From positions 1 through 38,172 of the IMG/VR virus record IMGVR_UViG_3300034375_012650: a stretch of 38,172 nucleotides of DNA; one strand, written 5' to 3'. Source of the DNA: a virus. Both the position numbers and the translations under genes were made by a program. The stretch's first letter is position 1. Every line of letters starts with the position of its first letter. Under the pieces are notes generated by a model. That model was given only the letters and a program-made list of their open reading frames with translations, ran no database searches and had not been told where the DNA came from. Positions 1 to 38,172 of the stretch are shown one piece after another.

Positions 1-401
1 ATCCTTTGATTTTTTGCCAATGCTGTAGAATCATTTAATAACATATGATGAGCATAACCGTGATATAACTGGTTTCTCATCAATCTTAAATTTTTATCAC
101 CTCTATATGTCCAGGTATTCCACCACCATGAGCTTTTTGAAAAATCTGTGTTTATTTCTTTGTTAAAAATAGGATTATTTTTATTATAAACAACATAATC
201 CACATAATCATAAATTTCTAAATCAACGGGCAAATGTGTTGCATATATAATACAACAATCCTTAAATTTATTTTTTAAAAGTTCTAGCAATTCAATGAGC
301 ATAACTTTTTTAAAAAAATTATTACAATGACCATTCACGACAATGGCACGGTCTGGAAAAGTTTTATTGATTTTTTCAGTTTTTTCAATTATCTGTCTCA
401 T
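1..401 (-). CDS. Hypothetical protein, C-terminus cut by window edge
   Basis: The reading frame starts at the ATG at 401 and stays open to base 1, so about 133 N-terminal residues are visible and the C-terminus lies outside the window. The product has no signal peptide or membrane segment. It contains a hydrophobic strand (AIVVNGHC, about residue 20), a Cys-Cys strand (CCIIYATHLP, about 50-60) and a Trp-rich patch (SSWWWNTWTYRG, about 90-100). The alternating strand and helix pattern would suit a Rossmann or GT-B-like fold. It begins 7 bases after the nucleotidyltransferase gene, so a glycan role is possible. That is inference from context; I do not recognise the family. Confidence 0.75.
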   Translation of the reverse strand, partial: MRQIIEKTEKINKTFPDRAIVVNGHCNNFFKKVMLIELLELLKNKFKDCCIIYATHLPVDLEIYDYVDYVVYNKNNPIFNKEINTDFSKSSWWWNTWTYRGDKNLRLMRNQLYHGYAHHMLLNDSTALAKNQR

Positions 402-407
402 TTCATC

Positions 408-1124
408 CTAATAATATATAAAGTCATATGAAGACCAAGTTTTACATTCTCGTATATAATCATTAGAACTATAAAATATTTTATTTTGTTGTTCTATTAT
501 AATGTCTATTTCAGATACTATCTCCGGCAATAAATCATCAATTAAATCATAGTGTTTATCAGTTATTTTTGAATGGATTGATGGATTTGAAATAAATGCT
601 CCTGAAGTCATAATCATCTCATACTCAGAAGTATAATAAGGTTTAACAATAATTTTGTCAATATTATTTTCATTATTTTCTTGCATCTTTACAATATTTT
701 TATTTCTATTAATTCCTTTCCCTCTATGACAAATCAATGATATTGTGTTATTCTTCTTTTTATGCTTGGAATATACTTCATCTAAATTAAAATCATACAA
801 AACATCTCCATGCAGAAACACAAAAGGTTCGTCATCAAATTTATAGTGCATATTTTTTAACGTTTTTGCAGTTCCAACAATTTTAGGTTCTCTATGTAAA
901 TGTATAGGAATACTTGATTTATATGAATCTAATTTCATCTTTAATTGATTATGTCGATAAGAGGAACTAATAACTATACCTTCGACATTGAACTTGTGCA
1001 ACCAATCCAAATTATGATAAAGAATCGGTTTTCCTTTTATCGGCAACAATGACTTTGGCATCATATCTGAAAAGGGACGTAATTCTGTATTTATTCCAGA
1101 ACAATACATTAATACTTTCATCAT
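408..1124 (-). CDS. Sugar-1-phosphate nucleotidyltransferase-like protein
   Basis: The 238-residue product resembles the NTP_transferase family (RmlA or mannose-1-P guanylyltransferase type), which activates sugar phosphates to NDP-sugars. MPKSLLPIKGKPILYH (about residues 22-37) matches the family's PKxLxPhxxKPhh segment, and FLHGDVLYDF (about 103-112) matches the metal-binding GD motif. The nucleotide-binding loop is abnormal: families usually carry GGxGTRLxP, but here it reads CSGINTELRP, losing the second Gly and the Arg. Two Met codons stand in tandem. The second (1121) is better spaced from AAGGA. The start overlaps the upstream stop as ATGA, so the two genes are translationally coupled. 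Function is probable; activity is uncertain because of the altered loop. Confidence 0.75.
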   Translation of the reverse strand: MMKVLMYCSGINTELRPFSDMMPKSLLPIKGKPILYHNLDWLHKFNVEGIVISSSYRHNQLKMKLDSYKSSIPIHLHREPKIVGTAKTLKNMHYKFDDEPFVFLHGDVLYDFNLDEVYSKHKKKNNTISLICHRGKGINRNKNIVKMQENNENNIDKIIVKPYYTSEYEMIMTSGAFISNPSIHSKITDKHYDLIDDLLPEIVSEIDIIIEQQNKIFYSSNDYIRECKTWSSYDFIYY

Positions 1125-1654
1125 TCTTCCTTTTTCTTCCTAGAAAAACGCCCTTTAGTATCTCTTTTAAGTTTTTCTTGGGGTTGACTAACAAACTCCG
1201 GAAATGCTTTATGACAAAATTCATGAGTTATATTTTTATATTTCTCATGTAATTTTTTATCTTTGCATAGTGATATATCCTCAGCCTCATCAGATCCTAA
1301 AGAATTTAATAATTGTATCCACAAAGTCTCTCTCTTCAATTGTGTAATATTTTCAGGAGATGATCCTTCAACAAATAAATACATCTTTCGTATTTCATAA
1401 TTTAAAGTTGCGCCATCATCACCAGAAGAATTATTGGGAAAATAGTTATTCTTTGGTCTAAATTCACCCTCTTCACCAAAATTTAAATCTGGACTACCTT
1501 CTGGTAATAAAAATTTTACATTTGGATTAAAATTGATATTGATCATTTCTTTTACCGCTATTGTAGCGTTTTCTCTAATATACTGCATTCTAGCATCATC
1601 ATCTTTGAAACTATTTGCAGTTTTTAATATGTCACTAGTTATTCTAGACGGCAT
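1121..1654 (-). CDS. Conserved phage hypothetical protein, highly charged
   Basis: This is a 177-residue acidic protein with a very basic tail (KLKRDTKGRFSRKKKEE). An AGGAG ribosome-binding site lies 5 bases before the ATG. The sequence has the feel of a small family of unknown function found in marine T4-like phages (I think of DUF6433, from memory only). No catalytic motif is visible. It sits between the T4-type RNase H gene and the nucleotidyltransferase, and overlaps the latter by 4 bases. The basic tail could bind nucleic acid, but that is a guess. Confidence 0.8.
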   Translation of the reverse strand: MPSRITSDILKTANSFKDDDARMQYIRENATIAVKEMININFNPNVKFLLPEGSPDLNFGEEGEFRPKNNYFPNNSSGDDGATLNYEIRKMYLFVEGSSPENITQLKRETLWIQLLNSLGSDEAEDISLCKDKKLHEKYKNITHEFCHKAFPEFVSQPQEKLKRDTKGRFSRKKKEE

Positions 1655-1662
1655 TATTACTC

Positions 1663-2529
1663 CTAAAATTCATTTAAATTTTCCATTAAATTTTTAAGAC
1701 GATTTTTAACAAAATAGTTGAAAAGTTTTCCTCGTCCCACATCTTTTTTATTTACATACGTATTGATAATTTCATCATATAGTTTTGTCGGTATTTTAGT
1801 TAAATCTATTAACATTTCATTTCTGCGGTAATTTCTCAACATTTCACCTTCACAGAATTCTTCAGGATCAAGTTCAAGCCAAACACTTAATTTTTTAGAA
1901 GATAATGGTTTTTGACGTTTATTGTCTGACACAAAAGCGTCATCATCTGATAAAAAATTAGGAACCCCATCACTCGTATCTCCACGCATTATATGTTCTT
2001 TGAGAAATTGCTTAGGATTACTTGTTTTGATGAATTTTTTCTTTAAAGGGGAGTATTGCTTAACATTTTCAAATTTTTGAAGTTGCTGAAAATCCTTATC
2101 ACTGGATAAAATTAAAACAGGTTCAGGTTCTTCAAACAGACCATTCATCACTTTGTTTTCACTAGTATATATAGTTAATGCGGAAATGATATCATCTGCC
2201 TCAGCACCATCCAAATGAAGAACCTTGTAAGGAAAGTATTCATCAAGTTCTTCACGAATTAAGTGTAATATTCTAAACAATTCATTCCAATCAAATTCGG
2301 ATTTATCTCTAGTTGTTTTACGACTTGCTTTATAATGTTCAAAATAACCACGGCGCCAATTATTAGATCCATCGCAACAAATAATCAGATCACCATATTC
2401 TTCTTTAAATTTTTGATTATACATTCGAATGGTATTCAATACAAGATGTCGAATAAAATCAACACCCATATCTTTAGGATTAGTCATCACATTTGCGATA
2501 ACAATTTGAGAATAATCAAGAAGTATCAT
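1663..2529 (-). CDS. rnh: T4-type RNase H, 5'-3' exonuclease (FEN family)
   Basis: This protein removes RNA primers and flap ends during phage lagging-strand synthesis. The 288-residue length is close to that of T4 Rnh (305). The acidic metal ligands of the FEN/PIN-like fold are visible: LLDYSQ at the N-terminus, CDGSNNWRRGYF (about 52-63), DGAEADD (about 104-110), SSDKDFQQL (about 145-153) and RGDTSDGVPN (about 183-192). The last is the helix-hairpin-helix DNA-binding region, here followed by FLSDDDAF as in T4. The start has an AGGT ribosome-binding site. T4 relatives use this enzyme with the gp32 and gp59 replication machinery, which lies outside this window. Confidence 0.95.
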   Translation of the reverse strand: MILLDYSQIVIANVMTNPKDMGVDFIRHLVLNTIRMYNQKFKEEYGDLIICCDGSNNWRRGYFEHYKASRKTTRDKSEFDWNELFRILHLIREELDEYFPYKVLHLDGAEADDIISALTIYTSENKVMNGLFEEPEPVLILSSDKDFQQLQKFENVKQYSPLKKKFIKTSNPKQFLKEHIMRGDTSDGVPNFLSDDDAFVSDNKRQKPLSSKKLSVWLELDPEEFCEGEMLRNYRRNEMLIDLTKIPTKLYDEIINTYVNKKDVGRGKLFNYFVKNRLKNLMENLNEF

Positions 2530-2535
2530 AATATT

Positions 2536-3141
2536 TTACCTGTATGTTAATCTTTCAACAGAACCGATTCCCTGCAGATCCACATTGAAAGAAAAAGAGA
2601 TTCGTTTAATTTTTGAATTAGTGGGAATATAAAATTCATCAACTCCATGAAAAAAATAAGATCTAAAAATCAGTAAATCACCAGATTTAACAAAAATTCG
2701 ATCTTTATTTTTATAATAAGGTTTTAAATCTTCTCTTATTACGTCTAGGATTGTTCCAACAGCAGGTTCGGTATCATAAAAACAAATAGAATCATTTTTA
2801 ATTGTCTCATAATAATAAACCCCAGAATATATACTATTCGGATGAGAATGTATATTATGAAAATTAATATCCTTATCTAAAACATTAATCCAATTTAAAG
2901 GTATCGAATACGATTCATATCTCACCTTTTCACTTAGCAAAGTGAATTTTATACTATCATTCAAAAAATTTTGAAAATCTTCAGGATAGGATTCAAAATC
3001 AATTATTTTTTGATACTTAGATTTAGGATTATAAGTATTTTTCTTTTCAGAAAGAATATTGAAAACCAACTTTTCTAGTGAACTATTTTCATCATACTCA
3101 AATTTAAAAATTTCTTTTGGTAGAATTTTTATAGTTTTCAT
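2536..3141 (-). CDS. 2OG-Fe(II) oxygenase-like protein
   Basis: The 201-residue product fits the putative 2-oxoglutarate/Fe(II) oxygenases common in marine T4-like phages (TIGR02466 type). It carries an HNIHSHPNSIYSGVYYYE segment (about 96-113), in which HSHP plus a following hydrophobic strand is the usual signature. A C-terminal FFHGVDEF (about 163-170) supplies the distal His, and RISFSFNVD (about 183-191) the Arg/Ser that bind 2-oxoglutarate. These families hydroxylate proteins or small molecules; the phage substrate is unknown. The gene overlaps the upstream stop as ATGA and precedes rnh by 6 bases. Confidence 0.82.
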   Translation of the reverse strand: MKTIKILPKEIFKFEYDENSSLEKLVFNILSEKKNTYNPKSKYQKIIDFESYPEDFQNFLNDSIKFTLLSEKVRYESYSIPLNWINVLDKDINFHNIHSHPNSIYSGVYYYETIKNDSICFYDTEPAVGTILDVIREDLKPYYKNKDRIFVKSGDLLIFRSYFFHGVDEFYIPTNSKIKRISFSFNVDLQGIGSVERLTYR

Positions 3142-4319
3142 TTAAAAACACGTAACAGTATAGTTTCATTATTAATTCTTCCAGTTAATGTTTGTTCTTT
3201 AGATTTAATAGATTCGAAAAATTTGCGTGTAGAAACTTTTGGACCTTTCAGTATCAAATTCAAAACATCTTCAGGTTTTCTTATTGTTTTTTGAACAGAT
3301 TTTTCTTTATCAAATCCTTGAATACTACTTCCTTTAACAGTTAGCCCATCGGATTGCAATGAAGTATAAATTCCTAATTTTCTGTATTTGACATTGAAAA
3401 CCCAAAGTACAGAAGCTCCAATGATTTGAGTTGAATCAATAGATTTTATCTTATATTCAGAATCTTCAATTTTACAATTTAATTTAGAAACTATTTTATC
3501 CACAGTAATAGGTTTTTTCTTTCTCGGTTTTCTCTGTTTATTTTGATTTGAAGAATATCTATCACAATCTCCAATCAAAGTATTCAGAAAATCCAAATAT
3601 TTTTTACGTTGACTTTTTTTAAGATGACTATATGCTTCTCTCAGATCATCATCCACTTCAATATTGGAAATTTCTTCGAATAAAGGCTTAAATTCCTCAC
3701 CTATTTTTTTCGCTATAAGTCCTTTAACATTTTTTTGCTTCAACCATTCATAAACATTTAAATTTGTTTTAAAACCATTATCATAGAAATCATCTAACTC
3801 ACCTTCAAGTTCACCGCACAAATTACTGACTTGAGACTTGATATGTTCTTGAATTGACTTATTGTCAACATCTGATGGTTCATTCTGAACATTAGCAGAA
3901 ACAGAAGAAAAACTAATAGCTCTAGTTTTTATACAATAATCTATTACAAGATTCATTCTAATAGTATAATTTTCAGGAATAATTTTTTTATAACCTCTAT
4001 TATACAATCTAGAAACAAATCCTGCAAATTTTAAATTTATAATATTTCCATTTTCAATTTCAAGTCCTGATTTATGCCAAGATAGAGATTTTACCTTAGC
4101 GATATTTTCTTTAGTATAACCAGAATTTTGCATATATTCAAGCAACCATTTTTTTGATTGTGAAGAATCACAAAAATCAGAGTACCATTTCATACATTCC
4201 GTAATATCTTTTAACGTAGATTTTTCATCTAAAACTGGTTCATTTTTTTTACGGTTTGAGGATACTGACTCTCTAATAGCCTTACTATTTTTTCTCACCA
4301 TCTTACTTTTCACTATCAT
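3138..4319 (-). CDS. Conserved hypothetical protein, Lys-rich, 393 aa
   Basis: This is a long basic protein with a low-complexity basic linker (KQRKPRKKKPITVDK, about 266-280) dividing two parts. The C-terminal part (about 280-393) looks globular. It ends in a patterned stretch (STRKFFESIKSKEQ then TGRINNETILLRVF) that I associate with conserved hypothetical proteins of marine T4-like phages. No enzyme motif is visible. The start at 4319 overlaps the end of the GT4 gene by 17 bases. A second Met at residue 7 (4301) would remove the overlap. Function unknown; a virion or DNA-associated role is only a guess from the charge. Confidence 0.85.
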   Translation of the reverse strand: MIVKSKMVRKNSKAIRESVSSNRKKNEPVLDEKSTLKDITECMKWYSDFCDSSQSKKWLLEYMQNSGYTKENIAKVKSLSWHKSGLEIENGNIINLKFAGFVSRLYNRGYKKIIPENYTIRMNLVIDYCIKTRAISFSSVSANVQNEPSDVDNKSIQEHIKSQVSNLCGELEGELDDFYDNGFKTNLNVYEWLKQKNVKGLIAKKIGEEFKPLFEEISNIEVDDDLREAYSHLKKSQRKKYLDFLNTLIGDCDRYSSNQNKQRKPRKKKPITVDKIVSKLNCKIEDSEYKIKSIDSTQIIGASVLWVFNVKYRKLGIYTSLQSDGLTVKGSSIQGFDKEKSVQKTIRKPEDVLNLILKGPKVSTRKFFESIKSKEQTLTGRINNETILLRVFK

Positions 4320-5280
4320 GGTCCATCTCGTAAATCAAATTATCTAAAAATTCAATCCATTGATTGATTCTTTTATCCCAACAAAAGTTATTATGACTGT
4401 ATTCCACCTGAATGTCAAGATTTTTTTTCATAGCATCTGAACCATAATCATCCATGACATTCTCTAAATTATCTGCAAATGCTTCGGCATGTTCAACTTT
4501 ATTCTCATTATACTGATTCATATAAGCAAATTCGCCACAAGTTTCAGGCAACGCCCCCCAATTAGATGTGACAACAGCACAACCTGCGCTCATTGCTTCC
4601 ATAGCAACCCGACAAGACGTTTCTTGCCAAGTTGAAGGATATGCCAATATATGTGCTTTCTTATACGCTTCACGTACAACACTATAAGGTTGTGATCCCC
4701 AATAAGTGATATTTGGATGTTCATTGCATATTTCAAAAAGTTTCTCAAAAGGTTTATCATTCTCAGGCCAACCGTATAGTTTAAAACTTGAATATACATC
4801 TAAATGCCAATCGTCACGTTCTAACATTGTCAAAGCATATAACAAAACATCTAATCCTCTTTGAGGTGTTGATGCATATATCAAATTTAATTTATCTGTT
4901 TTTTCCTTTTCATGTTTTTCTATTGGATCTATAGCATTTTTAATAACAACACTCTTTGAGTATGGAATTTTTAAATAAGTATTAAATTGTTCCATTTGCC
5001 AATGGCTAACAAAAATAAGTTTTTCAAAAATGTCTAATGATTTCGAATCTTTCAATAAGGAGTGTGCAGGATCTAGTGCAAGATCATGTAACCAATACAA
5101 TTTTGGTTTATCTTCATCTATTTTCATAACTCTTGACACTATTATCTGGAAAGCATCTTTATATTTCTGAGGTAATCTTCGAAAAAGTTCCATTGTAACA
5201 AGTTCGGTGCCGCCTAGAGAATTTTCAGCAGGATTACCTTCTTCATGTTGAGGAATTTTCACATCTAAATCTTTTATCAT
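4303..5280 (-). CDS. GT4-family glycosyltransferase
   Basis: This retaining GT-B glycosyltransferase transfers sugar from an NDP-sugar to an acceptor. Seen in the sequence: an N-terminal NSLGGTELVTMELFRRLP segment (the Gly-rich acceptor loop), LIFVSHWQ and VIKNAID (typical of the inter-domain region), YASTPQRGLD, and the C-terminal signature AYPSTWQETSCRVAMEAMSAG with the E-x7-E donor-binding pair. I chose the ATG at 5280 because AAGGA stands 9 bases upstream and it clears the preceding stop at 5285. An extension to 5313 would overlap that gene. It is probably part of the phage glycan or surface-modification set with the genes at 408 and 11099-15755. Confidence 0.92.
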   Translation of the reverse strand: MIKDLDVKIPQHEEGNPAENSLGGTELVTMELFRRLPQKYKDAFQIIVSRVMKIDEDKPKLYWLHDLALDPAHSLLKDSKSLDIFEKLIFVSHWQMEQFNTYLKIPYSKSVVIKNAIDPIEKHEKEKTDKLNLIYASTPQRGLDVLLYALTMLERDDWHLDVYSSFKLYGWPENDKPFEKLFEICNEHPNITYWGSQPYSVVREAYKKAHILAYPSTWQETSCRVAMEAMSAGCAVVTSNWGALPETCGEFAYMNQYNENKVEHAEAFADNLENVMDDYGSDAMKKNLDIQVEYSHNNFCWDKRINQWIEFLDNLIYEMDHDSEK

Positions 5281-5284
5281 TATG

Positions 5285-5824
5285 TTATTCCTTGTAAAAA
5301 ATGTGTTTGTCAATTGACACTGTTTTTGCGTAAACTTTTGACCAATATGGTCTTTTTATATAATTCGTATGATAATGTGTTGAGCCATCAGTTATATCTG
5401 GAATTTTTTCACGATTTACATAAAACCATTTTGCTAATTTTTGAGTTTCCTTCCAAACAGGACCATTAAAAGGAATGTCTGGTTTACCATCACAATACCA
5501 ACTAAATTGGCAACGATTTAAAATTGGGTTGTTGTGAAAATCTTTTCTAGAATCGTGAACAACATCACAAATGGTATTAGGGAAATTCTTGGATAGTGTT
5601 CTATTATATGTTACTAATGCAACAGCAAGTTTACCGGCAGTTGATTCCACCGCAGCCTCAAAATATATATTTTTTGCCAGACAATGAATTTCATCCTTCT
5701 CATTAACTGAGAATGATTGCATTTTCTTTTTTTGAGGTTTTTCTACCACTACAATATTTGCAGTCCCTACTGATTCTAGAAATGAAAAAATAAAAACAAT
5801 TACTAAGAAAAAAATTTTTCTCAT
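5285..5824 (-). CDS. Secreted cell-wall hydrolase, SleB/Hydrolase_2 family
   Basis: This is a likely peptidoglycan hydrolase (endolysin-type). The ATG at 5824 has GGAG 7 bases upstream and yields a clear signal sequence (MRKIFFLVIVFIFSFLESVGTA). An upstream in-frame Met at 5893 would bury this and overlap the preceding gene. The mature part contains CLAKNIYFEAAVESTAGKLA (about residues 48-67), in which the Glu of YFEA is the family's catalytic acid, then VTYNR. It ends with HYHTNYIKRPYW, typical of SleB-like lytic transglycosylases. A NATAAATA late promoter lies 56 bases before the start. The signal peptide suggests export without a classical holin, or action from the periplasm. Confidence 0.92.
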   Translation of the reverse strand: MRKIFFLVIVFIFSFLESVGTANIVVVEKPQKKKMQSFSVNEKDEIHCLAKNIYFEAAVESTAGKLAVALVTYNRTLSKNFPNTICDVVHDSRKDFHNNPILNRCQFSWYCDGKPDIPFNGPVWKETQKLAKWFYVNREKIPDITDGSTHYHTNYIKRPYWSKVYAKTVSIDKHIFYKE

Positions 5825-5879
5825 GTAATTCTCCGATATATATAAAAATTTATTTTTTATCACTAAAAAATTATTATTA

Positions 5880-5887
5880 TATTTATG
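5880..5887 (-). promoter_or_regulatory. T4-type late promoter (CATAAATA)
   Basis: Reading on the minus strand gives CATAAATA, matching the TATAAATA/NATAAATA late element recognised by the gp55-type sigma. It lies 56 bases upstream of the lysin start at 5824 and overlaps the last codons of the preceding gene. Late expression suits a lysis protein. Confidence 0.6.
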
Positions 5888-6245
5888 CGACATTTTTAAC
5901 TAAAGAATTTAGTTCATTGCTCTTGTTCTTCACCCAAGTATGAAAAGATTCAATACTCTTTAAATTAACCTTTTTATTAAATTCATTCAAAGGAGAAGAT
6001 GTCCAAGTAATCATAATTGCTCTAGAAGAAAATATTCTCACATCTCCGTTTATTTTATCAACTGTTCTAAAACTAAAGCCGCAGTAATTGGCACCAAATT
6101 TTGTTTTCGCCTTGTAAAAACCTAAACCTACGGTATCATTTAAACCGTAGGCATAAATTAGATCAAATAAATGATCTCTTTTCATTGATGATGTTAAATT
6201 GAAACCTTGCAAATCACAACATGCTTGAAAAACATTTTTCATCAT
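5883..6245 (-). CDS. Hypothetical protein, 120 aa
   Basis: The family is not recognised. The product is basic, with a central beta-rich segment (GLGFYKAKTKFGANYCGFSF, about 38-57) and a C-terminal helix (about 95-120). Tandem Met codons open the frame and no convincing Shine-Dalgarno is seen. It stands between a small acidic helical protein and the lysin gene. Confidence 0.7.
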   Translation of the reverse strand: MMKNVFQACCDLQGFNLTSSMKRDHLFDLIYAYGLNDTVGLGFYKAKTKFGANYCGFSFRTVDKINGDVRIFSSRAIMITWTSSPLNEFNKKVNLKSIESFHTWVKNKSNELNSLVKNVA

Positions 6246-6268
6246 AAAACCATTATAAAATATTAAAA

Positions 6269-6520
6269 TTAGGTGGGTGATTTTTGATTCTTCTCGTTCT
6301 TCTCAATTTCTAAAACTTGACATTGTGCTATCGACCATTCGATATCTTCTAGACATACATCTAACTGAATCAGAGATTTTCTAACCGATAATAAGTTTTT
6401 TATCAATTCATTTCTTGCAGGAGATTTAGGCAAATTTGCTATCATCTCTTTTGCCATACGAATTAGTATGGGTCCTTGCTCTAACATTTCTACTACATCT
6501 TTAATTTCCTTCTTCGTCAT
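6269..6520 (-). CDS. Hypothetical small helical protein, 83 aa
   Basis: AGGA stands 7 bases before the ATG. The product is almost entirely amphipathic helix with heptad-like Leu/Ile spacing (about residues 5-70), so a coiled coil or helical bundle is likely. It overlaps the upstream membrane-protein gene by 20 bases, suggesting coupled translation. No family recognised. Confidence 0.75.
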   Translation of the reverse strand: MTKKEIKDVVEMLEQGPILIRMAKEMIANLPKSPARNELIKNLLSVRKSLIQLDVCLEDIEWSIAQCQVLEIEKNEKNQKSPT

Positions 6521-6686
6521 ATTGTTTCCTATTATGATTTCTTAGATCTTGATGAATATTATTCAAAGTTTCATCCGATAAATAACTCAAAAAAGTAGAT
6601 TCTCTTATATTTGAAAAAATTTTTTGCACTAAAAACCCCAACATAAATGCGATTATTTGTGCCATTATTGCGTATTCTTGAATCAT
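6501..6686 (-). CDS. Small membrane protein, 61 aa
   Basis: There is one predicted N-terminal membrane segment (IMAQIIAFMLGFLVQKIF, about 7-24) followed by a soluble charged tail. GAGG stands 6 bases before the ATG, and a CATAAATA late element lies 29 bases upstream. Location near the lysin and late control make a lysis-accessory (holin or spanin-like) role conceivable, but no motif proves it. Confidence 0.7.
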   Translation of the reverse strand: MIQEYAIMAQIIAFMLGFLVQKIFSNIRESTFLSYLSDETLNNIHQDLRNHNRKQYDEEGN

Positions 6687-6714
6687 TGTTGCCTCATGTG
6701 AGTTATGTTAGGAA

Positions 6715-6722
6715 TATTTATG
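6715..6722 (-). promoter_or_regulatory. T4-type late promoter (CATAAATA)
   Basis: The minus-strand CATAAATA octamer is 29 bases upstream of the small membrane-protein start at 6686, between it and the end of tRNA-Ile. It probably drives the late genes 6686-5285. Confidence 0.55.
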
Positions 6723-6943
6723 ATTTGATGAGAAGTGGTGGACCCTCTCGGACTTGAACCGAGAACCTGCCGATTATGCATACCACTATAACTTTCGTTA
6801 CCGATTTCTCGTTTGTGGTCTGGACTTTATCTTCACTTTACGTGAGTGCCGTCAAGTCTCTACACCTTCTGAAAGAATCAGCTTGGCTCGGTATTAGCAT
6901 ATGTTAAAACACTTAGCCTTCACCGAATTTGACACTTTCTACC

Positions 6944-7040
6944 AAAAAACTAAATATATTATGAACATAATCATTTAACTATTTAGCAACCAAAAAAACT
7001 AAATATATTATGAACATAATCATTTAACTATTTAGCAACC
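6944..7040 (-). repeat. Tandem 48-bp direct repeat duplicating intron guide plus P2
   Basis: Two identical 48-base units (6944-6991 and 6993-7040) are separated by one A. Read on the intron strand, each begins with the guide GGTTG and contains CTAAATA...TATTTAG with an inner ATTATG/CATAAT hairpin (P2). Each ends in a T-run. Both the internal guide sequence and P2 are therefore duplicated. Confidence 0.95.
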
Positions 7041-7057
7041 CATTTTAAAGTTACCAT

Positions 7058-7426
7058 ATGAAAAAATGCATTGTCTGTAATTTAGAACTTACTGGAAAAC
7101 AAACTAAATTTTGTTCAAATAAGTGTAAACACAAAACGCAAAATAACAAACATCAAAATTATATAGCACAGCAAAAAAGAGGAAGAGATAGAAAACTCGA
7201 ACTTATTAAAATGTTTGGTTCAAAATGTACAATATGTGGATACAATAAAAATTATACTGCTTTATGTTTCCACCATCAAGAACCAGACAAAAAAGATTTC
7301 CAATTAGACCTTAGAAAATTATCTAATTCTAAATGGGAAAAAATTCTTGAAGAAGTTAATAAGTGTGTTTTACTCTGTCATAATTGCCATTCAGAACTTC
7401 ATCATCCAGATGCCGTTCTCACTTAG
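7058..7426 (+). CDS. HNH homing endonuclease, antisense within the group I intron
   Basis: The 122-residue protein has an N-terminal zinc knuckle (C4, C7, C19, C23) followed by a basic linker. A ββα-metal HNH domain follows: CTIC at 57-60, CFHH at 70-73, CVLLCHNCHSELHH at 103-116. The two CxxC pairs bind structural zinc, and the HH and His-rich end form the nuclease centre. It is the only convincing plus-strand gene here and is opposite to its tRNA and intron. It therefore needs its own transcript. No strong Shine-Dalgarno or promoter is visible (AAAG stands 7 bases before the ATG). The frame fills the P1 loop exactly between the arms AAAGTTACC and GGTAACTTT. It is likely the mobility factor of the intron. 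Confidence 0.9.
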   Translation: MKKCIVCNLELTGKQTKFCSNKCKHKTQNNKHQNYIAQQKRGRDRKLELIKMFGSKCTICGYNKNYTALCFHHQEPDKKDFQLDLRKLSNSKWEKILEEVNKCVLLCHNCHSELHHPDAVLT

Positions 7427-7479
7427 GTAACTTTATGTTAAGTCGGATGCTCTAACCTATTGAGCTAAGGGTCCTCAAA

Positions 7480-7554
7480 TGGCGTTCCGACCAGGAATCG
7501 AACCTGGAATAGAGGATTAGAAGTCCACTGTTATATCCGTTTAACTATCGGAAC
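7480..7554 (-). tRNA. tRNA-Arg(UCU)
   Basis: This 75-base gene has a perfect acceptor stem (GTTCCGA/TCGGAAC), discriminator G and encoded CCA. The D arm is GTTA...TAAC, the anticodon loop CTTCTAA (anticodon UCU, AGA codons), and the T arm CCAGG-TTCGATT-CCTGG. One U-U mismatch lies in the anticodon stem. AGA is the favoured Arg codon of AT-rich phages. It is 5 bases upstream of the split tRNA-Ile, so the two are probably co-transcribed. Confidence 0.93.
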
Positions 7555-7569
7555 ACTGACTGAAATATA

Positions 7570-7598
7570 ATGATAACAGATTAATCTTTTTTTGTCAA
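7570..7598 (-). promoter_or_regulatory. Sigma70-type promoter of the tRNA-Arg/tRNA-Ile unit
   Basis: On the minus strand, TTGACA (7598-7593), 17 bases, then TATCAT (7575-7570). The tRNA-Arg 5' end follows 16 bases after the -10 element. The -35 overlaps the end of the adjacent coding sequence. Confidence 0.7.
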
Positions 7599-7808
7599 TA
7601 CACTTTCTTCTATTTTCACTAAAGTTATTGTCAGGGTTTTTTTATTGAATTTAGAATTTTCCATTAAATATTCTCTTTCTTCAATTATATCAGATCTTTC
7701 CCAGTCGAAAATTTGAAAGGATTTAGTTTTACCAATCTCTTCATTATTATGACTAATCATCCAATAATACAAGGTTGGCTTCATAAACCACTCTCGGGTT
7801 TCTCCCAT
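7581..7808 (-). CDS. Hypothetical protein, 75 aa
   Basis: The family is not recognised. The product has an aromatic N-terminal segment (MKPTLYYWMISHNNEE) and a C-terminal beta-like stretch (KTLTITLVKIEE). GGGAG stands 7 bases before the ATG at 7808. An alternative ATG at 7784, eight residues in, also has a GAGAG site and begins at what looks like the domain start, so the start is ambiguous. Confidence 0.65.
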   Translation of the reverse strand: MGETREWFMKPTLYYWMISHNNEEIGKTKSFQIFDWERSDIIEEREYLMENSKFNKKTLTITLVKIEESVLTKKD

Positions 7809-7842
7809 GCTCCGTCTCCCAGGTTTTATGTAATTAAAAAAA

Positions 7843-8799
7843 CTAAAACATTTTTACTATATCCGAAACTTTCTTATAATTACTGATTATATTATCCAAT
7901 GAATCTCCATCACGATATGCCTGTTTATCTAATTGATTATTTTTATCACCCATAGGCCATATTCTCCAACTGTCGTTATCAATAACATCTCCAATAATTA
8001 ATTTACCATGATCGAAATCATAACCAACTTCTAATTTTAAATCTATTAATTCTATATCAAAATCATTAAATCTTTTTTCTAGTAAATGAAAAACACTTTT
8101 TATCAAATCCATAATTTCCAAATATTCTCTAACATTAATTATAGAATCTATTTGTAACAATTTTTCTTCTGTTGGTTTTTTTGCTGAATATAAATCATAT
8201 TTAAATCCTATTTTTGATTCATTATCTTGATTCTTATCTCTCCATTCTCCAAAGTTCCAAACCAACAAAGGATCTGTTTCTACAGGAACTGTCCATTCAC
8301 CATTCTTCAAATAAAACTTTCTAGCTTGTTCTTCTGGAATCAATTTGGGAATATTCGTTATTGCATTTGAATCTTCATGTGATAAAACGGTAGGAATTAG
8401 TGCATACTTATGAAAAAATTCAACATGTGGAATGTAAAATTTTGTAGCTTCTTCTACATTAGGATATCTTTTTAAAAAAGAACCATAGGCTTTTCTTCTA
8501 ATCACGCACTCATAAGGCAACATTTTGCATTGTTTTGCAACAAAACTAAAACTATCTAATTGTTTTACAAATGATGTTGGTATATTATTATCCTCTAAAA
8601 ACCTAAAAATACTGCAAGTTTGATTTGTTTTATAGGAAGCAACACCAACATCATCTTTTTTTAATGCATCATTTGCAGTCAAAACATTTTTTGTTGTGAT
8701 TTTAACTAAATTTTTATAATCAATTTTTTCATCAATATAAGATTCTAATATTTTAGTTTTTCCTTCTATCAGATGCACTAAATTTTCTTGATTATTCAT
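7843..8799 (-). CDS. purC: SAICAR synthetase (purine biosynthesis)
   Basis: PurC condenses CAIR with aspartate using ATP in de novo purine synthesis. At 318 residues the product is longer than the bacterial type (about 240) and nearer the larger alphaproteobacterial/eukaryotic-like form. Visible motifs are the N-terminal EGKTKIL (ATP loop), YECVIRRKAYGSFLKRYP (about 98-115), LIDLKLEVGYDF (about 251-262) and IIGDVIDNDSWRIWP (about 267-281). These match PurC's ECVVR..GS, D.K.E.G and GDE.SPDS.R.W blocks. It overlaps the mazG-like gene by 8 bases and is one gene away from prs, so this phage makes both PRPP and a purine intermediate. It is a likely auxiliary metabolic gene. Confidence 0.92.
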   Translation of the reverse strand: MNNQENLVHLIEGKTKILESYIDEKIDYKNLVKITTKNVLTANDALKKDDVGVASYKTNQTCSIFRFLEDNNIPTSFVKQLDSFSFVAKQCKMLPYECVIRRKAYGSFLKRYPNVEEATKFYIPHVEFFHKYALIPTVLSHEDSNAITNIPKLIPEEQARKFYLKNGEWTVPVETDPLLVWNFGEWRDKNQDNESKIGFKYDLYSAKKPTEEKLLQIDSIINVREYLEIMDLIKSVFHLLEKRFNDFDIELIDLKLEVGYDFDHGKLIIGDVIDNDSWRIWPMGDKNNQLDKQAYRDGDSLDNIISNYKKVSDIVKMF

Positions 8800-9085
8800 C
8801 GATCAAGTCACTCCATATTTTTAGTTTTTGACGTTTTACTTGAGATCTCTTTTTTAATTCATCCCAGTTTGTAATTTTATGGTCTACTAATAATTCTAGC
8901 ATACAATAAACATCACCAGCCTCTTCTAAAAATTTAATACGCTGTTCTTCCTCAATTTGATCGATAGTTTCATATTTGCGAACTATTTTACTACATCGTT
9001 GTGTAAGTTCTCCACACTCTTCTGCAGTAATTATCATCAATTGTTGTAGTTTATTGATGGGATTACCCTGCGATGCCTTCATCAT
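8792..9085 (-). CDS. MazG-like nucleotide pyrophosphohydrolase
   Basis: The 97-residue all-alpha NTP-PPase shows TAEECGELTQRCSKIVR (about 20-36), the ExxE metal motif, and KFLEEAGDVYCMLELLV (about 51-67), the ExxD motif. This is the short single-domain MazG form common in phages. It hydrolyses (d)NTPs or perhaps (p)ppGpp-like nucleotides to monophosphates. Placed between prs and purC, it fits nucleotide-pool management. Genes on both sides overlap it by a few bases. Confidence 0.88.
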   Translation of the reverse strand: MMKASQGNPINKLQQLMIITAEECGELTQRCSKIVRKYETIDQIEEEQRIKFLEEAGDVYCMLELLVDHKITNWDELKKRSQVKRQKLKIWSDLIDE

Positions 9086-9264
9086 TTTTTCATATTCTTT
9101 ATAGTATTTTCTAAAGCAATGGTCATTCTACTTAATTTCAACTCTACTTTTTTATATTCCTCATCATCACGCTTGAGATTTTTTAACATATGCTGATATT
9201 TTTCCACTGTTTTTTCAAACCTTTCGACAGCATTTTTTTGACGAAAATATTTATTTTTTTTCAT
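9082..9264 (-). CDS. Small coiled-coil protein, 60 aa
   Basis: This Lys/Glu-rich protein is almost wholly helical, with a predicted coiled coil over about residues 10-58. AAGG stands about 8 bases before the ATG. Its stop overlaps the mazG-like start (ATGA). No family recognised; it could be a partner of its neighbour. Confidence 0.75.
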   Translation of the reverse strand: MKKNKYFRQKNAVERFEKTVEKYQHMLKNLKRDDEEYKKVELKLSRMTIALENTIKNMKK

Positions 9265-9281
9265 ATAAACACCTTTAATAA

Positions 9282-10208
9282 TTAAGTAAATAAATTTGAC
9301 ACACTCTCATCATTATGTACTCTTCTAATTGCTTCAGCAAAAACATGATAAACACTAACAACTCTAATTTTATTAGTATCTTTGTTTATTGTTCTATCAT
9401 AATGAATAGTATCTGTAATTACAAGTTCATCTAACTGTGATTCTAAAATTCTTTCCACAGCAGGACCACTCAAAACTCCGTGTGTGATATAAGCACTAAC
9501 TTTTTTTGCTCCATTTTTTTTCAACGCACTAGCAGCATTTGATAGTGTTCCACACGTATCGGCTATATCATCAACTATAATACAGTTCTTTTCTTCGACA
9601 TCTCCGATTACATGCATAACTTCTGACTTATTCGCAACCTCTCTCCTTTTATCTATAATTGCTAATGATGCGTTTAATGGTTTAGCAATACTCCTTGCTC
9701 TAGGTGCTCCACCAGCATCTGGTGATACAATACACAAATTTTCTAAATTCTTTTTTTCAATATCTTTGATAAAAGATTTTTTTGCATATAAATCATCTAC
9801 TGGTATATTAAAAAAACCTTGAATTTGTCCAGCATGTAAATCCATAGTTATAACTCTATCAAAACCAGTTGTTTGAATCAAATCTGCAAGTAGTTTTGCA
9901 GTGATAGGTGTTCTACTTCTAGATTTTCTATCTTGTCTGGCATATCCATAGTACGGCACAACAGCAGTTATTCTTCCAGCACTTGCACGTTTTAAAGCAT
10001 CTCCCATAATGAATAATGACATTATAGAATCACATGATGATAATGTCTGAACAACATAACAATCTTCACCTCTAACATTTTCTAAAATCTGAAAGTTTAT
10101 TTCACCATCAGAAAATTTCCCTAAACTAGCATCAGTAAGTTTAATATCAAGATACTCAGAAATTTTTGTGGATAGATCAATATTACTGTTTCCGGATATG
10201 ATTTTCAT
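9282..10208 (-). CDS. prs: Ribose-phosphate pyrophosphokinase (PRPP synthetase)
   Basis: Prs makes PRPP from ribose-5-phosphate and ATP, feeding purine, pyrimidine, His and NAD synthesis. The 308 residues are essentially full length (bacterial Prs about 315). All signatures are present: GKFSDGEINFQI (about 30-41), PYYGYARQDRKSRSRTPITA (about 90-109), the metal-binding DLHAGQIQGFF (about 124-134) and the PRPP loop IIVDDIADTCGTLSNA (about 210-225). Nothing looks degenerate. It is separated from purC by two small genes and is the entry enzyme for the same pathway. Confidence 0.97.
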   Translation of the reverse strand: MKIISGNSNIDLSTKISEYLDIKLTDASLGKFSDGEINFQILENVRGEDCYVVQTLSSCDSIMSLFIMGDALKRASAGRITAVVPYYGYARQDRKSRSRTPITAKLLADLIQTTGFDRVITMDLHAGQIQGFFNIPVDDLYAKKSFIKDIEKKNLENLCIVSPDAGGAPRARSIAKPLNASLAIIDKRREVANKSEVMHVIGDVEEKNCIIVDDIADTCGTLSNAASALKKNGAKKVSAYITHGVLSGPAVERILESQLDELVITDTIHYDRTINKDTNKIRVVSVYHVFAEAIRRVHNDESVSNLFT

Positions 10209-10218
10209 GTCTATTACC

Positions 10219-10707
10219 TTACCAAGATGATGAATAATAAATCAAGTCACCAGAATCTAATGACTTTAACATTTTATCAATACATTCCATATCATGAGTG
10301 TTTCTCCATTCTCTATCCTCATCATCTAAATACGACTCTCCAAAAAAGAATCCTTGAGTATCAGGCAATTTATCATTCTCAATATCTTCTTTAAGTTTCA
10401 AAACATCTTTCTTCATTAGAAAAACAATGTCATTGTTAAAACCTGTTTCACTCTCACCACCTTTATCATAAAATAAATTTTTCATCCAACCATGCAAATT
10501 AGGGTGTTTGCGCCAATAGCACAATTCACTACCCACACCATAAGGAATCATAATAGTAGGGTATCTAGTTATGTATTCCTTTAAATCAAAATCTACATCT
10601 TTATCATTAACATTTAGACTCATAGAATTAATTATAGTTTTTGTAAATTTTTCTAAATCAACAATATCCCATTTTCGAACTACTCTAACATACATATCTA
10701 AGCCCAT
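10219..10707 (-). CDS. Conserved phage protein of the MGLDMY type
   Basis: The 162-residue protein begins MGLDMYVRV and contains ELCYWRKHPNLHGWM (about 75-89). This combination is familiar from many uncharacterised phage and bacterial proteins (YWRK..AIH.WF). The rest is acidic, ending YYSSSW. The repeated His/Trp/Tyr conservation suggests a binding site, but no function is known to me. Confidence 0.85.
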   Translation of the reverse strand: MGLDMYVRVVRKWDIVDLEKFTKTIINSMSLNVNDKDVDFDLKEYITRYPTIMIPYGVGSELCYWRKHPNLHGWMKNLFYDKGGESETGFNNDIVFLMKKDVLKLKEDIENDKLPDTQGFFFGESYLDDEDREWRNTHDMECIDKMLKSLDSGDLIYYSSSW

Positions 10708-10713
10708 AAAACC

Positions 10714-10971
10714 TCACATTTTTTTAGGGTGAATTTTAATCAGGAAACCATCATCATCTTGTATTATATCATAAGAATTAAATCTATTATCCATTACTAT
10801 ACCATATTTTTTAAAGTAAAGTATAGTCACATATGAATAATTGTCATGCATATCTACAGCATCTAGAGTTTGTGTGGCATAATCTATACCTACATTATGA
10901 AGTTTATTGAATCTATAATAATCCAAGGACCAAGGAAATTCTAATTCCTCGTTTTTTATTCGAATTTGCAT
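10714..10971 (-). CDS. Hypothetical protein, 85 aa
   Basis: The ATG at 10971 was chosen because AAAGGA lies 8 bases upstream. A longer frame from 11013 would run over the promoter at 10997-11025. The product begins MQIRIKNEELEFPWSLDYY, is mixed alpha/beta and ends in IKIHPKKM. No family recognised. It has its own sigma70-type promoter. Confidence 0.75.
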   Translation of the reverse strand: MQIRIKNEELEFPWSLDYYRFNKLHNVGIDYATQTLDAVDMHDNYSYVTILYFKKYGIVMDNRFNSYDIIQDDDGFLIKIHPKKM

Positions 10972-11098
10972 AAAGTTTTCCTTTAACTTTACCCTTATTA
11001 TAGTATTTTTCATTAATTATGTCAAGTGAATTTCCGCAATTTTTACAAATTTCTTCGGAATCATCATTCACATATCTACAATATATACAAATATTCAT
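10913..11098 (-). CDS. Possible small zinc-ribbon protein, 61 aa
   Basis: The N-terminal half has CIYC (residues 4-7) and CKNC (18-21), a compact zinc-ribbon pattern followed by GNSL, as in bacterial zinc-ribbon proteins. The start directly abuts the stop of the upstream dehydratase gene and has a modest GGA site. The C-terminal half overlaps the next gene by 59 bases and contains that gene's promoter, which is unusual. The gene may be real with a non-conserved tail. Confidence 0.5.
   Translation of the reverse strand: MNICIYCRYVNDDSEEICKNCGNSLDIINEKYYNKGKVKGKLYANSNKKRGIRISLVLGLL
10997..11025 (-). promoter_or_regulatory. Sigma70-type promoter
   Basis: On the minus strand, TTGACA (11025-11020), 17 bases, TATAAT (11002-10997): a consensus match. 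The gene starting at 10971 follows 26 bases later. Confidence 0.75.
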
Positions 11099-12130
11099 TT
11101 AAATTTCCAACCAAACTGGGTTTTTCAAAGACCAATCTACAACTTCTGATACTCTATCTGTAAATTTAATTTTTGGTTGCCATCCTAATTTTTGCATCAA
11201 ACTACCATCTAGTGCATATCTCAAATCGTGACCCGGCCTTTGAGAGTGAAAATCGACCATTTCATATTTTAATTTTTTATTCTGCACATTGGCAATTATT
11301 GATGCAAGTGTTAAATTATCAATTTCTTCAGGTCCAACTAAATTAAATTTAAAATTTTTACCAACACCCACTGCATCATTGGTTCTATCGTTTACATCAA
11401 CTTTAGCATTCATTAAAAAATGAACACCTTCTGCAACATCTTTTGCATGAATATAATGTCTAGATCCCGCTACAGTTTTTTCAGGATTTGAATGGACTGT
11501 AATATGCTCATCATCTCTAACTTTTCGAATACACATTGGTATATATTTTTCAGGATGCTGTCTTTCTCCAAAAACATTCATCGTGTGTGTAATATAAGTT
11601 GGTATTTTATATGTATTTTCATAAGCAACAACCATTTCCTCAGCTCCTGCCTTCGATGCACTGTATGGATTTCCAGAATTGTATCGATCCCATTCTTTAA
11701 ATTTTATTCCATTCGGAGCAGGACCAAATACTTCGTCCGTGCTAAAATAAATAAAACGTTCTAAATTGTCAATTCCTTTAGCAAAATCCAAGAGATTAAC
11801 AGTCCCGACAACATTATCCATTACAAATTCCATCGGATATTCAATGCTACGATCAACATGTGATCCAGCTGCCATATGAATAATGTAATCTATCTTACCG
11901 ATATGTGAAGATATTTGAGAATTTATGGGAGATTTCAAATCATGCCAAACAGTTCTCACTCTTTTTCTTTCAGAATTATTTTTTAATATGTCTACCATTC
12001 GATTTAAGTTACCACCAAAATCAATACGATCCAATGTGACTATATTATAATCTGTTTTATTTAAAGTTTCTTCAATAAAATGATGAGCAATAAATCCTGC
12101 ACCGCCTGTCAATAAAATAGTTTTACTCAT
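11099..12130 (-). CDS. NDP-glucose 4,6-dehydratase-like SDR (RmlB type)
   Basis: This extended short-chain dehydrogenase acts on nucleotide sugars. The NAD-binding loop is TGGAGFIAHHFIE (about 8-20). IIHMAAGSHVDRSIEYP (about 82-98) and FIYFSTDEVFGP (about 126-137) carry the RmlB-specific Thr-Asp-Glu catalytic triplet. NPYSASKAGAEEM (about 154-166) gives the Tyr-x3-Lys pair. 343 residues is normal for RmlB. The likely product is an NDP-4-keto-6-deoxyhexose. It heads a five-gene glycan module with a sulfotransferase, an epimerase, Glf and a GT2 protein, which would decorate phage particles or host surface. Confidence 0.9.
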   Translation of the reverse strand: MSKTILLTGGAGFIAHHFIEETLNKTDYNIVTLDRIDFGGNLNRMVDILKNNSERKRVRTVWHDLKSPINSQISSHIGKIDYIIHMAAGSHVDRSIEYPMEFVMDNVVGTVNLLDFAKGIDNLERFIYFSTDEVFGPAPNGIKFKEWDRYNSGNPYSASKAGAEEMVVAYENTYKIPTYITHTMNVFGERQHPEKYIPMCIRKVRDDEHITVHSNPEKTVAGSRHYIHAKDVAEGVHFLMNAKVDVNDRTNDAVGVGKNFKFNLVGPEEIDNLTLASIIANVQNKKLKYEMVDFHSQRPGHDLRYALDGSLMQKLGWQPKIKFTDRVSEVVDWSLKNPVWLEI

Positions 12131-12141
12131 TTAACACCTTT

Positions 12142-12942
12142 TCAATTATTTAATATATTATCCAAATTCCATTTTTTTATTTCATTTTTCATAAAACCAA
12201 AATTTTTATTATTTAAAGTTTCCATTAGATCAAACAATTCATCCGCATAACTAACTCCACATTTTTCATCAACTGTAAAACTAACCAAATTTTTCTCATA
12301 AAAACTAGAATAATATTCTATAAATTTTGGATAATCAACAGACTCATCAACAAAATTTGATAGTTTTATAGTGTGATTTGGAATATCCTTAATAAATTCA
12401 GAAAAATTCAAATACAAAACATTATCCGTATCTTTTAAATTATTTAAAATATTATAATTGTGATAAAACCAAACTTTTGCACCCTTAGGAATATCAATAT
12501 TTTGATAAGCTTTTATTGTTGATTTAGTATACAATAAAGGAGATCTATATAAAACTAAAAAATAAATTTTACAATCTATTTTAGAAAATATTTCTTGCCA
12601 TAAATGAAAAGTTTTAGAAATTCTAGGTTCCTTAATTACAAGATTTTCTTTGACAGTCAACAGATTATTCAAATATAAAACCATTTCATCAGAATATCTA
12701 GTTCTAAAATAATCGTTTTCTTCATTTGAAAATTTTTTTGTGGACCAAAAATTTTTTCCTATAGTTTGTAAAAAATGCTCATTTCTGTTCATTATAATAA
12801 CATCTTCAAAATGTCCTTTTACGTTGGTAGGATGTCCACCAATTAAATGATCAGATAATTTGAATCTTATAGAACTGGCAATATTTGATAATACACTTGT
12901 ACCACTTCTTCCAGTTGAAAGTATACAGAGCAATTTTTTCAC
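12142..12942 (-). CDS. Sulfotransferase family protein (PAPS-dependent)
   Basis: The product is 266 residues. The N-terminal LSTGRSGTSVLSNIA (about 8-22) is the 5'-phosphosulfate-binding loop. KGHFEDVIIMNRNEHFL (about 42-58) resembles the GH-x-ED substrate-side motif of glycan sulfotransferases. VLYRSPLLYTKS (about 130-141) supplies the Arg/Ser of the 3'-phosphate motif. It would transfer sulfate from PAPS to a sugar. It overlaps the epimerase by 4 bases, tying sulfation to nucleotide-sugar synthesis. Sulfotransferases are unusual in phages; the exact acceptor is unknown. Confidence 0.85.
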   Translation of the reverse strand: MKKLLCILSTGRSGTSVLSNIASSIRFKLSDHLIGGHPTNVKGHFEDVIIMNRNEHFLQTIGKNFWSTKKFSNEENDYFRTRYSDEMVLYLNNLLTVKENLVIKEPRISKTFHLWQEIFSKIDCKIYFLVLYRSPLLYTKSTIKAYQNIDIPKGAKVWFYHNYNILNNLKDTDNVLYLNFSEFIKDIPNHTIKLSNFVDESVDYPKFIEYYSSFYEKNLVSFTVDEKCGVSYADELFDLMETLNNKNFGFMKNEIKKWNLDNILNN

Positions 12943-13898
12943 AATTCGCCTCTGTAATATTCCCTATACCAATTAACAAATTTTTCAACACCATTTTCTA
13001 TGGATGTTTTTGGTTCATAACCTAGTTTTTTTATTTCTGAGGTATCTGCCCAAGTTTCTTTCAAATCCGCAAAATGCTTTTCGCCATATTTTATCAATGC
13101 TTTTTTTCCAACATTTTTTTCAATAGCACGAACAAAATCCATTAAGTTAATCGATTCTCCTCTACCTATGTTGTATATTTCATTATATTTTTGGTGAATA
13201 TCATCAGATAATATTTTTTTTAATACTAAAGAAATACCATCAACAATATCTTCAACATAAGTGAAGTCTCTTTTCATATCACCATTATTAAACAATGTTA
13301 TTTCTTTTTCTCTGAAAATATGTTTAGTGAAATCAAATAAAGCCATGTCTGGTCGACCATATGGTCCATAAACAGTAAAAAATCTAAGACCAACAGTTTT
13401 ATCAATTTGAGATGCTAAAAATTGACATTCATTTACCCTTTTAGTATATCCATAAGGACTTGTCTGCATTCCAGGATTATCAGATTCTTTGAAAGGTAGT
13501 TTTTGACCATGCTGAACGCATGAAGTGGAAGCATATATCACATTATTAATAGAATTCTTTTGACAAGCATCTATCAACTTCTGCGTTGCTACAATATTAT
13601 TTTCAATATATTCGTATGGATTTTCTGAAGAATGTCTAATTCCAACGCTTGCTGCTAGATGAATAACGCAATCAACATTATTCAAATAGTCCGACCATTT
13701 GTTAGTTCTCAATACATCATCATTCAATACGGTTATGCCACTTTCTTGTAAAATTTTTGTTCTGTCGTATTTTAAATTAACATCATAATAAGTATTATAG
13801 TTATCAATACCAACTACATGATAATTCATTTTTTTAAGTAGTAAAGATAAATGAAAACCAATCATTCCCGAAATACCAGTAATAAATATTTTATTCAT
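12939..13898 (-). CDS. NAD-dependent nucleotide-sugar epimerase (UDP-glucuronate 4-epimerase-like)
   Basis: This extended SDR has TGISGMIGFHLSLLLK (about 7-22) as NAD loop; the usual Gly-rich GxxGxxG is TGISGMIG. VIHLAASVGIRHSSENP (about 80-96), YASTSCVQHG and the catalytic SPYGYTKRVNE (Tyr-x3-Lys) follow. FFTVYGPYGRPDMALFDFTK (about 174-193) and KRDFTYVEDIVDGI are hallmarks of UDP-glucuronate/galacturonate 4-epimerases. At 319 residues it is slightly short. It overlaps neighbours on both sides by 4-8 bases, an obligate operon arrangement. Confidence 0.88.
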   Translation of the reverse strand: MNKIFITGISGMIGFHLSLLLKKMNYHVVGIDNYNTYYDVNLKYDRTKILQESGITVLNDDVLRTNKWSDYLNNVDCVIHLAASVGIRHSSENPYEYIENNIVATQKLIDACQKNSINNVIYASTSCVQHGQKLPFKESDNPGMQTSPYGYTKRVNECQFLASQIDKTVGLRFFTVYGPYGRPDMALFDFTKHIFREKEITLFNNGDMKRDFTYVEDIVDGISLVLKKILSDDIHQKYNEIYNIGRGESINLMDFVRAIEKNVGKKALIKYGEKHFADLKETWADTSEIKKLGYEPKTSIENGVEKFVNWYREYYRGEL

Positions 13899-14976
13899 TC
13901 AGTTCCTCAATAAATTTAAATGCTGAAATAATAACTTTATCCATGTCATAATACTTATACTCACCTAATCTACCTCCGACCAATATATTAGATTCACCTG
14001 ATATTTCATTTCTGTATTTTTGATAAATCGAATTATTGAATTGATCATTAACTGGATAAAAAGGTTCATTAATTTTAGGATTATATTCTATAGGATATTC
14101 ATATGATAACCATGTAGTATTAGAATGGATATTTTCAAAATGTTTGTGTTCTATAATGCGTGTGTAAGGAGTTTCAATATCTGTAAAATTCATCACAGCA
14201 ACACCTTGATAATTATCAGAATCAATTTTTCTGTGATTTAAACTAACTGTTTTATATTCTAAATAACCAAATTTATAATCAAATAATTTGTCAATCGGAC
14301 CAGTATATATTATTTTGTTGAAAGAAGGTAATTTACTTTTAAAAAAATCTGTGTTTAATGAAACGTCAATATCTTTTAATAATTTTTCAAAAATTTGCGT
14401 ATAACCACCTATAGGTATACCTTGATATTTGTCGTTAAAATAATTATTGTCATAATTAAATCTAACAGGAAGCCTTTTGATTATTTCCTTGGGCAACTCT
14501 TTACATTCTTTTTTCCATTGCTTTTCAGTATAACCTTTAATTAAGGTATTGTACACATCTTTGCCCACTAATTTAATTGCTTGTTCTTCTAAATTTTTAG
14601 GATCTTTGATTTCAAATCCCTGCTCTTCTATAATATTTTTAGCATCCTCAGGTAATACGATATTCCACAATTTTGAAAATGTCCACATATTAAATGGTAT
14701 AGAAAAAACTTTACCTTTAAAATTAGCAACTGGCCTATATGTAAAATCATTAAAACTGCAATATTGATTTATCCAATTCCAAACAAATTCATTTGAGGTA
14801 TGAAAAATGTGCGGTCCGTACATATGAAGGTTGATATCATCTCTTTTTTCAGTGTAACAATTACCACCGACATGATTTCTGCTATCTATTACTAGAATTT
14901 TTTTGCCTTTTTTCTGTAACTCACGGGCGCATATCGATCCAAAAAAACCAGCACCAACTATTAAATAATCATACAT
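13891..14976 (-). CDS. glf: UDP-galactopyranose mutase
   Basis: Glf is a flavoenzyme converting UDP-galactopyranose to UDP-galactofuranose. The FAD loop is VGAGFFGSICARELQKKGKK (about 7-26), followed by the acidic IDSRNHVGGNCY. HMYGPHIFHTSN (about 52-63) is the classic Glf active-site stretch. Further on are RPVANFKGKVFSIPFN, YTEKQWKKECKELP and, near the C-terminus, VGGRLGEYKYYDMD. The length of 361 matches bacterial Glf (about 370). The start overlaps the GT2 gene stop by one base. It implies a galactofuranose-containing glycan. Confidence 0.95.
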   Translation of the reverse strand: MYDYLIVGAGFFGSICARELQKKGKKILVIDSRNHVGGNCYTEKRDDINLHMYGPHIFHTSNEFVWNWINQYCSFNDFTYRPVANFKGKVFSIPFNMWTFSKLWNIVLPEDAKNIIEEQGFEIKDPKNLEEQAIKLVGKDVYNTLIKGYTEKQWKKECKELPKEIIKRLPVRFNYDNNYFNDKYQGIPIGGYTQIFEKLLKDIDVSLNTDFFKSKLPSFNKIIYTGPIDKLFDYKFGYLEYKTVSLNHRKIDSDNYQGVAVMNFTDIETPYTRIIEHKHFENIHSNTTWLSYEYPIEYNPKINEPFYPVNDQFNNSIYQKYRNEISGESNILVGGRLGEYKYYDMDKVIISAFKFIEELNE

Positions 14977-15755
14977 TAAATACCAAGTTCTATCATTCTA
15001 TTTTTATGTTCTTCAGGAATGAGTGTTTTATTTTTCAAAAATAACATAAAATGATTTTTCTGTAAATCAAAATCAATAGATTTATTATGAGAACCACCCA
15101 AATCTTCTTTTTTCAAAACTCTATTTTTTAAACGATGTGAATTTCTTTTTAAATTTATATCCCAATCAACTGTATGTAAATGTGCCAAAAACAAATCACT
15201 ATCTCTGACACCTATAGCATCTGTTGAAATGACATTATGAAATCCATGTGAATATTTCAACTTTTTCTTAACAATCAATCCCTTATCATGATTTGGTTTT
15301 CTTGCCCAATATTTTCTGTATTTTGAAGAACACATGAATTCATTGTATGTGAGATTAGAATCTTTTTCAGTATTTAAAAAATCATGAACAATGTTATATC
15401 CTGTGTTCACAACATAATCATGATGTTTTAAATTATTAGCCATTTGAGATAAAAAATCTCCCCTTAAAGTATATAAAAAATCATCCGCCTCAATAAAAAT
15501 AACATGTTTATATTTTTTCAACAATTTTTCTTGAAAATCAACAACTGTGCCAACTAGCCATTCATGATCGAATGATTTTTCATAGGAAACTTTTACAACA
15601 TTTACATCCAAATCATCAGTAGATCCATCATTACTGTCATGATCTAAAACGTAAAAATCTAAAGGATCAATATATTGAGTATAGTATTTAATTAATTTTG
15701 GTAAAAAATATTTTTCATTTTGAACAATTGTAAAAATAGCAAAATCACTTTTCAT
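14976..15755 (-). CDS. GT2-like glycosyltransferase (Glyco_tranf_2_4 type)
   Basis: The product is 259 residues. The N-terminal FAIFTIVQNEKYFLPKLIKY (about 5-24) and DFYVLDHDSNDGSTDDL (about 33-49) follow the GT2 nucleotide-binding pattern. HVIFIEADDFLYT supplies the DxD-like metal site (here EADD). The His-rich LAHLHTVDWD is typical of the family that works on LPS-like glycans. AAGG stands 9 bases before the ATG. It ends the glycan module next to glf. Confidence 0.85.
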   Translation of the reverse strand: MKSDFAIFTIVQNEKYFLPKLIKYYTQYIDPLDFYVLDHDSNDGSTDDLDVNVVKVSYEKSFDHEWLVGTVVDFQEKLLKKYKHVIFIEADDFLYTLRGDFLSQMANNLKHHDYVVNTGYNIVHDFLNTEKDSNLTYNEFMCSSKYRKYWARKPNHDKGLIVKKKLKYSHGFHNVISTDAIGVRDSDLFLAHLHTVDWDINLKRNSHRLKNRVLKKEDLGGSHNKSIDFDLQKNHFMLFLKNKTLIPEEHKNRMIELGI

Positions 15756-15760
15756 CGTAA

Positions 15761-16480
15761 TTACCTTTTCTTTTTCTCCAATTCAGATTGAATCCATTTT
15801 TTACCAACAGGATTTTTAACTGGTTTTTTGATCAAACCAACAACTTGTCTATAAACTTTATTGAATATTTCTTCACCAGCATTATTGTTATCAACCAATA
15901 CAAAATTTTCTCGACCAAAATAATTTTGAAACTTCCCAATATTATCTTGAACTTGATTCCACATTTTTTCAACCTTTTCTGGTTCTAAGCTTCTTTCTCT
16001 CTCAAGATTTCTTTTCTGTGCAACTGCTAATGATGTATTAACAAAAAGCATATAAGTGTCATAACCAACACCTCTTAATTTTTCAGATGCTTTCTTAATT
16101 TTGTCAAAATCTTTTCCTGTCCCATCAATCAATAATCCCAATCGTCCAGAAATATATCCACCCTCCATTTTCTTTGTCAATTCCTTTGCATGTCCTCTAA
16201 TTTCCTGACCTTTGTTGCTGAAAATATTTTCAGGTGTCATTTCCATTCCAGCATCTCTTAATAATTTTTCATATTGATCATCTGAATTAATTATTTTTAT
16301 TCCTTGTGCATTTACGATTTTAGATCCTTTTCCTCTACCAATACCTGCCTGCTTTGCCATAAAAGATTTACCAGAGCCCGGACCCCCTGCAGTAAAAAAT
16401 GCTTTCAATATACCAGGATCGTATACTCCTTCATCCAGTAATTGCAATTCTTCTTGTAAATATTCCGAGAAACTTTTCAT
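15761..16480 (-). CDS. P-loop kinase (zeta-toxin-like) with capsid-targeting N-terminus
   Basis: The product is 239 residues. MKSFSEYLQE occupies residues 1-10 and matches, position by position, the T4 capsid-targeting peptide (aromatic at 4, Glu at 10, L-x-E cleavage consensus). After a short linker comes the kinase core: AFFTAGGPGSGKSFMAKQAG (Walker A, about 27-46), KIINSDDQYEKLL (about 62-74), LGLLIDGTGKDFDK (Walker B/substrate strand, about 115-128), and an Arg-rich RNLERERSLEPEK lid. This is the zeta-toxin/uridine-kinase-like fold frequent in marine T4-like phages. The start overlaps the HAD gene stop (ATGA). Substrate unknown. Packaging in the head is inferred from the peptide. Confidence 0.87.
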   Translation of the reverse strand: MKSFSEYLQEELQLLDEGVYDPGILKAFFTAGGPGSGKSFMAKQAGIGRGKGSKIVNAQGIKIINSDDQYEKLLRDAGMEMTPENIFSNKGQEIRGHAKELTKKMEGGYISGRLGLLIDGTGKDFDKIKKASEKLRGVGYDTYMLFVNTSLAVAQKRNLERERSLEPEKVEKMWNQVQDNIGKFQNYFGRENFVLVDNNNAGEEIFNKVYRQVVGLIKKPVKNPVGKKWIQSELEKKKR

Positions 16481-16977
16481 AAACCCAATTCCTTTAACTG
16501 TTTAATTGTTGAATCTGCAGAAGTGTGAAGAATCGCTACACCTCCTGCTGCTTTAAATTCTTTTATGTTTCTTATATCATCATCAATTAAAATAGCATTT
16601 TCTTTTGCATAATCTTTTTTTTCTGCCCTCAACACTGTGTATATTTTACTTCTGGAAAAGTTGAAAACTTTTTTCATCCACCCAATCTTATCTTCAGGCG
16701 CCTCTTTTGAGATATTACCTCTTTTTGCTGAAGGATATGCTGTCAATATATATAATCTATATTTATTGATGTAAGAGAATAACTTCTTCGCATCAGGCAT
16801 AGGATCAAGAAGTTCATAAGTATTGTCAGGTAATTTATCCCAATGACTATCAGTAAATTTACCTCCACTTTTTTCATTTGCAAATTTGACAAAATCTGCC
16901 AATACGCCATCCATGTCACAGTAAATGGTTACGGTTTTTCTTGTCAGTTCTTCTTTCAGTTGTCTATAAGATAACAT
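16477..16977 (-). CDS. HAD-superfamily phosphatase (5'-nucleotidase-like) with capsid-targeting-like N-terminus
   Basis: The ATG at 16977 is preferred over the non-ATG at 17004; it has GAGAG upstream and follows a sigma70-type promoter. The protein opens MLSYRQLKEE, which fits the packaging-peptide pattern weakly (Tyr at 4, L-K-E). The HAD motifs are IYCDMDGVLADFVKFANE (motif I, nucleophile Asp and acid Asp), LTAYPS (motif II), a Lys in the middle region, and ILIDDDIRNIKEFKAAGG (motif IV). This C-terminal layout is that of small phage and mitochondrial 5'(3')-deoxyribonucleotidases. It overlaps the kinase gene, and a kinase/phosphatase pair could act on the same ligand. Confidence 0.87.
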   Translation of the reverse strand: MLSYRQLKEELTRKTVTIYCDMDGVLADFVKFANEKSGGKFTDSHWDKLPDNTYELLDPMPDAKKLFSYINKYRLYILTAYPSAKRGNISKEAPEDKIGWMKKVFNFSRSKIYTVLRAEKKDYAKENAILIDDDIRNIKEFKAAGGVAILHTSADSTIKQLKELGL

Positions 16978-17009
16978 TTTTTCTCTCTTAAAGGAAATCA
17001 ACAAATATT

Positions 17010-17038
17010 ATTGTAAACAAATACCAAATATTTGTCAA
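17010..17038 (-). promoter_or_regulatory. Sigma70-type promoter inside the packaged-protein operon
   Basis: On the minus strand, TTGACA (17038-17033), 17 bases, TACAAT (17015-17010). It precedes the HAD gene start at 16977. It implies that the phosphatase and kinase can be expressed early as well as late. Confidence 0.6.
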
Positions 17039-17667
17039 TCTTTTTTTATTAATATTCTGTCTCCATACGCTTTTTTGGATACATTATTTCTCTGACAAAA
17101 TTCATCAATTGCCTTCTTCACTCCAACAAAACTGCTTTCATAATCATCGACCAATATGTAGGAATTTTTTTTAGTCAAATTATAGAAATTATTAATATCT
17201 AGTTTCACATCTTCGTATTCATGTGATCCATCAATGTAAACAAAATCTGGATATATTTTATGATATCTTAAAATTCTAGAACCGATCAGTGAAGAATTAG
17301 GTATTGGAATAACAACATTTTGAAATCCTCTATGAACAATGTTCGATAAAAATTGATAATATATTTGAGGATAACCATTTTTCATAAGCAAATTTCTTGT
17401 TTTTGTGTCTGCCAAGTTTGTATGAAATTCCGCAGCACCCAACCAAGTATCAATACAATAAATTTTACAATTTAATCTTAATTCTTTAACAGCTTCTGCC
17501 ATCTTTATGGCAGTATATCCTTTCCAAGATCCAATTTCAACTACAACAGAAGGTTTCAATTCAGTGAAAAGATTTAAAAATATAGAATCATCTCTAGACC
17601 ATCCTTGAATATCTTCTTCCATCAATTCTAAATTATCGTAAATACTCTCATTTAATTTTATACTCAT
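17035..17667 (-). CDS. Class I SAM-dependent methyltransferase (Methyltransf_24-like)
   Basis: The product is 210 residues. SVVVEIGSWKGYTAIKMAEA (about 39-58) is motif I (E-x-G-x-x-x-G). KIYCIDTWLGAAEFH (about 68-82) gives the acidic residue after strand 2. DFVYIDGSHEYEDVKLDI (about 137-154) is the motif common to the glycan or O-methyltransferase subfamily, and YILVDDYES follows. It overlaps its upstream neighbour by ATGA. It lies inside the run of capsid-targeted genes but lacks the targeting peptide, so it may act in the infected cell rather than the virion. Confidence 0.85.
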   Translation of the reverse strand: MSIKLNESIYDNLELMEEDIQGWSRDDSIFLNLFTELKPSVVVEIGSWKGYTAIKMAEAVKELRLNCKIYCIDTWLGAAEFHTNLADTKTRNLLMKNGYPQIYYQFLSNIVHRGFQNVVIPIPNSSLIGSRILRYHKIYPDFVYIDGSHEYEDVKLDINNFYNLTKKNSYILVDDYESSFVGVKKAIDEFCQRNNVSKKAYGDRILIKKD

Positions 17668-17969
17668 TGAAAAGCTGATCCTATTTTTTGTTTTTTGATA
17701 TACTTCTTTTCTTTTTTATATTTGTTGATAAAATCCTTATACAAATTTTTCTGATAAGTTACAATTTCATCAGGTACATCGCCCTCTAATTCGTCTACAT
17801 CACCATCCCAATCCATATCAACACTAATTTTAGCATCTTTCATCTGATGTTTTAATGTTCTATTAGGATCAAGCAAGTGTTTAGGATCTTGCAATTGTTT
17901 GTGTGATATTTTCTTGTCAGCTTGTGATTGCCATCCTAAAGTCTGAAAAAAAGTTTTATAAGTTTTCAT
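17664..17969 (-). CDS. Hypothetical protein, 101 aa, N-terminus resembling packaging peptide
   Basis: It opens MKTYKTFFQT. The first four residues are identical to the T4 IPIII targeting peptide (MKTYQEFIAE), but the Glu at position 10 is missing. A central acidic DMDWDGDVDELEGD stretch (about 51-64) and a very basic C-terminal tail (KKYIKKQKIG) follow. Small, bipolar in charge and without enzyme motif, it resembles a T4 internal protein. No family is recognised. Confidence 0.75.
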   Translation of the reverse strand: MKTYKTFFQTLGWQSQADKKISHKQLQDPKHLLDPNRTLKHQMKDAKISVDMDWDGDVDELEGDVPDEIVTYQKNLYKDFINKYKKEKKYIKKQKIGSAFQ

Positions 17970-17971
17970 AT

Positions 17972-19210
17972 TTACTTACCTAAAATATTAATTAATGTTT
18001 TTTTATCATTTGTTCTATTTTCAACCGCATATTTCAATAATTTTAATAGTGCAGTTCCAATTTGTGGACCTTTAAATCCTAATTTAATTATATCATTACC
18101 TTTTACAGATAATTCTCTTAAATCCAATGGTGCACCAGATTTTTTTAATGATCTAAGTTTATTCGTCACAGTATTCTCTCCCAATGCCTGACAATAAAAA
18201 TCAATTTGTTCTAAATCATTTGAACTAATTCCCATAACAAATTCAATCAGATCAAAATTGTCAATACTAATATCTTTACTATATCTAATTACAGATTCAA
18301 TACTTTTTTTAGTGCCACTAGAAACTTTAAATTTTGTAAATGCAACTTGTCCTGCCTTTAAATCATAAGATCTAAGCAGTAATGCAAGAAAAACAGGAAA
18401 TGCTTTTTTGTCAAGTTTATCTATTATAGAATTTATTTTTTTATCATTTTTTGATTGAGGAAGCAACACAGACATTATTTTTGTTTGATATAACAAATCA
18501 ATACCTAAACTAGGTTTTTCAGATTTAACAAATAACTTTTTAAATTCCTCTTCAAATCTACTTGCTGATACTGATGTTATTTTTTTTACATTTTGTTGAA
18601 TCTTTTTCATTGTTTCGGATTCAATTTTAAACTCGAATCTTGCAGCAAATTGTATTGCTCTCAACATTCTCAATGGATCATCAGAAAATGCTTGAACATT
18701 AATTACACGTATCTGCTTATTCTGAATATCATATTGTCCTTTGCCTTCAATATCATGCAATTCTCCAGTTTCGATATCTTTGGCAATCGCATTCATCCAA
18801 AAATCTCTTCGTAGTTGATCTTGCTCTAATGATATATTTTTACCCAGTTTTATTTGAAAATCTTTATGTCCCTCACCAGTACTGGCCAAATCTACCCTAG
18901 GCACTGATATGTCAAGAGGTTCTTCTTCCTTAGCAGAATTAAAAGGTTTAAACTTTAAAATACCAAATGATTTTCCGACCGCATCTACTTTTCCAAAACT
19001 AGATAGTATCTTCTGCAAATCATTTAATTCAATTCCAGTGACTAAAAGATCTAAATCCTTGGAAACTTTTCCAATTAATTCATCTCTTACAGCACCGCCA
19101 ATTTGATAAATTTTTCCCCCATTCAGTTTTATTCGTTTTCTCAACGAACTACTGACTGATGCATTTAATTCAGATGCTTTTTCATTTAAGAAAAATTTAA
19201 AATCTATCAT
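17972..19210 (-). CDS. CCA-adding enzyme / poly(A) polymerase-type nucleotidyltransferase with capsid-targeting N-terminus
   Basis: The product is 412 residues. After MIDFKFFLNE (packaging peptide, Glu at 10) comes the class II tRNA nucleotidyltransferase fold. GGKIYQIGGAVRDELIG (about 31-47) holds the Gly-Gly motif and DLDLLVTG (about 52-59) the catalytic DxD pair. RRDFWMNAIA (about 134-143) is the RRDF..NA motif, and DDPLRMLRAIQFAARFEF (about 178-195) is the neck ERxxxE-like region. The enzyme adds CCA to tRNA 3' ends, or A-tails to RNA; sequence alone does not separate the two. All tRNA genes here already encode CCA, so repair of damaged host or phage tRNAs is more likely than maturation. 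Confidence 0.9.
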   Translation of the reverse strand: MIDFKFFLNEKASELNASVSSSLRKRIKLNGGKIYQIGGAVRDELIGKVSKDLDLLVTGIELNDLQKILSSFGKVDAVGKSFGILKFKPFNSAKEEEPLDISVPRVDLASTGEGHKDFQIKLGKNISLEQDQLRRDFWMNAIAKDIETGELHDIEGKGQYDIQNKQIRVINVQAFSDDPLRMLRAIQFAARFEFKIESETMKKIQQNVKKITSVSASRFEEEFKKLFVKSEKPSLGIDLLYQTKIMSVLLPQSKNDKKINSIIDKLDKKAFPVFLALLLRSYDLKAGQVAFTKFKVSSGTKKSIESVIRYSKDISIDNFDLIEFVMGISSNDLEQIDFYCQALGENTVTNKLRSLKKSGAPLDLRELSVKGNDIIKLGFKGPQIGTALLKLLKYAVENRTNDKKTLINILGK

Positions 19211-19596
19211 ACTTGCAATTTTTTATTCGATGTCATAAAATTCTTTTTTCTCATAATAGTTTTTGCAACTAAATCAAATTCCTGCGTTCTATTATCATAT
19301 TTTAAAACGAATGGCATATTGATATCTGTTTCCATATCATGAATTACAGCCTGTGCATCATCACCCAATTTTGGAATTTTCTTACCATGTTTTTTATATG
19401 TCTGCTTGAACAACCTAGTCAATTCAGCAGTATTAATTGGTTTTTTATTTCTCTCATCATTAACACGATCTAAAAAATGTCTTGTAAAATTAACGTCTAT
19501 TCCAACGGCAGCGAATAATTTATCAGCAAAACGTTCTACACCATCCAAATCTTTTTTTGTAACTTCTTCATTTATGAAATCTTTAAAATTAATCAT
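19207..19596 (-). CDS. Conserved phage hypothetical protein with capsid-targeting N-terminus
   Basis: The product is 129 residues. It opens MINFKDFINE, a near-perfect packaging peptide (Phe4, Ile8, Glu10). The body contains FTRHFLDRVNDERNKKPI (about 38-55) and ends FDLVAKTIMRKKNF. This pairing recalls a family repeated across marine T4-like phages, but I cannot name it. RxF/HFLDR followed by an alpha/beta C-terminus is reminiscent of RelE/BrnT-like small toxins; that is only an impression. It overlaps the gene above and below by 4-8 bases. Confidence 0.85.
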   Translation of the reverse strand: MINFKDFINEEVTKKDLDGVERFADKLFAAVGIDVNFTRHFLDRVNDERNKKPINTAELTRLFKQTYKKHGKKIPKLGDDAQAVIHDMETDINMPFVLKYDNRTQEFDLVAKTIMRKKNFMTSNKKLQV

Positions 19597-19828
19597 TGGT
19601 CTCCATTTTGTCTATCATTCTATCGAAATCACCACGTTCTATTTTATCTCTAAATCTTTTACCTCTTTTCATAATCCATTTTAATGCAGCATCATCAATT
19701 TTATCTCCAGTTTTTCTAGCACTTCTTTGCATCAATGCCATTTGAATTTTATTCGCAATCAATGATTTTTGTGCTGGAGTGAGATCATTATAACCCTCCA
19801 TAGTTAAATAATCTTTAAATGATAGCAT
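19589..19828 (-). CDS. Small basic helical protein with capsid-targeting-like N-terminus
   Basis: The product is 79 residues. It begins MLSFKDYLTME, i.e. the packaging pattern with one extra residue before Glu (at 11). The remainder is basic and helical (KIQMALMQRSARKTGDK, then KRGKRFRDKIERGDFDR), as in T4 internal proteins, which bind packaged DNA. No enzyme motif. Confidence 0.82.
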   Translation of the reverse strand: MLSFKDYLTMEGYNDLTPAQKSLIANKIQMALMQRSARKTGDKIDDAALKWIMKRGKRFRDKIERGDFDRMIDKMETND

Positions 19829-19833
19829 ATTTT

Positions 19834-20727
19834 CTACTTATTTAATTTATTTAATTCAGCTTGAACTGTTTTGGCAACAGCATTTTCTGGTACTAATTTA
19901 ACAGGAACTTTATATTTGTCTTCTATCATTTTGTATTCATCAGGTGTAATTTCAGAATTATTTAAAATCAATTTTATCACTGTAAAATTAGATAATACTA
20001 TTTCATCATAACCATCATAAAGCATTTCTTTTTTTCTTGTTGATGAATTTTTTTGCATTCTAATCCAATGAAACAAATAATCATGAAATATTTTTTTATT
20101 TTTATTAATCAAAGCATATAATTGGTCATAAAATGTTTTAATCATTCTATTTTGTGCTTTTTTATCATTATCTCTAATCCAAAAATAACCAGCAAGGTCA
20201 TTTTGTTTCACGGGTTTATCTTTCATCTCATCTCTCAATATTTTAAGTTTCATTGATTCGATTTTTTGAGATAACTTACTAATATCCACTTTAGCATTGT
20301 GTCTGGCTGAAACAGAAATCATTGTATCTTGAGCAATATTAATATAACGTACTCCTTGTTTATCAACTATAGAATTTATATCACCATGACCTCCTGCCAT
20401 AGCATATCCTTTCACTATAGCAATGACACCTGTTCCACCCCACATACCACCACCTGATATTGTACCATAATCATTATGAATGTATTCAACACTAAATGTT
20501 GATAGCATCTTACTTTTTTTGTTTTGAATAGAAAATAAATTATTTAAATTTTCTACACCTAATGAGTGTGCAGTATACATCGGCACCGTGCCTATTGTCT
20601 TATTCAATAATGAAGATTGTAAAGGTATTATAACTGTTTCTTCATCATCATTCGGTTCAAAAATTTGAGCAAACGCAGATTTAGTCCATTGCACATCTTC
20701 TTCAAGATATTGCTTAAAAGAAAACAT
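19834..20727 (-). CDS. Capsid-targeted protein, paralogue of the 34 kb gene
   Basis: The product is 297 residues. It opens MFSFKQYLEE followed by DVQWTKSAF. Shared with the gene at 33999-35087 are VQWT[KR]S, a hydrophobic H-x-x-x-x-x-NL-x-x-L segment (YTAHSLGVENLNNL, about 51-64), KKSKMLSTF, GGGMWGGTGVIAIVKGYAMA (about 92-111), DINSIVDKQGVRYI and YDEIVLSNFTVIKLIL near the C-terminus. The Tyr-x-x-His-Ser opening followed by a Gly-rich strand could be the start of an ADP-ribosyltransferase-like fold, as in T4's injected Alt. I cannot demonstrate the NAD-binding triad, so treat that as a guess. Confidence 0.85.
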   Translation of the reverse strand: MFSFKQYLEEDVQWTKSAFAQIFEPNDDEETVIIPLQSSLLNKTIGTVPMYTAHSLGVENLNNLFSIQNKKSKMLSTFSVEYIHNDYGTISGGGMWGGTGVIAIVKGYAMAGGHGDINSIVDKQGVRYINIAQDTMISVSARHNAKVDISKLSQKIESMKLKILRDEMKDKPVKQNDLAGYFWIRDNDKKAQNRMIKTFYDQLYALINKNKKIFHDYLFHWIRMQKNSSTRKKEMLYDGYDEIVLSNFTVIKLILNNSEITPDEYKMIEDKYKVPVKLVPENAVAKTVQAELNKLNK

Positions 20728-20745
20728 TGATTCTCCTATTTCGTG

Positions 20746-22185
20746 TCATATTTCATCGTAATCCACTGGAGCATTACCCCAATCAATTTTTATTGTTTCG
20801 CCCGGTGTAGGCTGTTTCTTTATAGTTTTCATCCAATTTTCTAATGGTGTCAATCCAGATTTTGCTAATTTTTGTACAGAAACGAAATGTGTATCACCCC
20901 ATCCAGGATTTTCCCAACCTTTCATAACTTTAAATTCAACAGCATTTAAACCAAATTGAATTACTTGTTCTCCGTTTTTTATTTTTGGAGTTGGAAACAC
21001 ATCTATTGATTCAAATGTACCAGAAGAATTTTTAATCGCATCAAAACTTGCCATTGCCATGTTCGCCAATTCTTTAGATCCTTTTATATACAAAGCATCC
21101 AACTCAAACCTTTGTTTTACCTTTTCTAAAATATTCAACAATCTTACCATTGGTTGTGCCGCATCCATATGATTGTAAGCAACCCCTGAATATATCAAAT
21201 AATTTTTTAATATCAGCATTATTTCTGTCTTATCGGCAGGCCATACATATGATATAGGATGGGTAGATGCTTTACCTGGACCTTGAAAAGCATATCCTTT
21301 ATTGTATCCAGAATCTAATACATCTAGTTTAGTGGTGTCAAAAAATACTGCCTGTACGGGTTCTGATGGATGTATAATACCTTCACCCATTTTATCTGCC
21401 ACGCCCATATATCCCAGTTCTCTCATAATAAAATTCCACACATTAGTGGCCCTATCGCTATTAAAATTTCTCTTAATAGTAAGTCTTATTTTTTCGTCAC
21501 TAAAATTTGCTTTTTTTCTTTTATCTTTTATTCCATCGATAAGTTCTTCCTCGTATTCTGGAATAAAAGATGTTGCTAATTGCGAGGTGAGACAGAAATA
21601 TGTGTATCTCGTCATATTCCAAAAACGACCTCCCGGAGATCTATTTCTTGAATCATTATTCGCTTCGTTTAAAATAGCTTTTGCTGCTTCCCATCCTAAA
21701 TATTCACTCATTTTATTTTTTGTCATAAAAAATTTGATTATCATTTTAGATAATTTCTGATAATCAGTGTCCCATTGCTTCGAATTATATTTGTGCAATA
21801 TAACAGTTTTTTTGGGGTTTTTAGGTTTAACAACCCAAATCCAAGGATTATCACCTGCAAAAGGAACATCTAAAACTTTTTGACCAACATTCGCATATTT
21901 TGTCCACGCTTCTTTTAGTGGATATGTGTATAACCCGTTTGGTGTATTAAATGTTGATCTTGGGTTAATACCTAATTTAAAACCTTCAGCATTTTTAGGT
22001 AATTTTTTTCCTTTATCGTGAGATAAATTACCAACATCTGCTGTATAAGTAATATAAACATTTTCATCATTGTGATATTTTTCCAGTACATCAAAAATAG
22101 AGACCTTAGGATTAAGTTCTTTTCCAGTTATCTTTGAAATTGGATTTCTTCTTGCTTCGTTGAAATATTCTTTAAAACCTATCAT
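20746..22185 (-). CDS. Large conserved hypothetical protein with capsid-targeting N-terminus
   Basis: The ATG at 22185 has AAGGA 8 bases upstream and overlaps the preceding stop (ATGA). The longer frame from 22206 is rejected. The 479-residue product begins MIGFKEYFNE. A recurring block follows: YITYTADVGN, then KLGINPRSTFNTPNGLYTYP (about 72-91) and VPFAGDNPWIWVVKP. Aromatic-rich segments continue (FWNMTRYTYFCLTSQLATSF). The C-terminal part includes VQAVFFDTTKLDVLDSGY. No known catalytic signature is recognised. The NTPNGLYTYP strand within a Gly/Tyr-rich N-terminal domain is worth a structural search. Confidence 0.85.
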   Translation of the reverse strand: MIGFKEYFNEARRNPISKITGKELNPKVSIFDVLEKYHNDENVYITYTADVGNLSHDKGKKLPKNAEGFKLGINPRSTFNTPNGLYTYPLKEAWTKYANVGQKVLDVPFAGDNPWIWVVKPKNPKKTVILHKYNSKQWDTDYQKLSKMIIKFFMTKNKMSEYLGWEAAKAILNEANNDSRNRSPGGRFWNMTRYTYFCLTSQLATSFIPEYEEELIDGIKDKRKKANFSDEKIRLTIKRNFNSDRATNVWNFIMRELGYMGVADKMGEGIIHPSEPVQAVFFDTTKLDVLDSGYNKGYAFQGPGKASTHPISYVWPADKTEIMLILKNYLIYSGVAYNHMDAAQPMVRLLNILEKVKQRFELDALYIKGSKELANMAMASFDAIKNSSGTFESIDVFPTPKIKNGEQVIQFGLNAVEFKVMKGWENPGWGDTHFVSVQKLAKSGLTPLENWMKTIKKQPTPGETIKIDWGNAPVDYDEI

Positions 22186-22760
22186 GTCATCAGTCCTTCC
22201 CACCAATCTGCTTTTGGATGATCTTTATCGTATTTCTTTTGATCAAACACCCATTCAACTTTTTTAACTCTCATTGCAATGTAACCTTTTGTCTTACACT
22301 TAAAACACTCACCCATTTTATTGAATTTAAATTGTTCAATGTAACCTTTACCTCCGCATTTATCACACGTTACATTTTCCATATCGGTGGTAATTTTTTT
22401 GGTGTAATATGGATTTTTTTCTAATTTTTTATTTTCTTCCTCTTTTCTTTCTTTTTCTTTTTTCTCCAATTCTCGCCTTAATTGTGCATTCTTTAATGCT
22501 TCTTTGGCTTTATCTGATGATTTTATTTTGGCAGAATCTTCTTGATTTTTAGCATCCGTATAACCAATTCGATATTCTTTTTCCAATCTAGCATGTAACT
22601 TCTTATCCTCAACACCATTCAAAAACCCATGAATAAAAACCACATCTTTTTTTGGATTATTTTCTATTCTATTTCCATATGCCTTTTTACCCAAATATCT
22701 TGCTCGGGTAATTAAATCTTTAGAAATGGATTCTTCTAATTGTTCTAAAAATTTTTTCAT
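22182..22760 (-). CDS. DnaJ-type zinc-finger protein with capsid-targeting-like N-terminus
   Basis: The product is 192 residues. It starts MKKFLEQLEE (L-E-E, Glu at 10). A charged helical region (about 85-115, Glu/Lys-rich) precedes one zinc centre: CDKCGGKGYI (about 132-141) and CFKCKTKGYI (about 152-161). This CxxCxGxGx repeat is the cysteine-rich cluster of DnaJ-type chaperones, here one pair rather than the usual two. It overlaps the J-domain gene by 4 bases, so J domain and zinc finger are made as separate polypeptides. Confidence 0.87.
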   Translation of the reverse strand: MKKFLEQLEESISKDLITRARYLGKKAYGNRIENNPKKDVVFIHGFLNGVEDKKLHARLEKEYRIGYTDAKNQEDSAKIKSSDKAKEALKNAQLRRELEKKEKERKEEENKKLEKNPYYTKKITTDMENVTCDKCGGKGYIEQFKFNKMGECFKCKTKGYIAMRVKKVEWVFDQKKYDKDHPKADWWEGLMT

Positions 22761-23782
22761 TTTTTATCCATTTGTTCTTTATATTTTTTATGAATGGCAT
22801 TCACCTCTTTTGCAAAATCAGCATCAGATTTAGCATTTTTAAATGAATCACCAAACTCTGTCATCATATCAATTAATAATTGAGATTCTGGAAATGTTGT
22901 TGTAGGACTTATGCTTGCACCATTGACATTTGAAAATATATAACCAGGCATTTTCATTATGGTAAATCTATACCCTCTCAGGTATCTTCCCTTACCATAA
23001 TTACCCAATACAAAATTATCTTTTATGACATCACCACCAACTTTATTTTTCCAATGTGATATTACATCCGCTTTTTTAACTGGTTTTACTTTGCCTGTCG
23101 TAGAACCCGTTGCAAACATCTTTTTAATTTTTGCAGTAGGAACTAATACTGTCGGGTCTTTTAAAATCTTATGATCAGATGTTGCTGTGTATTCCACTTG
23201 TTTGAATTTTTGTTTTCTGCCATTATGATATCCTTCCATCCACACACTCAAAGGATATGATAAATCTCCTCCACCTAAAGTATTTTCTTTTTTATAAACA
23301 TTTAACAGATACACTGAAAAATGAAACTTAAAAAATGTATCTCTACCATCGTCAAAAAATTCAGCAGTAAATCCCACATATGAATTACCATATTGAGAAT
23401 CTTCTTTTACTTCAACTTTAAGGGGTTTTTCTGAGTATGAATTAAAATATTTTAACCAAACATCTGATTTAAAATTTGATAATATTTGTGATAGTATAAC
23501 AGGAGAAAATATTTTTGCCCAATCATTATATTTTGCAAAATGATCGGTCTTTTTTAAACCAGAAGATGCATCGGACCTACCGCCCATTTTTTTTAATGTG
23601 TCGTATGCATCATTAACTTTCTTCATTTCTTCTTCTGATCCACCCTTATCAGGATGATTTTTTAGTGCTGATTTTTTGTATGCGGTTTTCAATTCTGAAG
23701 ATGTAAAATTAGATTTAACATCTAAAGTTTTTAATGCGTCATTGAATGACATTTCAGTCAAAAAAGATTTAAAGCTGTACAT
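22757..23782 (-). CDS. J-domain protein with capsid-targeting N-terminus
   Basis: The product is 341 residues. The N-terminal MYSFKSFLTE is a good packaging peptide. A J domain follows at about 12-68: FNDALKTLDVKSNFTSSELK, then KKSALKNHPDKGGSEEEMKK with the HPD tripeptide that stimulates Hsp70 ATPase, then VNDAYDTLK. The remaining 270 residues are not a classical DnaJ C-terminus. They are beta-rich (about 95-225) with a TGKVKPVKK basic segment and KGRYLRGYRFTIMKMPGYIF. It is the first gene after a NATAAATA late promoter and opens the packaged-protein operon. It may recruit host DnaK. Confidence 0.9.
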   Translation of the reverse strand: MYSFKSFLTEMSFNDALKTLDVKSNFTSSELKTAYKKSALKNHPDKGGSEEEMKKVNDAYDTLKKMGGRSDASSGLKKTDHFAKYNDWAKIFSPVILSQILSNFKSDVWLKYFNSYSEKPLKVEVKEDSQYGNSYVGFTAEFFDDGRDTFFKFHFSVYLLNVYKKENTLGGGDLSYPLSVWMEGYHNGRKQKFKQVEYTATSDHKILKDPTVLVPTAKIKKMFATGSTTGKVKPVKKADVISHWKNKVGGDVIKDNFVLGNYGKGRYLRGYRFTIMKMPGYIFSNVNGASISPTTTFPESQLLIDMMTEFGDSFKNAKSDADFAKEVNAIHKKYKEQMDKK

Positions 23783-23825
23783 ATGCGATTGGAAATAAAA
23801 GTGTTAAAAAATATATATTTACTTT

Positions 23826-23833
23826 TATTTATT
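23826..23833 (-). promoter_or_regulatory. T4-type late promoter (AATAAATA) of the packaged-protein operon
   Basis: The minus-strand AATAAATA is 44 bases upstream of the J-domain start at 23782, in a gene-free AT-rich gap. It would drive the run of genes down to about 15.8 kb late in infection, when heads are built. Confidence 0.6.
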
Positions 23834-23855
23834 AGGAGGGGAATATTAAAATTTT

Positions 23856-24068
23856 TTATGCGGTGAGAAATTCATCTCTATATGTAATAATTCTTTTTAT
23901 TTTTTGTTTATCGTTTAAAGTTAACCATTCTAAATCACCATAATATTCTCTCAATAATTTATAAATCTCAATAGTATCATTTATTGATTTATTATCGCAA
24001 TGATCATTAATCATCTTTAAATCAGAATCAAATTTATATGGATAAGGGTAATAAAATAAATTTTGCAT
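23856..24068 (-). CDS. Hypothetical protein, 70 aa
   Basis: The product has an aromatic N-terminus (MQNLFYYPYPYKF), then an acidic helical region (IEIYKLLREYYGDLEWL, about 33-49). No family recognised. It follows its upstream neighbour by 8 bases. Confidence 0.65.
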   Translation of the reverse strand: MQNLFYYPYPYKFDSDLKMINDHCDNKSINDTIEIYKLLREYYGDLEWLTLNDKQKIKRIITYRDEFLTA

Positions 24069-24076
24069 ATCATTAT

Positions 24077-24265
24077 TTATGCCTCATTCATCTGTATCAA
24101 TATCTTATGTATTATTGGTCTATGTTCCTCCATGACTAAATCTAGTTTTTCATTCACACTTAATTTACACCAATCATTATCATTAGAATGTTCGGAATCA
24201 TATTTCGCTCTAGCTATTCTAACACTATCGAATAAATCCGTAGTCAATTTGACACGATTATACAT
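24077..24265 (-). CDS. Hypothetical protein, 62 aa
   Basis: AGGTG stands 7 bases before the ATG. The product is a small acidic, helical protein (LFDSVRIARAKYDSEH; LDLVMEEHRPIIHKIL). It overlaps the upstream membrane-protein gene by 8 bases. No family recognised. Confidence 0.68.
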   Translation of the reverse strand: MYNRVKLTTDLFDSVRIARAKYDSEHSNDNDWCKLSVNEKLDLVMEEHRPIIHKILIQMNEA

Positions 24266-24467
24266 TGTTCATCACCTGTAAAAAAGATTGTCGAATTGTT
24301 AGATGAGGTTTTTCTGATTTTACAATCAAAACAGAAACGATTAGAAAAAACAATCCTCCCAAAATTGATATTATAATAGGTAAAAAAATTATAAACCAAC
24401 TCCAATTAATGATATCTGAAATTTTCAGAACAAATAAAAAAAATGATGTGTAATAAAAATATTTCAT
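24258..24467 (-). CDS. Small membrane protein with two predicted membrane segments
   Basis: The ATG at 24467 has GAGGG just upstream. A longer frame to 24515 would run into tRNA-Leu and is rejected. The 69-residue product has hydrophobic stretches at about 4-18 and about 24-50 (WFIIFLPIIISILGGLFFLI), then a basic cytoplasmic-type tail. The shape is compatible with a small holin-like protein, but it is not adjacent to the lysin gene. Confidence 0.72.
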   Translation of the reverse strand: MKYFYYTSFFLFVLKISDIINWSWFIIFLPIIISILGGLFFLIVSVLIVKSEKPHLTIRQSFLQVMNNV

Positions 24468-24485
24468 GAACCCTCTGAAAAAATA

Positions 24486-24572
24486 TGGTGCCATCGGGGA
24501 GAATCGAACTCCCACGTCCTTTCGGACGACGGATTTTAAGTCCGTTGCGTCTACCTATTCCGCCACGATGGC
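24486..24572 (-). tRNA. tRNA-Leu(UAA)
   Basis: This 87-base class II tRNA has acceptor GCCATCG/CGATGGC, discriminator A and encoded CCA. The anticodon arm is ACGGA-CTTAAAA-TCCGT (anticodon UAA). The long variable arm is GTCC-GAAA-GGAC, and the T arm GGGAG-TTCGATT-CTCCC. It reads UUA, the dominant Leu codon in this AT-rich genome. Confidence 0.96.
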
Positions 24573-24597
24573 AAATATTATCAACTATTCAGATTTT

Positions 24598-24626
24598 ATT
24601 TTAATAAACATTATGAAAAATGTCAA
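24598..24626 (-). promoter_or_regulatory. Sigma70-type promoter of tRNA-Leu
   Basis: On the minus strand, TTGACA (24626-24621), 17 bases, TAAAAT (24603-24598). The tRNA 5' end lies 26 bases after the -10. Confidence 0.65.
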
Positions 24627-24643
24627 GGAGTTTTTTTTGAATT

Positions 24644-24985
24644 TCATCCACTCCAATGATATTCGTGAACTGTTTCAATACCATCATAATCATTAATGTG
24701 ATATCCTTTTTCAACAACCTCATCGGGAATTTCGACAATCCTCAAAGAAGAAAGGTCTCCATTAGCCATACGTCCCAATTTTTTAACAACTTCAATCAAA
24801 TCAGGATGTGTTCGGTATGCTTCATAATCTTCACTTTCAATATTAAAAAATTCGTTATCTGGATAAAAACTATCAGTAACAATTTCTCTTTCATCATATC
24901 CTTTTTCATTTACTAAAAAATTATATGCCTCCACACTCAATGAAAATCCTCCATAACATCCGTTCAATACAATTTCAGTTGTCAT
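24644..24985 (-). CDS. Conserved phage hypothetical protein, 113 aa
   Basis: The N-terminal MTTEIVLNGCYGGFSLS and the later YRTHPDLIEVVKKLG (about 56-70), then LRIVEIPDEV, form a pattern I have seen in many unrelated phage genomes as an uncharacterised protein. Acidic and soluble. It sits between tRNA-Tyr and tRNA-Leu and probably shares their transcripts. Confidence 0.82.
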   Translation of the reverse strand: MTTEIVLNGCYGGFSLSVEAYNFLVNEKGYDEREIVTDSFYPDNEFFNIESEDYEAYRTHPDLIEVVKKLGRMANGDLSSLRIVEIPDEVVEKGYHINDYDGIETVHEYHWSG

Positions 24986-25001
24986 ATAACCTCATAAGAT
25001 T

Positions 25002-25087
25002 TGGTGGGAATGGCAGGATTTGAACCTGCTCAGCCTGAGGCAACAGATTTACAGTCTGCCGTGACTCACCAACTTCACCGCATTCCC
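25002..25087 (-). tRNA. tRNA-Tyr(GUA)
   Basis: This 86-base class II tRNA has acceptor GGGAATG/CATTCCC, discriminator A and encoded CCA. The anticodon arm is GCAGA-CTGTAAA-TCTGT (anticodon GUA). The variable arm is CCTCAGGCTGAG, and the T arm GCAGG-TTCAAAT-CCTGC. It follows the helicase gene by 8 bases and probably shares its early promoter. Confidence 0.95.
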
Positions 25088-25095
25088 ACAATTAA

Positions 25096-26664
25096 TTATG
25101 CTGCATCCTGAACATCAGATGCATTCTGTATTTCTTGAATCTCTTCCGAAGAGACAACAAAAACATCTTCAAAAAGACGTTCACAAAGGCCAACAGTCAG
25201 AGATGTTTTTACTCTCGTACATGCGACATAAAAAAGATTTTTTTCGACTAGTGGTGCTTCTGAGAACGGAATAGGCACAAGTACTTTTTTACCTGTCATA
25301 GGATCAAGTTCTGATCGATAAAACATTTTTTCAAAATCATCTGAAATACGAACTTTATCAAAACCTGAACCTTTACTTTTATGACCAGTAGTAATGACCA
25401 AAGCATTTTTAGGAACTCTCTTCTGAGAATCTTTCAATTCATTGATCGTGTCCACTGCCTGCTCAAAACCTCCCATCTTCTCAATCAATCGAAAAACTTG
25501 TTTCCATTCTGCATCCAATAACATGTCTTCTAGTTCTTTTTCAAGATCATAGATTGATTTGATACCTTTCAGATCAGGATGTTGTACATCTTGAAAACGA
25601 CCATCATACAAGGAAATCAAATCATCGACCATTTTAAAACCTTCCGCATCCACACCACCTTGTAGCGCAAACCTAGTATCAGTGCCAAGTAATGCCAATG
25701 CTTCTGACAAGCAGCCGATGTTTGTTCGACAAAGAATTGCTTCTGTACCATCGCCACCTGCCCCACCAAACCCCTCAAGGCGGAGATCGGTCATATGGGT
25801 GAGTAACTTGTTCACTTTGTCAGCAATCTCTGGTGTAAAACGAAACGATTGTGTCAAGGTCTGAACACTCTCAGAAGGCATTTCTTTCAGAAAATCTTGG
25901 GCACCTCTGAATTGATAGATTGCTTGATTAGAATCACCGACTGCAACAACTCTTGCATCCATGCGAGATACGATATCAGAAAACACAGGATTAATATCCT
26001 GTGCTTCATCTAAAAGAACAACATCTTCCGCCACTGGAACGATTTGATTGTAATGCAATTGAACCAACTTGACATAAACATCATGTAACATAATGTCACT
26101 GGTAAAATCGAAAGAAGCAAAAAGTTTTTTTGCAATCTCCAATGACTTGCGAATTCTGTTTTCTGTCTCTTGTTCAATATTGGTATAACTACGTGCAAAC
26201 CTTCTCACATTTGCCGAGATTCGGTCTTTTACATCTCTCGGTACATGATACTCATTAATTTCTTTATCACGTGAGACAAGAAATCTACTCATAATTTGAG
26301 ATGCTGGGTAAGCAAGAAATCGATCATTACCGAAAAGACCTAATCGTGATACGATCACCTTAACTGACATATAGCCTTTGATGTTTGAACATCGAAGACC
26401 AGCACCACGTGCCAAAGACAAACAAAAACTATTTTGCGTTTGTGCTTTTAGATTTGTGATTCCTTCATGCTTTGCTTTTTCTTCAACCTCATCTTTAATT
26501 GACTTGTTGAAGGCCATGTAGAGAAAAGATTGATCTGGATTTGCTTTGACCAACTCCATCAAAGAATGTGTTTTACCCGTACCTGCAAGTGCCAATACTT
26601 TCATATTGCCACTGGTATTTTTAAAAGTGTCTAGAATGGATTGTTGTTCTGCGGTAGGATTCAT
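25096..26664 (-). CDS. UvrD/Rep-like superfamily 1 DNA helicase
   Basis: The product is 522 residues. Motifs in order: Q-like TAEQQSILD (4-12); Walker A LALAGTGKTH (about 24-33); Ia YMAFNKSIKDE; Walker B VVLLDEAQDINPVFSDIV (about 220-237); III VAVGDSNQAIYQFRGA (about 243-258); IV LTQSFRFTPEI; V TTGHKSKGSGFDKV (about 425-438); VI LFYVACTRVKTSLTV (about 478-492). The compact form is like F-box-type or Dda-like helicases acting at replication forks or in recombination. It has its own strong early-type promoter. Base composition rises well above the neighbours (a 60-base stretch at 25741 is about 58% G+C), suggesting separate acquisition. Confidence 0.93.
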   Translation of the reverse strand: MNPTAEQQSILDTFKNTSGNMKVLALAGTGKTHSLMELVKANPDQSFLYMAFNKSIKDEVEEKAKHEGITNLKAQTQNSFCLSLARGAGLRCSNIKGYMSVKVIVSRLGLFGNDRFLAYPASQIMSRFLVSRDKEINEYHVPRDVKDRISANVRRFARSYTNIEQETENRIRKSLEIAKKLFASFDFTSDIMLHDVYVKLVQLHYNQIVPVAEDVVLLDEAQDINPVFSDIVSRMDARVVAVGDSNQAIYQFRGAQDFLKEMPSESVQTLTQSFRFTPEIADKVNKLLTHMTDLRLEGFGGAGGDGTEAILCRTNIGCLSEALALLGTDTRFALQGGVDAEGFKMVDDLISLYDGRFQDVQHPDLKGIKSIYDLEKELEDMLLDAEWKQVFRLIEKMGGFEQAVDTINELKDSQKRVPKNALVITTGHKSKGSGFDKVRISDDFEKMFYRSELDPMTGKKVLVPIPFSEAPLVEKNLFYVACTRVKTSLTVGLCERLFEDVFVVSSEEIQEIQNASDVQDAA

Positions 26665-26714
26665 AATAAGCCTCTGCCAAAATTAAAAAATACTAACACT
26701 ATCAATCAGTTTTT

Positions 26715-26743
26715 AGTATATCAACCACTGCCGTATTTGTCAA
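26715..26743 (-). promoter_or_regulatory. Sigma70-type early promoter of the helicase
   Basis: On the minus strand, TTGACA (26743-26738), 17 bases, TATACT (26720-26715), 51 bases before the helicase start. Confidence 0.75.
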
Positions 26744-26751
26744 CAGTTTTT

Positions 26752-26943
26752 TTATGCTAACAAACCAGCACTTTTTACGACTTCTGAAAACATCTTAGAA
26801 AGTTCTGACGAATTCCATCCTTCTTTGACTAATGATTCTGCCAAATAGTCAACCTCTTCTTCCGCCATTTTGCTAAATGTTGAACCATATTCAGAAGTCA
26901 CGTATTCACGAACCGATTCTTTGTACATTTCAACCGTTGTCAT
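26752..26943 (-). CDS. Hypothetical small acidic protein, 63 aa
   Basis: The product is helical and acidic (MYKESVREYVTSEYGSTFSK; EEEVDYLAESLVKEGWNSSE). A GAGAG ribosome-binding site lies close upstream. It has its own early promoter and leader. No family recognised. Confidence 0.75.
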   Translation of the reverse strand: MTTVEMYKESVREYVTSEYGSTFSKMAEEEVDYLAESLVKEGWNSSELSKMFSEVVKSAGLLA

Positions 26944-26990
26944 GTCTATCTCTCAAAAAAGTTTTTATCAATCACTCACTCACAGATAAT

Positions 26991-27019
26991 ATGATATCAA
27001 GACTGGATAAGGATGTCAA
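26991..27019 (-). promoter_or_regulatory. Sigma70-type early promoter with GTGAGTGAGTGATTGA leader
   Basis: On the minus strand, TTGACA (27019-27014), 17 bases, TATCAT (26996-26991). The transcribed leader TGTGAGTGAGTGATTGAT is the same as at the promoter near 31.09 kb. It drives the 63-residue gene at 26943. Confidence 0.75.
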
Positions 27020-27038
27020 GAATTTTTTTTATTTTTTT

Positions 27039-27965
27039 TTATTTTTTTGTTGAACAATTTCTCCAGCACAGTTCTGGACATTTATCGGAATTCCAATTTT
27101 TTTCATTAAATATTTCTTTAAAATCTTTTTCAATATTTTCTATTTTATTAGTTAACAAATTATTATCAATATGAGAAATTGTAGCATTATTTTTTTTATT
27201 TAACAAATAATCCGTATAATAGTGACAACAAGGATACAAATTCATTTTTATATCTATTTCATATTGTTCCCATTTTTTATTTTTATAGTTATAAAAATTA
27301 CAATTGATCATAAAAATAACTTTTTAGAGTAGGTTTGTTCTTATTAAAATATTGGCGAATATCAAAAATTTTAGTATTGTCAACTAACAAACCAAAATTT
27401 CTATTATTTTTTCGCATTAGTAATTTGATTTCATTAGTTTTACAAAAATCAATAACTCCATAGGCTTGCTCATAATTATGTTCAAAAATATTAAAATGCC
27501 ATTCGATTCTTTCCCTATCAATCTCCATGCATTTTTTTAAATTCAAAAATGCAAGATTTGTATTAACATTTTTTCTATAGATATTATTTGTTTTATGATC
27601 CAAACCATCTATACTGAAAACAAATGTCAGATTTTTAAATTCTTTCATTTGCTGCTCAAACCAAGATGGTTTACGTAATCCTCCATTCGTGAAAACAATT
27701 ACTTGATCAAAAATTATAGATGAGCTCATTAAAAATTTATCAATATCTGGGTTCATAATCGGTTCACCCAATTCACCACAAAATTTACAAATAGAATATT
27801 TACTTTTAATATAATCAATACTATTTAAAATAAAATTTTCAAAATCATCATAAAATAAATGTTCATTTAATTTCGTTTTTTTTTATATAAAGTTCTAAAA
27901 CAACTCGGACAAGATGAATTGCAGAATGATGATAATTCAAAATTGAATGTTAAATAATTTTTCAT
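27039..27965 (-). pseudogene. Frameshifted radical SAM/SPASM protein
   Basis: The ATG at 27965 opens MKNYLTFNFELSSFCNSSCP with the 4Fe-4S CxxxCxxC motif (CNSSCPSC). The frame ends soon after, at a run of nine A (about 27877-27886). Adding one A restores a reading frame running into CKFCGELGEPIMNPDID and VFSIDGLDH. A second break near 27308-27320, in a five-T run, needs one base fewer to join MNLYPCCHYYTDYLL and the terminal Cys-rich CPELCWRNC (SPASM-type). In all, three frames together match the intact gene at 36315-37280. Homopolymer errors in the assembly are an alternative to real decay. Confidence 0.85.
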
Positions 27966-28275
27966 AAAATATTTCTTCTAGTATTTTAATGAAAACATTA
28001 GTGAGAAAGTAGGGTTAAAATAAAAATTCAGAAAAATCATATATCGTGGTAATAATCAAAAAAACAAATAATCTAACAATCTAGCAATACATTCTATTCA
28101 GAAAACTCTTTTCATTCCCGACAAGTGTGTCAATCAAATCATATGCTGGAAACTTGAAGGAGGCGAAAGCACCAAATAGACAGTAGCTTTAAGTTTCAGT
28201 TATTTTGGAGAAGATTTTTAATCTTCAGTTTTGATATAACCAATTCTTCATTCAATCTATTTTAACCCCATTAAA
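27966..28275. other. Gene-free gap of 310 bases containing a folded element
   Basis: No credible coding frame is seen. The gap holds two hairpin-forming stretches (described separately at 28146-28227) and a GACA/TGTC hairpin near 28118. There is no convincing late or sigma70 promoter for the radical SAM pseudogene. Confidence 0.6.
28146..28227 (+). ncRNA. Candidate structured RNA followed by a hairpin
   Basis: CTGGAAACTTGAAG (28146-28159) pairs with CTTTAAGTTTCAG (28187-28199) in a stem of about 13 pairs with one mismatch and one bulge. It encloses GGCGAAAGCACC with a GNRA-type GCGAAAGC hairpin on the plus strand. A second hairpin GAAGATT-TTT-AATCTTC follows (28211-28227). The GNRA loop favours the plus strand, but the stem is symmetrical. 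No known RNA family is recognised. Confidence 0.4.
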
Positions 28276-28857
28276 TCAATCCATGATGTCCAATTGCCGA
28301 ATCCATTCGGCAACTTCTGGTTCAACATCAAACTTGACACTCATATTAATAGAAGTCAATTCATCTTGAATCAGTCTAATTCTCTTGGAGACAATCTTTT
28401 CTTGCTTTTCAAAATATTCAATCAAATTTTGATCAGCAACATAGATAGAAGAAGATCCATAATATGAATCACTTTCCTCTTTTTTCTCCTGTCTAGAAAT
28501 CAATCTCTCAACTTCCTTTTCAGAATAAGATGATCCTAGAGAACATTTTTTTTGATAAGAACTAATCAAACGCATTTTTTGATGTTGTTCTTCCAGCAAA
28601 TTCAATTTTTCATTTACACCATTAATATGGTTTTGATGTTGAATTTGACCACGTAGCACGTTAATTGCTTTGGCCAGTGATAGCATCGTTTCATATTCTT
28701 CTAGACCTTTTTTAGAATTTGCCTCCAGAATTTCTCTAAAATCATCAGTGTGCAGAAACGCATCAACGGACAATTCCACTTCAGGAGATAAATGAGAACG
28801 CAATTCTTTGACCAAAAATGCTGCTTGACGTAGGTTCACATTGATTTTTTCTGCCAT
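28276..28857 (-). CDS. Conserved hypothetical coiled-coil protein, 193 aa
   Basis: The product is acidic and strongly helical. The N-terminal NLRQAAFLVKELRSHLSPEV (about 8-27) precedes long heptad-type segments (about 60-120 and 145-175). A central charged hinge reads RQEKKEESDSYYGSSS. The short C-terminal domain ends EVAEWIRQLDIMD. No catalytic motif. Codon use is slightly less AT-rich than the flanking genes. Function unknown. Confidence 0.82.
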   Translation of the reverse strand: MAEKINVNLRQAAFLVKELRSHLSPEVELSVDAFLHTDDFREILEANSKKGLEEYETMLSLAKAINVLRGQIQHQNHINGVNEKLNLLEEQHQKMRLISSYQKKCSLGSSYSEKEVERLISRQEKKEESDSYYGSSSIYVADQNLIEYFEKQEKIVSKRIRLIQDELTSINMSVKFDVEPEVAEWIRQLDIMD

Positions 28858-28878
28858 TTCAAAACTCCATATTAATTA

Positions 28879-29700
28879 TTAATCTTTATCCAAAGCACTG
28901 ATCAATCTAGTCAGACCTATTCCTCCTCCAACTCTCGGAAAGAAATCAAATGCTAAGAACTTTTCTAATTCTTTTACAACTCTGTCTTTACCAAACAATT
29001 TGAACAACAGTTGACTATATTCTCCATTTGTGATTGTATGGAATGTTTCTCTCATTTGTTCTTTGTCAGTACTACGTTCTGCACTACCAACAGTTTCCAT
29101 ACCACCTAAAATAACGTCAATTTTTTTACTATGAACACCGTCATCATATCTACTCATGTTCCAAAAAGGACTGGTAAATTCTGGAAAATCGGTAATCATA
29201 GCAGTGCCGAAATCTCTTTGCATCAGTAATTCATGATCCGATTTTAATTCATCATTCGAATCTAATCCGAATTCTTTTTGCCATTCGATGTATTTTTTTT
29301 CTGTTGGTTTTACGAAACCCAAATGTTCACACAATTCATATTCCATGCTTTTCAAATCATCTATGTTACCAGGAAATTCAAATTCAAACATGGGAAAAAT
29401 TATATCATGTCTACCAGGTATAGCATTTGGTTCTTGTCTATAACTTGTACTAACGCAATAAAATCCTTTAGCATTTGAATTACTCAATAGTTCATGTTCT
29501 AACCACATTTGACCGGTTTGCGGTAATGGCCAAACTTCTCCTGCATAATTATAAGTCGCAACATTAAAAGGATCTTCACAAGCCGCTAATATACTCAATC
29601 GATTTTGAGTATGAACTTCTAAAAAACCTCTGTTAGAAAAAAACTCTCGTAATGAATTAACGGTGGATGTAAATTTAATCGGATCAATTAATTGGGTCAT
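28879..29700 (-). CDS. Class II aminoacyl-tRNA-synthetase-like protein (AspRS/AsnRS/LysRS catalytic core only)
   Basis: The product is 273 residues. Seen: RGFLEVHTQNRLS (about 24-36, motif 1 region), YCVSTSYRQEP (about 102-112) and RHDIIFPMFEFEFP (about 117-130) as motif 2, TSPFWNMSRYDD (about 177-188), GGMETVGSAERS (about 199-210) and GGGIGLTRLISALDK (about 258-272) as motif 3. There is no anticodon-binding domain. The core is most like the subclass IIb family, which includes AsnRS-related archaeal-type asparagine synthetase and EpmA/PoxA. It probably adenylates an amino or carboxylic acid, but the acceptor may not be tRNA. A large folded element lies just upstream. Confidence 0.88.
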   Translation of the reverse strand: MTQLIDPIKFTSTVNSLREFFSNRGFLEVHTQNRLSILAACEDPFNVATYNYAGEVWPLPQTGQMWLEHELLSNSNAKGFYCVSTSYRQEPNAIPGRHDIIFPMFEFEFPGNIDDLKSMEYELCEHLGFVKPTEKKYIEWQKEFGLDSNDELKSDHELLMQRDFGTAMITDFPEFTSPFWNMSRYDDGVHSKKIDVILGGMETVGSAERSTDKEQMRETFHTITNGEYSQLLFKLFGKDRVVKELEKFLAFDFFPRVGGGIGLTRLISALDKD

Positions 29701-29768
29701 AATTTTCCTATTGTATATAATTAAAAATTTATTTTAGATAAACCTTAGTATATATACAATTTGTATTC

Positions 29769-29950
29769 CAACAATTTCATAGAAGCATAGATCAGTATTG
29801 AATTCGGTGGTGTAAAATTTTTGCTCTTTTTTTACACTCGTAAGACAATGAAAGGAGCAATCACCCATGCTTCTATGAAATTGTTGCCGGGTGTCTTTCT
29901 TGGGAAGGCGCACCCATTCCCGCCATAGTTTGGTTTTACATGGTCTATGG
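29769..29950 (-). ncRNA. Large pseudoknotted RNA-like element upstream of the class II synthetase-like gene
   Basis: A perfect 20-bp inverted repeat (29769-29788 with 29867-29886) closes a region holding an H-type pseudoknot. Arms GTGTAAA (29810-29816) and TTTACAC (29831-29837) pair. Arms TTGCTC (29821-29826) and GAGCAA (29855-29860) also pair, and the two stems cross. GGTG (29806-29809) and CACC (29862-29865) extend it. Beyond lie GGGTG/CACCC (29889-29893, 29911-29915) and CCATAG/CTATGG (29923-29928, 29945-29950). An AATAAATA element at 29982-29989 would start a minus-strand transcript through it into the gene at 29700. It could be a long structured leader, riboswitch-like, or a free RNA. 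Strand is inferred from the neighbouring gene; the pairings read equally on the other strand. Confidence 0.65.
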
Positions 29951-29981
29951 TCTAACTGTGTTTACACTCACTCCATGATTC

Positions 29982-29989
29982 TATTTATT
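29982..29989 (-). promoter_or_regulatory. Possible T4-type late promoter (AATAAATA)
   Basis: The minus-strand AATAAATA overlaps the stop of the small gene at 29985-30143 and lies about 32 bases before the folded element. It could produce a late transcript of the element plus the synthetase-like gene. Confidence 0.4.
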
Positions 29990-30143
29990 CAGTGGTACAA
30001 GATCGACACATAATTTTACCCATTTTTTTCATAAGTTTTTTACGTGCCTTAGCAAGTTTAATGTCAATCAAATCAAGACGCATTTTAGCAATTCTTGATT
30101 CTAATCGTGCAACAGTCAAACTTGATTTATTTTTATTTTTCAT
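29985..30143 (-). CDS. Small basic protein, 52 aa, with Cys pair at C-terminus
   Basis: The ATG at 30143 is preceded by a GGTGA-type ribosome-binding site. The product is Lys/Arg-rich (MKNKNKSSLTVARLESRIAK), helical, and ends MCRSCTTE, a CxxC that may bind metal. It is short but uses ordinary codons throughout. No family recognised. Confidence 0.65.
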   Translation of the reverse strand: MKNKNKSSLTVARLESRIAKMRLDLIDIKLAKARKKLMKKMGKIMCRSCTTE

Positions 30144-30235
30144 TTGTTCACCATTAATTAAAATTTAAATTAAAATTCTAAACATCACTAATATCACAAT
30201 CATCATAACAAAAACATCCATGTTTTTCAACCTTT

Positions 30236-30583
30236 TTAGTTTGCTCCTGTCCAAGTCACTCTAGAAAAATCTTCCTCAAAAATATTACCTCTACCAAAAT
30301 TTTTGGCAGGTGCAGCCCAAGTTGCTGCTTTCATAATAGTCCCATAAGGAAATCTTTTATCATCATTGCATAAGGAAATAAAAGAATGCGCTCCATTATC
30401 AGTAACTACTCTACCGTATTTACGACCAGGTTCAAATCTCACATTTTCTTTAAAATTCTCAATCATTTCATTGACAACTTTTTCTTGAACATCAGATTCC
30501 ATATCTCTGCTGCCCGTCATCCATTCGACATAATCAGTTTTAATGTAATCGAAATATTTCTTCAGTTGTTTTTCAAAATCCAT
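30236..30583 (-). CDS. Hypothetical protein, 115 aa
   Basis: The ATG at 30583 has GAGGTGA immediately upstream. A GTG two codons earlier falls in that site and is rejected. The N-terminal half is acidic and helical (MDFEKQLKKYFDYIKTDYVE). The C-terminal half reads RKYGRVVTDNGAHSFISL (about 54-71), then MKAATWAAPAKNFGRGN. The second half looks like a small phage family often annotated as hypothetical. Own early promoter at 30621. Confidence 0.8.
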   Translation of the reverse strand: MDFEKQLKKYFDYIKTDYVEWMTGSRDMESDVQEKVVNEMIENFKENVRFEPGRKYGRVVTDNGAHSFISLCNDDKRFPYGTIMKAATWAAPAKNFGRGNIFEEDFSRVTWTGAN

Positions 30584-30620
30584 GGTCACCTCTAAAAATT
30601 AAATTAACTGAACAAATTCT

Positions 30621-30648
30621 ATTATAACAACTTTGTATAATATGTCAA
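30621..30648 (-). promoter_or_regulatory. Sigma70-type early promoter
   Basis: On the minus strand, TTGACA (30648-30643), 16 bases, TATAAT (30626-30621). The leader TTTGTTCAGTTAATTTAATT is like that of the promoter at 31895. It drives the gene starting at 30583. Confidence 0.8.
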
Positions 30649-30663
30649 GAAAAAAAATCAATT

Positions 30664-31038
30664 TCAAGCAGCGATTTGACCTCTCCTTTCTGTTAAAGTT
30701 TTAATGAATGGTTTTTCCCATGTTCCAACTTCCATATGAACATAGTAACCAACGTTAAAGTAATCAGTTTGAATATCTGATTTATCGAAATTAGGACGTT
30801 CTCCAGAAGTATTAATTACATAAATCATTTTGGCAAGTAATTCACCATTTTCATAATTCTCAGGATAAAAATGATTCAATTGAGCATGATCACCGCATCC
30901 AAAATCTGTTGGACCAGATTTGATGGTAACACCAACAGAAGTATGGTCTTCATTACGAACACTAAACGTAAATTCGGGAAATGTTTCTTTCAATGCTTTT
31001 TTGATCATTCTGGTTGATTTTGCTGAAATATAAGCCAT
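30664..31038 (-). CDS. LPD29-like phage protein, 124 aa
   Basis: The ATG at 31038 follows GAGAG; a TTG at 31065 is rejected. The product begins MAYISAKSTRMIKKALKETF and continues PEFTFSVRNEDHTSVGVTIK, GPTDFGC, and near the end NVGYYVHMEVGTWEKPF. This order of a short helix, a FSVR strand, a TIKSGP strand and a His/Gly/Trp C-terminus recalls the large-polyvalent-protein-associated domain 29 family. That name is from memory and unverified. Role unknown. Confidence 0.8.
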   Translation of the reverse strand: MAYISAKSTRMIKKALKETFPEFTFSVRNEDHTSVGVTIKSGPTDFGCGDHAQLNHFYPENYENGELLAKMIYVINTSGERPNFDKSDIQTDYFNVGYYVHMEVGTWEKPFIKTLTERRGQIAA

Positions 31039-31084
31039 TTGAAATCTCTCAAAAATTGTTATCAATCACTCACTCACAGATTAT

Positions 31085-31113
31085 AGTATAACAGCATCAA
31101 ACGATGCTGTCAA
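31085..31113 (-). promoter_or_regulatory. Sigma70-type early promoter containing a palindrome in its spacer
   Basis: On the minus strand, TTGACA (31113-31108), 17 bases, TATACT (31090-31085). The spacer is almost entirely the palindrome ACAGCATC-AAAC-GATGCTGT (31091-31110), an ideal operator position. The leader carries GTGAGTGAGTGATTGA as at 26991. Confidence 0.75.
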
Positions 31114-31130
31114 CACTTTTTTTTCAATTT

Positions 31131-31316
31131 TTAAAAATAATTTCCACTCCTGTCAATGCGATAACTTTTCAATGTGGTACCATCGGATTTAGCATCCATC
31201 TCCATTGCTGCTCTAGTTTTTGCTTCAGACATTTTTGGCAAAAATATGTTGTATTCTTTACCATTATTATGACTGACAATATATGCAATCAATTTAGATG
31301 TCTTAGATTTAGTCAT
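31131..31316 (-). CDS. Hypothetical small basic protein, 61 aa
   Basis: The product begins MTKSKTSKLIAYIVSHNNGK and ends LKSYRIDRSGNYF, a compact alpha/beta pattern without known motif. Its start follows the stop of the 45-residue gene by 1 base. It belongs to an operon running from the promoter at 31895. Confidence 0.72.
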   Translation of the reverse strand: MTKSKTSKLIAYIVSHNNGKEYNIFLPKMSEAKTRAAMEMDAKSDGTTLKSYRIDRSGNYF

Positions 31317-31317
31317 A

Positions 31318-31455
31318 TCAACTGTTTCGAATTTTGCGGTTGTGTCTCATGACAGAATTGATGTACTCATTGACAAGATCATTCAATAAAACTGGATTGC
31401 TAAAATTTTTAGTTACAGTAGCATTGGCTGGCGCCATAAACATTTCATTAAACAT
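31318..31455 (-). CDS. Hypothetical protein, 45 aa
   Basis: GAGG stands 5 bases before the ATG at 31455. The product reads MFNEMFMAPANATVTKNFSN and then LLNDLVNEYINSVMRHNRK, with a Met/Phe-rich start and a basic helical end. It is too short for family assignment. Tight packing and a good ribosome-binding site support it. Confidence 0.65.
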   Translation of the reverse strand: MFNEMFMAPANATVTKNFSNPVLLNDLVNEYINSVMRHNRKIRNS

Positions 31456-31464
31456 TGTACCTCA

Positions 31465-31746
31465 TTAATCTTTACGAATGTAAACAGAAACATAATTAGC
31501 AAATTTCAACGGCAGAGAACTGTGAAATTGCCCAGGATAAGTTTCATGTTCTTTACGATTACCTCGACCTCGTCTCCAAACACAAAACTTAGATTCCGGA
31601 AAAGCTTTTCTCAATTCAGAAGCGACCTCCTGAATATCGTCTAACTCATCCCAGATATGACGGTGATCCATGTGAATTGTTGCTTCAAATGGATGTTCTT
31701 GAAAGTATTTGATTGCTTGCGATGCGGTTTTCATTGCGTTCATCAT
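31465..31746 (-). CDS. Hypothetical protein, 93 aa
   Basis: The start overlaps the upstream stop (ATGA). The product starts MMNAMKTASQAIKYFQEHPF. An acidic helix (IWDELDDIQEVASELRKAF, about 31-49) is followed by SKFCVWRRGRGNRKEH and an aromatic end (NYVSVYIRKD). This helix/strand pattern resembles the LPD29-like neighbour's fold in outline, perhaps a distant relative. Function unknown. Confidence 0.75.
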   Translation of the reverse strand: MMNAMKTASQAIKYFQEHPFEATIHMDHRHIWDELDDIQEVASELRKAFPESKFCVWRRGRGNRKEHETYPGQFHSSLPLKFANYVSVYIRKD

Positions 31747-31850
31747 AATTCATTCTCTGGTAGTGAGGCAAAACGATCAAGTTCTAATTCTTCTAATCGT
31801 GCCAAGGTTGCTTCGTCTTCTTCGGTCAACTCAACAGTTTCGTTTTCCAT
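31743..31850 (-). CDS. Tiny acidic protein, 35 aa
   Basis: The ATG at 31850 has AGGTGA just upstream. The product MENETVELTEEDEATLARLE is extremely acidic (about 13 Glu/Asp in 35). It overlaps the next start as ATGA and is the first gene after a strong early promoter, which supports it as real. Small acidic early proteins often mimic DNA or bind host polymerase; that is speculation here. Confidence 0.65.
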   Translation of the reverse strand: MENETVELTEEDEATLARLEELELDRFASLPENEL

Positions 31851-31894
31851 AGTCACCTCAAAAAGAAAAAAACTAAATCAACTCAACAAATTCT

Positions 31895-31922
31895 ATTATA
31901 GCAACATTCTATAATAAGTCAA
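31895..31922 (-). promoter_or_regulatory. Sigma70-type early promoter
   Basis: On the minus strand, TTGACT (31922-31917), 16 bases, TATAAT (31900-31895), then leader TTTGTTGAGTTGATTTAG. It drives the four-gene unit 31850-31131. Confidence 0.8.
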
Positions 31923-31930
31923 GAAAAAAA

Positions 31931-32059
31931 TTAATTTTTTTCCATTTCTTTTAAAAGAAATTCTAAACGTCTACGACCTGCAAAACCTAATCTAGGAACA
32001 TCCCAGTTCTCAATTTTATTTTTTAATTCTTCGATTTTTTGTTTTCTTTTATCTGACAC
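31931..32059 (-). CDS. Small basic helical protein, 42 aa, GTG start
   Basis: GTG at 32059 is preceded by TTGAGAAG. The product reads (M)SDKRKQKIEELKNKIENWDV then LGFAGRRRLEFLLKEMEKN, an amphipathic basic helix pair. It begins 8 bases after the stop of the 124-residue gene and ends just before the next promoter. The non-ATG start and small size leave some doubt. Confidence 0.55.
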   Translation of the reverse strand: MSDKRKQKIEELKNKIENWDVPRLGFAGRRRLEFLLKEMEKN

Positions 32060-32067
32060 GATTCTTC

Positions 32068-32442
32068 TCAATTTAAGGGAAACACTGAAACTTCAAATTC
32101 GGAAAAAGAACTATCAACATACTCACAATGACTTCTTTGTTTCAACTGCCATTTCTCAAAAACAGGATTACCAAATTCATCTTCATCAACAGCAAGATAG
32201 GCAACGGTTTTCAAAACTTTGCCGTAACGAAAGCCACTATCAAGACAGTGACCATTATTAGAAAATTTAGGAGTTGTAACCCATATTTTGTGAGGAAGAT
32301 CTGCTTTACAATCAGCACCCCAACCATCTTCATCACGATTTTCAGAATACTCAAAAAGATGTCCATTGTCTTTTTCTTCAAATCGACCGAGAACAGAACC
32401 ATCACCAGTATTGAAATAAGTTGAGGAAGGAGCAAATGCCAT
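32068..32442 (-). CDS. Hypothetical protein, 124 aa
   Basis: The product is acidic and beta-rich. It has a Gly-rich start (MAFAPSSTYFNTGDGSVLGR), a middle DGWGADCKADLPHKIWVTTP (about 39-58), and an end reading QRSHCEYVDSSFSEFEVSVF. No domain recognised. It is led by an early promoter with a GTGAGTGAGAGAT leader. Confidence 0.78.
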   Translation of the reverse strand: MAFAPSSTYFNTGDGSVLGRFEEKDNGHLFEYSENRDEDGWGADCKADLPHKIWVTTPKFSNNGHCLDSGFRYGKVLKTVAYLAVDEDEFGNPVFEKWQLKQRSHCEYVDSSFSEFEVSVFPLN

Positions 32443-32496
32443 TTGAATGTCTCTAAGGAAAGTTTAAAATCGTGATATCTCTCACTCACATAATCT

Positions 32497-32524
32497 ATTA
32501 TATCAAACTAATTCAGAAAGTCAA
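32497..32524 (-). promoter_or_regulatory. Sigma70-type early promoter
   Basis: On the minus strand, TTGACT (32524-32519), 16 bases, TATAAT (32502-32497), then TGTGAGTGAGAGATA. It drives the gene starting at 32442. Confidence 0.78.
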
Positions 32525-32536
32525 GAATTTTTTTAA

Positions 32537-32860
32537 TTAATTTTCTGACAAACCTCCGTGATTTAAAATCACTTGTTCTACAACTTCAACAGGAACCCAA
32601 GCATAAACGGTTACTGTAGGATTTTCAGAATCTTCAGCCCACTCTAAAATCAACTCTTCTTCCTGAGAAGGATATCCAATCTCTACGGCAGAGTATTCAT
32701 CTACAATATCTCGTGGAGTGCTGTAATGTGTTGGACTTGCTTGCACTGACATCGAAAAACCATCTCGACAAGTCAACCTTGGACATTGAGCATAAAATGC
32801 CGAATTTCCAGTATGAACCATTCTATTTCTAACAATAAAATCATTGACTAAATTCGACAT
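32537..32860 (-). CDS. Conserved small phage protein, 107 aa
   Basis: The product contains CPRLTCRDGFSMSVQASPTH (about 26-45) then YSTPRD, AVEIGYPS, VTVYAWVPVEVV and a HGG end. I have seen this combination in many unrelated tailed phages as an uncharacterised protein. The Cys/Asp/Gly-rich core suggests a compact beta fold. It is co-transcribed with the gene just upstream (16 bases). Confidence 0.85.
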   Translation of the reverse strand: MSNLVNDFIVRNRMVHTGNSAFYAQCPRLTCRDGFSMSVQASPTHYSTPRDIVDEYSAVEIGYPSQEEELILEWAEDSENPTVTVYAWVPVEVVEQVILNHGGLSEN

Positions 32861-32876
32861 TTTATCTCATTTTTTA

Positions 32877-33185
32877 TTAATTCAAAAACTTTGTTGCATA
32901 TTCAATTTCAACACAAAATCTTAACTTACTGTCGGTTTGATCCCAAACTCTCATGCTCAGAGGAGCTTCGTCTAAATTTAAATGGTTGAAAAGAGCAGAA
33001 TCTTCTTTGGCGACAACACTCATCATCGCCTTTTCCAGTCCTGCAAGATCATCAAGAGGAAGAGTTTCTTCATCAAATGATTCATCTTTTGTTTCAACTA
33101 ACATGACCATACTTCCGTCAACTTCTAGAGTACCGCCAAGAATTGACCAATCATTGTATTCAGCAACATTTCTTTTTGCAAACAT
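32877..33185 (-). CDS. Hypothetical acidic protein, 102 aa
   Basis: The product has MFAKRNVAEYNDWSILGGTL at the N-terminus and an acidic middle (KDESFDEETLPLDDLAGLEK). It is mixed alpha/beta without a known motif. It is first gene of the promoter at 33237 unit. Confidence 0.78.
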   Translation of the reverse strand: MFAKRNVAEYNDWSILGGTLEVDGSMVMLVETKDESFDEETLPLDDLAGLEKAMMSVVAKEDSALFNHLNLDEAPLSMRVWDQTDSKLRFCVEIEYATKFLN

Positions 33186-33236
33186 TTTGAATCTCGTTCA
33201 GAGGGAAAAAATCAACAACTCATCAACACAGGAATT

Positions 33237-33265
33237 AGTATACTTGACCTCGAAAAAGAAGTCAA
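33237..33265 (-). promoter_or_regulatory. Sigma70-type early promoter
   Basis: On the minus strand, TTGACT (33265-33260), 17 bases, TATACT (33242-33237), then TGTGTTGATGAGTTGTTGAT. It shares sequence beyond the core with the promoter at 33546. It drives the gene starting at 33185. Confidence 0.82.
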
Positions 33266-33283
33266 GTATTTTTTTAAAAAATT

Positions 33284-33496
33284 TCAAACAAAAGCAGACC
33301 AAAGACCTCTTGTTTCTGTCATGCGATATTTACCACTTCCATTCTTACCCATTCTAGTTCTACCAGAACCAGCACGATAGTTAGCAGTATATTTACTCAA
33401 AAGTTCTTTACCGAGAACCTTGGTGGATTTAGTTACTGAACCGTTATAAGATTTCATTGCTTCTTCAACACGAACACGCATTTCAGCTTTTGTCAT
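33284..33496 (-). CDS. Hypothetical basic protein, 70 aa
   Basis: The ATG at 33496 is preceded by TTGAGAAG; a TTG at 33508 is rejected. MTKAEMRVRVEEAMKSYNGS is helical, then KSTKVLGKELLSKYTANYRA and a Gly/Arg-rich end, GRTRMGKNGSGKYRM. The basic tail suggests nucleic acid binding. No family recognised. Confidence 0.75.
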   Translation of the reverse strand: MTKAEMRVRVEEAMKSYNGSVTKSTKVLGKELLSKYTANYRAGSGRTRMGKNGSGKYRMTETRGLWSAFV

Positions 33497-33545
33497 CTGT
33501 CTTCTCAAAAGAGGAAAAAATCAATAACTCATCAACACAGGAATT

Positions 33546-33574
33546 AGTATACTTGACCTTATTACAGAAGTCAA
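33546..33574 (-). promoter_or_regulatory. Sigma70-type early promoter
   Basis: On the minus strand, TTGACT (33574-33569), 17 bases, TATACT (33551-33546), then TGTGTTGATGAGTTATTGAT. It drives the gene starting at 33496. Confidence 0.82.
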
Positions 33575-33606
33575 GTATTTTTTTTAAAAATTATTCATTT
33601 TATTTC

Positions 33607-33912
33607 TCAAATAAAATATTGACGGCGGGTTGAATCTGCACCTTCAAAGGCAGCAGCAGGAATTTCATCTCCATTCAACTTTGAATAGTCACATCCGAAT
33701 GCATAAGGCTTGATGGCCTCTTTTTTATCGATCATACGATAACCCTGATAATTACCAGTGGCAAACAAGATTTGCTCAATTGCACCACAAACACCTTCAC
33801 GATAGGCTTTTCCTTCAGTAGAATCTTTATCAAGAAAATCTGAATTCTTCAAAGTAGAATTCATTCTTTCTACGATTTCGGACACTTTCACTGTTTTTCG
33901 AATCTTGGTCAT
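33607..33912 (-). CDS. Conserved small phage protein, 101 aa
   Basis: The N-terminal helix VKVSEIVERMNSTLKNSDFL is followed by GKAYREGVCGAIEQILFATG (about 32-51), then YQGYRM and GADSTRRQYFI. This helix-rich pattern ending in DSTRRxYF recurs in many phage hypotheticals. Function unknown. It is led by the promoter at 33957. Confidence 0.82.
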   Translation of the reverse strand: MTKIRKTVKVSEIVERMNSTLKNSDFLDKDSTEGKAYREGVCGAIEQILFATGNYQGYRMIDKKEAIKPYAFGCDYSKLNGDEIPAAAFEGADSTRRQYFI

Positions 33913-33956
33913 CTCACACTCTCAAAAAGTTTTCATAACTAATCAACACAAGATAT

Positions 33957-33985
33957 AGTATACGTGACCTAGATTAGAAAGTCAA
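33957..33985 (-). promoter_or_regulatory. Sigma70-type early promoter
   Basis: On the minus strand, TTGACT (33985-33980), 17 bases, TATACT (33962-33957), then TTGTGTTGATTAGTTATGA. It starts within the 3' end region of the next upstream gene and drives the gene at 33912. Confidence 0.8.
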
Positions 33986-33998
33986 CATTTTTTTTCAA

Positions 33999-35087
33999 TT
34001 ATTTTTTATTTTTTTCTAAAAATTTAGGAAGTAACTGATAGGCTTGATGTGACCAAATAAACTCAACCGGAAACTTGAATCCAACTTTCTTCTGAAGTTC
34101 TTCCCATGTTGGTATTTCAATTCTATCCGGATATACACCATGAACAATTCGGTGGTGCTTGTCTTCATCGGTCAACTTAATCTTTGCAAAATGATTAATG
34201 AAGTCTTCCTTGTAATCATTATCAACAAAGACCTTGACAATCTGAAAATTGCCCATGACCAATTCATCATAAGTATCTGCAACCATGTTCCAACTCTTGC
34301 TCTGCTTTCTTGCCCAAGAAATATAAATCTTGGCAAAGACTTCCTTGTGTTTCATCAGAATCTTTTCTGTGCCATCAATATACTTCTTGATATAGTCTCG
34401 CTTGATTGCACCATTCACCAATTTGGAATTTGTATCAATTGCAAGATTCACATAGTATTGATTACCCATACTCTTTTTTCCAAGTGCCACCAGTTTCTTT
34501 GTCAAACCATTTCGGAGACTTTGCAAATCCTTCCACATATCTTTGTATTCTTTTGATTTGACAACATCTCGATAATCATAACTGTAGGCTACTTCACTTT
34601 TCGGACCAAGGTCCACCAAACGGCGACCCTGCTTGTCCACGATACTCATGATGTCCGTGCTTCCACCTGCATAGACATTACCTTTGAGAACACTATAGAC
34701 ACCCCCACCACCCCAGACACCAGAACTCATTCGCTCTTCTTCATCAGTAGTAAAGACTGAAATCTGCTTGCTCTTCTTGTCCTGAAGAGGGATCAAGTTC
34801 TCCAAGTTCTTTGGACTGCTTGCATGAATACCATAGGTGACCACTGAACCAACCACTCGTTCAATCATGGAAGGAACCAAGGGTAACTGAAAACGCTGGT
34901 CATCATCAGAAATCAGATAGTTATAACTCTCCACCTCAGGATTTGTATCTCTGGCTTTTATAACCTCCTGCTTCAGAAAGAAATCCCTGACTTCATTATA
35001 GGGTAATGTGTACAGATGATCAAATAAACTCCTTGTCCATTGAACTTCTTCGTGGAGAGACTGACAGTATTCTTTAAATCCCTGCAT
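33999..35087 (-). CDS. Paralogue of the 19.8 kb protein, with divergent capsid-targeting-like N-terminus
   Basis: The ATG at 35087 has AAGGA 7 bases upstream; a TTG at 35108 is rejected. The 362-residue product starts MQGFKEYCQSLHEEVQWTRS. Compared with its relative at 19834 it has an insertion before the conserved VQWT[RK]S, but still ends the leader in L-H-E. Shared segments include HASSPKNLENLIPLQDKKSK, GVWGGGGVYSVLKGNVYAGG, DIMSIVDKQGRRLVDL and DELVMGNFQIVKVFV. G+C is higher (about 53% at 34681) than in the paralogue. A late promoter lies 42 bases upstream. Function unknown; an ADP-ribosyltransferase-like fold is a guess. Confidence 0.85.
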   Translation of the reverse strand: MQGFKEYCQSLHEEVQWTRSLFDHLYTLPYNEVRDFFLKQEVIKARDTNPEVESYNYLISDDDQRFQLPLVPSMIERVVGSVVTYGIHASSPKNLENLIPLQDKKSKQISVFTTDEEERMSSGVWGGGGVYSVLKGNVYAGGSTDIMSIVDKQGRRLVDLGPKSEVAYSYDYRDVVKSKEYKDMWKDLQSLRNGLTKKLVALGKKSMGNQYYVNLAIDTNSKLVNGAIKRDYIKKYIDGTEKILMKHKEVFAKIYISWARKQSKSWNMVADTYDELVMGNFQIVKVFVDNDYKEDFINHFAKIKLTDEDKHHRIVHGVYPDRIEIPTWEELQKKVGFKFPVEFIWSHQAYQLLPKFLEKNKK

Positions 35088-35128
35088 ATGTATTTCCTTA
35101 AAAAACAAAAATTCTTTTTTTTATTTTT

Positions 35129-35136
35129 TATTTATG
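35129..35136 (-). promoter_or_regulatory. T4-type late promoter (CATAAATA)
   Basis: The minus-strand CATAAATA is 42 bases upstream of the start at 35087. It supports late expression and therefore a virion role for that protein. Confidence 0.55.
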
Positions 35137-35170
35137 ATATTCAATAATGCTAAGTAGATGTTATTTAGAT

Positions 35171-35195
35171 TAAAAAAAATCCTGAGGAGATTTTC
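35171..35195 (-). terminator. Rho-independent terminator
   Basis: On the minus strand, AAAATC-TCCTCAG-GATTTTTTTT forms a short hairpin followed by eight T. It lies directly after the stop of the gene at 35195-35395 and separates it from the late gene downstream. Confidence 0.65.
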
Positions 35196-35395
35196 TATTC
35201 TACATAAGAAATTTTACTTTTTATTTTCAGAAATTTCTTATCATCTGCCTCAGGATATTTTTCATAGTATCGTTCAATTGCATTTTTTTGAACAGCAATT
35301 AAGCCTATAGTAGTATGTTCTTTGATAATTTCAGCATGAACAAAAAAATCATCATCACGATAATTACTAATTGATATTTCAAATTTAAATGACAT
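35195..35395 (-). CDS. Hypothetical protein, 66 aa
   Basis: The product MSFKFEISISNYRDDDFFVH is followed by an alternating strand/helix pattern and ends FLKIKSKISYVE. It directly follows the lipoprotein stop without a gap, and is therefore likely co-transcribed and late. No family recognised. Confidence 0.68.
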   Translation of the reverse strand: MSFKFEISISNYRDDDFFVHAEIIKEHTTIGLIAVQKNAIERYYEKYPEADDKKFLKIKSKISYVE

Positions 35396-35989
35396 TTATT
35401 TCACATACAATGTAAAATCAACAGGTTTTAGATTACTGATTTTCAAATCTTTTTCGACAAACGTATATAATTTTGTTGTATACACCAGTGTAATATCACT
35501 GACATTATCTGAATTCACATTTGCACCTTGTAGTATAACATAATCTTTTTTCAATTTATACATAAAAAAACCATTCGTAGTATTTTTAAAATCAGTAATT
35601 GAAGGTACCACTCCTGTCTGATTTATAGAAAATTTATCATAATCACCTTCTAAATAAAATGTCAAATTCGGTAAAATACCAGCAGTGAAATTACCAGAAG
35701 TTAAATTATCATAATTTCCTTCAAATAATGCTAAAACAAATTCTTCAGAATCAGATTGTGTCAAATTGTCAAAAGTATTTTGATTTGATGGTATTGTCGT
35801 TGTAGTTACACTCACACTATTATTATCAGATTTTTCAGTTACAGTAGTTTTATAATCTATTTCTTTTAATGAAGTATAATTGTCATTATTATGAATGACT
35901 TCCCTAAAAGTTTCTTTTTCATTAACAGGTAAACTATCTCGACATCCTAGAAGTGTCAGAAGAAACAATATAAAAATAAAGTTTTTCAT
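35396..35989 (-). CDS. Late phage lipoprotein, 197 aa
   Basis: The N-terminus MKNFIFILFLLTLLGC is a textbook lipoprotein signal with lipobox L-L-G-C16, so the mature protein would be lipid-anchored. The rest is rich in Asn/Thr/Ser (for example SVSVTTTTIPSN, about 60-71), polar and probably beta-rich. A perfect TATAAATA late promoter lies 43 bases upstream. Phage lipoproteins often block superinfection or receptor access. The late timing and anchoring allow this, but no homology is recognised. Confidence 0.85.
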   Translation of the reverse strand: MKNFIFILFLLTLLGCRDSLPVNEKETFREVIHNNDNYTSLKEIDYKTTVTEKSDNNSVSVTTTTIPSNQNTFDNLTQSDSEEFVLALFEGNYDNLTSGNFTAGILPNLTFYLEGDYDKFSINQTGVVPSITDFKNTTNGFFMYKLKKDYVILQGANVNSDNVSDITLVYTTKLYTFVEKDLKISNLKPVDFTLYVK

Positions 35990-36031
35990 GTTGATATCCT
36001 AAATGAAATAATTGCATTGTTTATACATAAA

Positions 36032-36039
36032 TATTTATA
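36032..36039 (-). promoter_or_regulatory. T4-type late promoter (TATAAATA)
   Basis: A perfect TATAAATA on the minus strand, 43 bases upstream of the lipoprotein start at 35989. This is the best late promoter in the window. Confidence 0.75.
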
Positions 36040-36064
36040 AAAACAATACAATGTTCTTGTAGCA

Positions 36065-36208
36065 TTAACTTAAAGTTTTATCGTTCATTTTTTTTACAAC
36101 TTCTTGAAATTGTTTTGTAACTTTTTCCAAATTATCAACAAATTCACGCATCATACGAATTTGTTCTTTTTGATAAAATTCAATTGTTTTTAATGTTTGT
36201 TCTGTCAT
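36065..36208 (-). CDS. Small coiled-coil protein, 47 aa
   Basis: AAGG stands 6 bases before the ATG at 36208. The product MTEQTLKTIEFYQKEQIRMM continues as a heptad-like helix. Its stop precedes the late promoter and lipoprotein gene. It is short, so the call rests on ribosome-binding site, frame and composition. Confidence 0.68.
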   Translation of the reverse strand: MTEQTLKTIEFYQKEQIRMMREFVDNLEKVTKQFQEVVKKMNDKTLS

Positions 36209-36226
36209 TTTAACCTTAATAAAAGT

Positions 36227-36312
36227 TGGTACGGGATGGAGGAGTTGAACCTCGTTGGCACCGCCCCCAAATTTGCCGACTGCTTATAAGACAGCTTGAG
36301 GGAACATCCCGC
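36227..36312 (-). tRNA. Aberrant tRNA-Ile(UAU)-like gene lacking a D arm
   Basis: The acceptor GCGGGAT/ATCCCGT (first pair G.U), discriminator A and encoded CCA are clear. The T loop TTCAACT with stem GAGG/CCTC is also present. The anticodon arm GCTGT-CTTATAA-GCAGT gives UAU, with two wobble pairs. Only 10 bases separate acceptor and anticodon stems (GTTCCCTCAA), too few for a D arm. The variable region is 24 bases and can pair GGCA/TGCC. The total of 86 bases is long for Ile. It may be a decayed or structurally unusual tRNA. The GT and TTCCC bases could instead pair with the GGGGG of the variable region. Confidence 0.6.
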
Positions 36313-36314
36313 AT

Positions 36315-37280
36315 TTATTTTTTCACTCTTCTTTTACCACCATCACCACAAGACAAATAACATCTTGAAAGATGTGAAGGATGTGTTTTATCCCATGACA
36401 TTTCCAAAATTTTTAAAAACCATTCTGAATTTATTATGTCATAGAAATTATTATTATTTAAGTCATTTTTAATTTTTAATTTTTTTAGAATTTTAGAATT
36501 ATTATAAACATATTCATCATGCAAATGGCAACAAGGCCATAAAATACCTTCTGAACTTACAAATAATTCATTTTCTGCTTTATGTCTACATTTTATATCA
36601 GATGAATTATATTCACCTTTTTCTACTCTTTGAACTAGTTCATCGAAAGAATATTGAAAAGTATTTAAAGATTCAGTAGAAAAAAACTTAGCATCTTTCA
36701 TTGTATTTTTCCAACTGACTCTAACCTTTAAAGGTATATCTAATTTCTCTGCAATTTCTTTTGCCTTATCTATCTCATGAACATTATAATCAAAATTTAT
36801 ATATTGCCAAATACATTTTCCCCCATAACTATAATAAGTATTAAAATTGGTCCAAACTTTTTTCAAATCTACATTTTCTCTATAATCATTTCTAGTCACA
36901 CCATCTATAGACCAATGGACAATTAATTTTTCATTTGAATGTTTCGATAATAGTGCTAATTCTTTCCAAAAACTTTTTGAACGTGTGCCTCCATTTGTAG
37001 AAATTTCAATACTTTTTACTTTTTTATCTAAAATAAAAAAATTACAAATATCAACACACTCAGGATTAATTATAGGATCACCTAAAACACCACATAATTT
37101 GATTTTACTATCTTTTAAGTCAATTCTATCAAACCAAAAAAATAATTGTTTCAGTGATATATTTCCTTTAAAATATGGAATTTTATTAGAATCCATGTAA
37201 GTTCTCATACATAAAGAACATTTTGCATTACATAAAGAACTTATTTCAAATTCTATTTTAAAAGGACCTTTTACATTCAT
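36315..37280 (-). CDS. Radical SAM/SPASM-domain protein
   Basis: The ATG at 37280 is chosen over a TTG at 37289, which overlaps the upstream stop. The 321-residue product has SSLCNAKCSLCMRTYMD with the CxxxCxxC cluster motif (about residues 15-22). CGVLGDPIINPE and ISTNGGTRSK are the typical GGE-like and glycine segments, and VHWSIDGVTRNDYRENV follows. The C-terminal CRHKAENELFVSSEGILWPC with further Cys (CYLSCGDGG) is a SPASM-like auxiliary cluster. SPASM proteins modify peptides or proteins; the substrate is unknown. It is preceded immediately by an A-type Fe-S carrier gene, a likely cluster donor. A broken paralogue lies at 27039-27965. Confidence 0.9.
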   Translation of the reverse strand: MNVKGPFKIEFEISSLCNAKCSLCMRTYMDSNKIPYFKGNISLKQLFFWFDRIDLKDSKIKLCGVLGDPIINPECVDICNFFILDKKVKSIEISTNGGTRSKSFWKELALLSKHSNEKLIVHWSIDGVTRNDYRENVDLKKVWTNFNTYYSYGGKCIWQYINFDYNVHEIDKAKEIAEKLDIPLKVRVSWKNTMKDAKFFSTESLNTFQYSFDELVQRVEKGEYNSSDIKCRHKAENELFVSSEGILWPCCHLHDEYVYNNSKILKKLKIKNDLNNNNFYDIINSEWFLKILEMSWDKTHPSHLSRCYLSCGDGGKRRVKK

Positions 37281-37282
37281 AT

Positions 37283-37654
37283 TTACCAAGTAGGTTGAAA
37301 TACATTTTCCTTAACATCAGGCATATCAAATTGAAAAGATGTTTTACAACCACAAGATGATTTTGCTGACGGATTATTGAATCTCAATCCACGATCCATC
37401 AAATTATAACTCCAATCTATCTCGGTACCGGAAATATACAAGTGACTTTTTTTATCCACTAATATTTTCATTCCGTGCGATTCAAATTCCAGATCAAATC
37501 TTTTGTTCTTTCTAGAATCAAAATCAAAAGTATATGTAAAACCTGAGCAGCCTCCACCCTTCACACCCACTCTAATAAAAACATCATCATCAAGATGCTG
37601 ATCTTTCATAATGGTTTTTATTTCCTTTACTGCGTTAGGTGTGAGAGATATCAT
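37283..37654 (-). CDS. A-type iron-sulfur carrier (IscA/ErpA/HesB family)
   Basis: The 123-residue product shows all family landmarks: MISLTPNAVKEIKTI at the start, VGVKGGGCSGFTYTFDF (about 29-45, first ligand Cys) and SSCGCKTSF (about 98-106, the CxC pair). It loads or transfers Fe-S clusters. Its start overlaps the 38-residue gene by ATG/TGA proximity, and its stop adjoins the radical SAM start. Phage-encoded A-type carriers are known from marine phages. Here the direct coupling to a radical SAM gene suggests the carrier serves that enzyme. Confidence 0.93.
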   Translation of the reverse strand: MISLTPNAVKEIKTIMKDQHLDDDVFIRVGVKGGGCSGFTYTFDFDSRKNKRFDLEFESHGMKILVDKKSHLYISGTEIDWSYNLMDRGLRFNNPSAKSSCGCKTSFQFDMPDVKENVFQPTW

Positions 37655-37655
37655 A

Positions 37656-37772
37656 TCATACCATTACCTTATTGAGAAATTCTTGAGCAAATAAAATACC
37701 TTCTTCTACTAATTCAGGATAGTAAAGTCCAAAAAGAGCACCAGCACAAAAAATAATAATATTCTGAATCAT
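37656..37772 (-). CDS. Tiny membrane-anchored protein, 38 aa
   Basis: AAAGG lies 5 bases before the ATG at 37772, which overlaps the upstream stop (ATGA). MIQNIIIFCAGALFGLYYPE gives one N-terminal hydrophobic segment, then an acidic helix. It is too short to assign. It ends 1 base before the A-type carrier start. Confidence 0.68.
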   Translation of the reverse strand: MIQNIIIFCAGALFGLYYPELVEEGILFAQEFLNKVMV

Positions 37773-37870
37773 ATTAACCTTTTATATAGCCATACAAGCA
37801 AATAAAAAATAGAACCAATAATGAAGACCCAAAAATATATAAATCTGTCCAAATCATAAAAATTCTCATT
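37769..37870 (-). CDS. Tiny membrane protein, 33 aa
   Basis: MRIFYDLDRFIYFWVFIIGS continues hydrophobic to LYKRLI: one membrane helix with a charged start and basic end. It overlaps its neighbour's ATG as ATGA. No strong Shine-Dalgarno. The promoter at 37900 lies just upstream. Confidence 0.6.
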   Translation of the reverse strand, partial: NENFYDLDRFIYFWVFIIGSIFYLLVWLYKRLI

Positions 37871-37899
37871 AAAGTTAAAATATCAACTCACTTATTCAA

Positions 37900-37928
37900 T
37901 ATTAACAATTAAATATGTAAATGTCAAT
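37900..37928 (-). promoter_or_regulatory. Sigma70-type promoter
   Basis: On the minus strand, TTGACA (37928-37923), 17 bases, TAATAT (37905-37900). It leads to the tiny membrane proteins, the A-type carrier and the radical SAM gene. Confidence 0.65.
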
Positions 37929-37935
37929 ACATTTT

Positions 37936-38172
37936 TTAAGTTAAATCGATTTTTATGTCTGCGTCATCTTTAGAAGATGCCCAACAATCTTTTTGAAAAT
38001 CCCAATGTCTAAAATCGTAAAGTTTAGCGTGAAACTCATAACCAAAAAATCCTATTTTAAAAGATAATCCAGCATGATGTATTTTCCTAGACCATGATAA
38101 GATAAACAAAAACCAAGAATTTTTAGTTCTCATTAACTGCGCTTCAAACCCTTTATTTTTAGATATTTTTTT
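37936..38172 (-). CDS. Hypothetical protein, N-terminus cut by window edge
   Basis: The frame is open at the right edge. The 13 codons before the Met at 38133 are in frame with no stop (KKISKNKGFEAQL), and they read naturally into MRTKNSWFLFILSWSRKIHH. The true start therefore lies outside the window. The visible part continues AGLSFKIGFFGYEFHAKLYD and RHWDFQKDCW, a Trp/His/Phe-rich beta pattern I associate with small uncharacterised phage proteins. Confidence 0.78.
   Translation of the reverse strand, partial: KKISKNKGFEAQLMRTKNSWFLFILSWSRKIHHAGLSFKIGFFGYEFHAKLYDFRHWDFQKDCWASSKDDADIKIDLT

Follow-up and report, generated by a model that had tools for sequence, protein, structure and literature searches.

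A Shared T4-Type Leader Peptide on Unrelated Phage Proteins Strongly Suggests Head Loading and Delivery with the DNA

Why should proteins with unrelated bodies begin with the same type of ten-residue peptide? This question is raised by a minus-strand run of 11 genes (positions 15761–23782) in a window of 38,172 nucleotides, the whole stretch of viral DNA analyzed here. A preliminary description had read the peptide as a T4-like capsid-targeting sequence, and all of the N-termini that it quoted are present on the minus strand. We define the leader by an aromatic residue at position 4 and usually at position 7, a hydrophobic residue at position 8, and usually Glu at position 10. It is observed at nine of the 11 gene starts of the run, and among the 46 other genes in the window only one has it, itself paralogous to a run gene (Fisher p = 6e-8). 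The strict motif, M..[FY]..[FYLI][LIFMCVY].E, matches 6 of 56 gene starts, for which about 0.03 matches are expected, versus 5 other sites in ~10.9k residues, making it ~200-fold more common at gene starts than inside proteins. A position matrix built from 46 leaders, none of them from the window, assigns p ≤ 0.0003 to nine run genes and p = 0.0008 to MQGFKEYCQSLHEE, which begins the tagged gene outside the run (33999–35087); the next-best window gene reaches p = 0.01. The concentration of the leader in the run, as first described, is therefore real. The matrix test is not fully independent, because its leaders were collected with a motif derived from the finding itself. Position 4 is F or Y in all ten tagged proteins, and position 7 is F or Y in nine, the exception being Q in MKKFLEQLEE. 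Chance or the composition of an AT-rich genome could be invoked, given that the codons for F, Y, K, I, and E are AT-rich; the ~200-fold excess at starts, the matrix, and replication of the pattern in three other sequences (G022, G002, and W04) already refute this explanation, which we consider virtually ruled out.

Domain matches of the Pfam type, together with the motif and matrix counts, show that the leader is common to unrelated bodies. The first gene (22757–23782; all coordinates are on the minus strand) encodes a 341-aa J-domain protein with the leader MYSFKSFLTE|M (codons 23753–23782; matrix p = 1e-4); its homologue in Desulfovibrio phage 7757 begins with MKSFKEYISE. The 192-aa protein at 22182–22760 (MKKFLEQLEE, 22731–22760; matrix p = 3e-4) contains a DnaJ-type CxxCxGxG zinc-finger-like segment, although its DnaJ_CXXCXGXG match (E = 0.003) is weaker than the cut-off. 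A 479-aa protein (20746–22185) carries MIGFKEYFNE|ARRNP (22156–22185), provided that translation starts at the ATG at 22185 instead of the upstream TTG. Its homologues in L100, L102, G014, and G002 each bear a leader; no relatives were found in the annotated phage collection, and its structure model was too poor for a search (mean pLDDT 48.7). The run continues with a 297-aa ADP-ribosyltransferase (ART)-fold candidate (19834–20727; MFSFKQYLEE|D, 20698–20727), a 79-aa basic protein (19589–19828) whose leader, MLSFKDYLTME|G (19796–19828), is one residue longer and resembles MIEFKQYVLME of the Desulfovibrio phage, and a 129-aa member of a widespread T4-type phage family (19207–19596; MINFKDFINE|E, 19567–19596). 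The 412-aa CCA-type tRNA nucleotidyltransferase (17972–19210; MIDFKFFLNE|K, 19181–19210) has intact active-site motifs. It matches PF01743 (E = 2.9e-16) and PF12627 (E = 6e-13) and contains GGAVRD, DLD, and RRDFWMNA, corresponding to GGxVRD, DxD, and RRDF..NA, thus meeting the criterion of a pol-beta head plus an RNA-binding domain. The run ends with a P-loop kinase (Zeta_toxin/AAA_33; 15761–16480; MKSFSEYLQEELQLLDE|GVYDP, 16430–16480).

Other genes of the run depart from this form. The 101-aa protein at 17664–17969 begins with MKTYKTFFQT (17940–17969), which had been listed as a variant. It keeps targeting positions 4 and 7 and lacks the processing residue E10; from these residues alone, it is predicted to be targeted and perhaps left unprocessed. 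A methyltransferase (Methyltransf_24; 17035–17667) lies inside the run without a leader. The NT5C-like HAD phosphatase (16477–16980), previously counted as a member, was rejected: its MLSYRQLKEE is indistinguishable from chance by the matrix, and the HAD homologues that neighbor the kinase in L020 and L023 lack a leader of this kind. The exceptions within the run are thus one gene without a leader, one doubtful gene, and one gene without E10. Nine tagged genes lie in the run, and one lies outside it. The latter (33999–35087; MQGFKEYCQSLHE|E, 35046–35087) encodes a 362-aa paralogue of the 297-aa protein (34% identity).

These two paralogues are candidates for ADP-ribosyltransferase-fold enzymes, a new and tentative assignment that leans on a structure model and from which activity is only inferred. 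With the 297-aa model (mean pLDDT 68.7), Foldseek returned no match at E ≤ 0.001. A second structural comparison of the same model gave Tpt1 (7yw4) at Z 5.7 (90 aligned, rmsd 3.5), with further modest scores for DarT 8baq (5.1), 7omx (4.9), and 7yk3 (4.6); unrelated rows lie at ~4.2. Six ART-like sequences, at 21–33% identity, have M1, F4, Y7, L8, and E10 in common. H54, S76, and E242, a possible counterpart of the H/R–S/Y–E catalytic triad not mapped onto a template, are invariant in all six, and E242 belongs to a Y/W-D-E motif in five. Neither paralogue has a detectable Pfam ART match or a relative in the annotated phage collection. A scan of viral contigs with the 297-aa protein alone found no relative, and the same scan with the two-paralogue alignment found one.

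A site ending in [LIVFM]xE is of the type cut by the T4 prohead protease gp21. Most leaders in the window end in [LI]-x-E, MIGFKEYFNE ends in F-x-E, and MKTYKTFFQT lacks the site. Kinase homologues were compared with the alignment anchored on the body rather than on the leader motif. In all 52 distinct leaders, the boundary to the body coincides exactly with the end of [LIVFM]xE, which takes the form [LI]xE in 51. The leaders vary in sequence and in length (8 to >20 aa). Those of Melnitz (EXVC044M; MKTFAELQE) and HTVC008M (MIPFILKE) are short, and the leader form is therefore not fixed. Because the homologues share ancestry, the 52 leaders cannot be counted as independent events. We also note that AKVKAEDYEAAIVIGWYELHER directly follows the leader MQGFKTFLSE.

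In T4 IPIII, residues 4 and 7 serve targeting and residues 8 and 10 serve processing (PMC9026906); the positions conserved here are the same, supporting the T4-like capsid-targeting reading. Other T4-type phages, one of them a Desulfovibrio phage, carry the tag on unrelated bodies as well, and leader starts are also found on CCA homologues and members of the 129-aa family. Across divergent families, the leader is the conserved part, its sequence and length drifting while positions 4, 7, 8, and 10 and the cleavage site persist. The proposed search for the leader in relatives together with gp21 likewise came out in favor of this reading: gp21 (an S77-type protease, PF03420) and gp23 occur together in nine of nine relative records holding either (the capsid region). 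The marine gp23 homologues that were read keep an LxE-type site (FLSE|A, FLGE|I, FLTE|A, MLHE|A, and MLNE|A), and the T4 control leaders are MKTYQEFIAE for ipII and ipIII, ...STITE|A for ipI, MELITE|L for alt, and FLTE|A for gp23. The same leader in a phage without a prohead protease, which would count against the reading, was not seen. G022 (115 kb) combines seven leaders with the absence of a gp21 match; gp23 and terminase matches are missing too, so this sequence may be a fragment. For the phage studied here, gp21 is assumed, because the window, a fragment of 38 kb, contains no capsid genes.

The CCA-enzyme lineage without detected gp21 also lacks the T4-type leader. These leaderless CCA genes are only a partial negative control, because G013 and G009 come from a separate lineage that has a tag of its own. 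The coincidence of tag loss with no detected gp21 argues against the leaders being remnants of recombination, in which a common 5' end helps cargo genes to spread by homologous exchange without any role in targeting. Neighboring genes of L063 do start near-identically (MKTFKGYLKE and MKTFKGYLTE), as such exchange would predict. Free divergence in sequence and length, with the key positions and the cleavage site retained, makes this explanation very improbable.

As first described, a T4-type late promoter candidate, AATAAATA (23826–23833, minus strand), heads the run; it lies 44 nt upstream of the initial ATG, and a further candidate, CATAAATA (35129–35136, minus strand), lies 42 nt before the tagged gene at 33999–35087. 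Both tagged units thus have NATAAATA 42–44 nt upstream, a consensus match only, without expression data. By count, AATAAATA is not enriched (8 versus 5 for the reversed pattern); for late promoters, what carries weight is the distance to the start codons alone. The late promoters also bear on the possibility that the shared N-terminus is an address for a non-head assembly, such as a replication complex or the membrane. Short amphipathic N-terminal peptides have many possible docking roles, which this reading could draw on. We consider it improbable in view of these promoters, the [LI]xE fixed at the body boundary, the co-occurrence of gp21, and the identity of the conserved positions to those mapped for the IPIII capsid-targeting sequence (CTS).

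The tagged bodies are basic (median pI 9.45 versus 6.35, p = 1e-4), ranging from 8.7 to 9.8 after leader removal. Internal [LI]xE is rarer in them than composition predicts (8 versus 21.4 expected, P = 0.0075), and other window genes have 114 such sites versus 95 expected. This depletion is weak in relatives (38 versus 48.2, P = 0.065), where [LI]..E drops equally. Basic bodies would also suit proteins that are targeted to the head for assembly or DNA condensation, with enzyme domains as passengers that take no action in the next host, and loss of IPIII in T4 does cause head defects (PMC9026906). However, the CCA, kinase, and J-domain bodies retain catalytic or HPD motifs, the cargo varies among phages, and T4 IPI, IPIII, and Alt work in the host cytoplasm. 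An assembly role alone is thus unlikely.

In this marine relative of phage T4, about ten proteins with unrelated bodies, such as a tRNA-repair enzyme, a kinase, and a chaperone helper, bear one and the same type of short tag, which strongly suggests head loading and delivery with the DNA. Our preferred reading, to which we assign a probability of roughly 0.84, is that the decapeptides are T4-type capsid-targeting sequences on large enzyme cargo that is made late, cut by gp21, and delivered with the DNA. In this mechanism, the proteins, of which nine are encoded in the run and the tenth 10 kb away, would be expressed late from NATAAATA promoters, and their leaders would bind the prohead core via the aromatics at positions 4 and 7. 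A gp21-type prohead protease would cut after [LIF]-x-E, and the basic mature proteins would stay in the head with the DNA. Packaging and processing are inferred with high confidence in the absence of proteomics; injection is inferred with less. By analogy with T4 IPI, IPIII, and Alt, the proteins may exit together with the DNA and be active from the onset of infection. The cargo is predicted to be mostly enzymatic, comprising the CCA-adding enzyme, the P-loop kinase, two ART-fold candidates, co-chaperone-like J-domain and zinc-finger proteins, and unknowns. Its function is likewise inferred; the likeliest joint role would be host control in the first minute and repair of tRNA attacked by host defense. 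If this is true, the enzyme kit of ocean and other T4-type phages can be recognized in their sequences by a ten-residue tag, and many hypothetical proteins become predicted injected effectors. Candidates could be found genome-wide by a leader with [LI]xE at the body edge, a late promoter, and a basic body, and the proteins delivered in the first minutes, with a tRNA CCA-adding enzyme, an ART-like enzyme, and a co-chaperone among them, become testable.

In a non-T4 lineage represented by G013 and its relatives G009 and L196–L199, a different tag, M[ST]WxDILK, is shared by a CCA enzyme, a Swiss-army-knife HAD phosphatase, a tRNA-ligase-type phosphodiesterase, and no fewer than nine additional genes, the majority of which adjoin the terminase and portal of their lineage. 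When viral contigs were scanned with the tagged HAD of G013, the relatives detected in other contigs lacked the tag, which is therefore not part of the HAD enzyme family. On the T4-type side, the MKxFxxYLxE tag is carried in the window by the CCA enzyme and the kinase. It is conceivable, though we hold it only tentatively, that short lineage-specific N-terminal tags are a general phage route for loading enzymes into heads, with unrelated lineages having arrived at different tags for one and the same RNA-repair cargo. A text search of papers for MKTYQEFIAE and MSWEDILK gave no matches.

Several known systems resemble this arrangement. Polyvalent proteins and head-packaged ARTs (PMC5512222, PMC9503650) likewise bring together varied enzymatic domains for which injection alongside the DNA is predicted; in those systems, a single polypeptide unites the domains, or they are joined to MuF/portal domains, whereas the window encodes separate proteins with a common cleavable tag. 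Agrobacterium phage Atu_ph07 is intermediate: one of its polypeptides combines an ART-like part with a kinase, which an LxE-type site (VTE|GVNDK) precedes. The virion proteomics of this phage reports 131 virion proteins (PMC6102473). The ART-like/kinase block corresponds to gp83–gp88, as inferred from accession numbering (AUZ94997 = gp215, AUZ94986 = gp204), and lies outside the three clusters named in the accessible part of that report, which neither supports nor refutes packaging. In SPN3US/phiKZ-type giant phages, a prohead protease also trims N-terminal propeptides from many inner head proteins, but these are mostly >100 residues long with AxE- or SxE-type sites (PMC5694885).

The textbook set of T4 internal proteins consists of three small proteins and Alt. 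Alt, a head-packaged ADP-ribosyltransferase, is delivered and has a short N-terminal propeptide ending in LITE. The window likewise has two leader-bearing ART-fold candidates, which differ in resembling Tpt1/DarT at modest Z and in having an IPIII-type leader rather than MELITE. T4 IPI inhibits GmrSD, and IPIII is required for infecting ECOR17, where it is active without its CTS (PMC9391042). IPI, IPII, and IPIII share with the tagged proteins an N-terminal decapeptide with aromatics at positions 4 and 7, a hydrophobic residue at 8, and E10, as well as unrelated basic bodies and occurrence in T4-type phages with gp21. The cargo of the window differs in being larger, mostly enzymatic (CCA enzyme, kinase, J-domain, and ART-like proteins), and encoded in one late run.

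The run at 15761-23782 on the minus strand consists of eleven tightly packed genes in a single direction, nine of which start with M-x-x-F/Y-x-x-F/Y-L/I-x-E or a near variant. The record, a linear IMG/VR fragment of 38,172 bases, has T4-type marine phage character; the run kinase has Methylophilales phage Melnitz and Pelagibacter phage HTVC008M as its nearest isolates, and no capsid genes are present in the 38,172-base window. The strict leader motif is found at the start of 6 of the 56 genes versus 5 other occurrences in ~10,900 residues. Scored with a position matrix compiled from 46 leaders that are not from the window, the nine run genes reach p ≤ 0.0003 and gene 33999-35087, encoding a 362-aa paralogue of the 297-aa run protein, p = 0.0008; none of the remaining window genes reaches p < 0.01. 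This test is not fully independent because its leader set was collected with a motif derived from the finding. Tagged genes make up 9/11 of the run versus 1/46 of the rest of the window (Fisher p = 6e-8), supporting the shared T4-like leader proposed in the preliminary description. The HAD phosphatase (MLSYRQLKEE), which that description counted as tagged, does not score significantly and is excluded; the run methyltransferase has no leader. Window regions 7843-15755 and 28879-37654, as read from translations, hold numerous host-type metabolic genes (SAICAR synthase, PRPP synthase, sugar epimerases, a UDP-galactopyranose mutase-like protein, an asparaginyl-tRNA-synthetase-like protein, radical SAM proteins, an IscA/HesB-like protein); tRNA-Arg, tRNA-Leu, and tRNA-Tyr are also present.

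The leader recurs in other phages. Searching viral contigs with an alignment of the kinase yielded 80 loci, whose leaders were delimited by the conserved body start G-V/L-Y/N-D without using any leader motif. The 52 distinct leaders range from 8 to >20 residues (e.g., MKTFQELQE, MKSYKQLIE, MKTFQDFIQE, MIQFNSFIEKTELTE, MSKKFSDVKDDIIKEQIKDLNE); all 52 have [LIVFM]xE immediately before the kinase body, and 51 have [LI]xE. CCA-enzyme homologues start with MIKFSSFLTE, MFKFSTFFNE, MRKFKNYIIE, MKPFRKFLNE, or MIKFSSFVTE, members of the 129-aa family with MKRFKSYIPE, MRSFKEYILE, MKKFKEYISE, MLTFDNYIYE, or shorter forms, and the homologue of the J-domain protein in Desulfovibrio phage 7757 (33% identity) with MKSFKEYISE. 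Genome-wide scans found seven strict leaders in one record (G022) and four in another (G002). A second kinase paralogue (L023:7882-8646, leader MKTFNEFVLHE|GLYDPG) lies on the same contig as the first; the tagged kinase is therefore duplicated in some phages. A 602-aa protein of Sinorhizobium phage phiM12 (T4 superfamily; L343:6540-8348) starts with a nucleotidyltransferase-like part, continues with a basic middle part, and has the 129-aa family as its C-terminal domain. Agrobacterium jumbo phage Atu_ph07 carries the kinase as the second domain of a 778-aa protein, with VTE directly before it, and this protein and five upstream proteins share an MK/RWxxLxE start. ART-like YRGM and KSFIC-type motifs occur in these six consecutive proteins (L015:647-7581), and the kinase fusion has additional NLTE/NLNE sites between later domains. 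The fusion is possibly a protease-released head polyprotein.

The leader can be linked to the prohead protease gp21, which, according to the literature, cuts T4 ipI, ipII, ipIII, alt, and gp23. In the T4 record, ipII and ipIII start with MKTYQEFIAE, and the other sites are MKTFKEFTSTTTPVSTITE|A (ipI), MELITE|L (alt), and FLTE|A (gp23); the gp23 homologues from Melnitz, HTVC008M, and four contigs retain LxE at the corresponding position. Of 29 records scanned, nine matched gp21 (PF03420), and these nine were also the ones that matched gp23; they include contigs with the leader on the CCA enzyme or the 479-aa protein, Atu_ph07, and the Desulfovibrio phage. Internal [LI]xE sites number 8 in the tagged proteins versus 21.4 expected from shuffles (P = 0.0075), and 114 versus 95 expected in other window genes. 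Because this depletion is weak in relatives (38 versus 48.2, P = 0.065), it is supporting evidence only. Without their leaders, the ten tagged proteins reach a median pI of 9.45 versus 6.35 for other window proteins (p = 1e-4). A candidate for the late promoter said to head the run is present: the T4-type consensus NATAAATA lies 44 nt upstream of the first ATG, and also 42 nt upstream of the sole tagged gene outside the run. A third consensus match, TATAAATA (36032-36039), lies 43 nt before gene 35396-35989, which adjoins that second tagged gene, encodes a lipoprotein-like signal (MKNFIFILFLLTLLGC), and may be a third late unit.

The cargo includes a CCA nucleotidyltransferase with intact motifs, a P-loop kinase (Zeta_toxin/AAA_33), a J-domain protein with HPD, and a CxxCxGxG protein. 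Neither the 297-aa protein nor its 362-aa paralogue matches a Pfam family above cut-off, and Foldseek with the 297-aa model (mean pLDDT 68.7) gave no significant match. A second look with VIA placed ART-superfamily chains on top (tRNA 2'-phosphotransferase, Z 5.7; three DarT entries, Z 5.1-4.6); unrelated chains follow at 4.2 and below. H54, S76, and E242 are invariant in six divergent sequences. An ART fold is considered likely, though not shown. ART-like genes with leaders lie directly before the kinase in contig L063 and near it in L023.

CCA homologues in records G009, G013, and L196-L199 lack the T4-type leader, and their records gave no match to gp21 or T4-type gp23; G009 encodes a terminase, portal, head protease (phrog_23555), and major head protein of its own. 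In G013, M-(S/T)-W-x-D-I-L-K or a variant starts 13/120 genes, compared with 7 internal instances among 27,252 residues. Its sites cluster around terminase and portal (L308, G013:C1:1-20000, at 21-6855 and 15226-16470); tagged genes just before terminase include those for the CCA enzyme, a Swiss-army-knife HAD phosphatase (HAD_SAK_1, PF10307), and a tRNA-ligase-type phosphodiesterase (PF08302). The tag also occurs in G009 (L337:3352-4991), L196, and L199. It is absent from gene starts in the T4-type records tested and from relatives of these three G013 proteins in other contigs. The tag seems to be an independent one, carried by an RNA-repair set near head genes; its role is unproven.

We propose that the window's tagged proteins would be synthesized late, docked via the leader to the prohead core, trimmed by gp21 after [LI]xE, retained in the head with DNA, and delivered to the host when it is infected. 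Everything up to trimming is inferred from sequence signatures and T4 biology, and delivery from T4 IPI, IPIII, and Alt. The cargo may jointly repair tRNA damaged by host defense and control the host early, an inferred function with which the CCA enzyme, kinase, and Tpt1/DarT-like fold are consistent. Head-packaged ARTs and injected multidomain proteins were predicted earlier (PMC5512222, PMC9503650), CCA enzymes and J-domain proteins are already listed for jumbo phages (PMC7824862), and the capsid-targeting sequence (CTS) has been put forward as a general means of loading in T4-type phages (PMC9026906). What appears new is the CTS-type tag on such cargo, for which no report was found in the literature searched, most subscription papers being outside its scope. 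In IPIII mutants, residues 4 and 7 target, 8 and 10 process, and D10 blocks processing only (PMC9026906); the window leaders have the same four key positions. T4 IPs are likewise basic (PMC9026906), as are the window's tagged proteins.
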